Positions 1 to 64,000 of a stretch of DNA of 64,000 nt are shown piece after piece (within the stretch, counting starts at the first letter, position 1; the number at the start of each line of letters is the position of its first letter). The stretch covers positions 186,001 to 250,000 of the forward strand of contig NZ_JAJLQW010000006.1 of the NCBI RefSeq assembly GCF_025548535.1, given 5' to 3'. A model generated the notes under the pieces. The model saw only the letters and a program-made list of their open reading frames with translations. It had not been told where the DNA came from and ran no database searches. A program made the position numbers and the translations under genes. The stretch is from Undibacterium sp. Jales W-56 (GTDB taxonomy: Bacteria; Pseudomonadota; Gammaproteobacteria; Burkholderiales; Burkholderiaceae_D).

Positions 1-855
1 GCGGCGCTTGCATTCACGCTTGCGTTGCCATCGGCCATGTCGCTTGCCCAGGACCAGGACACGAGCACCGCCACTGCCCGATCCAGCTCCGGCCCCGGCT
101 ACTGGACCGACAACTGGCGTGGCTGGCACTTCTATGAGGAACCCGAGCCAAACGACGAAGCCGAGCCGCCCCTCAAGAGACCGCCATCGCCCCTGCCGGC
201 AGCGCCCGTGCAGCGGCGCGCTCCTGAACTCGTCCAGTTCGAGGCCTTGCAGAAGACGCTGGAGCAGTACCGCAACATCGCGATCATCAAGCCGACCGAG
301 GCCAATGTCCGCCGCTACATGGAGCTCGAATCGAAGGTCGTCGCGCAGGCCTCGTATTTTGCCGATGTCGCGCAGCGCGTCGCCTGGGCGACGCCGGAAC
401 TCGATCCGACGCTGCAGGGGCGCCCCGTCAATGCGAAGGCGATCGAGGTGTTCGAGCAGGATCAGCTGACAACGCGCTCGCAGGCGATGGCCACGCTCGG
501 CAAGGATCATGTGCTGTTCTTCTTCTTTCGCGGCGACTGCCCGTTCTGCCATGCGTTCGCCCCGACGCTGGAGGCGTTCCAGGCGCGCTATGGCATCAAC
601 GTCGTGGCGATCAGTGTCGACGGCGGCCCGATACCGGTCTTTCCGAATGCCCGGACCGACAACGGGATCGCGCGCACGCTCAAGGTGACGCAAGTGCCGG
701 CCGTCTTCCTGGCACAGCCTTACTCGGGAAAGATTTCGCCGATCGGCTTTGGCGTCCTTTCGGAATCCCAATTGCTCGAACGCATTTCCACCGTGGCCGC
801 TCCCGCTACGCAGGAAATGGCGCCGGGCAAGAACAAGCACATCGTTCTTCGTTAG
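1..855 (+). CDS. traF: TraF-like conjugal transfer protein, 5' end outside the window
   Basis: The reading frame is open to base 1. The first codons read as the end of a signal peptide (hydrophobic Ala/Leu stretch, then SLAQ before DQD), so the true start lies upstream. The mature protein has a Pro-rich, acidic N-terminal segment and a C-terminal thioredoxin-like domain with a CPFC motif (GDCPFCHAF, bases 535-561) and the cis-Pro segment QVPAVF. This is the layout of TraF, a periplasmic component of F-type type IV secretion that helps extend or fold pilus and TraH-type proteins. Unlike many F-plasmid TraF proteins, a CxxC pair is kept here. It lies 10 bp before traH, in the same GC-rich codon usage. 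An alternative would be another DsbC/thioredoxin-like Trb protein. Confidence 0.85.
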   Translation, partial: AALAFTLALPSAMSLAQDQDTSTATARSSSGPGYWTDNWRGWHFYEEPEPNDEAEPPLKRPPSPLPAAPVQRRAPELVQFEALQKTLEQYRNIAIIKPTEANVRRYMELESKVVAQASYFADVAQRVAWATPELDPTLQGRPVNAKAIEVFEQDQLTTRSQAMATLGKDHVLFFFFRGDCPFCHAFAPTLEAFQARYGINVVAISVDGGPIPVFPNARTDNGIARTLKVTQVPAVFLAQPYSGKISPIGFGVLSESQLLERISTVAAPATQEMAPGKNKHIVLR

Positions 856-865
856 GAGAGTCACC

Positions 866-2317
866 ATGGCAAACCAATCGATCAAACGCCGTTCCTGCGC
901 CATATTGGCCGTGGCGCTGTCTCTCGGCCCCGTCGTCTGCACGCAGACGGCGAGCGCAGGGGACCTGAACAGTGAGGTGAACACCATGTTCAACAACCTC
1001 GGCACCATAGGCAACTACACGGCGCCCGGAGCCTTCCGCGGCCAGACATTCAATACCTATACCGGCGGCAGTCTGTTCATGCGCGCGCCAAACAAGGTCT
1101 ACCAGCTCACCGCCATCCAGTTCCCCAGCGCGAAGGCCGGATGCGGGGGCATCGATGTCTTCGGCGGTTCGTTTTCGCATATCTCGGCAACCGAATTCAA
1201 GAACATGCTGAGAAACATCACGGCTGCCCTGCCCGGCATCGCGTTCCAGCTAGCGCTGGAAGCCGTGTCGCCTTTGCTGGGCGGCTTGACGAAATGGGCA
1301 AAGGGACTGGAAACCTGGATCAACAACGCGCGCATCAATTCCTGCGAGACGGCCAAGGCCATCGTCAGCACGGCCGCGGAATCGGTCGGCTACAGTTCGC
1401 AGGAAACCTGCGCCGACCTGGCCATCGACATGGGACTGGAGACGGACCGCGACGCGGCTCGGCGCCGCTGCGCCACCGACCGCCCAAGCGTCCTCGCTTC
1501 CGCCCGCGCCTCGAGCGACCCCAATGTGCGCAACAAGGCCCCGTTCGTCGGCAACCTGACCTGGAAGGCGCTGCAATACACGGGATCGTACCTCGACGAT
1601 CAGGAACGTGAGCTCATCATGAGCATGGTCGGCACGATCATCTACTACCCGGACGAAGCGAATCGCGACCCGGAACCAATCGCGCCGACGATCACCTCGA
1701 TCAGCCAGTTACTGTATGGCCAGGCGGCGGGGGCAGGCACCGACGTCGTGCAGCATGTCCTTCAATGTAACAACTACACGAACTGCGACACCGTCACGCT
1801 CAACACGAGCTACACCCACACGCCTTTCACAGCCAAGGTCGAGAACATGATGCGCTCGATCGCCTCGAAAATTGCGACCCGCACGGCGATCCCGAACAAC
1901 TCGGCGGAAGTGGGCTTCGTCAACCAGACCACCGAGCCGGTCTACAAGATGCTGTCGATCGGCTCGACGATTCCAGGCTCTGGCCTCGCCGACAGCCTCA
2001 TCGCGCAATACCGCGACGTGATCGCGGCCGACTATGCCTATGTCTTCCTCGATACCAATCTGCGCACAGGAATGGGGGCGCTGGACAAGGATTACAACCT
2101 CCAGCAGACACAGCGCGATCGCGCAAACGAAATACGCAGGCGTGCGCAGGCCATCCTGCTGCAACTGGCGCAGGAGAAGAACCTGCTTTACCAGAAGGTG
2201 GGATCGTTCCAGGCGGTCGCCAGCAATCTCGAGCAACTCGAACGGCAACTGCGTTCCAGCATGCCGCAGCACGTGATGGACATGCTGGGGCAGCAGGCGG
2301 CTGGACTGGCCAATTAG
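866..2317 (+). CDS. traH: TraH-like conjugal pilus assembly protein
   Basis: Encodes 483 aa. The ATG at 866 follows an AGGAGAG ribosome site at 854-860, so it is preferred over in-frame codons further upstream inside traF. An N-terminal signal peptide (Lys/Arg, then ILAVALSLGP, ending near TASAG) precedes a protein with the typical TraH openings: MFNNLGTIGNYT, GAFRGQ, and an YTGGSLFMR segment. A coiled-coil stretch near the C-terminus (NLEQLERQL) is also typical. TraH is a periplasmic/outer-membrane-associated component of F-type mating-pair formation and works with TraF and TraG. The flanking traF and traG support the call. Confidence 0.88.
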   Translation: MANQSIKRRSCAILAVALSLGPVVCTQTASAGDLNSEVNTMFNNLGTIGNYTAPGAFRGQTFNTYTGGSLFMRAPNKVYQLTAIQFPSAKAGCGGIDVFGGSFSHISATEFKNMLRNITAALPGIAFQLALEAVSPLLGGLTKWAKGLETWINNARINSCETAKAIVSTAAESVGYSSQETCADLAIDMGLETDRDAARRRCATDRPSVLASARASSDPNVRNKAPFVGNLTWKALQYTGSYLDDQERELIMSMVGTIIYYPDEANRDPEPIAPTITSISQLLYGQAAGAGTDVVQHVLQCNNYTNCDTVTLNTSYTHTPFTAKVENMMRSIASKIATRTAIPNNSAEVGFVNQTTEPVYKMLSIGSTIPGSGLADSLIAQYRDVIAADYAYVFLDTNLRTGMGALDKDYNLQQTQRDRANEIRRRAQAILLQLAQEKNLLYQKVGSFQAVASNLEQLERQLRSSMPQHVMDMLGQQAAGLAN

Positions 2318-2377
2318 CGAACTGACGGACAAGCCGGACCGGACTTTTGACTGAAAGCGATACAGAGGGGCGCGACC

Positions 2378-5164
2378 ATGTGGGAGATCTACGCATACCA
2401 GAACTCGGACAGCCTGTTCGGCATTTTCAATGCGATCGCGGCCATCCTCGGCTCCGGCGACTACATGAGTACCGTGGCGGCAGTCGCCTTCTGCGGCTTT
2501 GCCGCCGCGCTAATCGCCTATGCCTTCGCCCCCGAAAAGCTGCAAGGGTGGAAATGGCTGGGCTCGGTAGTCCTGGTATTTTCCATCCTGATCGTCCCGA
2601 AGGTCACCGTCGGCATCGTCGACCGGACTGGCGGCGCCCCGGTCCAGGTAGTTGCAAATGTCCCCTTCGGCCTTGCCCTCTTCGGCGGCCTGACGAATAC
2701 CATTGGCCATACCTTGACCACGCTGTTCGAAACTGCCTTTCAGGTGATTCCCGGCCGCGGCGCCCTGCCCAGCGAATTGACCTACCAGAAGAGCGGTCTG
2801 ATGTTTGGCAACCGGTTGATCCGCGAAACGCGCAACATCATTTTCCAGGATCCGAATTTCCGAACCGATCTGATCAACTTCATTCACAACTGCACCATGT
2901 ACGATCTGATCGATGGCACGATCGATCCGGGCACCTTCTCGCGCTCGGATGACGTTTGGACCTTGATGGCCTCGCCAAATCCGGCCCGTTTCAGCACCCT
3001 CAGCGTGATTGGAGGGTCGGTCACGATCGATACCTGTCCAAACGTTTACAACAGCCTGAATACCCGCATTCCCGCCCAGATCACGCAGATCCAGGACCGA
3101 TTGGCCTTCCAGCTCAATCCGACGCTGCCAGGCTCCGCAGCCTCGGCCGTCATCGCCAGCCAGGTTCAGCAGGCCTATCTCAAGGACAATATCGCGAACG
3201 CGGCCGCCACTGCCGCCGACTTGATCCGCCAGAACGCGGTGATCAACGCGATCAATGACACCAGCAAGATCATCGGCCAGAAGATCAATGATCCGGCGTC
3301 CATGATCCTCGCTGTCGGGCGGGCGCAGGCCGTGGCACAAACCAATGCGTCGTGGCTGAACTACGGCAAGGTCGCCGAGCAGGCGCTGCCTGTATTCAGG
3401 AATGTGGTGGAGGCGCTCACATACGCCCTGTTTCCATTGTTCGTCTTGCTCCTGTTGCTTACCAGCGGACGCGACACCATGCTTGCCCTTAAAGCGTATA
3501 TCGCGATCCTGATCTGGATTCAGCTTTGGCCCCCGCTGTACGCGGTTCTCAACTACATGGCCTCTATCTATGCATCCTACGACCTGGCCGCCGCAGCCGA
3601 CGTTGGCGGTGGACTCAAGGCGCTGTCATTGCAGACGGCATCGACGATCTATTCCACCGCGATCTCCGGAGAAGCTGTGGTCGGCTACCTGGTGATCAGC
3701 GTCCCGCTCATTGCGTGGGCCGCCGTCAAGCGCATGGAAAATTTCGGCACAGCCCTGGTCGGCGGGCTGTCGGGCCTGCAGACAAGCCTGAGCAACGCAA
3801 CTGGCGGTGCCGCCGCCGGCAACGTCAGCATGGGAAACGTATCGATGGACCAGATGCAACTGGCGCCCAACCGCACCTCGGCATTCATGAAGTCTTGGCA
3901 GGACAATGTGACAGGCAATACCACGACTTCGAACGTGTTGAATGGCCGCGCGGCCGTCAGTCTGCTGCGCAACCAGGGCTTCGCGTCCCATGTGGCGTCC
4001 ATGCGCGTGTCCGAAAACGATGTGACCGAAGCCAACAAAATGGCCGATGTGGCCCGCAGCGAAGCGGTTTCCGCAAATACGGAACGTTCGGCGGTGCTGG
4101 TCGATACATTCACCAAGGGCCTTGCCAAGTACCGATCGTCTCGTAGCAGCGGCGGGACCACGTCCAGCAGTTTCGAACAAATCGGCGAAAACCTGAACCG
4201 CCTGGACCAGATCAGCAAGAGCGTATCCGACAAGACGGGGCTGTCCCAGTCGCAAGTGGCACAGATCGCTTTCGTCGCATCCGCCTATCTTGGCGTTTCC
4301 ACGCCTGTTGCCGGAGCAAAAGCGGAAGCGCGCGCGGGCAAGACCTATCAGTCCGGCCTGTCTGCGGAAGAACAAAAGGTGCTCAGCGCAATGACCAATG
4401 AGCAGATCTCCGAATTCAAGCAATTCGGCGATCGAGTCTCCCAAGACACAAGCATCACCAATGCAATCGCCGACGACTCCAAGGAGGCTTCCGACATGTC
4501 TTCGCGTCTCGCCTCGACCACATCAAGGGCATTGAGGACCGGTGCCGCATTCACCGAACGCGTAACATTTGCCGAACGCATCTCCGCCGCACGCGAGCAT
4601 GGAGAATCGATTTCTGTCGACATGGCACAGGATCCGCACAATCTAGCGATGTTCCTGCGCTATGCGGAGCAATACGGCGGTGACAGTGCGGCTGCTTTCG
4701 CGATGTTCGACGCGGAGCTGGCACGGCAGGGCCTACGTCCGAACCGCGTGCTTTCAGACGGCACGGCACTGCCGGTTTCATTCAACGATGTCCACGACAG
4801 GTTCGATCGAGAATCGAACGACTCGCGCTTGAATCCCGATATCGATACAATCAATCGACAGCATCACGCCAAAGCCTCGCGCGTCAGTGCGCCGGCACCG
4901 GCGTCGGATGTTCCGGCGACTCCTTCGACCATTCGCAGTGACATTCAGGCACAAGGCGAGAAAATACGCGGCCGCACAGGATCCGCCGATTCAACCTTCG
5001 ACGCGAAAGCGCAGGTCGTGAAGACGCCAGACGGAACACTAGCATCAAAAAAATCATTATTGGTCGAGGCGGGGAAACAGATCGTCAACGATGGTGGCGC
5101 TACCATCGACAACGCGAAGGATATTACGAAGGACCTGCTAAAGAAACGACCCAGGGGAAAATAA
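2378..5164 (+). CDS. traG: TraG-like mating-pair stabilisation protein
   Basis: Encodes 928 aa and starts 60 bp after traH. The N-terminal half carries several hydrophobic segments (around residues 35-60, 75-110 and 345-400, and YLVISVPLIAWA near 435), as in the TraG_N domain, which sits in the inner membrane. The C-terminal half (about 470-928) is hydrophilic, rich in Ala, Ser, Asn and Gln, and probably periplasmic or delivered to the recipient. In F-type systems TraG is needed for pilus assembly and mating-pair stabilisation, and its C-terminal region is the recognition target of entry exclusion. It is the last gene of the conjugation operon visible here; no relaxase or coupling protein is in the window. 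Confidence 0.87.
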   Translation: MWEIYAYQNSDSLFGIFNAIAAILGSGDYMSTVAAVAFCGFAAALIAYAFAPEKLQGWKWLGSVVLVFSILIVPKVTVGIVDRTGGAPVQVVANVPFGLALFGGLTNTIGHTLTTLFETAFQVIPGRGALPSELTYQKSGLMFGNRLIRETRNIIFQDPNFRTDLINFIHNCTMYDLIDGTIDPGTFSRSDDVWTLMASPNPARFSTLSVIGGSVTIDTCPNVYNSLNTRIPAQITQIQDRLAFQLNPTLPGSAASAVIASQVQQAYLKDNIANAAATAADLIRQNAVINAINDTSKIIGQKINDPASMILAVGRAQAVAQTNASWLNYGKVAEQALPVFRNVVEALTYALFPLFVLLLLLTSGRDTMLALKAYIAILIWIQLWPPLYAVLNYMASIYASYDLAAAADVGGGLKALSLQTASTIYSTAISGEAVVGYLVISVPLIAWAAVKRMENFGTALVGGLSGLQTSLSNATGGAAAGNVSMGNVSMDQMQLAPNRTSAFMKSWQDNVTGNTTTSNVLNGRAAVSLLRNQGFASHVASMRVSENDVTEANKMADVARSEAVSANTERSAVLVDTFTKGLAKYRSSRSSGGTTSSSFEQIGENLNRLDQISKSVSDKTGLSQSQVAQIAFVASAYLGVSTPVAGAKAEARAGKTYQSGLSAEEQKVLSAMTNEQISEFKQFGDRVSQDTSITNAIADDSKEASDMSSRLASTTSRALRTGAAFTERVTFAERISAAREHGESISVDMAQDPHNLAMFLRYAEQYGGDSAAAFAMFDAELARQGLRPNRVLSDGTALPVSFNDVHDRFDRESNDSRLNPDIDTINRQHHAKASRVSAPAPASDVPATPSTIRSDIQAQGEKIRGRTGSADSTFDAKAQVVKTPDGTLASKKSLLVEAGKQIVNDGGATIDNAKDITKDLLKKRPRGK

Positions 5165-5193
5165 TCCGCAAGAGCAACTTCTTGATCATGATG

Positions 5194-5517
5194 TCAGTGA
5201 TCAGGATCGAATATGTGGTCGTCCTGCTCTGGCTCCGGTGGTTCGGTTAGCGGGAGCCGGCCCTTGTCCCTCCAGTAGTTATGCAGTAGGTCAGCCGGAG
5301 TGACCCCAAGTCCCACAAAGGCGTCATCGTCGTCATCATGTTTGATACGGTGGCCCTTATGTTCACCGATTTGTCCAACTGCACCTCCAATAGCCGTTCC
5401 CGCAATTGCGCCGATCAACATCATTACGATCTTTACGCCAATACCTTCAGGAATTGTCGCAAACAAACCTATACCAGCGCCAACTGCTATTCCCAAAAAA
5501 AGTGGTGTCTTCTTCAC
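5194..5517 (-). CDS. Small glycine-zipper membrane protein of unknown function
   Basis: Encodes 107 aa from a GTG start (bases 5515-5517) preceded on the minus strand by GGAG at a good distance. There are two short hydrophobic segments rich in glycine, LGIAVGAGIGLFAT and a second one with GAIAGTAIGGAVG. The second half is hydrophilic, with a run of five Asp and an acidic tail. The product is not recognised. The gene is convergent with traG, 29 bp away. A small membrane protein next to traG recalls entry-exclusion proteins by position only; nothing in the sequence shows that role. Confidence 0.5.
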   Translation of the reverse strand: MKKTPLFLGIAVGAGIGLFATIPEGIGVKIVMMLIGAIAGTAIGGAVGQIGEHKGHRIKHDDDDDAFVGLGVTPADLLHNYWRDKGRLPLTEPPEPEQDDHIFDPDH

Positions 5518-5968
5518 TTTTCATCTCCAGAGTCACGTCAATCGCTGAAGTGAATTTTACGTTTATGAGTATGAAAATCAAGACTCGCCCATCGCACCAC
5601 CTCCTGACTTGTGCGCGCTCAACACTGGACTGTTCCTTGTGCACCGAACGGCATGAACGGCACCCAGAACCAAGAAGAGGCAAACTCCGCAAGGGATGCC
5701 TTGGCCCGCAGCCACATTCTCTCGCTCATTGCAGCGGGGAACTCCCGCTCCCTCAATCCCATTTCCTCTTGGTATTCAAGACTGCTTAACGCCTCGATTG
5801 CCTCAGAAATGAATCCGGATAGATTGAGCCGTTGGTCGGCAAACCGAAGCATCGCTGGAGGGGTAGGCGGCTTGATAGGTGACTTGAAAATCCTTGTGTC
5901 GGTGGTTCGATTCCGCCCCGGAACCACCAAGAATATGCCTTTCGCAACGCAACAAGATGAACGCCACA
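5518..5968. other. Gap between the tra module and the RM operon; no convincing gene
   Basis: This 451-bp stretch holds a tRNA-like relic (5885-5929) and overlapping short ORFs on both strands. One minus-strand frame (from an internal ATG at 5852 down to 5619, 77 aa) looks protein-like and could be a degraded or small island gene, but no family is recognised. A longer version of the same frame, starting near 5969, reads through the tRNA relic as RNRTTDTRIF. That is the well-known antisense translation of tRNA-Phe, so the extension is an artefact. Confidence 0.4.
5885..5929 (+). repeat. tRNA-Phe-like 3' fragment, possible relic attachment site
   Basis: The sequence from TGAAAATCC through the T-arm (GGTGG-TTCGATT-CCGCC, 5901-5917) to a terminal CCACCA closely follows the anticodon-to-3'-end half of betaproteobacterial tRNA-Phe as remembered. 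The 5' half is absent, and the acceptor side is one base too long and mismatched, so it is not a working tRNA. Such 3' tRNA copies typically mark the far end of an element integrated in the intact tRNA. GGTGGTTC (5901-5908) and GAACCACC (5921-5928) also form a perfect 8-bp inverted repeat. Confidence 0.55.
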
Positions 5969-8900
5969 TTAGACCTTCCCCCCCACACCTTTGTACTTCT
6001 CAACGAAAACAGCGATTTTCTGGAAAACGCTTTGCTTTTTGGTCAGGTATTGGGGATTAAGCGGGCTCATCTTGGGCAGGATGGCATTGAGCTCAGTGCC
6101 ATTGTCACTGGCAAACTCCCGCTTTAGTGAGTTAGTGATATAGCGTCTGGCCGCCTCGGCATTCAGATTCTCGATTCTGATCAGCTCTTGCGCCTCTTGC
6201 TGTTGTTCCGCTTGGGCAAAGGTGAAGAAGGCGTCAATCACACTTGCCTTGTCGCCAATCTGGCCCAGGTCGGTTTGGTTAATAAAATCGACCAGCAGGC
6301 CTTCTTTGGCGCGGTTGCCCAGGCTTGCGCGAATCACCCGGCGTACGTCTTCAACCAGTGAGACTTTGTCCTTGATCTTCTTACTATTCTCAAAAATCAA
6401 TTCCAGAATGTAGTCCAGGTTGATCTCTTGTGACTTCAGCAGATCTACCTCAAAGACCACGTCATCCCAATCGATAGTGGTTTTTTCCTTTTCAGTGGAG
6501 GATTTTTCCCGACGCAGCCAATCGCGAACATCGTTGTAGGTTGAACGGTAGTCCTGAATTTTTCGTTCAGCCGGTATCTTGATCGCTTGCAACGCTGCCA
6601 GTCCCTCGTCGCTTAAATAATGCTTGGCCTTGAACTCCTCAACCACGACAAGGTCATACATGTCGACGTTTTGCAAGGCCTTTAGGCTGGCAAATTCATC
6701 GTAGTTTTGCAGCACGTTTTCAACGCGCAAATACTCGCCAAACAGTTTCGCGAAGGCCTTTTTGTCGGACTCCTTTTCAATGGCAGCAGGATCAGGAAAG
6801 CGCTGTTCCAACTCCCTCACCACCTCCACAAAGCCACGCCGCGCTTCACCGGTCATCGCATCGGTAAAGCCTTCCATGTATTCCTTGTAGCTCTTTTCCA
6901 GCACCACGTTCTTGGTGTTTTTGTCGCCAAACAAGGTGATGGCGTCGATCGTCGCCTGCTCCAAATCGCGGAAGGTAACGATATTACCGAAGGTCTTGGT
7001 GGCATCATAAATACGGTTGGTGCGCGAGTAGGCTTGCATCAATCCGTGGTAGCGCAGGTTTTTATCGACAAACAAGGTATTCAGCGTGGGGGCGTCAAAG
7101 CCGGTCAGGAACATGCCCACCACAATCAGCAAGTCGACTTCCTTGGATTTGACCTGCTTTGCCAGATCGCGGTAATAGTTCTGGAAACTATTGCTATCCA
7201 CGCTGAAGTTGGTTTTGAACAGCGCGTTGTAATCAGCGATGGCCGCATCTAAAAACTCCTTGGCGCTGGTATTCATTGCTGAAACATCAAAGCTTTCATC
7301 CAAAATGTCGCCTACGGCATCCTGCTCTTCGTTCGCTGCGAACGAGAAGATGGTGGCCACTTTCAGCGGCTTGTCGCTATTCTTCTGCAACGCCTTGAAA
7401 GACTCGTAATACAGCTTGGCGGCATCGACACTGCTCACGGCAAACATGGCATTGAAGCCTTTCGCACCAGTATGCAGGCGATGCGTTTTTTGCCGGAAGC
7501 TGTTCAGGATGTACTGAGTAATTTCCCTGATACGGTCAGGGTGCAACAAGGCCTGCTTGTTTTCTGCCGCGCTGAGTTTTTTCTCGTCCTGCTCGGATTC
7601 GATGGCTTTGAAGTGCGGACGTACATCGTTGTAATCCACCTTGAACTTGAGCACCTTTTCATCACGAATCGCATCGGTGATGACATAAGAATGCAACTCG
7701 CGGCCAAAAACACTTGCCGTATCGTCTGCGCCTAGTGCGTTTTTCCCTGCAAAAATGGGCGTTCCGGTAAAACCAAACTGATAGAACTTTTTGAATTTCT
7801 TCTTCAGGTTCTTCTGTGCTTCACCGAATTGACTGCGGTGGCACTCATCAAAAATGAATACAACTTGCTTGCCGTAGATAGGCAGGTCGCCTTCGCTCTT
7901 CATCAGGTTGTTGAGCTTCTGGATGGTGGTGACGATGATCTTGTTGTCGTCTTTATCCAGGTTGCGCTTGAGCCCGGCGGTACTGTCAGAGCCATTTACG
8001 CTATCCGGTGAAAAACGCTGGTATTCCTTCATTGTCTGGTAGTCCAGATCCTTGCGGTCCACCACGAAGAAAACCTTGTCGATAAACTCAAGTTCGGTGG
8101 CCACGCGTGCAGCCTTGAAACTGGTCAGAGTCTTCCCGGAACCGGTGGTGTGCCAGATATAGCCACCACTTTCCGTATTGCTCCAGTTCTTGGCTTGATA
8201 AGCGCTATTGATTTTCCACAAGATGCGCTCGGTGGCAGCAATCTGGTAGGGGCGCATCACCAGCAGCGTGTCACTTACATCAAACACTGAATAATGCAGC
8301 AACACGTTGAGCAGAGTGTTCTTCTGGAAGAAGGTGGCGGTAAAGTCTTTCAGGTCCTTGATCAAACTGTTATCCGACTTCGCCCAATTCATGGTGAAGT
8401 CAAAGCTGTTCTTGTTGCGCTGCGTGGTATTGGCAAAATAGCGGCTATCTGTGCCGTTGGAAATCACAAACAGCTGCACATACTTGAACAAGGACCGCTC
8501 ACTGTTAAAGCTCTCTTTGCTGTAGCGATGCACTTGGTTGAAGGCTTCCCGAATCGCGACACCGCGTTTCTTCAGCTCCACCTGCACCAACGGCAGGCCG
8601 TTGACCAGAATCGTCACATCGTAGCGGTTAGCGTGGCTTCCGCTTTGCTCAAACTGCTTGATGACTTGCACCTTGTTGCGAGCAACGTTTTTTTTATCCA
8701 ACAAGTAGACATTCTGAATGCGGCCGTCGTCAAACACGAAGTCATGGATATAGTCATCATGAATCTTGCGGGTTTTATCGACGATGCTATCGCTGGGCTT
8801 ATCTAAAAACATTTCAACAAAACGCAACCACTCACCTTCGGCAAATAGCACGTTGTTCAGGGTCTGTAATTGCAAACGCACATTAACCAGTAAGGCTTGT

Positions 8901-9073
8901 GGTGTGTTCAGCGTAGGCTGGAATTCATAGCCCTGATTCTGCAAATCCTGAATGAACTCTCGCTCCAGCGCATCTTCGCTCTGATAGCTGTCATTGACCT
9001 GCCATTCCTTGGTGTACTTATCGAGAACAATGAAGCTGTTCGATTCGGCGATGGGTTTCGTGTAATCAACCAT
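5969..9073 (-). CDS. hsdR: Type I restriction enzyme R subunit (type IC, EcoR124I-like)
   Basis: Encodes 1034 aa, close to EcoR124I HsdR (about 1038). The N-terminal PD-(D/E)xK nuclease domain shows Asp152 ([12 protein letters not shown]) and Glu166-x-Lys168 (QVELKK), within one residue of the EcoR124I catalytic positions. The SF2 helicase-like motor has Walker A HTTGSGKT (308-315), DECHRSQFG (Walker B/DEAH-like) and TGTPIF (motif III). HsdR translocates DNA and cuts unmethylated foreign DNA when bound to the HsdM2S methylase. It is the last gene of the operon and overlaps the anticodon nuclease gene by 8 bp, implying translational coupling. Confidence 0.95.
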
Positions 9074-10235
9074 GTTGTTCTTCCTGTTGCCAAAAGCCGT
9101 AATTGTTCACCAAGTGATTCAGCAACGATGCAACGGTATTTTTTTCTGGGCCGCTGGGTTCGGCAGCGACCTCATTCGACAATGTTGAATGACTGGTAAA
9201 TTGAATAATGCGGTTCAAATATGCCTGCTTATCATCAGGCAAGAGTTCAGACCACTTGGGATAGCCCAGAAAGCTGGCCGTCTTCTCGTAGAGATTACGA
9301 AGTAGTGTGAAGTGATACTTTTCGATCTTGTTTTCCGCAATCGCCTGCTCAATGGTTCGCTTTAAATGCAGGTGATAGGAAAAGCTTTTGTTGGAATCAC
9401 CGTGTTTTTCGGTGAGGGCAAAGCTGCCATCTTCAAAACGCTCCATAAGGTAGCAGGTTTTGCCGTTCAGCTCATTGAAGAGAACGTTATAGAACAGGGG
9501 GCTGTGCGTCGTAACGATAAAATTCAGAGTAGATTGACTAAATTTGATCAAGCTCGCCAAATTGACTGCCAACTCAATCAAATGGTTTTCATCTAGCGAA
9601 CTGACCGGATCGTCAATAAACACATATTCAAGCTGATCAAACTGGTTGGTTTCTCGCTCGCCGGGATCGGCGACATTGAGGATCGTAACCACCTGATCCA
9701 TTACCGTGTAAAAAATGCTCCAGATGAAATTGCTTTCTTCGCTCTTGGAGATTTTCAAATTTCCAGAATGTTCGTTGTCACCGCGCTCTAGCGAGAAAGT
9801 CACCTCCGAGAAGGCTTCGACCGTGATCTCTTTATCGCCCTTGCCCTTGACTTTATATTCTTCGTTGAATCGTGGCGTCAGCTTCTCGCTGGCGTAACGC
9901 TGGAAGGTGGTGATGATATTTCGATCTTGTCCCTGATCTTTCAGAATCCAGTCGGTAAACGAATTGGGCTGAATCTTCAGCTTGTATTCGGCATCTAACT
10001 CCAAATCGTTATCCCAGTAAAACAAGTCTTCGGTAAAAGCGTTGTAATACAGGATTTTATTGCGCGACAACTCGGGTTGATCGGCTTCTTCATCGCCATC
10101 GGCTTTGGGTGCAATCAGCAGCTTGAATTCCCGCGACAGGCGCGTCTTACCAGTGCCATTGAAGGCATAGATCAGTTGCACCTTTTTGTTGGCATTTTTG
10201 AGCTGCTGGGCGATTTCAGTCAGTGTCTTGTCCAT
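9066..10235 (-). CDS. prrC: PrrC-type anticodon nuclease embedded in the RM operon
   Basis: Encodes 389 aa (E. coli PrrC is 396). The N-terminal ABC-like ATPase domain has Walker A AFNGTGKT (24-31), a degenerate signature ISKSEESNF (162-170), Walker B/D-loop [14 protein letters not shown] (205-218) and an H-loop TTHSP (His244). The C-terminal region has Arg313-x3-Glu317 (LLRNLYEKT) and His349 (FTSHS). The Glu-His spacing of 32 and the R-x3-E pair are the same as the PrrC triad Arg320/Glu324/His356, at a constant offset of seven. Asp280 falls at the position of PrrC Asp287. PrrC is kept silent by the HsdMSR complex and cuts tRNA-Lys at the wobble position when restriction is inhibited. Its place between hsdS and hsdR is the same as in the prr locus. 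Could be annotated merely as 'AAA ATPase'. Confidence 0.82.
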
Positions 10236-10236
10236 G

Positions 10237-11487
10237 TTACGTCGCTACCTCTTCCGGATTCGGAAAGCTCAACAGTAAATCGCGATAATAGGCGTACTGC
10301 TTCTCGCGCAATGCAATTTCGCGCGGCAAGCCTTCGCTGATGGAATTGGTTAGCTCGTCGAATTTGTCCAAGATGGCGGCGATGCGGACTTGTTCCTCTG
10401 GCGAAGGAACAGGGATGCGTATCTTTGCGAACCCCTTCATCAACAGGGTGTTGACCTTGGTGCGGGCCACATACTTCGCCTTCTCTGCGATGAACGAAGT
10501 TGTTTGCATGCAATAAGAAACAAACGTTGGATTCATTGAATGGCGAAAGGCGTAGCAATGGTCGTGGATCGCAACATCATCGATTCCAAGCCATGCCACT
10601 GGCTTGCCAACGTCCTCAACCGTTTCACCGACGTCGGTTATGACCACATCACCGTGCTTTGCGTAGCGCAAGGTGCCGCTCATGTCAGATCGAACATGCG
10701 TTTTCACCTCCTTCGCTGTGGTTCCGTACTGTGTATAGATATCACCGTAATGGATACAGCCGATGCCATCCTCAACGTAGTCGGCTTTAGTGAATCGCCG
10801 CCCACGATTAAATTCTCCAATCTCCCCCAACGCCTTCCACTCCACTTCCCCTTCTTCAAAACTCAACAACTGGTCGCGATAGTAGTTGTATTGTTTTTTG
10901 CGGGCGGTAAGCTCGGCGGTAAGCTCGGCGGTAAGCTCGGCGGTAAGCTCGGTAAATGCGTCCAAAATTCGGACGATTTCGGTTTGGATCTCAAGCGATT
11001 TTTCTGGATTTTCTGGGCACGGGATGGGGATGCTGTAATCCAATATTTTTGTTCTATCTCCACGAGGCATTTTTGCCCCTTTGGCATGCTGCATGTTGTA
11101 CGAGAAGAACTCATCCGATGACAACAGATAGTAGAGAAAATCTGAGTCAACTGTTTTTTTGAACTTACTTAGTATGCGCACGGCAAGCACATCACCACTA
11201 CAGCCACCTGAGTTGGTCGCATGCCACACTTTCTTGAGGTATGGGCGAATATTGCCAAGAAGGATGTCTCCTTGCTCATATGCCGTCAAACGGTCAGTGT
11301 TCGGCAAATAGTTGGCGTCAACACGTCCACCTTTGGCGGCAACAAGATTGTCAACTCCCACGAACGAGGTAGCATCAAGTTCAGCAGCATCGATTCGAGT
11401 CGGTGAGTATTCCGCCACATCCCCCAGCCTCTTCCACTCCACCGCAACTCCATCCAGCAGCTTTTCCATAAAGTTCACACTGTTCAT
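10237..11487 (-). CDS. hsdS: Type I RM specificity subunit
   Basis: Encodes 416 aa with the HsdS plan: two target-recognition domains (about 20-170 and 215-365), each followed by a conserved helical spacer. The central spacer contains four tandem ELTA units ([18 protein letters not shown]), followed by [15 protein letters not shown]. The second spacer ends with a matching [15 protein letters not shown]. HsdS binds a bipartite DNA site; in EcoR124I/EcoR124II the number of such four-residue repeats sets the distance between half-sites. The start codon overlaps the hsdM stop (ATGA, 11484-11487), and the stop lies one base from the anticodon nuclease start. The recognition sequence cannot be read from the protein. 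Confidence 0.93.
10904..10951 (-). repeat. 12-bp tandem repeat x4 in hsdS
   Basis: Four perfect copies of GCGGTAAGCTCG (plus strand), starting at 10904, 10916, 10928 and 10940, encode four ELTA units of the HsdS central spacer. The unit is a multiple of three, so copy-number change by slippage keeps the frame and alters spacer length. EcoR124I and EcoR124II differ by exactly this type of change (two versus three TAEL units). Confidence 0.95.
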
Positions 11488-13040
11488 GCCTCCAGCTCCT
11501 CGCCTTCAATCTCCGCCATAATGGCATCAATCTCCGTGCGCAGTTTGTCGATCTTGGCGACAGTGGTTTTCAGCTCGGCATTCAGTTTAACTATATCTAC
11601 CACTTCGCGGTTGTCCTTGGCTTCGATATAACTGCTGACCGACAGGTTGTAATCGTTGGCGGCGATGGCGCCAAGGCTCACCGACTTGGCAAAGTGTTCA
11701 ACATCGGCTTTGCTATCAAACGCCTGCATGATCTCTTCAATGTGCTTGCCGGTCAGCGTGTTGTTGTTGGTTTCTTTTTTAAACAGGCCGCTGGCATCAA
11801 TGAACTGGGTTTTGGTGTCGTTTTTGTGTTTGGACAGCACAAGAATGTTCACCGCAATGGTGGTGCCGAAAAACAAATTGGGTGCGAGCGAAATCACGGT
11901 TTCGACGTAGTTGTTATCCATTAAATATTGGCGGATTTTTTGCTCGGCCCCGCTGCGGTAAAAAATGCCGGGGAAGCAGACAATGGCCGCGCGGCCTTTG
12001 CTGGAGAGGTAGCTCAGCGCATGCAGCACAAAGGCAAAATCGGCCTTGGACTTGGGCGCGAGCACACCCGCCGGAGCAAAGCGTTCGTCGTTGATCAGTG
12101 TGGGGTCGTCGCTGCCTATCCATTTCACCGAATAAGGCGGATTGGAGACAATGGCATCGAAGGGTTTGTCATCGCCAAAATGCGGATTACGGAGCGTGTC
12201 GCCCAGTTGGATGTTGAACTTGTCGTAGTTGATGTTGTGCAAGAACATGTTCATCCGCGCCAGGTTGTAGGTGGTGTGGTTGAGTTCCTGACCAAAAAAA
12301 CCTTCTTCAATGATGTGGGCGTCAAAATGCTTTTTGGCTTGCAGCAGCAGAGAGCCGGAACCACATGCTGGGTCATAAATCTTGTTGACGCTGGTTTGTT
12401 TGTGCATGGCCAACTGGGCAATCAGCTTGGAGACATGCTGCGGCGTGAAAAATTCGCCACCAGATTTACCGGCATTGGCGGCGTAGTTGGAGATGAGGAA
12501 CTCGTAGGCGTCGCCAAACAGATCGATGTGGCTGCCTTCAAAATCACCAAATTCCAGCTTGGCTACGCCTTTGAGCACGTCGGCCAAACGCGCATTTTTA
12601 TCTTTCACCGTATTTCCAAGGCGATTACTGGTGGTATCGAAGTCGGCAAACAGACCTTTGATGTCGCGCTCAGAGGGGTAGCCATTGGCGGAGCCTTCAA
12701 TGGCGGCAAAGATAGCAGCCAGTTCGGTATTTAGGTTTTCGTTGGTATTGGCGCTGGCGGCTACCGTCGCGAACAGCTGGCTGGGATAGATGAAATAACC
12801 CTTGGTCTTGACGGCATCATCTTTGATGTCGGGGGTGATCACGCTGTCGGACAGCTCGGCGTAGTGGATGCTGTCGTCACCGCCTTCGATGTAGCTGGCA
12901 AAGTTTTCGCTGATAAAGCGATAGAACAGGGTGCCGAGCACGTATTGCTTGAAGTCCCAGCCATCTACTGCACCACGAACATCGTTGGCGATTGCCCAGA
13001 TTTGGCGTTGCAGTGCGGCGCGTTGTTGGGCGCTGGTCAT
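11484..13040 (-). CDS. hsdM: Type I RM DNA adenine methyltransferase subunit
   Basis: Encodes 518 aa (EcoR124I HsdM has about 520). The N-terminal HsdM helical domain (about 10-160) is followed by an N6-adenine methyltransferase domain with the SAM-binding motif DPACGSG (223-229) and the catalytic motif NPPY (300-303). It methylates host recognition sites as an M2S complex and joins HsdR for restriction. It is the first gene of the RM operon, overlapping hsdS by 4 bp. The ATG at 13040 is preceded by AGGAACC on the minus strand. Upstream lies the tail of a disrupted regulator gene on the same strand. Confidence 0.95.
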
Positions 13041-13070
13041 AGTTTGGTTCCTGTTTCAATTCGTTGATTG

Positions 13071-13228
13071 TTATTTCTTCAAAGCGCGGAGCGGTGACTG
13101 GTACCCCGGCGCGATCTTTACGTTTTCGACGCCATACAAGGCCAGCGGCTCGCGGAGACAAAGGCGGTACTGTTCTTCTTTAATACTGTGGTCGAGCGAC
13201 GCATCTTCGCTTATTCAAGGGGAGAGGT
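13071..13228 (-). pseudogene. Detached C-terminal tail of the WYL regulator, beyond a 35-bp insertion
   Basis: GAGCGACGC occurs at 13194-13202 and again at 13229-13237 (plus strand), 35 bp apart. Removing one repeat plus the 26 bp between them joins the WYL frame (…EASL) to an open frame that continues DHSIKEEQYRLCLREP and LALYGVENVKIAPGYQ and ends at a TAA at 13071-13073. The joined product would be about 330 aa and would end 30 bp before hsdM, suggesting that the regulator was once the first gene of the RM transcript. The detached tail has no start codon of its own. Confidence 0.65.
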
Positions 13229-14098
13229 GAGCGACGCTTCTTTAGCTACGTCAGCGTCGAATACCCAACCCGCGATTTCTTGATCAATTAGCTCCTGTCG
13301 ATTCAGAAGGAATAGTTGATGTTCTTTCGGGTTCTTCGTGCCAGTCGGTGTCGTGTCTATATGCCAATGTCGTAAGAAGTACGACACCAGACAGAATCTC
13401 ATGGCAACGATTTTGGTGTTGCCTTCCATGTCATAGTCGAAGCGAATAGTTTCTGGATGTTCTGCTTTTGGATGCGGCCCAAGGATAACTGCTACTTCCT
13501 TGGTCCACTCGGGATCTTGGTCTATCGTCTTTTCTGAAGGGCCACTCTCGGCGACCGCGTGGAAACGTGCGAGGTTGAAATCCGTGAATCTTCCCTTCGC
13601 GTGGTTGAAACAACGGATGTGCCAACGCAGACCGTCATGAACCAACGCTGCTGGCGACAGGGTGCGTTCACCCGCACCGCTTTCAAGTGACGCGTAAGTT
13701 GCTGAAATTTGCTTGTGTTGGTACATCGCACGGGTGAGCGCAGCGACAAGGGTCACCGGCACTTTCCTCTTTATTGAAGCCTGCACGCTGCTCGACAGCC
13801 GCTTGGCATGCTCCGGGTTGAGCGCAATTGCGCGTTCCCCTGACAGGGAATACAGCGATTGGTCAACATCATGCGTGAAGTGCGGAGTTCCGCCGCAATA
13901 GACATAGCAGCGCTGCCGTAGGTCATATTCCAACATGGTGGGGGCCATCTCCGCATAAAGGGACAAGTCCTTTGTCGCGGCGGGCTCACTGATGCCGAAT
14001 CGGGTCACCAAGTCCTTGCGTGCAACTTGGCCAACAAAAAATGCCAAAAAATCAATGTAAAACAGACGCTCCCGCTGCGTATCGCGCTGTAATTCCAT
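13211..14098 (-). CDS. WYL-domain transcriptional regulator (BrxR/CapW-like), apparently C-terminally truncated
   Basis: Encodes 295 aa. The ATG at 14098 follows GGGGGAG at ideal spacing; an in-frame TTG at 14113 lies within that site and is rejected. The N-terminal half reads as a winged helix-turn-helix (QRERLFYIDFLAFFVGQ...LVTRFGISEPAATKDLSLY). The middle (about 120-215) resembles a WYL ligand-sensing domain, and the end resembles the WCX extension. WYL regulators of this build (BrxR, CapW) repress phage-defence operons. Here the gene sits between the RM operon and the divergent ubiquitin-like operon. The frame stops early at 13211 because of a 35-bp length difference bounded by 9-bp repeats; without it the frame continues to 13071. 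Family is confident; target genes are inferred. Confidence 0.75.
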   Translation of the reverse strand: MELQRDTQRERLFYIDFLAFFVGQVARKDLVTRFGISEPAATKDLSLYAEMAPTMLEYDLRQRCYVYCGGTPHFTHDVDQSLYSLSGERAIALNPEHAKRLSSSVQASIKRKVPVTLVAALTRAMYQHKQISATYASLESGAGERTLSPAALVHDGLRWHIRCFNHAKGRFTDFNLARFHAVAESGPSEKTIDQDPEWTKEVAVILGPHPKAEHPETIRFDYDMEGNTKIVAMRFCLVSYFLRHWHIDTTPTGTKNPKEHQLFLLNRQELIDQEIAGWVFDADVAKEASLTSPLE

Positions 14099-14214
14099 AA
14101 ACAACTCCCCCAAGTTAGCTCGCGATTATACATTAGTTGAGTCTTACACAAATAAAATACGACGTGATAAAAATTATTGCCACATAATGAATATCCTGAT
14201 ACAGTTCACTCATC

Positions 14215-14242
14215 GGCCAGTTCTGGCCTCCATCTGTAGATG
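14215..14242. promoter_or_regulatory. Two adjacent palindromes in the leader of the ubiquitin-like operon
   Basis: GGCCAG-TT-CTGGCC (14215-14228) is a perfect 14-bp palindrome. CATCT-GT-AGATG (14231-14242) follows directly and ends 10 bp before the first gene's ATG at 14253. They lie in the 154-bp divergent region between the WYL regulator and the ubiquitin-like operon. They could be a repressor operator or a leader hairpin; which one is inference. Confidence 0.45.
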
Positions 14243-14252
14243 AAAGACGACA

Positions 14253-14537
14253 ATGAATCAACCAGCTCCTCCCAATGAACACACTGCGGCACGCGCGGAT
14301 CACGGCCAGCCCTTTGAGATTGTTATCAACGCGGAACCCTTCGAAATTAGGCAGAAAGAGCTGACGTTTCGTGAGTTGTGCTTACTCGCGTTTCCAGACG
14401 GCCAGTTCGGTGAGAACGTCGCCTGGACTGTGACCTACTCCGATCCGCATGGCCCTGAAGGCTCCATGGTGGACGGCGACGCTATCAAAGTGAAGAAAGG
14501 AATGGTGTTCAATGTTGGCCGATCTGATAAGTCGTAA
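14253..14537 (+). CDS. Ubiquitin-like (multiubiquitin-domain) protein
   Basis: Encodes 94 aa. About 20 disordered residues precede one beta-grasp-like unit: FEIVINAEPFEIRQKELTF, then ELCLLAFPDG, then VAWTVTYSD, a GSMVDGDAIKVKKG turn and a final strand VFNVGRSDKS. This is the pattern of the bacterial multiubiquitin family, present here as a single unit. In known bacterial ubiquitin-like operons such proteins are activated by a linked E1-like enzyme and attached to targets. The C-terminus ends in SDKS with no Gly-Gly, so the conjugation chemistry, or whether conjugation occurs at all, is unclear. It overlaps the E1-like gene by 26 bp. Confidence 0.75.
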   Translation: MNQPAPPNEHTAARADHGQPFEIVINAEPFEIRQKELTFRELCLLAFPDGQFGENVAWTVTYSDPHGPEGSMVDGDAIKVKKGMVFNVGRSDKS

Positions 14538-15708
14538 TTCCGACCTCCTGCGATTGCAGGATGACGGATTTTCCGTGGAAATTGTGCACAAGACAGGGCT
14601 GCATCTGTTGGTGCACGATGTTCCTTACCTCAATGCTCAACGAACAGTTTTGCGTGGCACCTTGGTCTGTCCGATTTTCCTCAAGGAGGACGGTCTGACA
14701 AATGCTCCGGCAAATCATCAGGCATGGTTCATCGGTGAGCATCCCTGCACGGTGGACGGATTGCCGATTTCAGGCATTGTGCATTCGAGTGGCCGTAACG
14801 ATATGGGTGACGGTATTGTTACTGACCACGGCTTTTCGACGAAGCCACCGATAACGGGTATCTACCCAGACTATCACGCGAAAATGTCGCATTACGTCAA
14901 TGTTATTTCGGCGCCAGCACAGCATGTCGATCCGCAAGCTACAGCGAAGCTGCATAAGCCGATCTTGACAACGGACGACTCCGTATTCCTTTTTGCGGAT
15001 ACGGCGTCAACCCGTGCAGGTATCGGCGCGCTCGCTGGCAAACTTTCTCATTTGCGAATCGCTATTGTTGGCCTCGGAGGCACGGGGTCGTTCATCTTGG
15101 ATCAGGTTGTCAAAACGCACGTACGCGAAATCCATCTGTTTGATGGCGATGCCTATTACTCGCACAACGCATACCGGGCACCTGGCGCCACTTCGATTGC
15201 AGAGCTGCAGTCGCCTGAGTCTAAATCACTACGCTATTCGCGCATTTACAGCAGCATGCGTCGTGGGGTTGTGCCTCATGCCGAATACATCACGGAAGAA
15301 AATGTCGAGCAATTGGCAGAATTCGACTTCGTCTTCATCTGCGTTGACAAGGGGGCGGTCCGAGAACTCATCGCGAATGTCCTGATTCCGCGTGGCGTGG
15401 CATTTATTGATGTCGGCATGCACATCCAGATGACCAAAGACGCCTCGACATTGGTTGGTCAAGTCAGGACTACTCTGTGCTCGCCGAAGAAGCATGATCA
15501 CTTCGCGCGCCGCGTGCCAACAGACGATTCCATGGTTGATAACGACTACGGCATGAACATTCAGGTGACTGAACTGAATGCCCTAAATGCCATCATGGCC
15601 GTCATTCGCTGGAAGAAATACTTCGGAATTTATGATGACCGGATGCAGGAACACGAATCGGTGTACGCCATTAACACGCATATGATTACGAAGGATGAGA
15701 AAGCATGA
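14512..15708 (+). CDS. ThiF/E1-like adenylyltransferase with N-terminal DUF6791-like domain
   Basis: Encodes 398 aa. Residues 1-150 form a separate domain typical of DUF6791 (QAWFIGEHPC at 70-79, DGIVTDHGFS at 100-109, then YPDYHAKMSHYVNVISAPA). Its conserved Cys79 suggests, but does not prove, an E2-like role. Residues 180-375 are a Rossmann E1 domain: GLGGTGS (187-193), DGD (211-213), Asn219/Arg222 in the place of the usual N-x-x-R, and CVDKGAVR (277-284). Cys323 is a candidate catalytic cysteine. E1-like enzymes adenylate the C-terminus of the ubiquitin-like partner, here probably the upstream 94-aa protein. The ATG at 14512 lies inside that gene; the stop overlaps the next gene (ATGA). 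Confidence 0.8.
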   Translation: MLADLISRNSDLLRLQDDGFSVEIVHKTGLHLLVHDVPYLNAQRTVLRGTLVCPIFLKEDGLTNAPANHQAWFIGEHPCTVDGLPISGIVHSSGRNDMGDGIVTDHGFSTKPPITGIYPDYHAKMSHYVNVISAPAQHVDPQATAKLHKPILTTDDSVFLFADTASTRAGIGALAGKLSHLRIAIVGLGGTGSFILDQVVKTHVREIHLFDGDAYYSHNAYRAPGATSIAELQSPESKSLRYSRIYSSMRRGVVPHAEYITEENVEQLAEFDFVFICVDKGAVRELIANVLIPRGVAFIDVGMHIQMTKDASTLVGQVRTTLCSPKKHDHFARRVPTDDSMVDNDYGMNIQVTELNALNAIMAVIRWKKYFGIYDDRMQEHESVYAINTHMITKDEKA

Positions 15709-16139
15709 AGGCCAGTGAACTGAGGCCTGAATATGTGAATCTGATGCCGAAGGTAATCGAGGAAGGAGTCCTGTACATCTCGAAGAAATACGGCACGGCG
15801 GTTCACAAATGTTGCTGCGGCTGTGGTCAAAAGGTGGTCACGCCGCTGAAGCCCACAGAGTGGTCCCTATCCGTTTCGACTGGAGGCGTCTCGCTACGCC
15901 CTTCAATTGGCAACTGGAGTTTTCCGTGTAGGTCGCACTATTGGATTCGAGATAATCGAGTGGTATGGGCGGGAGACATGAGTGCAGCCGAGATAGAGCA
16001 TGGCCGTCGACTGGATCGAGCTGCAAAACAAGAATACTTCGCACGGGCTGGCGAGAAACAGGTGACGCCAATAAATTCTCCGCCGGTGCGGAAACCAGGG
16101 TTTTTGGAGCGCCTTACACAGTGGTTCACGTCCAGTTAG
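15705..16139 (+). CDS. DUF6527-like Cys/His-rich protein of the ubiquitin-like operon
   Basis: Encodes 144 aa and starts in a 4-bp ATGA overlap with the E1-like gene. Conserved-looking segments are RPEYVNLMP (7-15), His34 with Cys36/37/38/40 (AVHKCCCGCG), PSIGNWSFPCRSHYW (66-80, Cys75 and His78) and RVVWAG. The Cys/His set suggests zinc binding or a thiol active site. The family is recalled as a regular companion of multiubiquitin and ThiF/DUF6791 genes. Its activity is not known to me; in the absence of a JAB-type isopeptidase gene it could fill a processing or deconjugating role, which is speculation. The C-terminal 25 residues are basic and Pro-rich. Confidence 0.7.
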   Translation: MKASELRPEYVNLMPKVIEEGVLYISKKYGTAVHKCCCGCGQKVVTPLKPTEWSLSVSTGGVSLRPSIGNWSFPCRSHYWIRDNRVVWAGDMSAAEIEHGRRLDRAAKQEYFARAGEKQVTPINSPPVRKPGFLERLTQWFTSS

Positions 16140-16551
16140 CGAGATCCGGGGCCGGGCGAATGTAACATTCGGCGGCATGTCTTCCCATGTAGACCCGGCT
16201 CACTGCCGTCAACACCGCCGGCCACCGTGCGCATGGGGACAGCACCGAGCCTGAGTGGGCTTATATGCCCAAAGAGTTCGCTGCACGAAAGTGTGGTGTC
16301 GAGATCGCCTTCCTAACCGTCGACCTATCTCAAGTAATATTCAAGTAGCATCGCAATTCCCGTCCAGCCGTAATTTAGCCGCAACGAACAAAAGGTTGGA
16401 AGCCGATGCATTTGCGATGGCGTCGACTATGAAGGTGTCTTTCGAGAAAAATACGCGATCACTGCGCACGCTGATAACAAAACCCGTTCGTTACGACGTC
16501 GCCAGCGACCTGCATAGTCTGTCGCCGAAAGGCGCGGCCACGTTGCAGGGG
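16140..16551. other. Convergent gap between the ubiquitin-like operon and the ATPase gene
   Basis: This 412-bp stretch shows no convincing gene. One plus-strand frame ending at 16348 is open for about 45 codons and includes YMPKEFAARKCGVEIAFLTV, which looks like the tail of a decayed gene; its only ATG (16265) would give 27 aa. No clear terminator hairpin with a T-run was seen. Confidence 0.4.
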
Positions 16552-19395
16552 TCAGGCAATGCCGCCCTGTGCGGCTTGCGCGGCCAGGCAATCCCTGACA
16601 TAAGCCAGTTCCTGGTTGACCTCCTCCTCACGCTTTTGAAGTACTGCCAAGCGTTGCTCCTGGGACTGCTGGACCGCGACTGGCGCTTTATCCAATTGCG
16701 CGATCTTGGCCGCGCAGGCCGCAATTTTCTGAGCTAAATCCACGAGCAAGTTATTGCAGGAGAGTTGCTTCTTTTGCGTGAAGAGCTGGCATTCAAAAAG
16801 GCGAATCGCATCGTAAATCCTGACGACTTCCTTGCTCGTTTTAGAATGAACAAAATTCAGGCTTCCTTCGTCAAAAGCATGGTGCTCCTGGTTTTGGCCA
16901 CCCCAGTTCACCAAATCTTGTTTGATGAAGTCAAAGTGCTCGCGGTCATAGGCAATATGTGGCTCCACCAACGCGAAGGTTTTTTCAAGACTTAGCTGAA
17001 GGTAAATGCTTTTTTTCAGCGCAGATTTCTTGAACTGCGCAGTAACAGAAACCGCGTTGTCCAAGCAATACTCCAAGACCATTGACTCGAACCAGATGCG
17101 GCAATACATCAAGGCCTGTCGAATGTCATACACGCCCAGGGCGCGATGGACTTTTTCTTGGAACCCACCCGCATGGTCAACCATGACGATGCCTTGGTTC
17201 GTGTAACTGAGAACGCAGCTGCTGTGCTGGTCAGACTGCGGATGTCGATCGGCGATGATGCAGAATCGCTCCCAGAATAAGCGATCATGCGTCGTGACAA
17301 TCATCTGCGTCCGACGCAAGTACGGATCAGCAAAAAACAGGTCGATGATATTGGAGCGGTGGTCGCTGTCGATCGCATTGACGACATCGTCAAATACGAT
17401 CAGCGGAAATTTGTTCTTCTCTGCCATCGCCAACAGCAAGGAAAGCCCCAGTGCCCGCAAGTGTCCCTCACTCAGGACTGAGAAGGCGTCCAGTGAACTG
17501 CCATCAGCATTCAAAATCGTGATGCGATAGGTTTCACCCGTTTTCTCGAAACTTAGCACATCGATGCGTTCATGGTCATCGTCATGATGATTGATCGCCT
17601 TATAGTATTCGGCCGCCTTGCCTTCGATGCCGGCGATACGCGCTTTTTCCAGGGAAAACTTATACCCCAACAAATCGCGATAGAGATTTCCATACTCCAC
17701 CTGCAACTGGTCAATGAGCGCATTGAGCCGCGTATTGTCGGCATCGTTACCTTGCAGGCCGGCGCGCTGGCGCGTTAGCTCGGCGAGCTGTCTACCAATT
17801 TCTTTTAATGCGGCCAGTAGTGCCTTCTTTTCGTCGAAGAGCCCTCTGAGGACCTCGGCCGCTTGCTTGAGTTGTTCGGCTTCTTGCTCGAGGCGCTTCA
17901 CCTGGACATCCACCTGCGCTATCTCGTTTTGCTTCTTTTTGCAGACGTCGAAGTAAGCCACGACCCCTGCCTCATCATCAGCCAGCAGTTCGGTCAACGT
18001 GGTGAGAACCTGCGTCGCTGCCCCCGCCCTGTCTGTCGCGGAATGGAAATTCGTCAGGCTGGCTCGAAGGGACTCCAACGTCAGTGCACACGGTATGCCA
18101 AGGCGCGCATTGCTGTCGACCGCCGTGATGGTAGTGCCGATGGCCAAGGCCAACTGAGAAATGCGCTCCTCGACGCGCTGCTGTGATGTCTTGAGTTGGT
18201 CGAGCACGCCCAATGTTGCGAGCTCGCGCCGAGCCTTATAAAACGGATTTTCGACCACACGAGCCAATGGCGTCGAACAGGCCGGACAGTGTTCGCTTGC
18301 CCCCGCGTTCTCGATCGCCTGCAGGGCCTCATAGACGGCGCGATAATTGACGGCCATCACGTTCTTCAAGAAGGCTGCGTCGATCTTGGATTTTCGCGCA
18401 AGCAAGCGACACGCAATCCGCGCGCCACCGAGGATGTGCTTCATCGTCGCAGCAAACGGCACTTCCGCGACCTTCAGTCTTTCTGCCTTGCGGAGTTTGA
18501 ATTCCGCCAGGCTTGGCAAACGCGCGTGCCTGGCGCGCACGGCAAATTGTTGGTCAACCCGCAGGCCCAGGCGAGTACACACGTCCTCGTTGAGGACAGA
18601 AATCTTATGGTGGTGGCGGCGCCGATGTTCGTGGAGCTCCGCTCTGGTGGCCTCTAGGGTGCGCAGTGCCTCGCCTTGGCTTGGCCGCCGATGCGATGTG
18701 AGGTTGAAGTTCTCGGGCTTCACGAACCGTGAAATCACCTCCTGAAATTCTTCCAACCCAAACAAGGTAGCGATCACATCGCTCTCGGCGCTACCGGTGT
18801 CCTTTGAACCGAGCAAAGAAAATTCCTGCAGACGGTTTCGATCGATGAAGCAACTTGACCAGGTCAGGCTGGCAGGTACACGGTTGCGGTCCGTGCCCAT
18901 CAAGTTCAGCTCGACCTTGCCTGCGCCCCTCACGATGTATTGCTTGACCTTGGTCTTACGCCGGCCGGCCTCCTTGATGTGGCCGGTGGTGGCGTACTCC
19001 AACGCTTCGCATAAAGACGACTTGCCACCGCCGTTGGGTGCGTAAAAGATGTTCTTGATCTTACTAAACCGCAGCAGCGTCCCTTTGTCTTCGGGGCCAA
19101 ATGCGCCGGAGCCACGGAAATTTTTCACCTGCAGCGTGGCCAAAGGCCTGAGTCCAGAAGGGGTGACCCAGTCAAGCTCTTGCCGGGCATCCAGAATTTT
19201 TTTGAAGCGCTCGGCGATGCGCTGATAGTTGGTCGTTAACAGCTCGTTGTCGGCGGAGGTCAGGTGAAGTTTGATGTGATCAGAATACCGGCCTTTGTCC
19301 TGCCTCCCCTTGTACATACACCAAAGTAGTGCGAGATAGGCGTCCGACTTTCCGACCAAGTTCTCCTTGGCAAAGCTCAACAGGTACTGACTCAT
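16552..19395 (-). CDS. SMC/Rad50-like ATPase with Cys-x-x-Cys hook, probable defence protein
   Basis: Encodes 947 aa. The ATG at 19395 follows AGGGAG; an in-frame GTG two codons upstream lies within that site. Residues 1-85 are a small helical N-terminal domain, followed by TLQVKNFRGSGAFG and Walker A APNGGGKSSL (about 119-128). Long coiled-coil arms flank a CPAC motif (about 370-373), which looks like a Rad50-type zinc hook. The second ATPase half has signature LSEGH (about 641), Walker B LIVFDD (about 665-670) and an H-loop TTHD. The last 230 residues are a separate domain with no recognised family (NWGGQNQEHHAFDEG, then FVHSKTSKEV). A role in sensing or processing foreign DNA is inferred from the fold and island context. 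No partner nuclease gene is adjacent on the same strand. Confidence 0.7.
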   Translation of the reverse strand: MSQYLLSFAKENLVGKSDAYLALLWCMYKGRQDKGRYSDHIKLHLTSADNELLTTNYQRIAERFKKILDARQELDWVTPSGLRPLATLQVKNFRGSGAFGPEDKGTLLRFSKIKNIFYAPNGGGKSSLCEALEYATTGHIKEAGRRKTKVKQYIVRGAGKVELNLMGTDRNRVPASLTWSSCFIDRNRLQEFSLLGSKDTGSAESDVIATLFGLEEFQEVISRFVKPENFNLTSHRRPSQGEALRTLEATRAELHEHRRRHHHKISVLNEDVCTRLGLRVDQQFAVRARHARLPSLAEFKLRKAERLKVAEVPFAATMKHILGGARIACRLLARKSKIDAAFLKNVMAVNYRAVYEALQAIENAGASEHCPACSTPLARVVENPFYKARRELATLGVLDQLKTSQQRVEERISQLALAIGTTITAVDSNARLGIPCALTLESLRASLTNFHSATDRAGAATQVLTTLTELLADDEAGVVAYFDVCKKKQNEIAQVDVQVKRLEQEAEQLKQAAEVLRGLFDEKKALLAALKEIGRQLAELTRQRAGLQGNDADNTRLNALIDQLQVEYGNLYRDLLGYKFSLEKARIAGIEGKAAEYYKAINHHDDDHERIDVLSFEKTGETYRITILNADGSSLDAFSVLSEGHLRALGLSLLLAMAEKNKFPLIVFDDVVNAIDSDHRSNIIDLFFADPYLRRTQMIVTTHDRLFWERFCIIADRHPQSDQHSSCVLSYTNQGIVMVDHAGGFQEKVHRALGVYDIRQALMYCRIWFESMVLEYCLDNAVSVTAQFKKSALKKSIYLQLSLEKTFALVEPHIAYDREHFDFIKQDLVNWGGQNQEHHAFDEGSLNFVHSKTSKEVVRIYDAIRLFECQLFTQKKQLSCNNLLVDLAQKIAACAAKIAQLDKAPVAVQQSQEQRLAVLQKREEEVNQELAYVRDCLAAQAAQGGIA

Positions 19396-19614
19396 CTGCA
19401 CTCCCTATCGTGGCCGGGGCGAAATGCACGCGGGCCGAGGTGATTGCATTATAGCAATGTCGCTTGCTTATCTCCCCAAAGATTTCTTCAGGCGCCAATG
19501 CGCGCGTTTCGAGAGAAGTCCCGCTGCCTGCGAGCAAGGTTGGCTGCTGGCTAAATGGCGTTGTGGGACAACGATCACCCGCAGCACGCATTCAGGTCCA
19601 GAACCCGGTTATCC

Positions 19615-20808
19615 TTACAACTGACCTGATGTTGCGATAGCATCAATGTAATCCGACCAATCCTGCATCATGCGTGTGCGCTCTTTCAACCACTTCGCAC
19701 GATCGTAGGCTTGGTCCACCTTGTCTTTCTTGACATGCGCGAGTTGCAGATCGACGATCTTCTCGTCATAGCCGAGTTGCTGGGTTATTGCAGACATGGC
19801 CAGGGATCGGAATCCATGGCCAGTCATCCTCCCCTTGTAACCCATGCGCCCGAGCGCGCGGAGGATCGTGTTGTTATCCATGTGCTGCCGTCCTTTCGAG
19901 CGGTGCGGGAAGATGAATGGCCGGCCGCCGGTAATCGGTGCCATCAAGCGGAACAACGCCACTACCTGGCGCGACAAGGGCACGATGTGATCGCGTCTCA
20001 TCTTCATGCGTGCCGCCGGAATGATCCATACCGCCTTGTCCAGGTCGATTTCGCTCCATGGTGCGCCAACAATTTCCTCCGTTCGGACAAATGTGTGCAT
20101 CGCCAGTCGCGTCGCCACGCGAGTCTTGATTTCCATTTCAGGCTCGGCCACCGCCAAGTCGGCCAGAAACTGGGGAAACTCTTCGACTTCAATAGCCGCA
20201 AAGTGTCCGGCCGTATGTCCCTTGAGTGCTTCCTTGACAGGCGCCGCGGGGTTGTCCATGCGCAGACCAGAGGCGACTGCATAGTTGAATATTCTGACAA
20301 CCAGTCGCTGAACACGCTTGGTCATGTCCAACGATCCGCGCGCCTCGATCCGGCGCAACGATGCCAGCACCATCGGAGGATTGATCGATGCAACGGGCAG
20401 CCCGCCCAGATCCGGAAAAATGTTCATCGCAACCCGGTGCAATGCATCGTCGCCGGTCTTGGATGCGCTCGGATATTTCGTCGCTCGCCACTCGATCGCA
20501 ATCTGCTCAAACGTCCTGCCATTGGCCGATGCCGCCAGCAACTTACCAATGCGTCGTTCGACAGTCGGATCCTTGCCCGCTTCAAGCTGCGCTTTGGCTT
20601 TGCGCCACACTTCTCTGGCATCCTGCAGGCTCACGCCAGGATAGGCCCCGATGGAAAAGGTCTTGGGTTTCCCGTCAAAGCGATAGGCGCCGCGCCACAG
20701 TTTGGACCCCTTTGGGGAAATATGGAGCTGCAAGCCAACGCCGTCGGAAAGCTTGATGAGCTTTTCCCCCGGCCTGGCCTGGCGGCATTTGATGTCGGTC
20801 AGCGGCAT
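19615..20808 (-). CDS. int: P4-type tyrosine recombinase (island integrase)
   Basis: Encodes 397 aa. The N-terminal arm-binding DUF4102 domain (MPLTDIKCRQARPGEKLIKL; GLQLHISPKGSKLWRGAYR) is followed by a core-binding domain (about 100-195) and a catalytic domain with Arg242 (TFVRTEE), a lysine near 269, His331-x-x-Arg334 (GHGFRS), His358 (LAH) and Tyr368 (QAYDRA). All five expected catalytic positions are visible. The gene starts 194 bp from the 3' end of tRNA-Ser and reads away from it, the usual layout for P4-like integrases using a tRNA gene as attB. It probably integrated the defence island to its left. Confidence 0.93.
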   Translation of the reverse strand: MPLTDIKCRQARPGEKLIKLSDGVGLQLHISPKGSKLWRGAYRFDGKPKTFSIGAYPGVSLQDAREVWRKAKAQLEAGKDPTVERRIGKLLAASANGRTFEQIAIEWRATKYPSASKTGDDALHRVAMNIFPDLGGLPVASINPPMVLASLRRIEARGSLDMTKRVQRLVVRIFNYAVASGLRMDNPAAPVKEALKGHTAGHFAAIEVEEFPQFLADLAVAEPEMEIKTRVATRLAMHTFVRTEEIVGAPWSEIDLDKAVWIIPAARMKMRRDHIVPLSRQVVALFRLMAPITGGRPFIFPHRSKGRQHMDNNTILRALGRMGYKGRMTGHGFRSLAMSAITQQLGYDEKIVDLQLAHVKKDKVDQAYDRAKWLKERTRMMQDWSDYIDAIATSGQL

Positions 20809-21001
20809 GTTGGTATGTGTTCGCGCCGCCCCGGTCTGTTGGTATACGGCGAAGTAGGCACAAATTCAGTACCAACATTTATACCAACAATTTCGTGGGA
20901 TGGCAACGGACCACAAGCAACAGTGTGGGCCCGAATATCAGAGGGAGGATCTGTGATTCAGACCAAAATGGGACGTTATGAAATGGCAAGAAACGATCCA
21001 T

Positions 21002-21091
21002 TGGCGGAAGCGGTGAGATTCGAACTCACGAAGGGCTCACACCCTCGCCAGTTTTCAAGACTGGTGCCTTCAACCACTCGGCCACACTTCC
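21002..21091 (-). tRNA. tRNA-Ser(UGA), island attachment site
   Basis: The minus strand folds as a 90-nt class II tRNA: acceptor GGAAGTG pairs with CGCTTCC (one G-T pair). The D-arm is GGCCGAGTGGTTGAAGGC, the anticodon loop CTTGAAA (anticodon TGA) and the long variable arm GCGAGGGTGTGAGCCCTTCGT. The T-loop is TTCGAAT, and G plus an encoded CCA form the 3' end at 21002. The gene is intact, and its 3' end faces the integrase, so integration restored it. A second copy of its 3' end was not found to the left, so the other junction is probably outside the window. Confidence 0.96.
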
Positions 21092-21199
21092 GTACTTACT
21101 ATCAATTTTCAGGCTAGCGCGCTTACGAACGGCACTAACCTTCCAAGCCCGTTATTATAGCAATACTCTCCAGGTTTGCGGCATTTATTTTAAATCCCC

Positions 21200-23215
21200 T
21201 CAAACAGAAAAATGAAAATCCCTGGCAAACATCTCGGTGATCTGATCCGAACTCACGGGCCGGGAAAATAAATAACCCTGTATTTCATCACAGCCTGCGT
21301 CTTTTAAAAACGCAAACTGCTCCCAATTTTCCACCCCTTCCGCGATGACCTTATGACGTAATTTCTTCGCCATGCTGATAATCGCTCCGGCGATCGAGCA
21401 ATCGTCGGTATCGCTGGGTACGCCCTGGATAAACGAGCGGTCGATTTTGAGTGTTTTGATAGGGAAGCGTTTCAGGTAGGACAAACTGGAGTAACCGGTA
21501 CCGAAATCATCCAGAGACAAGGTCACGCCCAGAGCGGCGATTTCATCCATGATCGTGATGACGCTTTCTGCACTGTGCATCAGCATGCTCTCGGTAATTT
21601 CTAACTCTATCCATGCCGGAGATATTTGATATTGCGCCAGCGCCTCGTAAACTCTGCTTGGCAGGGTCGAAGTGAATTCTTTGGCGGATACATTAACGGC
21701 GATCCTGAACGGCGCAATTCCCATCTCTTGCCATTGCCTGGCCTGCTCGCACGCCGTCTCAAGAACCCAGGCATCGATCTGCAGGATCAACCCCGTCTCT
21801 TCCGCAACAGGAATAAATTCTGCCGGCGAAATCATGCCCTTTTTAGGATGATTCCAGCGCAATAATGCTTCCACACCGATCATCTGACCCGTGACTATAT
21901 TCACTTTAGGCTGATATAGCAGGGAGAACTCGGCATGCTGCAAGGCGCGCCGCAAACCCGACTCCAGATACAAACGACCAGCGATGGTGCGGTTCATCTC
22001 ATTATCGTAAAACGCATAACTGCCGCTGGCACGTTCGACATTGCGCTTGGCCTTGAACATCGCGATATCCGATTTTTGCAAAAGCTGATCCGCCTCCATG
22101 CCATCTTGCGGATAGATGCTGATACCGATACTCGCGCCTATGCGCAATTCATGTCCCTCAACCCAGAACGCTTGATCCAGGGTCGTCAATAATTTCTGCG
22201 CAACCAGTCCGGCATGAATATCCTGGGGAATATCGAGCAAGCCAATGGCGAACTCATCACTGCCCAAACGCGCAATCACATCGTTTTCACGCAACGCCAG
22301 ACGAAAACGCTCAGCCACCTGCTTAAGCAAGAGATCGCCAATCGCGTGACCCAGCGTATCGTTAATCGGTTTAAAGCGATTCAAGTCAATAAATAACAGC
22401 GATCCTATCGAATTATTCCGCTGCGATTGCAGCAGCGCTTTATCGACTAATTTTTTAAATAAAGTACGGTTAGGCAGGTCCGTCAGCAGATCGTAATAAG
22501 CGAGATGATTGATCTGTTCTTCGGCACGCTTGCGTTCGGTAATATCGCTGAGGTAACCGATCATACCTATCGGCTGCGCATGGGAGTCGCATAAAGGCGA
22601 CAGACTCAGGCTCGCCCAAAATACTTCACCCGATTTTTTGCGGCGGCGCACTTCCATCTCACGTCCGCCGTTTTCCAAAAACGAGTCAAATAGGCGCAAA
22701 CCGTCGGCCTCTTCCTCATCGTAAAGAAACAGAATATTTCGGCCAATCGCCTCGTTTGCGCTATAACCAAAAAGATTTTCCGCTCCACGATTCCAGCTGA
22801 TGATGAAGCCCGCCAAATCCATAGTAATTACGGATTCATGGATCTGATCGAGAATTTGCGATTGCTGCAACTGCGCCTCGGCTGATGCTTTGAAGCGCTG
22901 ATCCAACTGCGTCCTGGCTGCTAATAGTTTGCCCGTAAGTTGCGCCAGCATCCTCAGTTTCGCCAGATCCGTTTCCGAATACATGCCTTGCTTACCGGAC
23001 AGGACATAAAAAGCTTCAGCCGATACATGGCACCGCTCATGCTCCGCGCTGACCGCAGCCGTAAGCTGCGGGACAAACCTGACATCAGGAGAATTGACTA
23101 CCGTCTGGGCGATACGAGTCAACTCCTGGTCGAGGCGACTGCCCTGCATGCACAAGACCGCCTCGCCGAGCGATGCACCCAGATTGAATTCTGTCAGCGC
23201 CTTGGTCTGGTTCAT
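21200..23215 (-). CDS. PAS-GGDEF-EAL cyclic-di-GMP phosphodiesterase/cyclase
   Basis: Encodes 671 aa: an N-terminal region (1-110) of unclear fold, a PAS domain (about 115-240, ending in the DITERKRAEEQI linker), a GGDEF domain with ARLGSDEF, and an EAL domain with GVEALLRW and DDFGTGYSS. The signature is GSDEF rather than GGDEF, so cyclase activity may be lost or altered. The residues RxxD five positions before it keep the inhibitory I-site pattern. The EAL motifs appear intact, so c-di-GMP hydrolysis is the likely activity. No membrane segment is seen. It starts directly after the HDOD gene stop (23216), so the two are co-transcribed. Confidence 0.88.
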   Translation of the reverse strand: MNQTKALTEFNLGASLGEAVLCMQGSRLDQELTRIAQTVVNSPDVRFVPQLTAAVSAEHERCHVSAEAFYVLSGKQGMYSETDLAKLRMLAQLTGKLLAARTQLDQRFKASAEAQLQQSQILDQIHESVITMDLAGFIISWNRGAENLFGYSANEAIGRNILFLYDEEEADGLRLFDSFLENGGREMEVRRRKKSGEVFWASLSLSPLCDSHAQPIGMIGYLSDITERKRAEEQINHLAYYDLLTDLPNRTLFKKLVDKALLQSQRNNSIGSLLFIDLNRFKPINDTLGHAIGDLLLKQVAERFRLALRENDVIARLGSDEFAIGLLDIPQDIHAGLVAQKLLTTLDQAFWVEGHELRIGASIGISIYPQDGMEADQLLQKSDIAMFKAKRNVERASGSYAFYDNEMNRTIAGRLYLESGLRRALQHAEFSLLYQPKVNIVTGQMIGVEALLRWNHPKKGMISPAEFIPVAEETGLILQIDAWVLETACEQARQWQEMGIAPFRIAVNVSAKEFTSTLPSRVYEALAQYQISPAWIELEITESMLMHSAESVITIMDEIAALGVTLSLDDFGTGYSSLSYLKRFPIKTLKIDRSFIQGVPSDTDDCSIAGAIISMAKKLRHKVIAEGVENWEQFAFLKDAGCDEIQGYLFSRPVSSDQITEMFARDFHFSV

Positions 23216-24427
23216 CTATATGTCCTGACAAACCTGATTGACCCACACATAAGCCTTGATCAAGGCCTCGTAATATGCAACCTCATCTATGCCAATTGCA
23301 TTCAGGCGATCACTGTTAATCATCCCATCACCGTAATGATCGCGGTCAGCACAAGAAACCAGCGCCAATTGCCGCCCAAGCTGCCCCTCATGGCGCAATA
23401 AAGCCGCCAGCACCTCATCATGCAAACTCAAAGGCTGCAATATTTCGCTGAGCGGACTGCCAAACAAGGTATCCAGCAAAGAGAACATGCCGACCATGAA
23501 GGCACAATCCTGCGCATCCCGATTACCGCCGTTTTTTTGGCAGAAGGCCTCCATCAGGCTGGCACGGAATGCGGCTCTTAACATGAGAGGATTCAACGCA
23601 CCGCCGCTGTCTTGCGGGCGGGTGTACAAAAGCAGTTGCAACCAGCGCTGTAGTTGTCGACGCCCGAGCAAATTAATCGCTTGCCCGAAGCTCGTTACTT
23701 TGACTGTTTGTGCAAACGCGGCTGAACTGACCAGTTTAAACAGCATGAAGGATAAATTGCCGTCCTGTTTGAACAACTCCTCCAGCTCACGCGACTCCGC
23801 ATCGCGCGACACCAGTCCCAATAATTTCAGCAAGCGCGCTCTGGCGCCGGCATCACTAGATTTACCATTGGGCGTCGGATTGAATGCATAATCGCCAGAA
23901 AACAAGTTGAAACCTGCGTCAAGCGCTTCGTGCAACTGCACTGGTGTCGCAATCTTTTTTGCGAGGTGCAGGCCGTTTGGCAAACTCGATAAGCATGGCT
24001 TGACATCAACAGGAACGCCATTACGGCAATCGACTGCTACCGCCCTGGCGCCTTCCCAGACCGGCGCAGACTTTGAGGTGAAATCGTCCACGACCAGAGG
24101 TATGCCTTTGCTCGCCAGATGCTGGAGTTTGCTTTGGACTTCCTGATCTGCATACGCAATATCAGGAACCAACAGAGTTACCTGGGATGATTCGATACGC
24201 TCAGCAACATCCGCAGGCAAGGCGACTGGATTGTCGACAGAGATAAATAAGGAAAGGCCGGGCAACTTATCGAAAAACTCAAGTTGCTTCAATTGCTGTA
24301 ATAACTGCAGGGATTGTGCGACAGAGTCCGTCTCAAAATGCATGCTCAACGCGGCAAGCTGCTGCTTATGATTGACGATGGGAAGAAGTGCGGTAAGCGG
24401 TAATTTAAAACCATTCGCGTTTGTCAT
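23216..24427 (-). CDS. Degenerate EAL plus HDOD-domain signalling protein
   Basis: Encodes 403 aa. The first half (1-190) resembles an EAL barrel without catalytic motifs (for example PLVVDDFTSKSAPVWEGARAVAVDC and HLAKKI). The second half (200-403) is an HDOD domain (LLGLVSRDAESRELEELFKQDGNL...FKLVSSAAF...SFGQAINLLGRRQLQRWL). This YuxH/CdgJ-type arrangement controls motility or c-di-GMP responses in other proteobacteria without enzymatic activity. It is the first gene of a two-gene unit with the PAS-GGDEF-EAL gene. The 147-bp AT-rich region upstream presumably holds the promoter. Confidence 0.82.
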   Translation of the reverse strand: MTNANGFKLPLTALLPIVNHKQQLAALSMHFETDSVAQSLQLLQQLKQLEFFDKLPGLSLFISVDNPVALPADVAERIESSQVTLLVPDIAYADQEVQSKLQHLASKGIPLVVDDFTSKSAPVWEGARAVAVDCRNGVPVDVKPCLSSLPNGLHLAKKIATPVQLHEALDAGFNLFSGDYAFNPTPNGKSSDAGARARLLKLLGLVSRDAESRELEELFKQDGNLSFMLFKLVSSAAFAQTVKVTSFGQAINLLGRRQLQRWLQLLLYTRPQDSGGALNPLMLRAAFRASLMEAFCQKNGGNRDAQDCAFMVGMFSLLDTLFGSPLSEILQPLSLHDEVLAALLRHEGQLGRQLALVSCADRDHYGDGMINSDRLNAIGIDEVAYYEALIKAYVWVNQVCQDI

Positions 24428-24574
24428 GGGCGGGTTTTTACTCTTCGAGTTATTTTAAGTCATCACGAAATACTAAGTTGAAACTTGTAAAGTTGCAACA
24501 TCAATTAAAGTTTTACTTTAAGTATTGTGTTAAGTGACTTAAAAAATATATCGCCGCCCCTGACCATCTTCTGT

Positions 24575-25834
24575 TTACAAATTTTCCTTTAAAAACAAAC
24601 TTTGCAGGTCGTTCAAAAACCGTCGCCCTAATTCGGTCGGACGAATTGTCTGATGATCTCTGGCAAGCAAGCCCTTTTGCTCTGCTATTGCCAGTTCTTT
24701 TTCCAACTCATTGAGCAACATACCAGTGCGTTCATGAAATAAATTGACGGCAAAACCCTGATTCAAACGCAGTGCATTCAGCATGAATTCAAAACCCATT
24801 TCATGTCGCTGAATTTCCACAGTCTCTTGGACTGCCGCGCCGCGCAAACTCTCTTCCATATAAGTTTTCGGCTGTTTGTAGCGCATTTGCCGCACCACTT
24901 TATGCGGGAACGTCAATTTAGAATGCGCTCCGGCACCGATTCCGAGATAGTCGCCAAAATTCCAATAATTCAAATTATGGCGCGACTCGCGACCCGGTTT
25001 AGCATAAGCGGACACTTCGTAATTACCATAGCCGGCAGCGAGCATATTGGACTGGATCAAATCCTGCATCTCCGCACTCAGGTCATCATCGGGAATCGCC
25101 GGCGGAAACTTGGCAAAGTAGGTATTCGGCTCCAGTGTCAGGTGATACAAGGACAAATGCGGTGGCGCGTAAGCGATCGCTGTCTCCACATCGATCCTGG
25201 CTTGCTCTAAAGTTTGCCCCGGCAATGCAAACATCAGATCAAGATTGAAATTTTCAAAATATTGCTGTGCGATGTCAATCGCGCGCTTGGCCTCGTCGCT
25301 GTTATGGATGCGCCCGAGTGCTTGCAGATGTTGCGAATTAAAACTCTGTATGCCTACCGACAAACGATTGATCCCGCTATCCCTGAATGAGCGGAATTTT
25401 TCAGTCTCGAAGGTACCGGGATTCGCTTCCAGCGTAATTTCAGCCGCGCCGTCAATCGGCAGCAAGGTCCGCACATCCGACATCAGGCGGTCCAGCCCGG
25501 CTGCCGACATCAGGCTAGGCGTGCCGCCGCCGATGAAGACGGTGTAAATCTTACGCCCCCAGATCAGGGGCAAAGCGGCTTCCAGATCGGCGCGTACCGC
25601 ATCCAGATACAAAGTCTCATCAAAGCTGGTTTTTACTTCGTGCGAATTGAAATCGCAATAAGGACATTTCTTGACGCACCAGGGAAAATGGATGTATAGC
25701 GACAGCGGTGGCAGGCTACTGAAGTTAAACTGCCCGGCACCCAAGAAATGACTGGCAACGTCTTGCGGCACGGCGGATAACTCCGCCTTTTTCTGCGATA
25801 CAGGTACCGAAGAAATCGGCTTGATTGGAATCAT
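24575..25834 (-). CDS. hemW: HemW-like radical SAM protein (heme chaperone)
   Basis: Encodes 419 aa. The radical SAM cluster motif CVKKCPYC lies at the start of the conserved domain (SLYIHFPWCVKKCPYCDFNSHEV). It is followed by FIGGGTPSLM, LEANPGTFE, RLSVGIQSF, and a HemN-type C-terminal domain (GFEFMLNALRLNQGF, GRRFLNDL). HemW proteins bind heme and are often misnamed coproporphyrinogen oxidase. About 40 residues precede the conserved core, and an internal start is possible. The gene lies just downstream of rdgB on the same strand, a common neighbour in Burkholderiales. Confidence 0.9.
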   Translation of the reverse strand: MIPIKPISSVPVSQKKAELSAVPQDVASHFLGAGQFNFSSLPPLSLYIHFPWCVKKCPYCDFNSHEVKTSFDETLYLDAVRADLEAALPLIWGRKIYTVFIGGGTPSLMSAAGLDRLMSDVRTLLPIDGAAEITLEANPGTFETEKFRSFRDSGINRLSVGIQSFNSQHLQALGRIHNSDEAKRAIDIAQQYFENFNLDLMFALPGQTLEQARIDVETAIAYAPPHLSLYHLTLEPNTYFAKFPPAIPDDDLSAEMQDLIQSNMLAAGYGNYEVSAYAKPGRESRHNLNYWNFGDYLGIGAGAHSKLTFPHKVVRQMRYKQPKTYMEESLRGAAVQETVEIQRHEMGFEFMLNALRLNQGFAVNLFHERTGMLLNELEKELAIAEQKGLLARDHQTIRPTELGRRFLNDLQSLFLKENL

Positions 25835-25885
25835 TTTAGTTTCTTAATTACTTTTCTAAGCTGAGTTTTGATTGCTCTCGATTGC

Positions 25886-26497
25886 TCACGCCAGTTTTTC
25901 AAGCAAGGCGCGCAAGGCTTGTCCGCGATGCGACAGCTGGCTTTTTTGTACGGGCGTCAATTCAGCGACGCTCTTACCCAAAGACGGAATCCAGAAATGC
26001 GGGTCATAGCCAAAACCGTTGTCACCTTTAGGCTGATCAATAATCTGGCCATGCCATAGTCCATCCGCAATGACCGGCTGCGGATCATGCTCTGAACGCA
26101 CATACACCAACACGCAGTAGTAATAGGCGGACTTATCCGCAGATCCGGCCAACTGTTGAATCAAATGCTGATTATTGCGCGCATCGGATTTCGGTTCGCC
26201 GGCAAAGCGCGCGGACAATACCCCTGGAGCGCCTTGCAAGGCATTCACGCAAATCCCCGAGTCATCGGCCAGGGCAGGTAAACCTGTCAATTTCGCCGCA
26301 TGCCTGGCTTTAGTCAGCGCGTTTTCCACGAAGGTAAAGTAAGGTTCGTCTGCTTCTGGCACGGCAAATTCAGATTGCGCATGGAGTGAAATACCGAGCG
26401 GAGAAAGTGCATGAAAAAACTCTTTCAGCTTGCCTTGATTGTTCGAGGCAAGCACGATTTTTTGTCCGCTGATGGCCGATGCAATTACGGAAGTCAT
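25886..26497 (-). CDS. rdgB: XTP/dITP diphosphatase
   Basis: Encodes 203 aa. Motifs are [14 protein letters not shown] (substrate-binding N-terminus), [21 protein letters not shown], the catalytic [21 protein letters not shown], and [11 protein letters not shown] with SHRGQAL near the end. RdgB/HAM1 hydrolyses ITP, dITP and XTP to keep deaminated purines out of DNA and RNA. The first codons overlap the rph stop by 4 bp (26494-26497), so the two are translationally coupled. Confidence 0.95.
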
Positions 26498-27231
26498 GAT
26501 TGCATCAATCCCAATACCTGTTTCTGCAAATCGATCAGATCGGCAATACCTTCCTGGGCCAGGTCCAGCAAGCGGTTCATCGTGGCGCGATCAAAAGCGA
26601 CGCCTTCGGCAGTCCCCTGGACCTCAACAAATTGCCCCTGCTCTGTCATGACGACATTCATATCGGTATCGCAGGCAGAATCTTCAGGATAATCCAGGTC
26701 CAATACGGGTAGGCCTTGAAACACGCCTACCGAGATTGCCGCCACAAAATGTTTAACTGGTACGGCAGTAATGACGCCACGCTCGACAAGTTTGGAAAAA
26801 GCATCATGGGCCGCTACCATGGCGCCGGTAATCGCCGCAGTACGCGTGCCGCCGTCAGCCTGAATCACATCGCAGTCGATATGCAAAGTACGCTCACCGA
26901 AGGCTTCCAGATCAAATGCTGCACGCAGGGAGCGGCCAATCAGGCGCTGTATCTCCTGGGTGCGCCCGGATTGCTTGCCTTTCGCCGCTTCCCTGTCCAT
27001 ACGGCTATGGGTAGAACGCGGCAACATACCGTATTCAGCAGTCAGCCACCCCTGCCCTTTGCCTTTCAAAAAACCGGGGACTTTATCTTCGATGCTGGCA
27101 GTACAAATCACACGGGTGTCGCCAAACTCGATCAATACCGAACCCTCGGCATGCTTGGTGAAATGGCGACTGATCACGACGGGACGCAAAGCATCCGGCG
27201 CACGTCCGCTTGGACGAATAGAATGAGGCAT
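26494..27231 (-). CDS. rph: Ribonuclease PH
   Basis: Encodes 245 aa, the usual length. Characteristic segments are [67 protein letters not shown] split over the active region, and DADGGTR-like [13 protein letters not shown]. RNase PH is a phosphorolytic 3'-5' exoribonuclease that trims tRNA 3' ends. It forms an operon with rdgB and probably hemW; a phosphatase gene ends 13 bp upstream on the same strand. Confidence 0.95.
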
Positions 27232-27244
27232 ATAAGTGGATTAA

Positions 27245-28180
27245 TTAAGGTTTGGTCGTAATGCGGGATGACTTATGAATGGCATTGCGAATCTCCGCAA
27301 TGGCTTTTTCAATTTCAGCTTCGTTGAACGCATCTGCTTCAACATTGTCTTGCTCGCCCGGCGCAGGCGCTTGTATCGTGGTGGTAATCGAGCCTATCGG
27401 CAAGGTGTTGGTAGAGATGATCGAAGGATCCTCAAGTCTATCATCGCCCTCCCACATCATCGCCAATGCAGTGACATTATCGCTCTGCTTGCCAGCGATA
27501 TCGACTGCCGAGCGGATCAGTTCGGGAACTGCGCGGACTATCGTATGATCGTTCAATCGCTGCGCCAGCATATGGTCCGGCAACACCGACCACAGGCCAT
27601 CGGAGCACAAAAATAATAAATCGCCCGCCTGCAATGTGGCGCGGCGCGACAATTCCACAATCGGCGCATTTGGCGCACCCAGACAATTAAATAATTTATT
27701 CCGGTCCGGGTGCGTGTGCCGCTCCGATGGATCAACCTTGCCTTGTGCAATCAAGGTCTCCAGACGCGAATGATCCTTGGTGCGCAACAAGATCTGTCCT
27801 TGACGCATCCAGTACAAACGGGAGTCGCCGCAATGCGCCCAGTATGCATGGCCGTTCTGGATCAGGCATGCCACGACCGTGGTGCGCGGCGTCTCCGGCA
27901 AATTATGCAATTCGCGATAACGATGAATTTCCTGATGAGCGGCAAAAAAACTGTCCTCCAGAAAACGTTCAGGACGGCCTATCATCGGATGCGCCTGTTG
28001 CTGAAACAGGTTGCCTATCGTTTGCATCGCAATGGTGGCGGCCATTTCACCCATGATATGGCCGCCCATGCCATCGGCCAGCAGCAGCAGTATCACATCG
28101 CGGGTAAAGCTGTAGCCCATGCGATCTTGGTTGACCTTGCGGCCACCGATATGACTTTCTTGATAAACGGAAAAACGCAT
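27245..28180 (-). CDS. PP2C-family Ser/Thr protein phosphatase
   Basis: Encodes 311 aa. PP2C motifs in order are GGRKVNQDRMGY, LLLADGMGGHIMGEMAA, AHCGDSRLYW, KDHSR, and LFLCSDGLWSVLPD, with metal-binding Asp residues in DGMGG, GDS and SDG. The last 60 residues are an acidic tail. It should reverse phosphorylation by the kinase encoded just upstream on the same strand (109 bp between them). The substrate is not evident from the sequence; no type VI secretion genes are nearby, so a PppA role is not supported. Confidence 0.9.
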   Translation of the reverse strand: MRFSVYQESHIGGRKVNQDRMGYSFTRDVILLLLADGMGGHIMGEMAATIAMQTIGNLFQQQAHPMIGRPERFLEDSFFAAHQEIHRYRELHNLPETPRTTVVACLIQNGHAYWAHCGDSRLYWMRQGQILLRTKDHSRLETLIAQGKVDPSERHTHPDRNKLFNCLGAPNAPIVELSRRATLQAGDLLFLCSDGLWSVLPDHMLAQRLNDHTIVRAVPELIRSAVDIAGKQSDNVTALAMMWEGDDRLEDPSIISTNTLPIGSITTTIQAPAPGEQDNVEADAFNEAEIEKAIAEIRNAIHKSSRITTKP

Positions 28181-28289
28181 GGATTAAGTTCTAAAAACGA
28201 ATAAGGTCATTGGCAATATACCGTCATATCTACGTGTCGCTCAGTTGCATGCAGGCCAGCGAGTGAACACGGCAGATCAATGTGCATGA

Positions 28290-29303
28290 TTAGTGTACGG
28301 TATGGTCTTGTATGGTCGTGTGATCACTTTCGACTGACTTTTTACGGCCAGGCGCAAATAAAGCCGTCAGCTTTTGTGTTGCTTTCTCAAATACCGTAAG
28401 TTCTTTTTGCGGCTGCTTTTGCATCTGCAGGGCTTTTTGCAAGGCGAACACACTTTGCGGCCGCTCCAGCGGATCCATTTTCAGGCACCAGCGCACCACG
28501 TCGATCAATTCAGGTGAATACAAACCGTCGAGCTTGCGATAATGGTTTTCCATCTTATCGCCGTTTTTACGCTGATCAGAGGGCTGGGGCGGCGCGCCCA
28601 CCATACAGGCAAATATCGATGCGCCGATACTATAGATATCGGTCCATGGTCCCAGGCTGCCATTTTTCAAATACAGTTCCGGCGCAGCAAAGCCCGGGGT
28701 ATACATCGGGTAGAGCTTAGGCAAGTCGGTCTTTAAAGTCTGTCTTGCAGCGCCAAAATCCAGCAGGATAGGGGTGCCGTCCAGACGCAGATAGATATTC
28801 GCGGGTTTTAAATCCAGATGCAGTAATTTATTGGTATGGACTTCGCGCAAGCCATTCATCACGTGATTAAACATGCGACGGATAAAACGTTCGGAGACTA
28901 AAGGTTTTTCGCCTTTATCGCGGCGACGCAAGATGTGCTCTTGCAGCGAACGCCCCGATTCGTAGGCCATCACCATATATACCGTCTCGTTAGCGCGGAA
29001 AAAATTGATAACGCTGACCACATTCGGATGCGCTATACGCGCCAGCGCACGGCCTTCCTCAAAAAAACATTTGAGGCCGATGCGATAAATCGGTAAATTT
29101 TCCGGTGAAATGGCAGGCACCAGTTCGCCCTGCTGGCGCAGCGCCAGCGAGCTGGGCAAATACTCCTTGATGGCAACAGCATTGCCGTCCTCGTCCGACG
29201 CCAGATAAACAATACTGAACCCGCCGGATGCAATTTTCTTTACAATGCGGTATCCAGCAATCTCCAGCCCGTCTGGCAAGGGTGCGTTATTTTGTGCGGC
29301 CAT
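28290..29303 (-). CDS. Hanks-type Ser/Thr protein kinase
   Basis: Encodes 337 aa. Kinase motifs are the Gly-rich loop IASGGFSIVYLA, AIKEYLP (catalytic Lys), LLHLDLKPANIYL (catalytic loop with HLD instead of HRD), DFGAARQ, and YTPGFAAPELY (APE). There is no transmembrane segment and no extracellular sensor; the kinase domain fills the protein except for a short basic C-terminal tail. It pairs with the PP2C phosphatase downstream. The 201-bp region to yicC on the other side is a divergent promoter region. The HLD variant is common in this subfamily. Confidence 0.9.
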   Translation of the reverse strand: MAAQNNAPLPDGLEIAGYRIVKKIASGGFSIVYLASDEDGNAVAIKEYLPSSLALRQQGELVPAISPENLPIYRIGLKCFFEEGRALARIAHPNVVSVINFFRANETVYMVMAYESGRSLQEHILRRRDKGEKPLVSERFIRRMFNHVMNGLREVHTNKLLHLDLKPANIYLRLDGTPILLDFGAARQTLKTDLPKLYPMYTPGFAAPELYLKNGSLGPWTDIYSIGASIFACMVGAPPQPSDQRKNGDKMENHYRKLDGLYSPELIDVVRWCLKMDPLERPQSVFALQKALQMQKQPQKELTVFEKATQKLTALFAPGRKKSVESDHTTIQDHTVH

Positions 29304-29505
29304 ATCGTCCTAAATCCGTTGATAGTGAGGATTGTGTTGATGTTTGGTGAATTTGTAAAGGATAACAAGAAAGCAAACCGCTTCCCTACTGCAATATTGT
29401 CGCCAAATGTAACCTCCTTGGCGTCAAGCAAGACATCTGACCGGGCAAATTCTGCGCCAAACTTGGCAGCATTACTTTTAACACATCGCATTACAAGGAA
29501 ATTAC

Positions 29506-30417
29506 GTGAGTATTTACAGCATGACCGGCTATGCCGCCCAGACCCAGGAAACCGATGCCGGCACCATCACGCTGGAAATAAAAAGTGTGAATTCGCGCTT
29601 TCTGGATCTGCAGTTCCGGATTAATGATGATTTCAGATCGGTCGAACCGCTATTCCGTGAAGCGATCTCGCGCAAACTCACACGCGGCAAAGTGGAATGC
29701 CGCTTCAGCTTCGGCAAAAAAACCGGCAATGGCAATTCCAAGGCACTGAATGCCGATGTACTGACCCAGATCGCTGCGTTTCAAACACAAGTACGTCAGC
29801 AATTCCCCGACGCCGCGCCTCTAACCTGCAACGAATTGCTGCGCTGGCCCGGCGTCATCGAGGAAGCGGAAATCAATGCCGACGCGCTGCAATCAGCGAT
29901 CGTTGCCGGGATCGACGCCACTTTGACGGCCTTTATCAGCAGCCGCGAACGCGAAGGCGCTGCACTGGCGCAGGTATTAACTGACCGTATCGACGCCATG
30001 GAAACCATCGTCATCAGAATCACCCCGCTGGTACCGCAAGTCGTACAGCAATTCCAGCAAAAAGCCATCGCCCGCATGGAAGACGCGTTAGGGCTATCCC
30101 AAGTGAATGCCGCCACAGCGCAAACCATTTCACGCGAAGAGGCGCTGGACAGAGTGCGCCAGGAAGTCACGCTGTACGGGATTCGCATCGACATCGCCGA
30201 AGAACTCGCGCGCTTATCTGCCCATTTGACCGAAACCCGTCATATATTGAAAAAAGGCGGTCAAGTCGGCAAGCGCCTGGATTTTATGATGCAAGAATTG
30301 AATCGCGAAGCCAATACGCTCGGCTCCAAAGCGGCACTCAAAGAACTGGCCGATGCCTCAATGGAGCTAAAATTGTTGATTGAACAAATGCGCGAACAGG
30401 TACAAAATCTTGAATAG
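29506..30417 (+). CDS. yicC: YicC-family endoribonuclease-like protein
   Basis: Encodes 303 aa from a GTG start (29506) with AAGGA at 29495-29499; the next ATG is five codons in. Typical YicC features are SMTGYAAQTQE, EIKSVNSRFLDLQFR, the central coiled-coil region, and the C-terminal GKRLDFMMQELNREANTLGSK segment. YicC/YloC proteins are linked to RNA turnover and stress survival. The gene is followed by gmk and rpoZ, the usual order in many proteobacteria. Confidence 0.92.
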   Translation: MSIYSMTGYAAQTQETDAGTITLEIKSVNSRFLDLQFRINDDFRSVEPLFREAISRKLTRGKVECRFSFGKKTGNGNSKALNADVLTQIAAFQTQVRQQFPDAAPLTCNELLRWPGVIEEAEINADALQSAIVAGIDATLTAFISSREREGAALAQVLTDRIDAMETIVIRITPLVPQVVQQFQQKAIARMEDALGLSQVNAATAQTISREEALDRVRQEVTLYGIRIDIAEELARLSAHLTETRHILKKGGQVGKRLDFMMQELNREANTLGSKAALKELADASMELKLLIEQMREQVQNLE

Positions 30418-30424
30418 CCTGGGA

Positions 30425-30469
30425 CTTTTCCTTATACTACTGCCAGTATATTTTAACTACTAGGAAAAG
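30425..30469. repeat. Nested inverted repeats between yicC and gmk
   Basis: CTTTTCCT (30425-30432) and AGGAAAAG (30462-30469) form a perfect 8-bp outer inverted repeat. Inside it, TATACT (30433-30438) and AGTATA (30445-30450) form a second hairpin followed by TTTT. This may be a weak terminator of yicC or a cruciform near the gmk promoter. Confidence 0.4.
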
Positions 30470-30529
30470 CTTGCGCAAATTGCCTGTTTTTAAAGCATAC
30501 TCCCCAAAAAACCATAATTGAGAACCATT

Positions 30530-31171
30530 ATGTCCGCATCCACCGCCACCGCAGGTAGTCTGTTCATGGTTGCCGCCCCATCGGGTGCGGGCAAATCGAC
30601 GCTGGTGAACGCCTTATTGGCACAAGAACCTGCCATCAAGCTATCGATTTCCTACACCACTCGCCCACCCCGTCCGGGCGAGCAGGACGGGCGCGAATAT
30701 CACTTCACGACGGTCGAAGATTTTTTGGCGCGCAAGGCGCAGGGTGAATTTCTCGAATCTGCCGAAGTCCATGGCAATTACTATGGAACTTCCCGTGTTC
30801 TGATCGAACGGCAGATGCAGGCCGGTACCGATATCTTGCTGGAAATCGACTGGCAAGGCACCCAGCAAGTCAAAAAACAATTCCCGGACGCCGTCAGGAT
30901 TTTTATCCTGCCGCCATCCATTCCGGCGCTTGAAGAACGCTTGAAAAAGCGCGGTCAAGATGAACCGCACATCATTACCCGTCGAATTCTGGCTGCCGGC
31001 GGTGAAATGGCGCACGCTCCAGAGTTCGAATATGTTATTATTAATCAAGAGTTTGCAATCGCCTTGGCAGAACTGAATGCCGTCGTTAAGGCAACCCGCT
31101 GCCGCTTCCCGCAGCAAGCAAGCCGCAATGCAGCGCTGTTTGCCCAACTGGGCATTCATGCCAATCCCTGA
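30530..31171 (+). CDS. gmk: Guanylate kinase
   Basis: Encodes 213 aa. The P-loop is [11 protein letters not shown]; the GMP-binding lid region reads [19 protein letters not shown], followed by EWHGNYYGT-like [10 protein letters not shown] and [17 protein letters not shown]. It phosphorylates GMP to GDP with ATP. The ATG at 30530 is chosen over an upstream in-frame TTG at 30518. It is followed 14 bp later by rpoZ, and spoT comes next, a standard arrangement linking guanine nucleotides with the stringent response. Confidence 0.96.
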
Positions 31172-31185
31172 TAGAAAGAAAGAAA

Positions 31186-31389
31186 ATGGCACGTATTACT
31201 ATTGAAGATTCACTGAAAAACATCCCTAATCGCTTTCAATTGACTCTGTGCGCAACCTATCGCGCACGTCAGTTATTGCAAGGCCACACACCAAAAGTGG
31301 ACTCCAAAGACAAACCAACCGTTGTTGCTTTGCGCGAAATCGCCGAAGGCAAAATCGGCATTGAGATGTTGAAAAAAGTCCCTCTTTAA
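31186..31389 (+). CDS. rpoZ: RNA polymerase omega subunit
   Basis: Encodes 67 aa, [19 protein letters not shown]..., with the conserved ARQL and [15 protein letters not shown] segments. It assists assembly of RNA polymerase and forms part of a ppGpp-binding site. It is preceded by AGAAAGAAA in the 14-bp gap from gmk and followed by spoT after 43 bp. Confidence 0.96.
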
Positions 31390-31432
31390 TTCTGTAGCGC
31401 TACTACCATGAAACGGCTGGGAACTAAACGGA

Positions 31433-33739
31433 ATGAATATTTTAGACAACAATTCTTCTGTTCCAGCCGCGGTCTCCCCTGAGAAGGCTCCGTCACGACG
31501 ATCCTCGCCCAAATCTCCCGCGTCTCGATTATCGCCTTCTGTATCGCCCTCCCTGCCAGAAAATACCGCGTCACACGCATCAGCGATTGGTGTCGCCTCA
31601 ACCACCGCACTGACCGCCCGCTTATCCGAATACCTGTCTCCTGCCGACTTAAAGTTAGTCAAGGAAGCTTATCGTTTTTCCGATGAGATGCATCTGGGCC
31701 AGGTCAGGCGTTCGGGCGAGCCGTATATCTCGCACCCTATCGCGGTAGCCGAAATCTGCGCCGAATGGAAGCTGGACGTACAAGCCATCATGGCAGCACT
31801 GCTGCACGATGTGATGGAAGATCAGGACGTCAAAAAAGAAGAGTTGATCGAACGTTTCGGGGCGCCGGTAGCGGCCTTGGTTGATGGCCTCTCCAAGCTG
31901 GAAAAAATCGAATTCCAAAGCCAGATCGAAGCGCAAGCCGAAAATTTCCGCAAGATGTTACTGGCGATGGCACGCGATGTGCGGGTCATTCTCGTCAAGC
32001 TAGCGGATCGCTTGCACAATATGCGTACCCTGGGCGCGATGAAACCGGAAAAACAGCGCCGCATCTCCCGCGAAACGATGGAAGTCTATGTGCCGATTGC
32101 ACACCGGCTCGGCTTGAATAACATCTATCGCGAATTACAGGATCTCGCGTTCGCGCATTTGTATCCGCTGCGCTATCGCACCTTATCAAAAGCGGTCAAG
32201 GCCGCGCGCGGTAATCGTCGCGAGGTCGTCAATAAGATCATGGAAACGGTGAAATCAGCCTTGCAGGAAGCGGGACTCGCGGCCCAGGTCTACGGCCGTG
32301 AAAAAACCCTGTATGGCATTTACCGCAAGATGCACGACAAGCACCTGAGTTTTTCGCAAGTGCTGGACGTGTATGGCTTCCGCATCGTGGTCGATAATTT
32401 TCCGAATAGCTATTACGCTCTCGGCACTTTGCATGCTCTATACAAACCGATGCCGGGCAAATTTAAAGATTACATCGCCATTCCCAAAACCAATGGCTAT
32501 CAATCCCTGCACACGACCCTGATCGGCCCTTATGGCACTCCGGTTGAGTTTCAGATCCGCACCCAGGAAATGAATCAGGTCGCCGAATCCGGCGTGGCCG
32601 CCCATTGGCTCTACAAAAATGAAGATGGCAGCCTGACCGATCTGCAGCAACGCACCCACGCCTGGCTGCAATCCCTGCTGGACATCCAAAAGCAGACCGG
32701 CGATTCCGCAGAATTTTTAGAACACGTCAAAGTCGATCTGTTTCCCGATTCGGTTTACGTATTCACGCCAAAGTCAAAAATCATTGCCCTGCCGCGCGGC
32801 GCGACGGCCCTCGATTTTGCCTACAATATCCATACCGACATCGGCGACCAGGCGATTGCAACACGCATTAATCATGAGCCGGTTCCGCTGCGCTCTGAGT
32901 TAAAAAATGGCGACATCGTTGAAATTATTACGTCACCGAATTCACGCCCTACACCGAACTGGTTGACTTATGTCCGCACAGGCAAGGCACGCTCGGCAAT
33001 CCGCCATTATCTGCGCACCATCAACCTGAATGAATCGACCGAACTGGGCAGGCAATTGCTGGCGCAAGCCCTGGTGGCAGTGCATTTAAATCCTGATTTG
33101 CCCGAAAGCCTGATCGATAAATTATTGAACGAATCGACCGCCAAATCACTGGAAGAAATTCACACCGATATTGGCATCGGCAAGCGCATGGCGGCGCTAG
33201 TCGCACGGCATATCCTGGATCTGGTGGAAGACGATTCTCCGTCCATCCCTTTCCAGCAGCTTGCCGGCGATAAAATCAATAACAAACGCGATCCCGTCAT
33301 CATTTACGGCAGTGAAGGCGTCTCGGTCCAATTGGCGCCATGCTGTCTGCCCATTCCTGGCGATGGCATCGTGGGCCAGCTCAAGCGCGATCAGGGACTG
33401 GTGGTGCATACCGATGATTGCGATAACGCCAAGCGTATGCAGGTAAAGGAGCCCGACCGCTGGATCGACGTCAGCTGGGGTGAGGATTTAAACCGCCGCT
33501 TTGATAGTCGTGTCGTCGTCATGGTAAATAATGAGCGAGGCGCACTGGCAAGGATTGCAGCAGAAATTGGTGAGTCGGATGCAAATATCAGCCATGTCAG
33601 CATGGAAGATGGACAAGCCAATGATATGACGAATATTCATTTCACTATACAGATTGAAGACCGCATTCACCTCGCCAGGTTGATGCGTAATGTCAAACAT
33701 CTCAATGGGGTTGCCAAGATCTGGCGCGAACACGGCTGA
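31433..33739 (+). CDS. spoT: Bifunctional (p)ppGpp synthetase/hydrolase SpoT
   Basis: Encodes 768 aa. After a Ser/Pro/Ala-rich N-terminal extension of about 60 residues come the HD hydrolase domain (RRSGEPYISHPIAVAEI, LLHDVMED at about 124-130), the synthetase domain (KTNGYQSLHTTLIGP), a TGS domain (VYVFTPKSKIIALPRGATALDFAYNIH), and a C-terminal ACT domain (SRVVVMVNNERGALARIAAEIGE). Intact HD motifs support hydrolase activity, so SpoT rather than RelA. It makes and destroys the alarmone (p)ppGpp. The Ser-rich N-terminal extension is longer than in E. coli SpoT. Confidence 0.94.
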   Translation: MNILDNNSSVPAAVSPEKAPSRRSSPKSPASRLSPSVSPSLPENTASHASAIGVASTTALTARLSEYLSPADLKLVKEAYRFSDEMHLGQVRRSGEPYISHPIAVAEICAEWKLDVQAIMAALLHDVMEDQDVKKEELIERFGAPVAALVDGLSKLEKIEFQSQIEAQAENFRKMLLAMARDVRVILVKLADRLHNMRTLGAMKPEKQRRISRETMEVYVPIAHRLGLNNIYRELQDLAFAHLYPLRYRTLSKAVKAARGNRREVVNKIMETVKSALQEAGLAAQVYGREKTLYGIYRKMHDKHLSFSQVLDVYGFRIVVDNFPNSYYALGTLHALYKPMPGKFKDYIAIPKTNGYQSLHTTLIGPYGTPVEFQIRTQEMNQVAESGVAAHWLYKNEDGSLTDLQQRTHAWLQSLLDIQKQTGDSAEFLEHVKVDLFPDSVYVFTPKSKIIALPRGATALDFAYNIHTDIGDQAIATRINHEPVPLRSELKNGDIVEIITSPNSRPTPNWLTYVRTGKARSAIRHYLRTINLNESTELGRQLLAQALVAVHLNPDLPESLIDKLLNESTAKSLEEIHTDIGIGKRMAALVARHILDLVEDDSPSIPFQQLAGDKINNKRDPVIIYGSEGVSVQLAPCCLPIPGDGIVGQLKRDQGLVVHTDDCDNAKRMQVKEPDRWIDVSWGEDLNRRFDSRVVVMVNNERGALARIAAEIGESDANISHVSMEDGQANDMTNIHFTIQIEDRIHLARLMRNVKHLNGVAKIWREHG

Positions 33740-33770
33740 CGCGCCTGCCCTACTTCAGTTCCCGCATCGG

Positions 33771-34319
33771 TTATTCAGGATACTGCACATCAATAATCGT
33801 CAATTCATCCATACCCGCCGGTGTTCTCAATACTATCGTGTCCCCTGTTCTGGCTTTGGTCAAAGCGCGCGCCACCGGCGAGACCCAACTGATTTTTCCG
33901 GCCAGAGGATCGAATTCATCGACCCCCACAATGGTGATCGTGACTTCTTCGCCCTGCTGATTTTCATAGGTGACGGTGGCCCCAAAAAATACCTGATCAT
34001 TGCCGTGGTGAATCCGTGGATCTACCACTTCCGCGATATCGAGCCGCTTCGTCAAAAAACGGATGCGCCTGTCGATTTCGCGCAGGCGCCGCTTGCCGTA
34101 AATATAGTCGCCATTTTCAGAGCGGTCCCCATTCGAGGCGGCCCAATGCACAATGTTGACGATCTCAGGACGCTCCACATCCATCAGATGCAAGAACTCA
34201 TCCTTCATCCTTTGATGGCCTTGCGGCGTCATGTAGTTTTTTACGCCAGCAGGGATCTCGGGAACGCCGAATTCCAGATCATCGTCCTGCTCGTTTTCTT
34301 TGACAAATGCTTTACTCAT
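33771..34319 (-). CDS. greB: Transcript cleavage factor GreB
   Basis: Encodes 182 aa from the ATG at 34319 (MSKAFVKENE). The open frame extends further upstream, but only into the response-regulator promoter region. The N-terminal coiled coil (MTPQGHQRMKDEFLHLMDVERPEIVNIVHWAASNG split across the hairpin, with the acidic tip DRSENGDYIYGKRRLREIDRRIRFL) and the C-terminal domain (FGATVTYENQQGEEVTI, VGVDEFDPLAGKISW) fit GreB. It rescues stalled RNA polymerase. It is convergent with spoT (31 bp). Confidence 0.93.
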   Translation of the reverse strand: MSKAFVKENEQDDDLEFGVPEIPAGVKNYMTPQGHQRMKDEFLHLMDVERPEIVNIVHWAASNGDRSENGDYIYGKRRLREIDRRIRFLTKRLDIAEVVDPRIHHGNDQVFFGATVTYENQQGEEVTITIVGVDEFDPLAGKISWVSPVARALTKARTGDTIVLRTPAGMDELTIIDVQYPE

Positions 34320-34472
34320 TACCGCATTGTAGCGGAGAAGCACAAAAATATTATCTGACGCAACCACGACGCCAGCAAGCCTTATAGAATAGACCCCCAA
34401 GTCCTGCCGCGGAGCAAAAACATCCGGCAGGCCTCTATTCGTAACAGACTTATTTTCGATCAAGGTATATGC

Positions 34473-35120
34473 ATGACAGCGAGCGCAGCCATCAAACTGA
34501 TCATCGTCGACGATCATGCCGTCGTACGTGAGGGGTTAAAACAAATTATCAGCAGCACAGCAGACATCTGCATTGTCGGAGAAGCTGAAAATGGGCTGGA
34601 TGCAATCAGGCTCTCGCGCCAGCTCGAGTATCAAATCATGATATTGGATATTTCCCTGCCAGATAAAAACGGCATCGAAATACTCAAGCAAATTAAAAAA
34701 GAATCGCCTCAGGTTTCCGTCCTGATGTTTTCTATCCACAGAGAAGATCAATATGCGATACGCGCTCATAAATCCGGCGCATCCGGTTACCTGAACAAAC
34801 AGGCCAGCGCGAGCGACATCTTGCAAGCCATACGGCAAATCGCATCTGGCTTGAAATACATCAGCCCGGAGCTCGCGCAAGAACTGGCGAATAATCTCAA
34901 TCAGGAGCACGAAGGTGAACTGCACAAAACCTTATCCGACCGTGAATATCAAACGCTGACCATGATTGCATCAGGTAAAACTGTCGGCGACATTGCCAAA
35001 GAGCTATCCCTATCGGTGAAGACAATCAGTGAATACAGAGCGCGACTATTATTAAAAATGAAACTGCGCCACAATGCCGAACTCACCCACTACGCCATTA
35101 AAAATCAGCTTGTCGATTAA
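34473..35120 (+). CDS. NarL/FixJ-family response regulator
   Basis: Encodes 215 aa. The receiver domain has acidic residues IVDDH (12-14), phospho-acceptor Asp59 (MILDISLPDK) and a Lys in GYLNKQA. The C-terminal LuxR-type helix-turn-helix reads LSDREYQTLTMIASGKTVGDIAKELSLS...TISEYRARLLLKMKL. No sensor kinase gene is adjacent. The next gene, 88 bp downstream on the same strand, is a diguanylate cyclase, so a link to c-di-GMP or motility control is plausible but inferred. Confidence 0.9.
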   Translation: MTASAAIKLIIVDDHAVVREGLKQIISSTADICIVGEAENGLDAIRLSRQLEYQIMILDISLPDKNGIEILKQIKKESPQVSVLMFSIHREDQYAIRAHKSGASGYLNKQASASDILQAIRQIASGLKYISPELAQELANNLNQEHEGELHKTLSDREYQTLTMIASGKTVGDIAKELSLSVKTISEYRARLLLKMKLRHNAELTHYAIKNQLVD

Positions 35121-35208
35121 GTCCGCAAAGCCCTGAAAAAACACTAGAATTCTTATACCGTTAGCAGCGGCCCTTTCTGATACTCGATACCTCAAGTGCG
35201 GAAGCAAT

Positions 35209-36873
35209 ATGTCAAACAATCCTAATAGTTCGCAGTTCAAAACACCGACGGATATTGCCAGAGAAACCTTCAGGCGACTGGCGATTCAAAGAATTGCGCC
35301 GACGCCCGACGCCTATCGAAAGTTATATCAAGAGATCTCAGGGGTAAGTGAAGAACTGCCCGAAACCAAAGCAGCCAAGCCCGCAGAAGCCGCACAAGAG
35401 ACACAGCCATCCGCTGCAGAGAAGCTGCTGCTCGGCTTTGCAGAAAATCTCAAGCAGTCTCCCGGCGAACTCGCCAATTTTGGCAACCGGTTCAGCCGCG
35501 CGATCAAATCGGGCAACTGGGACGACTACAGCAAGGGCTTAACCCAATTAGCCGAGAAAACCATTGCCAAGCCAGGCAACGCCATCAGCCTGGCCGATCC
35601 CGTTCCGGCAGCGCCGACAAGTATGGGGAGCAATTCGATTTCCTTAGTTGATGATGTGTCGGGCGAGGACAGCCGTCCAAAAATATTACAAGATTTGCTG
35701 TATCGCACCCTCACCTTGGCCCTGGCATCGGTATTAAAGCCCAATCCCGCACTTGCCACCGAATCGGAATCGCTGGGGCTTGCAGTAAGGGACGCAGACA
35801 GTGAAGCCGCATTAAATCAAGTCGCCTCACGACTAAAACATTTATGCTTTCAAATCGAATTAAGCAGTGGCGATACGGCGGAACAGCAAGAATTGCTGCT
35901 CCGATTGTTTGGCTTGCTGTTAGATAATGTTCATGAATTGCTGGATGAAGACAATTGGCTGCGCGGCCAGATTGAGATGGTTCAGAGCCTGATCGCAGGC
36001 CCCATAGATCATCGTACTTTACAGGAGGCCACCCGCAGTCTCAAAGATGTGATCTATAAACAAGGCGTCCTGAAGCACAGCATCGACGAATCCAAAACCT
36101 CCGTCAAAAACATGATGGCGACATTCATAGATCGTCTCAGCGTCATGACAGTCAGCACAGAAACCTACCATAGCAAGATGGGAGGCTATGCCGAACAGAT
36201 CCGTCACAGCAAAGACGTGATCGAAGTCGATCAGTTGATTGCTGCCATTCTCGATGAAACCCATGTAGTGCGTTCGGAAACGATGCGCTCGCATGAGATG
36301 ATGATCGTCGCCCAAAAAGAGGTCAAAGAAGCAGAAGTGCGCATCAAAGAGCTAGAAGACAAACTCGCGCACATGAGCGAATTGGTGCGTGAAGATCAGC
36401 TTACCGGCAGCCTGAACCGTCGCGGCCTCGACGATGTATTCGAGCGCGAAGCCGATCGTGCAGATCGCCGCGGCTCACCGCTGTGTGCCGCCATGCTCGA
36501 TCTCGACAATTTCAAAAAACTCAACGACACACACGGTCACGCCGCCGGTGACGAGGCATTGGTACACCTGGTGCGTATCGTCAAAAAGACCTTGCGCTCT
36601 ATCGATGTCATTGCACGCTACGGCGGCGAAGAATTTTTGATCGTCATGCCGGAAACGAACCTGGACGAGGCTGCGTTAGCCATGACCAGAGTGCAGCGCG
36701 AATTGACTACCCATTTTTTTACCATGAATGAGCAAAGGCTGTTTATCACGTTTAGTGCCGGGGTAGCCTTAAGAGCGCCGAACGAATCTCAGGAAGCCGT
36801 TGTACAGCGCGCGGACAAAGCAATGTATGAGGCGAAGAAGACCGGTAAAAATCGGGTGATAAAGGCCACCTGA
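35209..36873 (+). CDS. Diguanylate cyclase with long N-terminal helical domain
   Basis: Encodes 554 aa. Residues 1-380 are soluble, mostly helical and of unknown type (opening TPTDIARETFRRLAIQRIAPTPDAY). A coiled-coil linker (EVKEAEVRIKELEDKLAHMSEL) leads to the GGDEF domain, with DQLTGSLNRRG, DLDNFKKLNDTHGHAAGDEAL and GGEEF at 472-476. An inhibitory RxxD site (463-466) sits five residues before GGEEF. It should make c-di-GMP from GTP with product inhibition. No membrane segment is visible. Its position just before the flagellar cluster fits a role in motile-sessile switching. Confidence 0.9.
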   Translation: MSNNPNSSQFKTPTDIARETFRRLAIQRIAPTPDAYRKLYQEISGVSEELPETKAAKPAEAAQETQPSAAEKLLLGFAENLKQSPGELANFGNRFSRAIKSGNWDDYSKGLTQLAEKTIAKPGNAISLADPVPAAPTSMGSNSISLVDDVSGEDSRPKILQDLLYRTLTLALASVLKPNPALATESESLGLAVRDADSEAALNQVASRLKHLCFQIELSSGDTAEQQELLLRLFGLLLDNVHELLDEDNWLRGQIEMVQSLIAGPIDHRTLQEATRSLKDVIYKQGVLKHSIDESKTSVKNMMATFIDRLSVMTVSTETYHSKMGGYAEQIRHSKDVIEVDQLIAAILDETHVVRSETMRSHEMMIVAQKEVKEAEVRIKELEDKLAHMSELVREDQLTGSLNRRGLDDVFEREADRADRRGSPLCAAMLDLDNFKKLNDTHGHAAGDEALVHLVRIVKKTLRSIDVIARYGGEEFLIVMPETNLDEAALAMTRVQRELTTHFFTMNEQRLFITFSAGVALRAPNESQEAVVQRADKAMYEAKKTGKNRVIKAT

Positions 36874-36944
36874 TAGTGCCTGGTACAGATATCCAGACGC
36901 GTCGATCAAAGTCTAATAGGGTTCGATAAGCGAATGATTAAATC

Positions 36945-37147
36945 AAGGCTTACCCAAAAACCAAGACCTCTCACCACGGAGACACCCGGACACAGAGAAC
37001 AGCTGACTTCATGGCATCTCGATATTCAAATGCACCCGCAAGCCGGGTGCGCCTGCTGGCACGAAATGCCCCTGAAAGCCGCATCCAGCCTGCGGACTCA
37101 ATCTGAATTACGGCAAACAGTTCGTCGTTTTGCGTAAATCCTATAAC
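36945..37147 (+). repeat. Dispersed intergenic repeat, copy A
   Basis: About 200 bp that matches, in inverted orientation, 58385-58600. Shared blocks in order are ACCAAGACCTCTCA, CACGGAGACAC/CACAGAGACAC, TTTCGATATTCA-like, GCCGGGTGCGCCTGCTGGC, GAAATGCC, GAAAGCCGCATCCAGC, and GTCGTTTTGCGTAAATCCTATA. The copies have diverged in between. No transposase is encoded, so this is either a non-autonomous element or a family of intergenic repeats. Confidence 0.8.
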
Positions 37148-37284
37148 TTAAAAGCATTATATTTTTTCAACTCGCCCGCTCAGGTCCCCATCATTAACGT
37201 CCGAAGAAGTTATCCCATCATGTCTTTCCGATAATTTTAATCACTGACATTAGGTAAATATCTCCTGAAAATAATAAAAATTTA

Positions 37285-37342
37285 GCCCTAAAGTATTTTC
37301 CAACAGCGCCGTTGAGCGGAATGAAAGATAAAACTTTAGGGC
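37285..37342. repeat. 10-bp inverted repeat spanning the fliC promoter
   Basis: GCCCTAAAGT (37285-37294) and ACTTTAGGGC (37333-37342) are a perfect inverted repeat separated by 38 bp. The left arm contains the -35 element of the sigma-28 promoter; the right arm lies in the early leader and is followed by eight A. Confidence 0.75.
37289..37315 (+). promoter_or_regulatory. Sigma-28 (FliA) promoter of fliC
   Basis: TAAAGTAT (37289-37296), an 11-nt spacer and GCCGTTGA (37308-37315) match the FliA consensus TAAAGTTT-N11-GCCGATAA. Transcription should start about 10 nt downstream, giving a leader of roughly 165 nt before fliC. Confidence 0.9.
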
Positions 37343-37489
37343 AAAAAAAAGTATTTATTTACAGAAACTAGTTAAACATTTCAAATGTGCGTCCGTTACC
37401 AGTTTCAACGGCGGTCCTGTAGTCTTAGCAAGACAGACCAAAGTTTAAGGCACACGCCAATTTAAATAACTTAGGTAAGGAGAATCACC

Positions 37490-38923
37490 ATGGCTTCATT
37501 CATCAATACCAATATTGCCTCGCTCAATGCACAGCGCAACCTGACTACATCCCAATCCTCATTAAGTACCTCACTGCAACGCCTGTCTTCAGGTCTGCGT
37601 ATTAACAGCGCGAAAGACGATGCTGCAGGTTTGGCGATTTCTGAAAGATTGTCATCTCAGATCGGTGGTCTCAATCAAGCGGTGCGTAATGCCAACGATG
37701 GTATCTCCTTAGCGCAAACCGCTGAGGGCGATTTAACCCAGATCGGTAACAACTTGCAACGTATCCGCGATCTTGCAGTGCAGGCAGCCAACGGTTCCAA
37801 TAGCGCATCAGATCGTGCCGCGCTGAATAATGAAGCAAGTCAGTTAATTTCGGAAATTGATCGTGTTGCAAGCTCATCCAACTTCAACGGCGTCAATCTG
37901 CTCAATGGTAGTTTCAGCTCGCAAGCCTTCCAGGTAGGCGCCAACGGCACTGCGAATGATCAGATTTCAATTGCCTCGATTGCAAGTGCAAAAAGTAATG
38001 CACTCGGCGTCGGATCGAGCTCATCGTATAGCACCAGCCTGGTAGGTGCAGTAATTACCAGTGGTGCTGCTCTAACTGCCGGTGGCGTCAGTATTAACGG
38101 CACTAACGTTGGCGCATCCTCTACTGATGGCGTTTCCACAGTCAATGCAACAGGTAGTGCGCTGGCAAAGGCGAATGCAATTAACGCCGTTACCGGTCAA
38201 ACGGGCGTATCGGCTACCGTAGTAGGTAGCACACTGACTAATACCGCAACTGCTGCCGGTGGTGCGTTTAACTTATCCGTCAACGGTGTAACTGTTTCCG
38301 GTACCGCGACTGCCAATGCGACTGTTGGTGCGAGTGAAATTGCAGCGGCCTTCAATGCCGTCAGCGCTCAAACCGGCGTCAAGGCGACCGCTACTGGCAC
38401 GACCTACACATTGACTGCTGCTGATGGTCGTAATATTGACATCACGGCCACGGTAGCAGGTTCTACCGGTGCTGCGACAGCAACTACTTATGGCGCGATC
38501 AATCTGTCCTCCAGTTCGTCTTCTGGCATTACAATAGGCGGCACACAAGCGACTGCGGCAATCATCGGTACTGCAGCCGGTACAACAGCGGCTACTGCGA
38601 CTGCCGGTGCTGGCGTATCGTCTCTCAACCTGACCACTGCAGCCGGTGCAACCGCTGCGCTGGCTACGATTGATGCGGCGCTGTCCTCTGTGAACAGTTC
38701 ACGTGCTTCTCTGGGTGCTTATCAAAATCGTTTCTCTTCCGCCGTGAACAGCTTGAACACGACTGCAGAGAACTTGACAGCCTCACGTAGCCGTATTCGC
38801 GATGCGGATTTTGCGCAAGAGACAGCCAACTTGACTCGCGGTCAGGTATTGCAACAGGCTGGTACAGCGATCTTGGCTCAGGCGAATGCCTTGCCACAGG
38901 GTGTATTAGCCTTGCTTCGTTAA
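37490..38923 (+). CDS. fliC: Flagellin
   Basis: Encodes 477 aa. The N-terminal D0/D1 region ([40 protein letters not shown]) and the C-terminal D1/D0 region ([26 protein letters not shown], ending PQGVLALLR) are typical. The middle (about 170-385) is a low-complexity Ala/Thr/Gly/Ser-rich variable domain exposed on the filament surface. The gene has its own sigma-28 promoter and a strong AAGGAG ribosome site before the ATG, and is followed by a hairpin terminator, so it is mainly monocistronic. Confidence 0.97.
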
Positions 38924-38966
38924 GCTTTAATGGAAATACATTAACTTTTCATTAATTTGGACTAAT

Positions 38967-38992
38967 CCCCTGGTCATTATATTGATCAGGGG
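38967..38992 (+). terminator. Rho-independent terminator after fliC
   Basis: CCCCTGGTCA (38967-38976) pairs with TGATCAGGGG (38983-38992), a 10-bp stem with one G-T pair and a 6-nt loop, followed by ATATTTTA. It lies 44 bp after the fliC stop and 24 bp before flaG. Confidence 0.8.
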
Positions 38993-39016
38993 ATATTTTA
39001 CTTACAGGGAACGATC

Positions 39017-39388
39017 ATGGACATCACGTCAATTGGCAATTCCAACCAAACAACTTCATTGCTTACTGGAAAACCGGCGAGTAGCGATTCGTCCGTACCT
39101 GTAAAGCAAACAGCTTCACCCGCAACCATAGACAGTTTGCCTGCCCAAGTAGATAAAAATCCAGGTATTGCGCAACTGACCAAAGCAATACAGGATATCA
39201 ACAAAACTGTTCAGGCTATTTCCCAAGGCGTGGAGTTTACTTTAGACGACGACAACAAGCGCATTGTCGTCAAGGTCGTCGATCAACAAACCAAGCAGGT
39301 ATTGCGTCAAATTCCGACTGAAGAAGCGCTAGAAATTTCAAAGTCATTAGATAAATTACAAGGCTTACTGATACATCAACAGGCTTAA
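39017..39388 (+). CDS. flaG: FlaG family flagellar protein
   Basis: Encodes 123 aa with a Ser/Pro-rich N-terminal third and the FlaG core: TKAIQDINKTVQAISQGVEFTLDDDNKRIVVKVVD split over the domain, then QVLRQIPTEEALEISKSLD. FlaG affects filament length and sits between fliC and fliD in many betaproteobacteria. The ATG follows ACAGGGAACG. No sigma-28 box of its own was seen. Confidence 0.9.
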   Translation: MDITSIGNSNQTTSLLTGKPASSDSSVPVKQTASPATIDSLPAQVDKNPGIAQLTKAIQDINKTVQAISQGVEFTLDDDNKRIVVKVVDQQTKQVLRQIPTEEALEISKSLDKLQGLLIHQQA

Positions 39389-39444
39389 ACTAAAACTGAC
39401 GGTTTGGGAATGCAAGTTTAAAAATTGATAGGTAAATCCCCCTC

Positions 39445-39471
39445 TAAAGTATGCTTTGCTTTTGCCGTTAA
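39445..39471 (+). promoter_or_regulatory. Sigma-28 promoter of fliD
   Basis: TAAAGTAT (39445-39452), an 11-nt spacer and GCCGTTAA (39464-39471), an even closer match to the FliA consensus than the fliC promoter. It lies 35 bp before the fliD start and probably drives fliD-fliS-fliT and following genes. Confidence 0.9.
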
Positions 39472-39506
39472 GTAAGTACACTGTTAGTCAGTAAAAGGGG
39501 AAAAAA

Positions 39507-41513
39507 GTGGGTATCCAATCAACAGGTATAGGCTCCGGTCTCGACGTCAATTCGCTGATTGCGAAACTGATGCAGGTGGAAAGCCAGCCACTCACCACTC
39601 TCGCGAAAAAAGAAGCCAGCTTTCAGGCAAAATTATCTGGCTATGGCCTGCTGCAAGGCGCCTTAAGCGGATTTCAAACATCTCTGTCGAGTTTAAGCAG
39701 CCCAACGGTTTTTCAGACACTGGCTGCGTCATCCAGCGATGCCACCATTGCTACTGCAACTGCGACAAGTGCAGCCACCGCAGGGCTATACAATGTGACT
39801 GTTAATAGTCTTGCACAAGGCCAAAGCCTGTCAAGCGCCGGTCGAGCAAGCTCTACCGCCGCAATTGGCGGCGGTGCCGCAACCACAGTAACGTTTACCT
39901 TCGGAACGATCACTGGCACGCCTACCGGCGGCACCTATCCTGCCGGCACCACCTTTGCTCAGGATACCACTCGTACGATTGGCACGGTAACGATTGACAG
40001 CACCAATAATTCACTGCAAGGCATCCGGGACGCGATCAACAAAGGCAACTTCGGGGTAACAGCATCGATTGTAGGAGATGGCAGCGCAAACCCCTATCAT
40101 CTGGTTCTCAACTCCACGACAACCGGGGCTTCTTCCAGTCTCAAAATTACCACCTCTGGCGACGCAACGATCGGTAGTTTATTAAATTATGATCCCACCG
40201 GAGTACAAAATTTTACTGAGGTTGTCACTGCGCAAAATGCCAGTCTCAAAGTAAATGGCATCAATATCACCAGTGCCTCCAATAACGTGGCAACTGCGAT
40301 CCAGGGTTTAACTATCAGCCTCGCTAAGGTGGGCACCACTGCCATTACTGTCGCCAACAATACCACGGCGGTACAAACGAATATTACAAGTTTTGTTAAA
40401 GCATTTAATGATCTGAATTCCACCATCGCTAATTTGACTTCCTTTGATCCTGCGACAAAAAAAGGCGGCATATTGCTCGGCGACGCGACGACGCAAAGTA
40501 TTCAAAATCAACTACGCAGGACACTGGCTACCGCAGTGAATGGTTTAGGCGGTGGAATCACATCGTTGGCGCAGATCGGTATTACTTTTCAAAAAGACGG
40601 GTCACTCGCTGTTGATTCAACTAAATTAAGTGCCGCTTTAACGGCTAACTATAGCGACATCGGCGGACTTTTTGCCTCCATAGGTAAAGCGACGGACAGC
40701 CTGGTGAGCGTTACCGGCTCGACATCGGCGACCAAAGGCGGAACTTACGCTTTAAACGTCACCCAATTGGCAACGCAAGGTTTGTTGACTGGTAATGTGG
40801 TCTTGCCTGGCTCAACAACGATTGCCGCGAATACCACGCTGAGCGTTACGCTGGATGGCATCAACGCCTCTGTTGCGATCGCTGCGGGGAGTTACACACC
40901 GACTCAATTGGCCGCAATAGTGCAGTCGTCAATCAACGGCACAGCGGCATTTACTGCAGTCGGATCAGCTATTTCCGCCAGCGTCAATGGTGCCGGACAA
41001 CTGGCGTTACAATCAAATAAATACGGAACCGTTTCTAACGTGAGCCTCGCAAACGGGACTGGCACCACGGTGGCTAGCTTTACAGGAACGGCATTAAATG
41101 GCACTGCGGGTGTCGATATCGCCGGGACACTTAACGGTCTGGCGACAACAGGATCCGGGCAAACCTTATCCGGCATTGTAGGAACCGCCACTGAAGGATT
41201 AAAGATTTTAGTTTCCGGTGGCTCCCTCGGTGCCAGAGGTACTGTTAATTTTTCCGTTGGTTATGCCGCCACCTTAACAACAACCTTAAGCGGTTTTTTA
41301 GGAAGCGCCGGAACAATTGCCAGTACCACCGATGGTGTAAACCGTAGCATAAAAGACATTGGCAAGCAGCGCGATAACCTGAATCTGCGACTTTACAATG
41401 TTGAGGCACGCTACCGGGCGCAATTTACGTCCCTGGATAGAGTAATTAGTGGTCTGAACAATACGAGTACTTTCCTGACCCAGCAATTGGCAGCTTTAAC
41501 GGGAAGCAAATAG
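39507..41513 (+). CDS. fliD: Flagellar filament cap protein FliD
   Basis: Encodes 668 aa from a GTG start preceded by AAAGGGGAAAAAA. The N-terminal domain (GIQSTGIGSGLDVNSLIAKLMQVESQPL) and the C-terminal coiled-coil domain (SIKDIGKQRDNLNLRLYNVEARYRAQFTSLDRVISGLN split, ending FLTQQLAALTG) are conserved. The protein is about 200 residues longer than E. coli FliD, because the middle holds extra Thr/Gly/Ala-rich, flagellin-IN-like segments. FliD caps the filament and guides flagellin folding. Confidence 0.95.
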   Translation: MGIQSTGIGSGLDVNSLIAKLMQVESQPLTTLAKKEASFQAKLSGYGLLQGALSGFQTSLSSLSSPTVFQTLAASSSDATIATATATSAATAGLYNVTVNSLAQGQSLSSAGRASSTAAIGGGAATTVTFTFGTITGTPTGGTYPAGTTFAQDTTRTIGTVTIDSTNNSLQGIRDAINKGNFGVTASIVGDGSANPYHLVLNSTTTGASSSLKITTSGDATIGSLLNYDPTGVQNFTEVVTAQNASLKVNGINITSASNNVATAIQGLTISLAKVGTTAITVANNTTAVQTNITSFVKAFNDLNSTIANLTSFDPATKKGGILLGDATTQSIQNQLRRTLATAVNGLGGGITSLAQIGITFQKDGSLAVDSTKLSAALTANYSDIGGLFASIGKATDSLVSVTGSTSATKGGTYALNVTQLATQGLLTGNVVLPGSTTIAANTTLSVTLDGINASVAIAAGSYTPTQLAAIVQSSINGTAAFTAVGSAISASVNGAGQLALQSNKYGTVSNVSLANGTGTTVASFTGTALNGTAGVDIAGTLNGLATTGSGQTLSGIVGTATEGLKILVSGGSLGARGTVNFSVGYAATLTTTLSGFLGSAGTIASTTDGVNRSIKDIGKQRDNLNLRLYNVEARYRAQFTSLDRVISGLNNTSTFLTQQLAALTGSK

Positions 41514-41560
41514 CCATCGTTGGCTGAGATATTGAAATAAAAAATTACAGGAGAAATTAC

Positions 41561-42031
41561 ATGTTCGGCTCATCTCAAATGAAAGGTGCCAATGCCTACG
41601 CCAAAGTTGGCATTGAGACTGGAGTCATTGCTGCCAGTCCGCACAAATTAATTGTGATGCTGTTCGACGGAGCGATCGTATCTATTGGCAATGCAATTCA
41701 GCACCTTAGCGCAAATGAAATTGCCGCCAAAGGTAAGTCGATCTCAAAAGCTATTTCCATCATCGATAACGGCTTACGGGCCAGTCTGGATAAAAAAGCC
41801 GGCGGCGATATCGCAGTAAGCCTGGATGCCTTATACGAATACATGAGTACGCGTCTCATACTGGCTAATCTGAATAATGATGAAAACCTGCTCATTGAAG
41901 TACAAAATTTACTAAAGGATTTACGCAGTTCGTGGGAGGCGATCGCACCAGACGCCTCATCAGCGACAGAAGTACCCGTCATAAATACCGATGCATTAGC
42001 ACCACGCTCCAACAAATTTCTTGAGGCTTAA
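41561..42031 (+). CDS. fliS: Flagellin export chaperone FliS
   Basis: Encodes 156 aa. Typical FliS segments are AYAKVGIETGVIAASPHKLIVMLFDGAI split at the N-terminus, KAISIIDNGLRASLD, and LDALYEYMSTRLILANL. It binds the flagellin C-terminus and prevents early polymerisation. The C-terminal tail (after about 135) is variable. The stop is directly followed by fliT. Confidence 0.95.
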   Translation: MFGSSQMKGANAYAKVGIETGVIAASPHKLIVMLFDGAIVSIGNAIQHLSANEIAAKGKSISKAISIIDNGLRASLDKKAGGDIAVSLDALYEYMSTRLILANLNNDENLLIEVQNLLKDLRSSWEAIAPDASSATEVPVINTDALAPRSNKFLEA

Positions 42032-42034
42032 TTG

Positions 42035-42364
42035 ATGATGGACAGCATGGAAATGATCTCGATATACGAGAATGTTGCAACAATTACTGATCAAATGCTA
42101 AGTGCCGCGCGAAGCGGCGACTGGGATCTTTTGTCGAAGTTAGAGTTCGACTGTTCCTCTCAGGTGCAAACCCTCAGAGTTCAAGAAGTCGAACTGGAAC
42201 TTTCGCCTGACTTGAAAAACAAGAAAATTCAAATTATCAAGAAAATTCTCGCTGACGATAAAGAAATTCGCAATTTAACTGAGTCCTGGATGGCGCAGTT
42301 GGCAAATATAATGCGGAGTTCTGAATCGAATCGTAAATTATCGCGAACCTATGGTTCAAGTTAA
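42035..42364 (+). CDS. fliT: FliT-like flagellar chaperone/regulator
   Basis: Encodes about 109 aa and starts at the ATG three bases after the fliS stop (an ATG at 42038 is equally possible). It is short, helical and acidic (YENVATITDQMLSAARSGDWDLLSKLE), ending LSRTYGSS. FliT proteins bind FliD and in enterics also FlhDC. The call rests on length, helix pattern and the position after fliS. Confidence 0.8.
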   Translation: MMDSMEMISIYENVATITDQMLSAARSGDWDLLSKLEFDCSSQVQTLRVQEVELELSPDLKNKKIQIIKKILADDKEIRNLTESWMAQLANIMRSSESNRKLSRTYGSS

Positions 42365-42381
42365 ATCCTAAGGTAAAGTCC

Positions 42382-43548
42382 ATGCTGCCAAGGGTCGATA
42401 ACTTGTTAAGGCCCGTTGCCGCTATTGAAGCGCCTTCTGCCGTTGCGTCTCTAACTGAGACGAAACAAGAAGTTGTCAGTAAGCTGGAGCAACTGGTTAT
42501 CGGCAGGCAACTGCAGGGTGAGGTGTTATCCCGTTTAAATGACGGTACCTTCCTGGTGAAAATTGCAGGCACCACCGCGAGAATGAACTTGCCTGCTGAC
42601 AGCAAAACTGGCGACGTTCTTAATCTAAAATTACTCACAACCGATCCTCGCCCAACTTTTATACTGGGTAGCGGAAATGAAATCGCTACAGAGACTGCGA
42701 TCTTTCCCAAACAAACTCTGCTTGAACAGGCGCTCCAGGACGTAACTACGGAGCATGCCGAAACAATCTCGACAGATTTATCCAAGGCGGCCAAGACATC
42801 CCCTAAAGCAACTCCAGACCAGGCTATAACGACAAGTACCCCTACGACAATCAGTAACACGGGAAAATTAATCGATAGCATCCTGCATGTAGTTCAGGAA
42901 AAAGGCACATCCAATGCATTGGCAGGCACAACTCCCATTGCGGAACATACCGATATACTGAAGTCGCCGGCAGATTTATCGACGCAATTACAAAAAACCA
43001 TTTCCTCCAGCGGATTGTTTTATGAATCCCATCTGGCGGATCTCGCTGACGGCAAACGCAGTATTGCTGACATTAGGAGCGAACCGCAAGCACAGCAATC
43101 AATTCAAATCGAAGAAGCTGAGGTAAGCAAACAGCCAGACAATCAACTCACCGCACCTACTAACAAGCCCCTTGCGAATACGGAATTAACGCAACTGATT
43201 CATTTGCAGCTAGACACATTAGAGCAACAAAAAATAGTCTGGCAAGGCAATCTGTTGCCGAATTTGCCTATGCAGTGGGAGATTGTGCGGGATAATCGAG
43301 GGCAAGCGAAACCGTCATCAGAAAGCGATGATGCGTGGCAAAGCACCGTACGTTTTGAGTTACCCAATTTAGGGACGATCTCGGCAACCATCAATTTGCG
43401 AGGCGAGCATGTTCAGCTGTTTGTCAGGACCAATAAATCTGCAACGGCAGATGTTTTAAAAACTCGTGTTTCTGAGTTGGCGAATTCATTAAAAAACGCC
43501 GGCTCTTCGCTGGACGGCATCTCGGTCAAACAAGATGACAACGCCTAA
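42382..43548 (+). CDS. FliK-like hook-length-control-domain protein
   Basis: Encodes 388 aa. A variable, Ser/Thr/Ala-rich N-terminal part precedes a C-terminal Flg_hook domain (WQSTVRFELPNLGTISATI, LRGEHVQLFVRTNKSATADVL, ELANSLKNAGSSLDGISV). A second, classical fliK lies at 50550, so this is a paralogue. It overlaps the following FlhB-C-like gene by 14 bp, a pairing also seen in Gram-positive and some betaproteobacterial flagellar clusters. Function is inferred; it may tune the export specificity switch. Confidence 0.75.
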   Translation: MLPRVDNLLRPVAAIEAPSAVASLTETKQEVVSKLEQLVIGRQLQGEVLSRLNDGTFLVKIAGTTARMNLPADSKTGDVLNLKLLTTDPRPTFILGSGNEIATETAIFPKQTLLEQALQDVTTEHAETISTDLSKAAKTSPKATPDQAITTSTPTTISNTGKLIDSILHVVQEKGTSNALAGTTPIAEHTDILKSPADLSTQLQKTISSSGLFYESHLADLADGKRSIADIRSEPQAQQSIQIEEAEVSKQPDNQLTAPTNKPLANTELTQLIHLQLDTLEQQKIVWQGNLLPNLPMQWEIVRDNRGQAKPSSESDDAWQSTVRFELPNLGTISATINLRGEHVQLFVRTNKSATADVLKTRVSELANSLKNAGSSLDGISVKQDDNA

Positions 43549-43840
43549 ACCTAATTTACAAAATGCGGTTGCCCTCGCTTATCAAAATGGCGACGCCGCT
43601 CCGCGAGTCGTGGCAAAAGGTAAAGGACTTATCGCTGAACAAATTATCGCCAGAGCAAAAGAGCACGGTGTTTTTGTGCATCAGTCAAAAGAGCTGGTTT
43701 CGCTTTTAATGCAAGTCGATTTAGATAAGGATATTCCCCCGGCACTTTACCGCGCGGTTGCAGAACTACTCGCTTGGCTTTACCATATAGAATCTGAGAA
43801 GTCGGAGACACAGACGATATTTCTCAATCCTAAAAAATAA
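43535..43840 (+). CDS. FlhB C-terminal-domain-like export switch protein
   Basis: Encodes 101 aa corresponding to the cytoplasmic domain of FlhB only (AVALAYQNGDAAPRVVAKGKGLIAEQIIARAKEHG split; DIPPALYRAVAELLAWLYHIE). The autocleavage motif NPTH is not present: the matching position reads NLQN. It therefore cannot self-cleave like FlhB. Such FhlB/YlqH proteins can partly replace the FlhB C-terminal domain in other bacteria. It is translationally coupled to the FliK-like gene. Confidence 0.8.
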   Translation: MTTPKPNLQNAVALAYQNGDAAPRVVAKGKGLIAEQIIARAKEHGVFVHQSKELVSLLMQVDLDKDIPPALYRAVAELLAWLYHIESEKSETQTIFLNPKK

Positions 43841-43874
43841 ACGTCGCTTCCACCCTAAAAATCACACTCATAAC

Positions 43875-44636
43875 ATGCAATCTTCTCCTCCAACTCTAGG
43901 TACCGAGAATCAAAGTCCTTATCAAGTGGATTCACGTCGGGAGATTATTGCCTTGTTGCGCGGATTAAAAGACAGCAATCAGCTAGTCAGCATGATGATT
44001 AACGGAGGCTCTGAAATGTTCATCACTTCGATTCTGGAAGTGGACGACGTTAATAATAGTTTGATTATCGACAGCGCTCAGGGGCAGGACGCTAACCAAC
44101 GTATCGTCGAAGCCCCGCGAGTCTCGTTCGAAGGTTTATTGGACAGGATTAGCATTCAATTTTCCTCCTCTGGCATACAACGCACCACATTCGATAATCG
44201 TCCGGCTTTGCAGCTGAACATTCCAACCAATGTGATCCGCTTGCAGCGGCGAGAATACTATAGGATCAACACGCCTTTATCCAATCCGATCCGCTGCATG
44301 ATTGGTGTAGAAGATGAAGGAATACTCCAGACTGTAAAATTCTCACTAGTCGATATCAGTTGCGGCGGTATTGCCATCCTGGATGAAAAAAAGCTACTCA
44401 GCAGTACGATCGGCACTCTCTATGACCACTGTAAAATTGACTTTCCCGGCATAGGTTTAATTGACGTAGATCTGCAAATTAGAAATGCGCAAGATTTGAT
44501 TCTTTTAAATGGCAAGAGCAACAGACGGCTTGGGTGTCAATTCATTAATTTATCAAGCTCTGTATTGGCAAGCATTCAACGCTATATCATGAAATTGGAA
44601 AGAGAACGTAATTCAAAATTAACTGGCATACGTTAA
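43875..44636 (+). CDS. ycgR: YcgR-like flagellar brake protein (PilZ)
   Basis: Encodes 253 aa. An N-terminal YcgR domain (about 20-120) is followed by a PilZ domain with the c-di-GMP-binding RxxxR motif (QRREYYRINTP) and D-x-S-x-x-G (VDISCGGIAI). On binding c-di-GMP, YcgR interacts with the motor and slows or biases rotation. It links the c-di-GMP enzymes encoded earlier in the window to the flagella. It is convergent with fliE (11 bp gap). Confidence 0.92.
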   Translation: MQSSPPTLGTENQSPYQVDSRREIIALLRGLKDSNQLVSMMINGGSEMFITSILEVDDVNNSLIIDSAQGQDANQRIVEAPRVSFEGLLDRISIQFSSSGIQRTTFDNRPALQLNIPTNVIRLQRREYYRINTPLSNPIRCMIGVEDEGILQTVKFSLVDISCGGIAILDEKKLLSSTIGTLYDHCKIDFPGIGLIDVDLQIRNAQDLILLNGKSNRRLGCQFINLSSSVLASIQRYIMKLERERNSKLTGIR

Positions 44637-44647
44637 TTTGCGCCTGG

Positions 44648-44998
44648 CTATATCTGCATATTCATAATGTCGTGATATGCGGACACCAGTTTATTTCTCA
44701 CTTGAACTGTCGTCTGGAAGGTGATGTTGGCTTTTTGCATCGATATCATGACGTCTGACAAACTCACCTTATCGTCACCCAGAGCAAACTTCTTCCCTAA
44801 TTCCTGGGACGTCATCTGCACACTGTTCACCTGATCCAATGAGGCTTTTAAGGCATCGGCAAAATCCAGTTTTGCAGGTGCTGCAGTCCCAATGCCAGCC
44901 GTTGCAGTTGGTACCGATGACTCCATTCTTGCAGCGGCAGCCTTTAGCTGCGCCACCATCGCATTGATCTGACTGTTGTCAATTCCGCCTAATTTCAT
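44648..44998 (-). CDS. fliE: Flagellar hook-basal body protein FliE
   Basis: Encodes 116 aa from the ATG at 44998 (MKLGGIDNSQINAM); the frame stays open upstream, but homologous sequence starts here. The conserved C-terminal part is DFADALKASLDQVNSVQ, then LSDVMISMQKANITFQTTVQVRNKLVSAY. FliE joins the MS ring to the rod. It is divergent from fliF; the 206-bp gap must hold both promoters, but no clear sigma-28 or sigma-54 site could be assigned. Confidence 0.94.
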   Translation of the reverse strand: MKLGGIDNSQINAMVAQLKAAAARMESSVPTATAGIGTAAPAKLDFADALKASLDQVNSVQMTSQELGKKFALGDDKVSLSDVMISMQKANITFQTTVQVRNKLVSAYHDIMNMQI

Positions 44999-45204
44999 AT
45001 TTTGCTCCGATCCAGTCGCAATAAGCCATTGCGCTACATTAGCAGTCGCCGGCAAGAACTTGGCTCTGATAAGAGGGAGAAAATAGGTCTTTTTCCTTGA
45101 ATTGAATTTTAAAAACCCTAGCACAATCGGTATCAAGGAAAAAACCCAACATGGATTTAATATGCAACACGATGACTTGACAATATTCCGCTACGAGGTC
45201 AACC

Positions 45205-46917
45205 ATGGCAACTGCTAATGAAGCGGTTCTGGGGACGCCAGGCCCGGCTTTGCCGACGTTTTTGGGTTTTCCACAAACACCGGGCTTGAGAAATATCGTG
45301 CTTGGTGTCGGAGCCGCCATCACGCTTGCCATCATGGTCGGTATATGGCTATGGAGCCAGGTGCCTGACTATAAAGTCTTATTTTCAAATTTTAACGACA
45401 GGGACGGCGGCGCCATTGTTGCGTCATTGCAGCAGATGAATATTCCCTATAAGTATTCTGAAGGCGGCAGTGCAATTTTAGTACCCGCCAACCAAGTGCA
45501 TGATGCAAGATTGAAGTTAGCCTCGCAAGGATTGCCCAAAGGCGGCAATGTCGGCTTTGAATTAATGGAAAACCAAAAATTAGGAATATCCCAATTTTTG
45601 GAACAGGTTAATTTCCAGCGTGCGCTTGAAGGCGAACTGGCACGCTCTATCCAGGCGGTATCGTCGGTGCAGGCAGCCAGAGTACATTTAGCGATTCCCA
45701 AATCTTCCGTATTCATCCGCGATCAACAAAAACCTACCGCATCCGTATTACTCAACCTCTACCCGGGCCGCAATCTGGATCCGCAACAAGTGGGCGCCAT
45801 AGTACATCTGGTCGCCAGCAGCGTGCCTGAACTGGATGTAAAAAACGTCACCATTGTTGACCAAAACGGCAATTTACTATCCGACCCGACGAAGCAGATG
45901 GGCAGCAACACGCTGGATCCGACGCAACTCAAATACGTACAAGACTTCCAGCAAAATATCGTCAAGCGCATTGAATCCATCGTGTCCCCTATCGTCGGCG
46001 TCAATAATGTCAGGGCGGAGGCCACGGCAGATATTGATTTTTCACGCAGCGAGCAGGCCGCGGAAAGCTATCGCCCCAACTCGCCGCCGGAAGCATCAAC
46101 GATACGCAGCCAGCAATCGAGCGAAAGCTATAACAAAACCAACAATGCATCGGGCATCCCCGGCGCGCTCAGCAACCAGCCGCCCGTACCGGCCATCGCC
46201 CCCATCGTCGCCAGCGGTGCGGCAGCTCAAAGTACGTCAACATCAGGCGCCGGTCTGATGCAAAAAGATTCGACCATCAACTACGAAGTAGATAAAACCA
46301 TACGTTATACGCAACAACCCATGGGGGGAGTCAAACGCCTGTCCGTTGCAGTCGTGATTAATTACAAGTCGGAAACCGACAAAAACGGCAAAGTCACGAC
46401 CAGGGCTTTAAGCGATATAGAAAAGACCCAGTTGACCGATCTCATCAGAGAAGCAATGGGCTTCAATAAGGAACGCGGCGATACGCTAAATGTTGTCAAC
46501 AGCCCATTTGCCGGCTCAGAAAAAGAATCTATAGTGGATATACCCATATGGAAGCAGCCAGACAACATCCAGATGGCAAAAGAAGCGCTTAAATACCTGC
46601 TTACTGCGATTGTCCTGGCTTATCTGTTCTTTGGCTACCTGCGCCCCATGTTGTACAAAATGATGGGCAAAGATGAGAAAAGCAAAAAACGGGAAGAAGC
46701 TGAAGAGTTGGCACGTGAAAAAGAGCTGGCCTTAGCCAAGCAAAAAGAAGAGGAAGAACAAGAAGCTGCTATAGTCAACTTATCGAAAGATGCTGACGGC
46801 AACATCATCAAACCGACGACTGGCTACGAATTTAACCTCGACCTGGCAAAACAATTAGCAAGCAGTGACCCCAAAATTGTAGCTAACGTAATTAAAACAT
46901 GGGTAAGCAATGAGTGA
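45205..46917 (+). CDS. fliF: Flagellar MS-ring protein FliF
   Basis: Encodes 570 aa. A transmembrane segment (NIVLGVGAAITLAIMVGIWLW, residues about 30-50) is followed by the ring-building domains (YKVLFSNFNDRDGGAIV, ARVHLAIPKSSVFIRDQQKPTASV split), a periplasmic region, a second membrane segment (LLTAIVLAYLFFGYL) and a Lys/Glu-rich cytoplasmic tail that binds FliG. It is the first gene of the fliFGHIJK operon and overlaps fliG by 8 bp. Confidence 0.97.
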   Translation: MATANEAVLGTPGPALPTFLGFPQTPGLRNIVLGVGAAITLAIMVGIWLWSQVPDYKVLFSNFNDRDGGAIVASLQQMNIPYKYSEGGSAILVPANQVHDARLKLASQGLPKGGNVGFELMENQKLGISQFLEQVNFQRALEGELARSIQAVSSVQAARVHLAIPKSSVFIRDQQKPTASVLLNLYPGRNLDPQQVGAIVHLVASSVPELDVKNVTIVDQNGNLLSDPTKQMGSNTLDPTQLKYVQDFQQNIVKRIESIVSPIVGVNNVRAEATADIDFSRSEQAAESYRPNSPPEASTIRSQQSSESYNKTNNASGIPGALSNQPPVPAIAPIVASGAAAQSTSTSGAGLMQKDSTINYEVDKTIRYTQQPMGGVKRLSVAVVINYKSETDKNGKVTTRALSDIEKTQLTDLIREAMGFNKERGDTLNVVNSPFAGSEKESIVDIPIWKQPDNIQMAKEALKYLLTAIVLAYLFFGYLRPMLYKMMGKDEKSKKREEAEELAREKELALAKQKEEEEQEAAIVNLSKDADGNIIKPTTGYEFNLDLAKQLASSDPKIVANVIKTWVSNE

Positions 46918-47905
46918 TGAAGGCGTACAAAAAGCGGCAACCCTGATGCTGGCTCTTGGCGAAGACGGTGCAGCCGAGGTCATGAAATATCTCGGTCCGC
47001 GGGAAGTACAAAAAATCGGTGCGGCAATGGCCACCATCGGCGCCATTCCGCATGAGAATATTGCCAAAGTTCTTGATGAATTCAGGGCCGCTGCGGATCT
47101 CAGCTCGTCGGTTGGACTGGACTCAGACGAGTATATTCGCAATGTACTGACCAAGGCCCTGGGCGACGATAAAGCATCATCACTACTCAATCGCATTTTG
47201 GGCGGCAAAGACGCCAGCGGCATCGAAAGTCTGAAATGGATGGACTCTCCGTCAGTCGCCGACCTGATTAAAAACGAACACCCGCAAATCATTGCCACCA
47301 TCCTCGTACATCTGGAAAGTGATCAGGCTTGTGAAATTTTGAATCAGTTCACTGAGCGTCTGCGCAACGATGTCGTTTTGCGTATCGCCACCTTGGACGG
47401 CATCCAGCCGACTGCCTTGCGCGAGTTAAATGACGTACTCACAAAATTACTTACGGGCAACGAAAGCTTGAAGAAAAAGTCCATCGGAGGCGTTCGCGCT
47501 GCAGCCGAAATTCTCAACTTTATGAGTGGCGACAATGAAGCCTCCGTCATGGAGAATTTGCGCAAATATGACGGCGACATGGCTGAAAAAATCATGGATG
47601 AAATGTTCGTCTTCGATAATATCCTCGAAATCGACGATAAAGGCATACAGTTGCTGTTACGCGAAGTGCAGTCGGATTCGCTCATCATCGCCTTGAAAGG
47701 CGCAAATCCTGATATGCGTGAAAAAATCTTTAAAAATATGTCGCAACGTGCTGCTGAAATGATGCGGGAAGACCTCGAGTCCAAAGGCCCTGTGCGTCTA
47801 TCTGAAGTAGAGGCGCAACAGAAACAAATCCTGCTGATCGTACGTCGCCTGGCAGACGAAGGCCAAATCATGCTGGGAGCCAAGGGCGAGGACTCCTATG
47901 TCTAA
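46910..47905 (+). CDS. fliG: Flagellar motor switch protein FliG
   Basis: Encodes 331 aa. N, middle and C domains are all present: KAATLMLALGEDGAAEVMKYL, EHPQIIATILVHLESDQACEIL, and the charged torque helix in the C-domain (MREDLESKGPVRLSEVEAQQKQI split). It forms the C-ring rim that contacts the stator. It overlaps fliF (8 bp) and fliH (8 bp). Confidence 0.97.
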   Translation: MSDEGVQKAATLMLALGEDGAAEVMKYLGPREVQKIGAAMATIGAIPHENIAKVLDEFRAAADLSSSVGLDSDEYIRNVLTKALGDDKASSLLNRILGGKDASGIESLKWMDSPSVADLIKNEHPQIIATILVHLESDQACEILNQFTERLRNDVVLRIATLDGIQPTALRELNDVLTKLLTGNESLKKKSIGGVRAAAEILNFMSGDNEASVMENLRKYDGDMAEKIMDEMFVFDNILEIDDKGIQLLLREVQSDSLIIALKGANPDMREKIFKNMSQRAAEMMREDLESKGPVRLSEVEAQQKQILLIVRRLADEGQIMLGAKGEDSYV

Positions 47906-48569
47906 TGCCATTTCCAAGGGGAATTTATCGCCTTTCCAGCGCTGGGAAATGGCCTCTTTTGGCGACGAACGCCCTTCTCAGCAAGCCGAAAAAAAAATCA
48001 CTGCGTCTCTTGCTGAAAAAATCAGCCTCGAAGAAATTTCCAAATTAAAAGAAACCTCGCACAGAGAAGGCTATGCAAACGGATATAAAGAAGGCTATCT
48101 CGCTGGATTGGGAGAAGGCAAAGAAACCGCCTATGCAGAAACTAAAGCAACTATTGATACTGAAGTCGGCCAACTAAAATCCTTGATAGAAAGCCTATCA
48201 GAGCAAATCCACTTGACCGGCAAGGTCGTAGGTTCCGACTTGCTGGGACTGGCGCTCGATCTGGCAGAGCGTATGCTCAAGACGCGTATAGAAGTTGATC
48301 CAGAAATTATTCTGCCCATCGTCAGAGAAGCAATCGACTCACTGCCATCAGTACAATTACCGGCACAAATTTTTGTACATCCGGTTGACGCAGAAATTTT
48401 GCGGACGCATGCTGGCGACGAACTCAGCAATGCCGGCTGGCGTATCCACGCTGACAGCCATATAGAACGCGGTGGATGCAAGCTGGAAACCGCGCAGAAT
48501 ATGGTCGATGCGACCATCGCAACACGCTGGCACCGCTTGGCTGAAGCCGTCAAAAAATCAAACTCGTAA
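47898..48569 (+). CDS. fliH: Flagellar assembly protein FliH
   Basis: Encodes 223 aa. A disordered N-terminus is followed by an extended helix with Gly-rich heptad-like repeats (GYANGYKEGYLAGLGEGKETAYAET split), typical of FliH, and a C-terminal domain (LALDLAERMLKTRIEVDPEIIL, LETAQNMVDATIATRW). It regulates the FliI ATPase and links it to the export gate. Confidence 0.93.
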   Translation: MSNAISKGNLSPFQRWEMASFGDERPSQQAEKKITASLAEKISLEEISKLKETSHREGYANGYKEGYLAGLGEGKETAYAETKATIDTEVGQLKSLIESLSEQIHLTGKVVGSDLLGLALDLAERMLKTRIEVDPEIILPIVREAIDSLPSVQLPAQIFVHPVDAEILRTHAGDELSNAGWRIHADSHIERGGCKLETAQNMVDATIATRWHRLAEAVKKSNS

Positions 48570-48584
48570 TCGCCCTACCCAATC

Positions 48585-49973
48585 ATGCGTCCACCACTCT
48601 CCGAATCCTGGCAAAAGCTGATCGCCGACGGCAAAGACCAAGTTGCCCATGTGCAGCCTATGCTGACCTCGGGCAGGGTGACCAAGGTCACTGGTCTGGT
48701 GATGGAAGCGGTAGGTTTAAAACTACCCGTGGGCAGCGCCTGCAGTGTGCATTTGCAAAATGGCTCGACGATTGATGCAGAAGTAGTCGGGTTTGACGGT
48801 GATCGCCTGTTTTTGATGCCGCATAGCGACTTGGGTGGGGTTACGCCGGGTACTCCGGTGTATCCGGAAGAAGCGCTGTTCCTGGGCAGTACCAAACACC
48901 CCAGACGACGCCCCAGCGACCGCACCCGCCATTTGCCTGTAGGCGATGAATTGCTCGGACGCGTTCTGGATGGCAACGGCAAGCCGCTGGATTCGCTGGG
49001 TCCATTAATGGCAACACAATCTGCGCCCCTGGGTTCACGCATCTACAACCCTTTATTGCGGGCACCTATCGTTGATACCCTGGATGTCGGCGTGCGAGCC
49101 ATCAATAGCATGCTCAGCGTAGGACGCGGTCAGCGCCTGGGACTGTTTGCCGGTTCCGGCGTCGGTAAAAGCGTCTTGCTGGGGATGATGGCGCGCTACA
49201 CTACCGCCGACGTTATTGTGGTTGGACTGATCGGTGAACGCGGTCGCGAGGTCAAAGAGTTTATCGAGCAAATTCTGGGCGAAGAAGGTCTGGCCAGAGC
49301 GGTCGTGGTCGCCGCTCCCGCTGATGCGCCACCCCTGCTCCGCCTGCAAGGCGCAGCCTATGCGACCACCATTGCTGAATATTTCCGCGATCAGGGCAAA
49401 AGCGTGCTACTGATTATGGATTCGCTGACTCGCTATGCCATGGCACAACGCGAAATCGCCCTGGCCATCGGTGAACCTCCGGCGACCAAAGGCTATCCCC
49501 CGTCGGTATTCGCCAAGTTACCGATACTGGTGGAACGGGCTGGCAACGGTATTGAGGGCGGTGGCTCTATCACGGCGTTTTATACCGTGCTAACCGAAGG
49601 CGATGATCAACAAGATCCGATTGCCGACGCAGCACGGGCGATCCTGGACGGCCATATCGTGCTCAATCGCAATCTGGCGGAAGGCGGTCACTATCCCGCC
49701 ATCGATATCGAGCAATCGATCAGTCGTGCCATGCATAGCATTACTTCACCCGAACATCAAAAACTCGCCCGTAAACTGAAACAACTGTACTCTCGCTACG
49801 AACGCAGCCGGGATCTGATCAGTGTTGGCGCGTATTCGGCCGGATCAGACCCTTTATTGGATGAGGCGATACGGCTTCATCCTCATATCACGGCGTTTTT
49901 GCAGCAAGATATTCTTGAAAAATCAACCATAACCGAGAGCTTGCAGGGACTTTCAGCTCTATTCGACGCTTAG
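48585..49973 (+). CDS. fliI: Flagellum-specific ATPase FliI
   Basis: Encodes 462 aa. F1-like ATPase motifs are Walker [32 protein letters not shown], Walker B region [19 protein letters not shown], and [10 protein letters not shown]. It energises export of flagellar proteins. The ATG lies 15 bp after fliH. The length is normal and all ATPase motifs are intact. Confidence 0.97.
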
Positions 49974-50006
49974 ATTGCATTGCATCTTCACTATACTTAG
50001 CTTGAA

Positions 50007-50447
50007 ATGACGAAAAAATCTCCCATCAGCACTTTAATTGCGTTGGCTGAAAAAGACACCGACGACGCCGCCAAGAACCTAGGCAAGGCGATCCGTGCCC
50101 ATGAGGAGACGGAAAAACAATTAGCCTTGCTGCTGCAATACCGCGACGACTATGTGATACGGTTTCAGGATGGAGCGGCAGGCGGGCTCAGTGCCGGGCA
50201 GTATATGAATTTTCAGTCATTCATTTACAAACTCGATAGCGCGGTAGACGGCCAGAAAAAAATTGTCAAAGATGCTGAATTTCGCGTCACCAAAGCAAGA
50301 AATCAATGGCAAGAGAATGAAAAAAAACGACTTTCTTACGGCATTTTGCAAAATCGGGCGAAAACCGAAGTCCTGAAAAAAGAAAGTAAGCAGGACCAGA
50401 AACAAACCGATGAACATGCAACGAGAAGTTATTTTTATAAATCGTAA
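50007..50447 (+). CDS. fliJ: Flagellar export chaperone FliJ
   Basis: Encodes 146 aa, almost entirely two long helices, opening PISTLIALAEKDTDDAAKNLGKA. FliJ is the coiled-coil stalk inside the FliI hexamer. The position between fliI and fliK and the length support the call. The ribosome site is weak (no clear GGAG). Confidence 0.9.
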   Translation: MTKKSPISTLIALAEKDTDDAAKNLGKAIRAHEETEKQLALLLQYRDDYVIRFQDGAAGGLSAGQYMNFQSFIYKLDSAVDGQKKIVKDAEFRVTKARNQWQENEKKRLSYGILQNRAKTEVLKKESKQDQKQTDEHATRSYFYKS

Positions 50448-50549
50448 AACACACTCTATGTGAATCAAAAAATACACGTAGCTGGCTAGATAACTGACTT
50501 ATTCAGCCTGATTGACGAGTTTTCTTTTAGCGACAATGTTGGTGACCCT

Positions 50550-51959
50550 ATGCAAACCGCACTCATTTTGAATTCGACTGACAATTCGTCAGCTCCCGCT
50601 AAACAGAGCAATGCCGCCAGCAATGGGAGTTCCGGCGCCTCGTTCAATGAAATTCTCAACAAAGAAATAACCCAGCAAAAACCCAGGGAAGCATCGAGTG
50701 CCCCACCCTCGCCTCCAGCCAACGCTGCGCCAGCGACCAATGAAAATAAACCTGCCTCCAATCAAGCCACTGCACCGGCAGTAAAATCAGATCAGGCAAG
50801 TAATGGCAAGATTGATAAAAGCAAAACGCAAGCCAGCGACAATACAGCCAAAGACCAGACGGCAACTGACGCTGACAGTGCGGACAAAGCGGAACAAATG
50901 AATAATGCCCAGCTCATTGCCCTGGTGGGTACTATAGGGCAGCTTTCGACCAATGCAGTGAAAGTAGATGACCGTCCCAAAGAAAAAGAGACTGTCCTGG
51001 TCGATGCCACGGCAGGCAAAACAAACGACCCCAATACAGCTGTCATCGACACGTCGAACTTATTAGCGGCACAACTCCGCTCTAATACACAAGACAAGCC
51101 AGATACCAGTGCCGGCAAAAACCGCGTTGATCCGGCATTGACAGGGATCGATGCCAAATTGGCCACAGCGACCAAACTGGACACGGCGACCGTTGCAAAA
51201 TCTGCTGGCAACAATCAAACCGAATTGAAGCAAGGCATTTTGCCTGAAGACAAAACCCGTTTGACTCTGTCAGATGATCCTCTGACACAAGGCAAAGCAA
51301 AAGATAAGACTTCGACAGAGGCAGGGCTATCTGCCAGTGAACAAAATTCACAAAAGACTACCACTCTGCTCGCTGCTGAATCGGCCAAAAACAGCCTAGG
51401 TACAAAAAATCCGGCGCTAGAAAAATTGCAGGACGCCATCCCAGCCACTCCCCAGGCAGTGAATAACTTCGCCCAACAATTTGCCATTAGCACCAATCAA
51501 ATGGCAGGTGCCGCAGCGGCTGAACATCTCGCTCCGCGCGTTGGCAGTTCGGCCTGGGATCAGGCAGTCGGTCAAAAAGTCGTCTGGATGGTAGCGGGCG
51601 GTGAACAAACCGCCGAATTGACGCTCAACCCACCGGATCTGGGTCCATTGCAAATCGTACTCAGTGTCAGCAACGATCAGGCTAGCGCCACATTCAGTTC
51701 AGCCCAGCCGGAGGTCAGGGAAGCGCTGGAATCCGCGCTGCCTAAATTGCGGCAAATGATGAGTGAAGCCGGCGTGCAATTATCCGGATTTTCGGTCAAC
51801 TCCCAGGCTTCGCAACAAAGCAATCCACAATCAAACGGCAGGTCGAGCTTTTCCTCCTCACGCCAGGCAGGCAACAGTTCAGAGACTGACACTGGCAGCA
51901 CAATAACAACCATTAAAAGAAGCATGACAAAAATCGGCGGGGTCGATACTTTTGCTTAG
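50550..51959 (+). CDS. fliK: Flagellar hook-length control protein FliK
   Basis: Encodes 469 aa. The first 300 residues are a Ser/Ala/Thr/Asn/Lys-rich ruler region. The C-terminal Flg_hook domain shows AELTLNPPDLGPLQIVLSV, ATFSSAQPEVREALESALPKL and LRQMMSEAGVQLSGFSV. It measures hook length and switches FlhB specificity. It lies 102 bp after fliJ and is separated from fliL by 410 bp without genes. Confidence 0.94.
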   Translation: MQTALILNSTDNSSAPAKQSNAASNGSSGASFNEILNKEITQQKPREASSAPPSPPANAAPATNENKPASNQATAPAVKSDQASNGKIDKSKTQASDNTAKDQTATDADSADKAEQMNNAQLIALVGTIGQLSTNAVKVDDRPKEKETVLVDATAGKTNDPNTAVIDTSNLLAAQLRSNTQDKPDTSAGKNRVDPALTGIDAKLATATKLDTATVAKSAGNNQTELKQGILPEDKTRLTLSDDPLTQGKAKDKTSTEAGLSASEQNSQKTTTLLAAESAKNSLGTKNPALEKLQDAIPATPQAVNNFAQQFAISTNQMAGAAAAEHLAPRVGSSAWDQAVGQKVVWMVAGGEQTAELTLNPPDLGPLQIVLSVSNDQASATFSSAQPEVREALESALPKLRQMMSEAGVQLSGFSVNSQASQQSNPQSNGRSSFSSSRQAGNSSETDTGSTITTIKRSMTKIGGVDTFA

Positions 51960-52369
51960 ACTAGGGTCTGTTAACAACTGCTTGTGGATGCAGTCCGTGT
52001 ATTTTTTTACCGCGATCGGCGCGCCGCTCAAAAGACACTCATCCAGGATAAGCGTCAATTCTGTCGCAAATACGCTGAGATCAATCGGCGCGCTCATCTT
52101 TCACATGTAAAATAGCTTAAAAATGGTTTTTCAATATCCCCGGCATGACAAAGCCTCTGCCTCGTTGAAAGCACCGTTCTCAACAATTAGCTTGAAACCA
52201 ATTCAAACCAGCTATTTTTAAATAACCAGGCTGCAATACCGGCGATCATGAGAAATGAAAAGATGAGCGGGAATATGCCCTCTATTTCTCGGATGTCAAT
52301 GATCGACTATTGCAGATAATGTGAAACATGAAAGATGCATGAAGTACCGGCATCGTTTGAGAGGAAAAA
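51960..52369. other. Gap between fliK and fliL
   Basis: These 410 bp split the usual fliK-fliL continuity. The start reads TAGGGTCTGTTAACAAC, which looks like the outer end of an insertion element, but no second end was found. A minus-strand ORF from 52097 (72 aa, MSAPIDLSVFATELTLILD...) runs into the fliK 3' end and looks protein-like yet unrecognised. The last part presumably holds the promoter of fliLMNOPQR. Confidence 0.45.
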
Positions 52370-52879
52370 ATGTCCAAGGCACCAGCGAAAGCAGCAGAAG
52401 CGGATGTCGTACCCGCCCCCGCAGGCAGATCCAAGAAAAAGCTGATCATCATGATCGCAGCAGGTATCTTAGTGCTCTCGGGTGTAGGCGGAGGCGCTGC
52501 TATTTTCTTGTCTAAAAAAAATGCGGCGTCAAAAGACAAAGAACATAAAACAGAACCGGTCAAGGCGCCGGTATTTTTGCCACTAGAACCATTCACTGTC
52601 AACTTACAGTCGGAGAATGGCGACAAATATCTGCAAGTGGCCATGACCTTACAAGTTCAGGACGAAGAACAGGTAAATTTAATCAAGCTCAATAATGCCC
52701 AAGTGCGCAGCCGCTTGTTAATACTTTTATCGAGCAAACAAGCGAGTGAAATCTTGACCTCCGAAGGTAAAGAAAAATTGGCGGAAGAAATTATTGAGCA
52801 AGTCAAATTACCGTTCTCCCCCAAAGGCGAACCGCAAAAATTGAATGGCGTTTTCTTCACCTCTTTCGTGATTCAATAG
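52370..52879 (+). CDS. fliL: Flagellar basal body-associated protein FliL
   Basis: Encodes 169 aa. A short cytoplasmic lead (Lys-rich, GRSKKK) precedes one membrane segment (LIIMIAAGILVLSGVGGGAAIF) and the FliL domain (FLPLEPFTVNLQSENGDKYLQVAM split; VRSRLLILLSSKQASEI; VFFTSFVIQ). FliL surrounds or stabilises stators. It has a GAGAGGAAAAA ribosome region before the ATG. Confidence 0.95.
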   Translation: MSKAPAKAAEADVVPAPAGRSKKKLIIMIAAGILVLSGVGGGAAIFLSKKNAASKDKEHKTEPVKAPVFLPLEPFTVNLQSENGDKYLQVAMTLQVQDEEQVNLIKLNNAQVRSRLLILLSSKQASEILTSEGKEKLAEEIIEQVKLPFSPKGEPQKLNGVFFTSFVIQ

Positions 52880-52906
52880 TTTCAATACTAAGGATTCCCC
52901 TACACC

Positions 52907-53923
52907 ATGTCTGATAATTTTCTCTCCCAGGAAGAAGTCGATGCCCTGCTTAAGGGCGTCACGGGAGATCAGGACGATTCGCAATCGCAAGAGGATACCT
53001 CTGGCGTTCGCCCCTACAATCTTGCCACGCAAGAGCGTATCGTCCGCGGCCGCATGCCGACTCTGGAAATTATCAATGAACGTTTCGCTCGTTTATTGCG
53101 CATCGGGCTGTTTAATTTTTTGCGCCGTAGCGCCGAGGTTTCGGTTGGTACGGTCAGGGTATCCAAGTACAGCGAATTTATCCGGAATCTGGTGGTGCCA
53201 ACGAATCTGAATCTCGCGCACATGAAGCCCCTGCGCGGGACTTCTTTGTTCGTGATGGATCCCGGCCTGGTTTTTTTATTGGTCGACAACCTGTTCGGTG
53301 GCGATGGACGCTTCCATACCCGGGTTGAGGGACGTGATTTTACACAGACGGAACAAAGGATTATTCAACGTATTCTTGAAATCATTTTCGAGACCTACGC
53401 CAAATCCTGGGAACCTGTCTACCCGGTCGAGTTTGAATATATCCGTTCTGAGATGAACACCCAGTTCGCCAATATTGCTACGCCGAATGAAGTCGTCATC
53501 TCCACCACGTTCACGATCGAATTAGGCCCTGTCAGCGGTGAATTGCATATGTGCATGCCCTACTCGATGATAGAACCTATCCGCGATATCCTGACCAGCA
53601 GCCTGCAAGGTGAAACGCTGGAGGTGGATAAGCGCTGGGTACGCCTGATGACGCAACAAATCCAGATCGCAGAAGTAGAAATTGTGGCCGATCTGGGCAC
53701 AACGAAAATTACGCTGGGCGATATTTTGAATATGAAGGAAGGTGATGTCATCCCTATCTCGGTTCCCGATATTATCTCGGCAAAAGTGGATGGCACACCC
53801 GTCATGGAATGCAAATATGGCGTGTTCAACGGTCAATACGCATTGCGTGTAGAAAAATTGCTGAGTTCCAGTGTCAGCGAAGTCGCACACGAAGCCGTGC
53901 AAGGAGAAAGTCATGGACGATAA
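52907..53923 (+). CDS. fliM: Flagellar motor switch protein FliM
   Basis: Encodes 338 aa. The N-terminal CheY-binding peptide LSQEEVDALLKGV, the YNLATQERIVRGRMPTLE middle entry, and the C-terminal SpoA domain (IVADLGTTKITLGDILNMKEGDVI split) are clear. It builds the C ring with FliG and FliN and receives phosphorylated CheY. It overlaps fliN by 11 bp. Confidence 0.97.
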   Translation: MSDNFLSQEEVDALLKGVTGDQDDSQSQEDTSGVRPYNLATQERIVRGRMPTLEIINERFARLLRIGLFNFLRRSAEVSVGTVRVSKYSEFIRNLVVPTNLNLAHMKPLRGTSLFVMDPGLVFLLVDNLFGGDGRFHTRVEGRDFTQTEQRIIQRILEIIFETYAKSWEPVYPVEFEYIRSEMNTQFANIATPNEVVISTTFTIELGPVSGELHMCMPYSMIEPIRDILTSSLQGETLEVDKRWVRLMTQQIQIAEVEIVADLGTTKITLGDILNMKEGDVIPISVPDIISAKVDGTPVMECKYGVFNGQYALRVEKLLSSSVSEVAHEAVQGESHGR

Positions 53924-54353
53924 TAACGATACGCCGATCAGCGAAGATGATTGGGGTGCGGCGATTGCCGAACAAGAGAAGGCCGATGCCGCGGCGGCAG
54001 CTGCTGCTGCAACGGCAGCAACTAGCGCACCGCCAGCGGGACCGGCTATCTTTAAAGAATTTGCAGGTAAAGGCGCTCAGTCCGGGACCCACAATGATAT
54101 CGACTTCATTCTGGATATCCCGGTACAACTTACCGTTGAATTAGGCCGGACCAAAATCGCGATCAAAAACTTGCTGCAATTGGCGCAAGGCTCCGTGGTC
54201 GAATTAGATGGCTTGGCGGGTGAACCGATGGACGTGCTGGTAAACGGCTGCCTGATCGCCCAGGGTGAAGTTGTTGTCGTCAATGATAAATTCGGTATTC
54301 GCCTGACCGATATCGTCACACCGGCCGAACGTATTCGTAAGCTGAATAAATAA
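53913..54353 (+). CDS. fliN: Flagellar motor switch protein FliN
   Basis: Encodes 146 aa from the ATG at 53913, which has AAGGAG at 53901-53906; the open frame extends into fliM, but the sequence before this Met is not FliN-like. An acidic, Ala-rich N-terminal part precedes the SpoA domain (FILDIPVQLTVELGRTKIAI, LLQLAQGSVVELDGLAGEP, VNDKFGIRLTDIVTPAERI). It completes the C ring. Confidence 0.97.
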   Translation: MDDNNDTPISEDDWGAAIAEQEKADAAAAAAAATAATSAPPAGPAIFKEFAGKGAQSGTHNDIDFILDIPVQLTVELGRTKIAIKNLLQLAQGSVVELDGLAGEPMDVLVNGCLIAQGEVVVVNDKFGIRLTDIVTPAERIRKLNK

Positions 54354-54805
54354 TGCGTAAATCGGTTGGCAAACAAAAAATTGCAGCGCTCAATATAGCG
54401 CTGCTGATGACCTACAGTGATCTCGTTGTTGCCGCCGACAACACCGCTATTTCACCGACCACGGGTTTGTTGCAAATTTTCCTTGGTTTGGTGGCGGTAC
54501 TTGTATTGATGACCTTTGCCGCATGGTTTTTTAAACGGATCGGTCCTGCCGTTACGGGCAATAAAGTCCCGGTTACCGTCATCGGCGGCGTGAATGTCGG
54601 TCACCGTGAACGGATCATGGTGGTCGAAGTGGCGGATCAATGGATAGTCGTCGGCGTCACTGCACAACAAATCACAACGCTGTCCACCATGCCAAAACAA
54701 GCGCAGCTTGAAGCGTCCGGCACGAGCAATGCCACGGCGAATCCATTTGCGTCCTGGCTGGCTCGTACCATGGAAAAACGTTCCGCAGATAAAGCAGCCG
54801 AATAA
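54353..54805 (+). CDS. fliO: Flagellar biosynthetic protein FliO
   Basis: Encodes 150 aa. The start overlaps the fliN stop (TAATG) and the stop overlaps the fliP start the same way. One membrane segment ([22 protein letters not shown]) is followed by a small cytoplasmic domain ([30 protein letters not shown] split). FliO assists assembly of the FliP ring. Confidence 0.92.
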
Positions 54806-55611
54806 TGCGCTGCATAGAAACGAATAGCATGAACAACTGGCGCCTCACCTCCTCACTGTCAATACCGGCGATCATCATGATCGCGATGCTTTTGCTGGCC
54901 TATGTTTTTCCTGAACAGGCACATGCACAGGCAACGGGCGGCTTACCAGCAATTAGCTCAACGCCGGCAGCAGGCGGCGGGCAAAATTATTCGCTGAGCA
55001 TACAGACGCTGCTGTTCCTGACTGCACTGTCCTTCATTCCCGCGATCTTGTTAATGATGACCAGCTTTACGCGCATCATTATCGTCTTGTCTTTGTTGCG
55101 TCAGGCATTGGGAACACAATCGGCGCCGCCGAACCAGGTGATGGTGGGCTTGGCCCTGTTTCTGACCTTGTTTGTGATGGGGCCGGTGTTCGACAAAATT
55201 TATGCCGAGGCTTATCAACCGTTTGCAGAAAACAAAATATCGATGTCCGAAGCGATGGACAAAGGTGCGGCTCCACTGAAAACCTTCATGATGAAACAGA
55301 CGCGCCAAAGCGATCTGGCGCTGTACGTCAAATTATCGAACACGCCAGCCTTGCGCGGACCGGAAGATGTGTCCTTGCGTATTTTGATCCCGGCATTCAT
55401 TACCAGCGAATTGAAGACCGCCTTTCAGATCAGTTTTGCGATTTTCATTCCCTTCCTGATCATCGACATGGTGGTCGCCAGCGTGTTGATGGCGATGGGA
55501 ATGATGATGGTATCGCCGTCGATTGTCTCGTTGCCGTTTAAATTGATGCTGTTTGTGCTGGTCGATGGCTGGCAGTTGCTGATCGGTTCTTTGGCTCAAA
55601 GTTTTTATTAG
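54805..55611 (+). CDS. fliP: Flagellar export gate protein FliP
   Basis: Encodes 268 aa. A signal peptide ([22 protein letters not shown]) precedes [53 protein letters not shown] split, and the C-terminal membrane pair ([20 protein letters not shown]). The ATG at 54805 overlaps the fliO stop; an internal Met nine codons in is a possible alternative. FliP forms the core of the export channel with FliQ and FliR. Confidence 0.97.
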
Positions 55612-55653
55612 TGAAGTTCTTTGGATTAATGTAGTTAAGTAAGGGAGCACAGT

Positions 55654-55923
55654 ATGTCACCGGATAATGTCATGACACTCGGCCGTCAGGCAATGGAAGT
55701 CACTTTAATGGTGTCGGCTCCGCTCCTGCTGGTCGCCCTGGGTGTAGGCTTGATCGTCAGTATTTTTCAGGCGGCGACCCAGATTAACGAAACCACCTTA
55801 TCGTTCATCCCCAAGTTAATCGGCATCTTTGTCACCCTGATCGTGGCCGGACCGTGGATGCTGTCGGTACTGACGGATTATATGCGCCAGATGTTTACCA
55901 GTATTGCCACTATGGCGAGCTGA
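55654..55923 (+). CDS. fliQ: Flagellar export gate protein FliQ
   Basis: Encodes 89 aa with two membrane segments (TLMVSAPLLLVALGVGLIVSIFQAATQINE split; LIGIFVTLIVAGPWML). The opening SPDNVMTLGRQAMEV and TQINETTLSFIPK are typical. It is preceded by AAGGGAG. It is part of the FliPQR gate. Confidence 0.96.
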   Translation: MSPDNVMTLGRQAMEVTLMVSAPLLLVALGVGLIVSIFQAATQINETTLSFIPKLIGIFVTLIVAGPWMLSVLTDYMRQMFTSIATMAS

Positions 55924-55956
55924 CGCCCGGTCTTTGCGCTAACCGCACTCCGCAAG

Positions 55957-56748
55957 ATGATCTCCTTTTCGGGCAATGAACTGATCGCCCTGATCGCCTC
56001 TTTTATCTGGCCGCTGACCAGAATATTAGGCTTGATCGCAATTGCCCCTCCTTTTGGCAATAACAGTGTTCCTGTCCAGGTCAAATTGGCCTTGGGTGTG
56101 ATGCTGGCATTGATCGTCGCGCCAACCATGCCGCCATTAACTGGCGCTGATCCGGTCTCGCTGACTGGCGTCATGATCCTGATGCAGCAATTCGTCATCG
56201 GACTGGCCATGGGCTTTATGATGCGGGTGGTCTTTGCCGGCGTCGAGATGGCGGGCGAAGTGGTTGGCCTGACCATGGGCTTGGGGTTTGCCACCTTTTT
56301 TGATCCGCAAAGTCAGGGACGGTCTTCTGCGATCAGCCAGTTTCTGGTGCTATTAGCGACTCTGCTGTTCCTGACGCTGAATGTGCATTTATCGCTGCTG
56401 GCGACGCTGGTAGAGAGTTTCAATACCATTCCGATTTCGACTTCATTAACGGCAGGCTTCAGCTTCCAACGCCTGGCGATCTGGGGGCAGGAAATATTCA
56501 GTACCGGAATGCACCTGTCTTTGCCGATTGTGACGGCGCTGCTGATCACCAATATTGCCCTCGGCATTTTAACGCGGGCAGCGCCGCAATTGAATCTTTT
56601 TGGCATAGGTTTCCCGGTCACGATAGGCGTAGGCTTTCTGATGCTGGGAATGATTTTGCCTTATTTGATGCTGCCGATTGAAAATCTGTTTCAACATACG
56701 CTGGAAGCGATATTATCATTGGGAATCACCCCGCCTCCTCACCGCTAG
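55957..56748 (+). CDS. fliR: Flagellar export gate protein FliR
   Basis: Encodes 263 aa with about six membrane segments. Recognisable stretches are FIWPLTRILGLIAIAPPFG, IGLAMGFMMRVVFAGVEMAGE, GLGFATFFDP and GILTRAAPQLNLFGIGFPV. It is the last gene of fliLMNOPQR in this window; flhB and flhA are not present and must lie elsewhere. Confidence 0.96.
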   Translation: MISFSGNELIALIASFIWPLTRILGLIAIAPPFGNNSVPVQVKLALGVMLALIVAPTMPPLTGADPVSLTGVMILMQQFVIGLAMGFMMRVVFAGVEMAGEVVGLTMGLGFATFFDPQSQGRSSAISQFLVLLATLLFLTLNVHLSLLATLVESFNTIPISTSLTAGFSFQRLAIWGQEIFSTGMHLSLPIVTALLITNIALGILTRAAPQLNLFGIGFPVTIGVGFLMLGMILPYLMLPIENLFQHTLEAILSLGITPPPHR

Positions 56749-56760
56749 CTGAGAATTCCC

Positions 56761-58326
56761 ATGACTTTACCCTTGCCATTTTCGACGAATGCCCTGTATT
56801 CCGTCGCAGACATCCGTAACGTCGAACAGGAAGCACTCGCCACCCTGACAACGGGTTCATTGATGCGTGCGGCAGGACAGGCTGCGGCGGTGTTTGCCCG
56901 CAGCCTGATTCCCTCCGGTAGCGCCGAAATACTGGTACTCGCCGGTCCCGGCAACAATGGCGGGGATGCGCTGGAGATTGCCTATTTATTCGCCGCCGCG
57001 GGAGATCGCGTTTCTGTCATTATTGCCGAGGGAATACAAGCATATTCGGCTGAGGCGAAAGAAAGCCTGCTGAAAGCGCAATCGAGTCAAGTCCATTTTT
57101 TTGGCCTCGACTATCTGCAAAAAAACTCAGGCAAGCAATGGACACTGATCATCGACGGACTGTTTGGCATAGGCTTAACCCGCCCGATTAAAGGCAAAGT
57201 GGCGCAACTGATTGAGCACATCAATCAATATGCGGCACAATCCGGCATCCCTGTGGTCGCCCTCGATGTGCCCAGTGGATTGAATGCCGACACCGGCCAG
57301 GTCGTCGGTACCGACGGTATTGCGATACGCGCCAGCCACACCATCACCTTCATTGCCAACAAACCGGGATTGCATACCGCCGCTGGCAAAGATTACGCGG
57401 GACAAGTCAAAGTTGCCGATCTGGCGATTGCGTCGCAGTTATTTCCCGAACCGGTCGCCATCCTCAGCAATGCGGCCGCTGTATTGGCATCCGGCAGCCC
57501 CCGTCCGCACAATAGCCACAAGGGCAGCTACGGCGACGTGTTCGTCATTGGCGGCGAAGAAGGCATGGCCGGAGCGCCGATACTGGCGGCGCGCGCGGCC
57601 TTGCATGGCGGCGCCGGCCGGGTGTTTGCAGGATTTTTAAGCAGGCCGCCGTCGTTTGATAGCCGCAATCCGGAACTGATGTGTCGCCGGGCGCAAGATG
57701 TGCATTTTACCGATACGACGATCGTGATCGGGCCGGGCTTGGGTAATTCCGAACTGGCGAAAAATGTATTGATGAGCAGCCTGACGCAAGCTGCATCGCT
57801 GGTCATCGATGCCGACGCCTTAAACCTGATCGCCAGCGATCCGGCACTGCAAAAACTGGTGAACCAACGCGCCCACATCAACGATCAGACCGGCAATCCG
57901 GTGCGCACTCTCATGACGCCGCACCCCTTGGAAGCCGCACGCTTGTTAGAAACCACGAGCGGCACCATACAGGCGGACAGGTTGCGCAGTGCGCGCGCGC
58001 TGGCAGATAAATTCAATGCGACTATCGTACTCAAAGGTTCCGGCAGCATTATCGCCACCACAGGCGAGACGCTGATCATCAACACCAGCGGCAATCCCGC
58101 TTTGGCAACGGCAGGCACTGGCGACGTGCTGGCGGGGCTGTGCGGCGCTTTGCTGGCGCAAGGGATGCCCGTATCGGAAGCTGCCAGCATCGCCGTCTGG
58201 CTGCACGGTAAAGCGGCAGATCAATGGGTGGCACGCGGCAGAGGCCCGATCGGCATGACCGCCAGCGAATTGATACCGGCGATACGCGACTGCATCAACC
58301 ACTATTCAAGACGTCCAGAGCGCTAG
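56761..58326 (+). CDS. nnr: Bifunctional NAD(P)H-hydrate epimerase / ADP-dependent dehydratase
   Basis: Encodes 521 aa. The N-terminal epimerase (YjeF_N, about 1-225) has LAGPGNNGGDALEIA and VALDVPSGLNADTG. The C-terminal dehydratase (about 235-515) has NSHKGSYGDVFVIGG, VIGPGLGNSELAK and the catalytic NTSGNPALATAGTGDVLAG. Together they repair hydrated NAD(P)H. It lies 12 bp after fliR but is not a flagellar gene; co-transcription is possible. Confidence 0.94.
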   Translation: MTLPLPFSTNALYSVADIRNVEQEALATLTTGSLMRAAGQAAAVFARSLIPSGSAEILVLAGPGNNGGDALEIAYLFAAAGDRVSVIIAEGIQAYSAEAKESLLKAQSSQVHFFGLDYLQKNSGKQWTLIIDGLFGIGLTRPIKGKVAQLIEHINQYAAQSGIPVVALDVPSGLNADTGQVVGTDGIAIRASHTITFIANKPGLHTAAGKDYAGQVKVADLAIASQLFPEPVAILSNAAAVLASGSPRPHNSHKGSYGDVFVIGGEEGMAGAPILAARAALHGGAGRVFAGFLSRPPSFDSRNPELMCRRAQDVHFTDTTIVIGPGLGNSELAKNVLMSSLTQAASLVIDADALNLIASDPALQKLVNQRAHINDQTGNPVRTLMTPHPLEAARLLETTSGTIQADRLRSARALADKFNATIVLKGSGSIIATTGETLIINTSGNPALATAGTGDVLAGLCGALLAQGMPVSEAASIAVWLHGKAADQWVARGRGPIGMTASELIPAIRDCINHYSRRPER

Positions 58327-58635
58327 CCATTCACACACCCGGTATGCGCATGATGAAAAATAGTATTTAATCCGCAGTATTTATCTATAGGATTTACGCA
58401 AAACGACCCGCTGCTTATAACGTTGCAGATCGAAACCGCATGCTGGATGCGGCTTTCAAAGGCATTTCGCGCCAGCAGGCGCACCCGGCATGCGGATTCG
58501 TCTGAATATCGAAACGCCGTGTAATCAGTTTCTCTCTTGCCTTTTCTTTGTGTCTTTGTGTCTCTGTGATGAGAGGTCTTGGTTGTTGCGCAAGTCCTAA
58601 TCTAGAGGTTTAAAAATACTCCCCTATTTCTTAAA
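58327..58635. other. Intergenic region after nnr, mostly a dispersed repeat
   Basis: These 309 bp hold copy B of the dispersed repeat (58385-58600) between the convergent nnr and ABC ATPase genes. No gene is supported, and no hairpin terminator outside the repeat is obvious. Confidence 0.7.
58385..58600 (-). repeat. Dispersed intergenic repeat, copy B
   Basis: Read on the minus strand, this follows copy A at 36945-37147: an AACCAAGACCTCTCA start, CACAGAGACACAAAG, TTTCGATATTCAGA, GCCGGGTGCGCCTGCTGGC, GAAATGCC, GAAAGCCGCATCCAGC, and GTCGTTTTGCGTAAATCCTATA at the end. Both copies lie in intergenic DNA next to flagellar or neighbouring operons. Confidence 0.8.
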
Positions 58636-59373
58636 TCACCTATCCGATTCGAGACGCCCGGCAGTAATCCGTAACGTACGCCCGCAGCGCGCCGCAATCG
58701 GCAAATCATGGGTCACCAGGATCAAGGTCGAGCCCCGCTCACGGTTTAAAGCAAACATCAATTGAATCACCGACTCGCCGGTCGCCGCATCCAGGCTGCC
58801 GGTTGGCTCATCGGCAAACAGTAACGGCGGTTCCGTCACAAAGGCCCGCGCCAGCGCGACCCGTTGCTGCTCGCCGCCAGACAGATATTTAGGATAGTGG
58901 CGCAAGCGGCTGCCCAGACCGACATGCGCCAACATGTCTGTCGCCTTACTCTTGGCCTGGGTATCGCCACGCAACTCCAGGGGCAGCATCACGTTTTCCA
59001 AGGCATTCAGGTGCGTCAATAATTGAAACGACTGGAACACAAAACCCAGCCGCTCTTTCCTGAATTGCGCCCTGCCATCTTCATCCAGAGCAAAGATATC
59101 GACACCGTCGAGCACCACCTTGCCTTCGCTCGGGGTATCCAATCCGGCCAGAATACCCAGCAAAGTCGACTTGCCCGAACCAGAGGCGCCAACGATGGCA
59201 AGCGTCTCCCCCTCTTGCGCGGTAAAATTGATGTCGCGCAAAATACTCAGCGTCCCGGTAGCGTCCGTGACCTGCTTGGATAATTGCTTGACCTCGATTG
59301 CCTGACGGCCAGTGGCGCCGATTGGGCTCGCTGCCCCTGTCAATTCACTGCTTAATTCTCTAGGAAGATTCAT
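58636..59373 (-). CDS. ABC transporter ATP-binding protein (YbbA/LolD-like)
   Basis: Encodes 245 aa. Walker A is [19 protein letters not shown], the signature [16 protein letters not shown], Walker [13 protein letters not shown], and the H-loop LVTHD. The MacB/LolD subfamily is suggested by [26 protein letters not shown] split. Its usual partner, the YbbP-type permease, is not next to it in this window. Its ATG overlaps the tesA ATG on the other strand (CATG, 59371-59374), and its own ribosome site is poor, so a start further in is possible. Confidence 0.88.
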
Positions 59374-60064
59374 GCTTTTTTTGGATAAAAAAAATCGGCT
59401 GAAATTAATTCATCAGATGTATCGCGACGCATGCTTGAGCATAGCGTTGGCTCTCATGTGCAGCCTTGCACCGGCAATCGCACATGCAGCCAGTCATTCT
59501 GCATCAAAAACCGTGCTCGTGCTTGGCGATAGCTTGTCTGCCGAATACGGATTGGCTCGCGGCACCGGCTGGGTCGCCTTGATGGAGCACCGTTTACAGG
59601 AAAAGAAGATTATCGCCAGGGTGATTAATGCCAGTATCAGCGGCGAGACCACCAGCGGCGGCAAAGCGCGTTTAGACAAGCTTTTGACGCAATATCAACC
59701 GGATGTGGTCATCATAGAACTGGGTGGCAACGATGCGCTGCGCGGCCTGGCGCTGGGCGCTTCGGAAACCAATTTTCGCGATATGGTCGCCATGAGCAAT
59801 AAGGCCAAGGCCAAAGTGCTGCTGGTCGGCATGCAAATTCCACCGAATTATGGGCGCGATTATACCGAACGGTTTTTTTCACTCTACGGCAAAATTGCCA
59901 AAGAAAGTAAAAGCGCGCTGGTCCCCTTTCTGCTGCAAGGGGTAGCCGACCAACCGCAATTATTTCAGCCCGACCGTATCCACCTGATTGCCGACGCACA
60001 CCCGGCGATGCTGGACAATGTCTGGCCGCATTTACTGCCTTTACTGACATCCAACACGAAATGA
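59372..60064 (+). CDS. tesA: TesA-like SGNH lysophospholipase/thioesterase (arylesterase)
   Basis: Encodes 230 aa from the ATG at 59372 (AGGAAG just upstream). A signal peptide (ACLSIALALMCSLAPAIAHA) follows a charged leader. The GDSL block VLVLGDSLSAEYG (catalytic Ser), ELGGNDALRG (Asn block) and DRIHLIADAHPAM (catalytic Asp-x-x-His) mark the SGNH hydrolase fold. It is periplasmic. The ybbA-tesA divergent pair is conserved in E. coli too. An internal Met (59417) would give a more standard signal peptide. Confidence 0.92.
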   Translation: MLFLDKKNRLKLIHQMYRDACLSIALALMCSLAPAIAHAASHSASKTVLVLGDSLSAEYGLARGTGWVALMEHRLQEKKIIARVINASISGETTSGGKARLDKLLTQYQPDVVIIELGGNDALRGLALGASETNFRDMVAMSNKAKAKVLLVGMQIPPNYGRDYTERFFSLYGKIAKESKSALVPFLLQGVADQPQLFQPDRIHLIADAHPAMLDNVWPHLLPLLTSNTK

Positions 60065-60068
60065 TTCA

Positions 60069-61130
60069 ATGAAATATCCCGAGCTGCTGAATTTTTCCGA
60101 CCTGCTGCCGCGTCTGGCGGAATTCGATGCAATTATCGATGTGCGCAGTCCCAGCGAATTCGCCGAGGATCGCATCCCCAATGCCATCAATTGTCCGGTA
60201 TTAGATGACCAGGAACGCATCCGTATCGGCAGCATGTACAAACAGGTCAATGCGTTCGAGGCAAAAAAAATCGGTGCAGCCCTGGTCGCCAAAAATATCG
60301 CGCGCCATATCGAAACGCATTTTCTGGACAAACCAAAAGACTGGAAACCGCTGATCTATTGCTGGCGCGGCGGTAATCGCAGCGGCTCCATGGCACATAT
60401 TCTGGCGAGGATAGGCTGGCCGGTGGTCCAGCTTGACGGCGGCTATAAAAACTATCGCCAGCATGTCAATCAGCATTTACCGGAAATCGCCGATACCATG
60501 TCGTGGCGCGTAATTTGCGGCACCACGGGCAGCGGCAAGAGTCGCCTGCTACAAAGTTTGCAGCGACAAGGTGCGCAAGTGCTGGATCTGGAGCACATCG
60601 CATTGCATAAAGGCTCGGTGCTGGGCAGCCTGCCCGATGTACCTCAACCCTCACAAAAATATTTTGAAAGTCAGATCTGGCAAACTCTGCGTCAATTTGA
60701 CACCCGACGTCCGGTTTATGTTGAGTCAGAGAGCAAGAAAGTTGGTAACCTGCGCGTCCCGGATCGGGTCATCCAGACCATGCGCAACGCACCGTGTATC
60801 GCACTGAATTTGGCGATGCCGGACCGGGTCCGATTGCTGATGCAAGAGTATGCGCATTTCGTACAAAACCCGGAGGACTTAAATCGTCAACTTGACTGCC
60901 TGGTCAGCCTGCATGGCAAAGAAAAAATCCAGCAATGGAAGCGTTATGCAAACGAGGGGCAGATGACCGAGTTGGTGACGCAATTACTGGCGCAGCATTA
61001 CGATCCGGTTTACGTCAGATCGATCGATAAAAATTTTGCGCAGTATCCAGCTGCACAATCCATCGACCTGAATGGTATCAGTGATGACGATTTTGAGAGC
61101 GTCGCCAAAGCCATGTTAGCCGCAGATTGA
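60069..61130 (+). CDS. selU: tRNA 2-selenouridine synthase
   Basis: Encodes 353 aa. An N-terminal rhodanese domain has IIDVRSPSEFAEDRIPNAINCPVL split and the active-site loop YCWRGGNRSGSM (Cys at about 98). The C-terminal half is P-loop based (CGTTGSGKSRLL; VYVESESKKVGN). It replaces the sulfur of 2-thiouridine at the tRNA wobble position with selenium using selenophosphate. selD is not in the window. It starts 4 bp after tesA. Confidence 0.94.
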   Translation: MKYPELLNFSDLLPRLAEFDAIIDVRSPSEFAEDRIPNAINCPVLDDQERIRIGSMYKQVNAFEAKKIGAALVAKNIARHIETHFLDKPKDWKPLIYCWRGGNRSGSMAHILARIGWPVVQLDGGYKNYRQHVNQHLPEIADTMSWRVICGTTGSGKSRLLQSLQRQGAQVLDLEHIALHKGSVLGSLPDVPQPSQKYFESQIWQTLRQFDTRRPVYVESESKKVGNLRVPDRVIQTMRNAPCIALNLAMPDRVRLLMQEYAHFVQNPEDLNRQLDCLVSLHGKEKIQQWKRYANEGQMTELVTQLLAQHYDPVYVRSIDKNFAQYPAAQSIDLNGISDDDFESVAKAMLAAD

Positions 61131-61786
61131 AGTAGCTGATTTTTGACTTGTGGCCCGCTTGCCGTGATTCGGCAAGAAAATTATTTCATTCAATCTATTT
61201 CAGGACGGCAAAATAATCAGATGGCCAAGCAGCCAGGTTTCGCCATCAAATATTACTCAACTACATGTAGGGATACGATATTCCCATGTAATGGATTGGC
61301 GAGAAAGATGCTTGATATAAAACAAGATTTGTCAGTAAAAATCCAGTCTTTTTATAGCTGTGCTTTTTAAAGTTTGTTATACATAAATGCTGCCTGTAAA
61401 CGTAAAAAACGGTGGCATTGCACCACCGTTTTTTTGCCCTTGTGCTAGCGACATTGTGAGGAATCGGAGAGACCTCGGATCCGTTTTACTCCACGGAGAG
61501 ATACTACACAAATTGTAAGTGAAACTGCTTCAAATGATACTAGGTGCTACCTGTTTTCACTTCGCACATAACCGGAACGCTAAAGAGAACCGGAACTCAA
61601 ATTCCATCCGTCTTGGATACAAATTAGTCCTTGTATATCGACCTCCTTCTTTGAACCAGTTACACCCCTAATATAGATCAATGTGAGGTGCAGAAGAAGA
61701 AAAATATAACTATCGTTTTTGGATCAGGATTAAAAAAATTAACTAAACAGTTTGTATCTGCCAGTGTTATGCGCGACGGCATTTCA
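61131..61786. other. Long intergenic region between selU and sppA
   Basis: These 656 bp are AT-rich and carry no convincing protein gene. A strong hairpin terminator sits 270 bp after the selU stop (61404-61435). An unmarked short transcript, such as a small RNA, could end there, or it could serve as a distal terminator for selU. The rest, up to the sppA 3' end, shows only short unlikely ORFs. Confidence 0.5.
61404..61435 (+). terminator. Strong rho-independent terminator, possibly bidirectional
   Basis: AACGGTGG (61408-61415), loop CATTGCA and CCACCGTT (61423-61430) form a perfect 8-bp stem flanked by A-rich DNA on the left and seven T in all on the right, so it can work in both directions. 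On the minus strand it would end transcription coming from sppA. Confidence 0.85.
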
Positions 61787-62761
61787 TCAATGCACGCCTG
61801 GTGCATTGACCTTCGTCATAGCAGAGATTGCACCGTTTCCAATCGATGCACCGAATTTCTTCAGCACACGTTCTGGCAAGCCTTCTTTCTCGGTGTAATC
61901 GACAATATCCTCTGCCTCGAGTACATCACGCGCGACGCTGGCAGTGGTACCGAAATCATCGGCCAGTCCCATTTCCACCGCCTTGCTACCGATCCAGAAC
62001 AAACCAGAGAATGTCTCAGGCGCCTCCTTCAAACGCTTGCCCCGACCTTGACGTACGACATCAATAAATTGCTGGTGAATTTCATTCAGCATCTCTTGTG
62101 AAAATGCTTTTTGTTTGGCGGTTTGCGGTGAAAACGGGTCCATGAAACCCTTATTCTCACCCGCCGTCATCAGCCGGCGCTCAACACCCACCTTATCCAT
62201 CAATCCAGTGAAACCAAAACCATCCATCAGGACGCCGATAGAGCCGACAATGCTGGCTTTATTCACGAAAATCTTGTCTGCCGCCGCCGCGATGTAATAA
62301 CCGCCGGAGGCACACATTTCATCGACCACGACATACAATTTTTTCTGCGGATATTGTTTGCGCAAGCGCAGAATTTCATCATTAATCATGCCTGCCTGCA
62401 CCGGACTTCCGCCAGGACTATTAATACGCAGAATCACTCCGACTGAACCAGAATCTGCGAAGGCCCGATTCAATGCAGGAATAATAGAGTGTGCGCTGGC
62501 ATTCCCATCAGATTCAATCGTGCCATTGATGTCAATCAGCGCAGTATGACGCCCCGGATTTTCCATTTCGCTAGCACGATAATCACTGAAAAGATAAAAA
62601 CTGAAAAGAATCAGGACCAGAAACAGCAGTTTAAAAAAGATGCCCCAACGACGCCGCAAGCGCTGCTCTTTGAGCGATTCAGTCGCGAGTTTTTCGAGTA
62701 ATTCGCGCTCCCAGCCTGGAGTGGAGGCGGTAGCATCTGGAGTCATTGGATTATTCATCAT
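61787..62761 (-). CDS. sppA: Signal peptide peptidase SppA (S49 family)
   Basis: Encodes 324 aa. A single N-terminal membrane segment (FFKLLFLVLILFSFYLF) follows a cytoplasmic lead. S49 motifs are VILRINSPGGSPVQAGMI, VVVDEMCASGGYYIAAAADKI split (catalytic Ser in ASGGYY) and IVGSIGVLM. It degrades cleaved signal peptides in the membrane. It belongs to the minus-strand set rluC-HAD-Rieske-sppA. Confidence 0.93.
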   Translation of the reverse strand: MMNNPMTPDATASTPGWERELLEKLATESLKEQRLRRRWGIFFKLLFLVLILFSFYLFSDYRASEMENPGRHTALIDINGTIESDGNASAHSIIPALNRAFADSGSVGVILRINSPGGSPVQAGMINDEILRLRKQYPQKKLYVVVDEMCASGGYYIAAAADKIFVNKASIVGSIGVLMDGFGFTGLMDKVGVERRLMTAGENKGFMDPFSPQTAKQKAFSQEMLNEIHQQFIDVVRQGRGKRLKEAPETFSGLFWIGSKAVEMGLADDFGTTASVARDVLEAEDIVDYTEKEGLPERVLKKFGASIGNGAISAMTKVNAPGVH

Positions 62762-62773
62762 ACGATTTAAATA

Positions 62774-63139
62774 TTAAGCGACGACAGGCGTGACGTAGTC
62801 ATCAGGGTGCCAGACAATCTGGCCATCTTTTTCAGTAATTTCGATTTTGCGCAACCGTGCACCACGGCAAGGTCCGCCCGTGCAATAACCATTTTCCGGT
62901 TTGTAAATAGCACCATGGGTTGAACACATGATGTACAAGCCGCTGGATTCAAAAAATTCGCCGGGATTCCAGTCCAGCTCAATCGGCACATGAGCGCAAC
63001 GATTCAAGTAGGCGTGTGCGGTGCCGTCAAAACGTACGACAAAACCTGTCGCATCCTCATGACCGGCGGTGACCGGAAAACGAATTCCTTTGCCACCTTC
63101 AATCAATTCAGAGGAGTCGCAAATTTTGATGTCAGACAT
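62774..63139 (-). CDS. Rieske [2Fe-2S] protein
   Basis: Encodes 121 aa with the two cluster motifs Cys48-x-His50 (RCAHVPIEL) and Cys72-x2-His75 (MCSTHGAIYK). It is a soluble single-domain ferredoxin-type Rieske protein with no membrane anchor. Partner oxygenase genes are absent, so its electron acceptor is unknown. It lies 11 bp from the HAD phosphatase gene and 12 bp from sppA, in one operon. Confidence 0.92.
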   Translation of the reverse strand: MSDIKICDSSELIEGGKGIRFPVTAGHEDATGFVVRFDGTAHAYLNRCAHVPIELDWNPGEFFESSGLYIMCSTHGAIYKPENGYCTGGPCRGARLRKIEITEKDGQIVWHPDDYVTPVVA

Positions 63140-63150
63140 GCGACATCTCC

Positions 63151-63810
63151 TCAGGCATGCTGATTCAGCCAGGCGTGCAATTCTGCGACTGTCCTGGCTG
63201 AATAAAGTGGCTGATGCGATTGCAAGGTAGCAGCATCGTGCGCGCCGTATTCAACGGCAATTGCCGCGGCGCCGGCATTGCTCGCCATTTGCAGATCGTG
63301 CGTCGTATCGCCTATCATCAAGGTCCGTTCCATATCCTGACCCAATTCCCTGACCAGTTCTTGCAACATCGCTGGATGGGGCTTCGAGAAGGTTTCGTCT
63401 GAACAACGGGTCGCGTCGAATACCGACAACAATTTAGCCGTATGCAGAGCCCGGCTTAATCCAACCCGGCTTTTGCCGGTTGCCACCGCTAAAAAATAAC
63501 CCTCTTGCGATAACTCAGCCAGCATTTCTCTTACGCCCGGGAATAAGGGCAACTCATGATCCCGCGCCAGATAATGATGACGATATCGCTCCACCATACG
63601 CGGATAATATTTCGGATCGATATCTGGCAATGCTGCCTGCATTGCATCCGCCAGCGATAAACCGATGACATAGGCAGCCGCTTTTTCATCCGGAACCGGT
63701 AAACCAAGATCTTTTGCCGCCGCCTGTATACATTGCACGATGGTCGCCGTGCTATCCATCAATGTGCCGTCCCAATCAAACACAATAAAATCAAATTGCT
63801 TTTTTGCCAT
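63151..63810 (-). CDS. HAD-superfamily phosphatase (phosphoglycolate phosphatase-like)
   Basis: Encodes 219 aa. HAD motif I is VFDWDGTLMDS, motif II VATGKS, motif III KPHPAML, and motif IV MIGDTTHDLQMASNAG. A helical cap lies between I and II. It is close to Gph, but the true substrate cannot be told from the sequence. It follows rluC in the operon, as in many Burkholderiales. Confidence 0.9.
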   Translation of the reverse strand: MAKKQFDFIVFDWDGTLMDSTATIVQCIQAAAKDLGLPVPDEKAAAYVIGLSLADAMQAALPDIDPKYYPRMVERYRHHYLARDHELPLFPGVREMLAELSQEGYFLAVATGKSRVGLSRALHTAKLLSVFDATRCSDETFSKPHPAMLQELVRELGQDMERTLMIGDTTHDLQMASNAGAAAIAVEYGAHDAATLQSHQPLYSARTVAELHAWLNQHA

Positions 63811-63901
63811 ATTCTTTCTTCACCGCAAACTTCACGCCGCCAGCATCTCAAATAATCGAAGTTACTATTTTACCCTTAATAAAGCATTAAGTTTTTACCT
63901 G

Positions 63902-64000
63902 CTAGGCCAGGCTTTTTAAGAATGCCAGACAATCAGCAGGCAATTCCGCATTGAGTGTCATCTCCTGACCAGTTTCGGGATGAGTAAAGGTAATTTGATG
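63902..64000 (-). CDS. rluC: 3' end of 23S rRNA pseudouridine synthase RluC, cut by the window edge
   Basis: The last 32 codons and TAG stop (63902-63904) of a gene that begins beyond 64000. The translated tail reads HQITFTHPETGQEMTLNAEL and PADCLAFLKSLA, matching the usual RluC/RluD-type ending (FxHPxTGE, then acidic, then PLPxD). The neighbouring HAD gene supports rluC. Confidence 0.8.
   Translation of the reverse strand, partial: HQITFTHPETGQEMTLNAELPADCLAFLKSLA

Follow-up and report, generated by a model that had tools for sequence, protein, structure and literature searches.

The DNA stretch under analysis, 64,000 nucleotides of one contig of Undibacterium sp. Jales W-56 (hereafter the window), carries a compact operon of three genes on the forward strand. 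The first (14253..14537, +) encodes a 94-aa ubiquitin-like protein (Ubl) built of a single beta-grasp unit of the Multi_ubiq family (PF14452, E 3.8e-14), the second (14512..15708, +) a 398-aa E1-like enzyme composed of an N-terminal DUF6791 domain (residues 10-164; PF20590, 8e-47) and a ThiF/E1 adenylation domain (residues ~166-398; PF00899, 9e-13), and the third (15705..16139, +) a 144-aa Cys/His-rich protein of the DUF6527 family (H34, C36, C38, C40, C75 and H78; PF20137, 3.1e-25). A divergent gene (13211..14098, -; alternative TTG start at 14113) encodes a WYL transcriptional regulator of the BrxR/CapW family (PF13280, 5.1e-10), and all five families score above their Pfam gathering scores. 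The Ubl and E1 genes share 26 bp (14512..14537, +), which encode both the end of the Ubl tail (...SDKS-stop) and the start of the E1 (MLADLISR...), and the E1 and DUF6527 genes share 4 bp (15705-15708). These reading frames, strands, overlaps and domains bear out the original prediction, which had described a single-unit multiubiquitin-fold protein, an E1-like enzyme with an N-terminal DUF6791-like domain and a Cys/His-rich DUF6527 protein; the Pfam searches keep the first gene within the ubiquitin fold and the second within the ThiF/E1 family. The operon had also been described as having neither a JAB peptidase nor an E2 gene, and no JAB or E2 profile match was found in positions 8001-24000 of the window.

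The regulator, likewise predicted to be of the BrxR/CapW type, matches WYL repressors of this kind over nearly its full length, the best PDB hits being BrxR (7qfz, E 3.3e-42, residues 10-276) and 7tb5 (4.3e-33), followed by CapW of S. maltophilia (7tb6, 1.4e-27) and 9c5g (1.4e-21). In the divergent promoter region (14099..14252) no operator-like repeat was found, and the number of sigma-70-like sites (two, vs. a shuffle mean of 2.8), including that at 14177-14205 (+), is within chance expectation. A single 6-bp palindrome lies at 14215. The four genes together form a unit (13209..16173) common to two other genera, with 90.4% nucleotide identity over 2969 bp (locus L111) and 90.5% over 2968 bp (L112); the flanks beyond it (330-332 and 168 bases in these loci) gave no blastn match. 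A PrrC-like gene, an integrase and a tRNA are located near the cassette. When the 3' end of the tRNA-Ser was searched for as a possible att repeat, the tRNA itself was the only copy in the window, and the rest of the genome contained a single other copy (1 mismatch), situated on a different contig. A search of phage records gave no match, and a search of viral_contigs yielded four loci, one of them merely a remote ThiF.

All three genes are present together in each of 80 genome loci retrieved by the E1 profile; these are the top 80 among at least 561 and so were picked by E1 similarity, a few of them being near-duplicates. Among 398 genomes drawn evenly from the phylum, eight (the window's own genome counted) contain a full-length match to the DUF6791-E1, and a DUF6527 gene adjoins it in all eight. 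Because the same three genes recur in every fetched locus and DUF6527 stands beside the E1 in every such genome of the draw, the gene set is not assembled by chance. The proposal that the three genes are likely to act jointly is upheld. JAB profile matches occur in 2/80 of these DUF6791-type loci and an E2 profile match in 1/80. In 91 of 93 loci, an E1 start codon is so placed that the overlap measures exactly 26 bp; this set of 93 includes some near-duplicates (e.g., L070/L071 and L073/L074) and leaves out L001 and L122 (both the window's own locus again) as well as L012, the second E1 of L054, L094 and L096, which lack a neighbouring Ubl of this type. The same start together with a Ser-ended Ubl was found in 15/15 loci of a separate collection, some species of which were possibly counted before. 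Of the 81 related loci (L013-L093), thinning kept 61 in alignment set A4 and 63 in A5. Among the ORFs scanned upstream in relatives (129 of 161 script-picked, up to two per locus, plus the window WYL gene), WYL genes are less frequent than ImmA-like and XRE-like ones.

The original prediction had taken the gene set to lack a prior description, which is not so: section 14 of Iyer, Burroughs and Aravind (2006; PMC1779556) presents the same E1 subset with a Ubl of one to three units and a Zn-finger-like protein. As set out there, the JAB-less operons of type 6e have an E1 that carries, where JAB would be, an N-terminal domain of unknown kind (DUF6791 in the window) and a Ubl of one to three beta-grasp units of ~70-75 aa (one in the window), and are sporadic and mobile, as is the window type; no difference in architecture was found. 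The motif given for the small protein, C-x3-C-x35-38-H-x2-C, is close to C36-x3-C40-x34-C75-x2-H78 of the window DUF6527, not literally the same, and the N-terminal E1 domain was guessed to be a JAB analogue. Sections 14 and 16 make no mention of a Ser-ended tail, a fixed overlap or a missing E1 Cys. JAB-type relatives are now named Bub operons (EMBO J 2026), of which, according to the available part of that paper, 219/544 are accompanied by CapW or CapH+CapP, and for which phage protection is so far undemonstrated. The window operon resembles Bub (BubA, BubB and BubCD; PDB 9ea4-9eav) in its Multi_ubiq Ubl, its related E1 with the same Tyr, its CapW-type regulator and its DUF6527 gene, present also in L103, an Enterobacter operon near-identical to Bub. 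It differs in that the Bub E1 bears a JAB domain where the window E1 has DUF6791, in that Bub has the E2-like BubB, for which the window operon has no gene, and in that the Bub Ubl ends at Gly and the window Ubl at Ser. Sequence comparison thus firmly places the window operon in a type known since 2006 (the JAB-less subset of Iyer type 6e), as a JAB-less, E2-less subtype of Bub/Iyer-6e operons located beside a CapW/BrxR-type repressor gene. Bacterial enzymes of Ubl-type activation linked to defence are also represented by Cap2/Cap3 of CBASS. Bil (BilABCD), tied to defence as well, has enzymes of this type too, but as far as the available descriptions go, it combines an E1 carrying a catalytic Cys with an E2 and a JAB, whereas the window E1 has no Cys conserved at that place and its operon has no E2 or JAB gene.

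The structure model of the 398-aa protein (pLDDT 92.8) has BubCD as its best structural match (Z 24.9, rmsd 2.4 A, 223 aligned), with ThiF at Z 23.8 and MccB chains at Z 21.5-21.9. At the profile level BubCD (E 1.8e-11) is nearly equalled by tRNA t6A dehydratase (3.7e-11), and its lead over other ThiF-fold enzymes is marginal. Across 62 sequences, the adenylation residues (the G187-G192 loop, D211, D213, R222, K238 and D279) show no or almost no variation. No Cys is conserved among these 62 sequences at the MoeB-type catalytic position (crossover region); judged from the alignment, this is an E1 lacking the catalytic Cys of canonical (MoeB/UBA-type) enzymes. Beside that position lies Tyr346 (codon 15547..15549, +), invariant in 62/62 sequences. 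In two of three alignments (an out-of-frame slice of L099 being ignored) it stands one column before the Cys, which we take to be catalytic, of the MoeB-like protein of the same genome. It also aligns with Tyr370 in the nearly identical counterpart of Citrobacter BubCD from L103, and Tyr370 of BubCD is mutated to Phe in PDB 9eav.

The Ubl C-terminus reads ...FNVGRSDKS-stop, and the last residue is Ser in all 93 loci. The window codon for this residue (TCG; 14532..14534, +) lies within the overlap, its last two bases opening codon 8 in the E1 frame. Ser is encoded in 82/82 unique overlaps (from 91), by four different codons, while E1 residue 8 varies (R39, L21, H16 and P6), which argues that it is the Ubl Ser itself on which selection falls. 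Other well-kept tail positions, next to Ser -1 (93/93), are Thr -4 (90/93) and Phe -9 (89/93). At no position does the tail have a conserved Gly: the last 11 residues contain one in 5/93 Ubls, and at position -12 a Gly is present in 67 and absent in 26. In 10/10 JAB-type Ubls compared, a Gly lies at the C-terminus or close to it, less clearly in L102; in L103 it is residue 229, with which the PDB construct BubA(155-229) stops. A residue-for-residue match of the Ser with this Gly was dropped, as in a MAFFT alignment the DUF6791-type tail ends four columns before the JAB-type Gly; both would lie at or near the Ubl end, not clearly at the same place. The same kind of tail (...FYVTQTDKS) is found in PDB 9cd2, a ZDHYS365 multi-ubiquitin domain protein of 222 aa (vs. 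94 aa in the window), whose last part matches window residues 21-94 and aligns to the final residue (E 2e-6).

The N-terminal domain of the E1 had been proposed to supply the E2 step. Its H69 and S109 are invariant in 62 sequences, and the secondary structure predicted for it (helix, six strands, helix) would permit a UBC-like fold. Structure prediction bore out the E1 fold and left a UBC-like fold allowed for the N-terminal part, the structure searches being filled by matches to the E1 domain (residues 151-398). Comparison with the BubB profile by hhalign gave a probability of 1.6% (32 vs. 10 sequences) and comparison with JAB 0.3%, both with small profiles and hence weak evidence; neither an E2 fold nor a relation to JAB is supported by these profile comparisons. 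Against PDB sequences, the best match of the DUF6791 profile was an unrelated protein (E 0.36). By eye, an FSxKP stretch of DUF6791 resembled WSRH of BubB.

The DUF6527 protein was the other candidate for a missing step, as a JAB substitute. Its H34, C36, C38, C40, C75, S77 and H78 are invariant in 64 sequences of A5 (a diverged homolog in L010 lacks H34), and it probably binds metal. Its structure model (pLDDT 92.1) gave no Foldseek match in the PDB at E <= 0.001 and no VIA row at Z >= 5, which is no evidence for a new fold, and comparison of its profile with BubB found nothing. Since DUF6527 accompanies JAB in 9/10 JAB-type operons examined (none is annotated in the remaining one), its role as a JAB replacement is weakened. 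A Prok-JAB match adjoining a ThiF gene is present elsewhere on the same contig, so a JAB encoded there may act on the cassette in trans. The Prok-E2_E profile had no match in the window's own genome, and the controls likewise gave none.

We consider it about an even chance that the cassette is a damage-inducible Ubl-conjugation system in which the Ubl is made in its mature form and the E1 adenylates its Ser-ended tail without an E1 thioester. The WYL protein would repress the promoter and be released upon DNA damage, as reported for CapW relatives, and Ubl and E1 would then be produced by translational coupling. The E1 would adenylate the C-terminal Ser carboxylate of the Ubl; as this carboxylate would already be exposed, JAB maturation would not be needed. 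The activated tail may then be handed to a nucleophile, perhaps via Tyr346 and with no E1 thioester formed, and end up on a target amine or another group, aided by DUF6791 and by DUF6527, which probably binds metal. The likely outcome is Ubl conjugated to proteins in a stress or defence response; an antiphage role is unproven. MccB, a ThiF-like enzyme, offers a precedent in acting on an Asn C-terminus without a thioester, according to the available part of PMC12250964. With it, we count in favour the domains, the E1 fold nearest to BubCD, the constant gene set, overlap and terminal Ser, the Gly ends of JAB-type Ubls, the Tyr346/Tyr370 correspondence, the rarity of JAB and E2, and the WYL family. 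Counted against are the four-column offset from the JAB-type Gly, the frequent Gly at -12, the narrow BubCD lead, the commoner ImmA-like and XRE-like upstream genes, and the antiphage activity of Bub, undemonstrated in the available part of EMBO J 2026.

Alternatively, DUF6791 or DUF6527 might clip the Ubl tail to a Gly (e.g., that at -12) ahead of activation, in the manner of JAB in other Bub operons. The invariant residues of both could be catalytic, 67/93 Ubls offer that Gly, and section 14 of Iyer et al. (2006) had speculated on a JAB analogue; yet no tail Gly is conserved, the segment to be lost holds the best-kept positions, including the terminal Ser, and DUF6527 occurs besides JAB in JAB-type operons, which leaves such clipping unlikely. 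The E1 could also be an MccB-like or ThiF-like modifier that couples the Ubl tail not to proteins but to a nucleotide, a sulfur or some small nucleophile, the Ubl being a carrier or signal. The missing Cys, the non-Gly terminus, the absent E2 gene and the good MccB structural matches fit this. We hold it to be improbable, given that the nearest match in both sequence and structure is BubCD, solved with BubB (although the fold does not discriminate, the scores of ThiF and eukaryotic E1s being only slightly lower), and that no biosynthetic family is prominent in the scanned upstream ORFs (among 25 of 38 families listed). A mainly non-covalent role, with a Ubl that assembles or binds partners and a degenerate E1 as binding platform, would accord with the bacterial Ubl oligomers named in the title of Gong 2025; the conserved adenylation residues and the single unit of the window Ubl make it quite improbable.

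The preferred reading, conjugation of a Ser-ended Ubl, may extend to a pathway with a chemistry of its own, which we put forward only tentatively: a modifier made in final form with an invariant terminal Ser and no conserved Gly, its terminus fixed by the overlapping E1 start, a Tyr beside the usual place of the Cys, neither E2 nor JAB, and DUF6791 and DUF6527 as transfer parts. To our knowledge, the E1-driven ubiquitin-like pathways known all act on a C-terminal Gly. If true, this reading would bear on the question, raised in 2006, of what stands in for JAB, as maturation perhaps needs no such component, and a Ser-ended Ubl with an E1 that lacks the customary Cys would constitute a widespread bacterial branch that broadens ubiquitin-type chemistry.

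The cassette consists of three genes transcribed in the same direction: (i) a gene encoding a ubiquitin-like protein (Ubl; 14253-14537, + strand) with a Multi_ubiq domain (Pfam, 3.8e-14), (ii) an E1 gene (14512-15708, + strand), whose product combines DUF6791 (8e-47) and ThiF (9e-13) domains, and (iii) a gene for a DUF6527 protein (15705-16139, + strand; 3.1e-25). A WYL gene (13211-14098, - strand; 5.1e-10) is divergent from them, and the Pfam matches of all four genes exceed the curated cut-offs. In NCBIfam the E1 is a PRK06153-type "hypothetical protein" (467 bits, cut-off 352), while in PADLOC 2023 the Ubl and DUF6527 proteins are without a match. The ORFs, strands and overlaps (26 bp between the Ubl and E1 genes, 4 bp between the E1 and DUF6527 genes) of the original prediction were recovered at the same coordinates, and the domain searches agree with its placing of the first product in the ubiquitin fold and the second in the ThiF/E1 family.

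The co-occurrence survey that it had proposed found the Ubl, E1 and DUF6527 genes together in all 80 genome loci analysed, the best 80 of at least 561 E1 relatives retrieved by a profile search of genome contigs. In 78 of the 80 the DUF6527 gene starts no more than 40 bases from the E1 stop; L078 and L088 are the exceptions, with roughly 2 kb of other sequence between the two genes. The DUF6527 gene of the diverged locus L009 (5168-5593), located after the E1 gene, is absent from the gene table of that record. Profiles made from ten JAB-type operons matched few of the 80 loci: the E2 profile only L054, and the JAB profile L054 and, weakly (1e-4), L045. This absence of JAB and E2 applies to the flanks examined, since their lengths vary among the loci. 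Locus L054, on a contig labelled as an archaeon, has a separate JAB-type operon close by, the JAB-type and JAB-less Bub-like operons lying on opposite strands (3798-5594, - strand, and 7708-9492, + strand). Both subtypes also occur about 26 kb apart on the Acinetobacter plasmid NZ_CP010358 (L104, L164), and ThiF-like and Prok-JAB genes stand side by side elsewhere on the contig that holds the window (C17:73098-74272).

The Ubl ends in a conserved tail. Among 93 loci with an adjacent Ubl gene (the window, one congener, 9 plasmids, 80 genome contigs and 2 viral contigs), the C-terminal residue is Ser in every case, preceded by Lys/Arg at -2 (86/93), Asp/Asn at -3 (88/93) and Thr at -4 (90/93). 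A Gly occurs among the final 11 residues in 5 of the 93, and at position -12 in 67. An E1 start codon lies at exactly the 26-bp overlap in 91 of the 93 loci (87 ATG, 4 GTG), and some loci have additional upstream start codons in the same frame. L009 and L010, which together make up a diverged group, differ in that their ATG gives a 41-bp overlap. In a further genome collection the overlap start and the Ser end agree in 15/15 loci, some perhaps from species already counted, and position -3 may also be Ile or Val. Because the overlap could have fixed the Ubl tail through the E1, the two reading frames were compared. In 82 unique overlaps Ser is specified by TCG (39), TCT (21), TCA (16) or TCC (6), the same bases yielding Arg, Leu, His or Pro in the E1 frame (39, 21, 16 and 6, respectively). 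The constancy of Ser through four codons, with a varying E1 residue, shows that selection acts on the terminal Ser of the Ubl and the stop codon after it.

In contrast, ten JAB-type Ubls have Gly at, or close to, what is presumed to be their mature end (e.g., TTEG, VNNG), which in some is followed by an E2 fusion, although its position is less clear in L102 (FGGGV); in L103, an Enterobacter plasmid operon, this Gly is residue 229, at which the PDB construct BubA(155-229) ends. A residue-for-residue match of the two kinds of tail is contradicted by the MAFFT alignment, which places the JAB-less Ser four columns before the JAB-type Gly.

The adenylation residues of the E1 are invariant or nearly so among 62 sequences, in which no conserved Cys was found in the crossover region; the one frequent Cys of the domain, C277 (57/62), lies ahead of D279. 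Tyr346 is invariant (62/62). A MoeB-like protein encoded in the window's genome has a Cys, taken to be the catalytic one, that falls one column after Tyr346 in two of three alignments. Tyr346 is aligned with Tyr370 (counted from the alignment) of the L103 E1 and BubCD, the residue altered in PDB 9eav, "BubCD(D104A/Y370F)-BubB-BubA(155-229)". A ThiF-like enzyme acting on a non-Gly end (Asn) without a thioester, MccB, is described in PMC12250964.

The top match of the E1 profile is Citrobacter BubCD (1.8e-11), with tRNA t6A dehydratases near (3.7e-11), and BubCD is also the best structural match of the E1 model (pLDDT 92.8; Z 24.9, rmsd 2.4 Å, 223 residues), ThiF being near (Z 23.8). L103, whose operon order is Ubl-E2 fusion, JAB-E1, DUF6527, has an E1 that very closely resembles Citrobacter BubCD (844 bits across 454 residues). 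DUF6527 is common to the JAB-type and JAB-less subtypes, since 9 of the 10 JAB-type operons inspected have an annotated copy. Ten residues (H34, C36, C38, C40, P66, S67, C75, S77, H78 and Y79) are invariant among 64 DUF6527 sequences; the diverged L010 protein is without H34. C36, C40, C75 and H78 look like a putative metal site. Eight of nine JAB-type proteins do not conserve His34, which is missing from the ninth, and their position 38 is Cys (5), Gly (2), Ser (1) or Ala (1); L105, one of the nine, also lacks C40 and C75. Since they are not kept across these proteins, H34 and an invariant C38 appear to mark the JAB-less subtype, and both are candidates for a catalytic role. A structure search with the DUF6527 protein found no structural relative.

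The distribution of DUF6791 in the genus (2/43 genomes) and family (14/392 genomes, 13 above the cut-off; 8/44 genera), each including the window's own, is patchy. In a draw of 398 genomes from the phylum, DUF6527 was detected at E ≤ 0.001 in 19 (18 above the cut-off): eight genomes carry a full-length DUF6791-E1, always with an adjoining DUF6527 gene, and in four others a JAB-type E1 adjoins DUF6527. Genome-contig relatives span many phyla, and the archaeal names of three records may be binning errors. E1 matches occur in 120 of 72,556 plasmid records (109 with 80% or more of the E1 covered; the others include remote ThiF relatives) and in none of 50,697 phage records.

The surroundings of the cassette look like a tRNA-integrated defence island, with, on one side and directly next to the cassette, a PrrC-like gene (9066-10235, - strand; PADLOC, E 1.5e-148) among putative type I restriction-modification ORFs, read by eye (5969-9073 and 10237-13040, - strand), and, on the other side, a neighbouring gene for a 949-aa SMC/AAA protein (16552-19401, - strand) resembling Lamassu LmuB (PADLOC run, 4.1e-20), and a tyrosine integrase gene (19615-20808) beside tRNA-Ser (21002-21091). 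No second copy of an att repeat was found within the window. Two genomes of other genera in the family share 90.4 and 90.5% nucleotide identity with the window over 2969 and 2968 bp, respectively. The WYL gene and the three cassette genes seem to travel as a single mobile unit, because this similarity begins at 13209 and ends at 16173 in one genome and 16171 in the other, with no match in the 330-332 and 168 bases examined beyond. The congeneric locus L002 resembles the window only at 13703-14251 (90.4% over 551 bp), i.e., the 5' part of the WYL gene and the promoter region. The Ubl and E1 of its DUF6791 operon have diverged from those of the window; regulator and promoter may be exchangeable.

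Along most of its length the WYL protein is related to BrxR/CapW. An EMBO J 2026 paper states that CapW/BrxR represses until ssDNA is bound, that 219 of 544 Bub operons carry CapW or CapH+CapP, and that no phage protection by Bub operons has been demonstrated. Among 130 ORFs (the window WYL gene and 129 ORFs upstream of relatives), Peptidase_M78 (ImmA-like) and HTH_3 were each found in 29 and WYL in 5.

The cassette is a well-defined example of an operon type already known: Iyer et al. (2006; PMC1779556) described a JAB-less subset of their type 6e, in which an E1 with a different N-terminal domain accompanies a Ubl of 1-3 units and a small Zn-finger-like protein. The literature searched, with the main Bub papers (Gong 2025; Ye 2026) outside its scope, yielded no account of the mechanism of the JAB-less subtype. 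A Ubl lacking the Gly and an E1 lacking the usual Cys pose a sharp question, cheap to settle by experiment.
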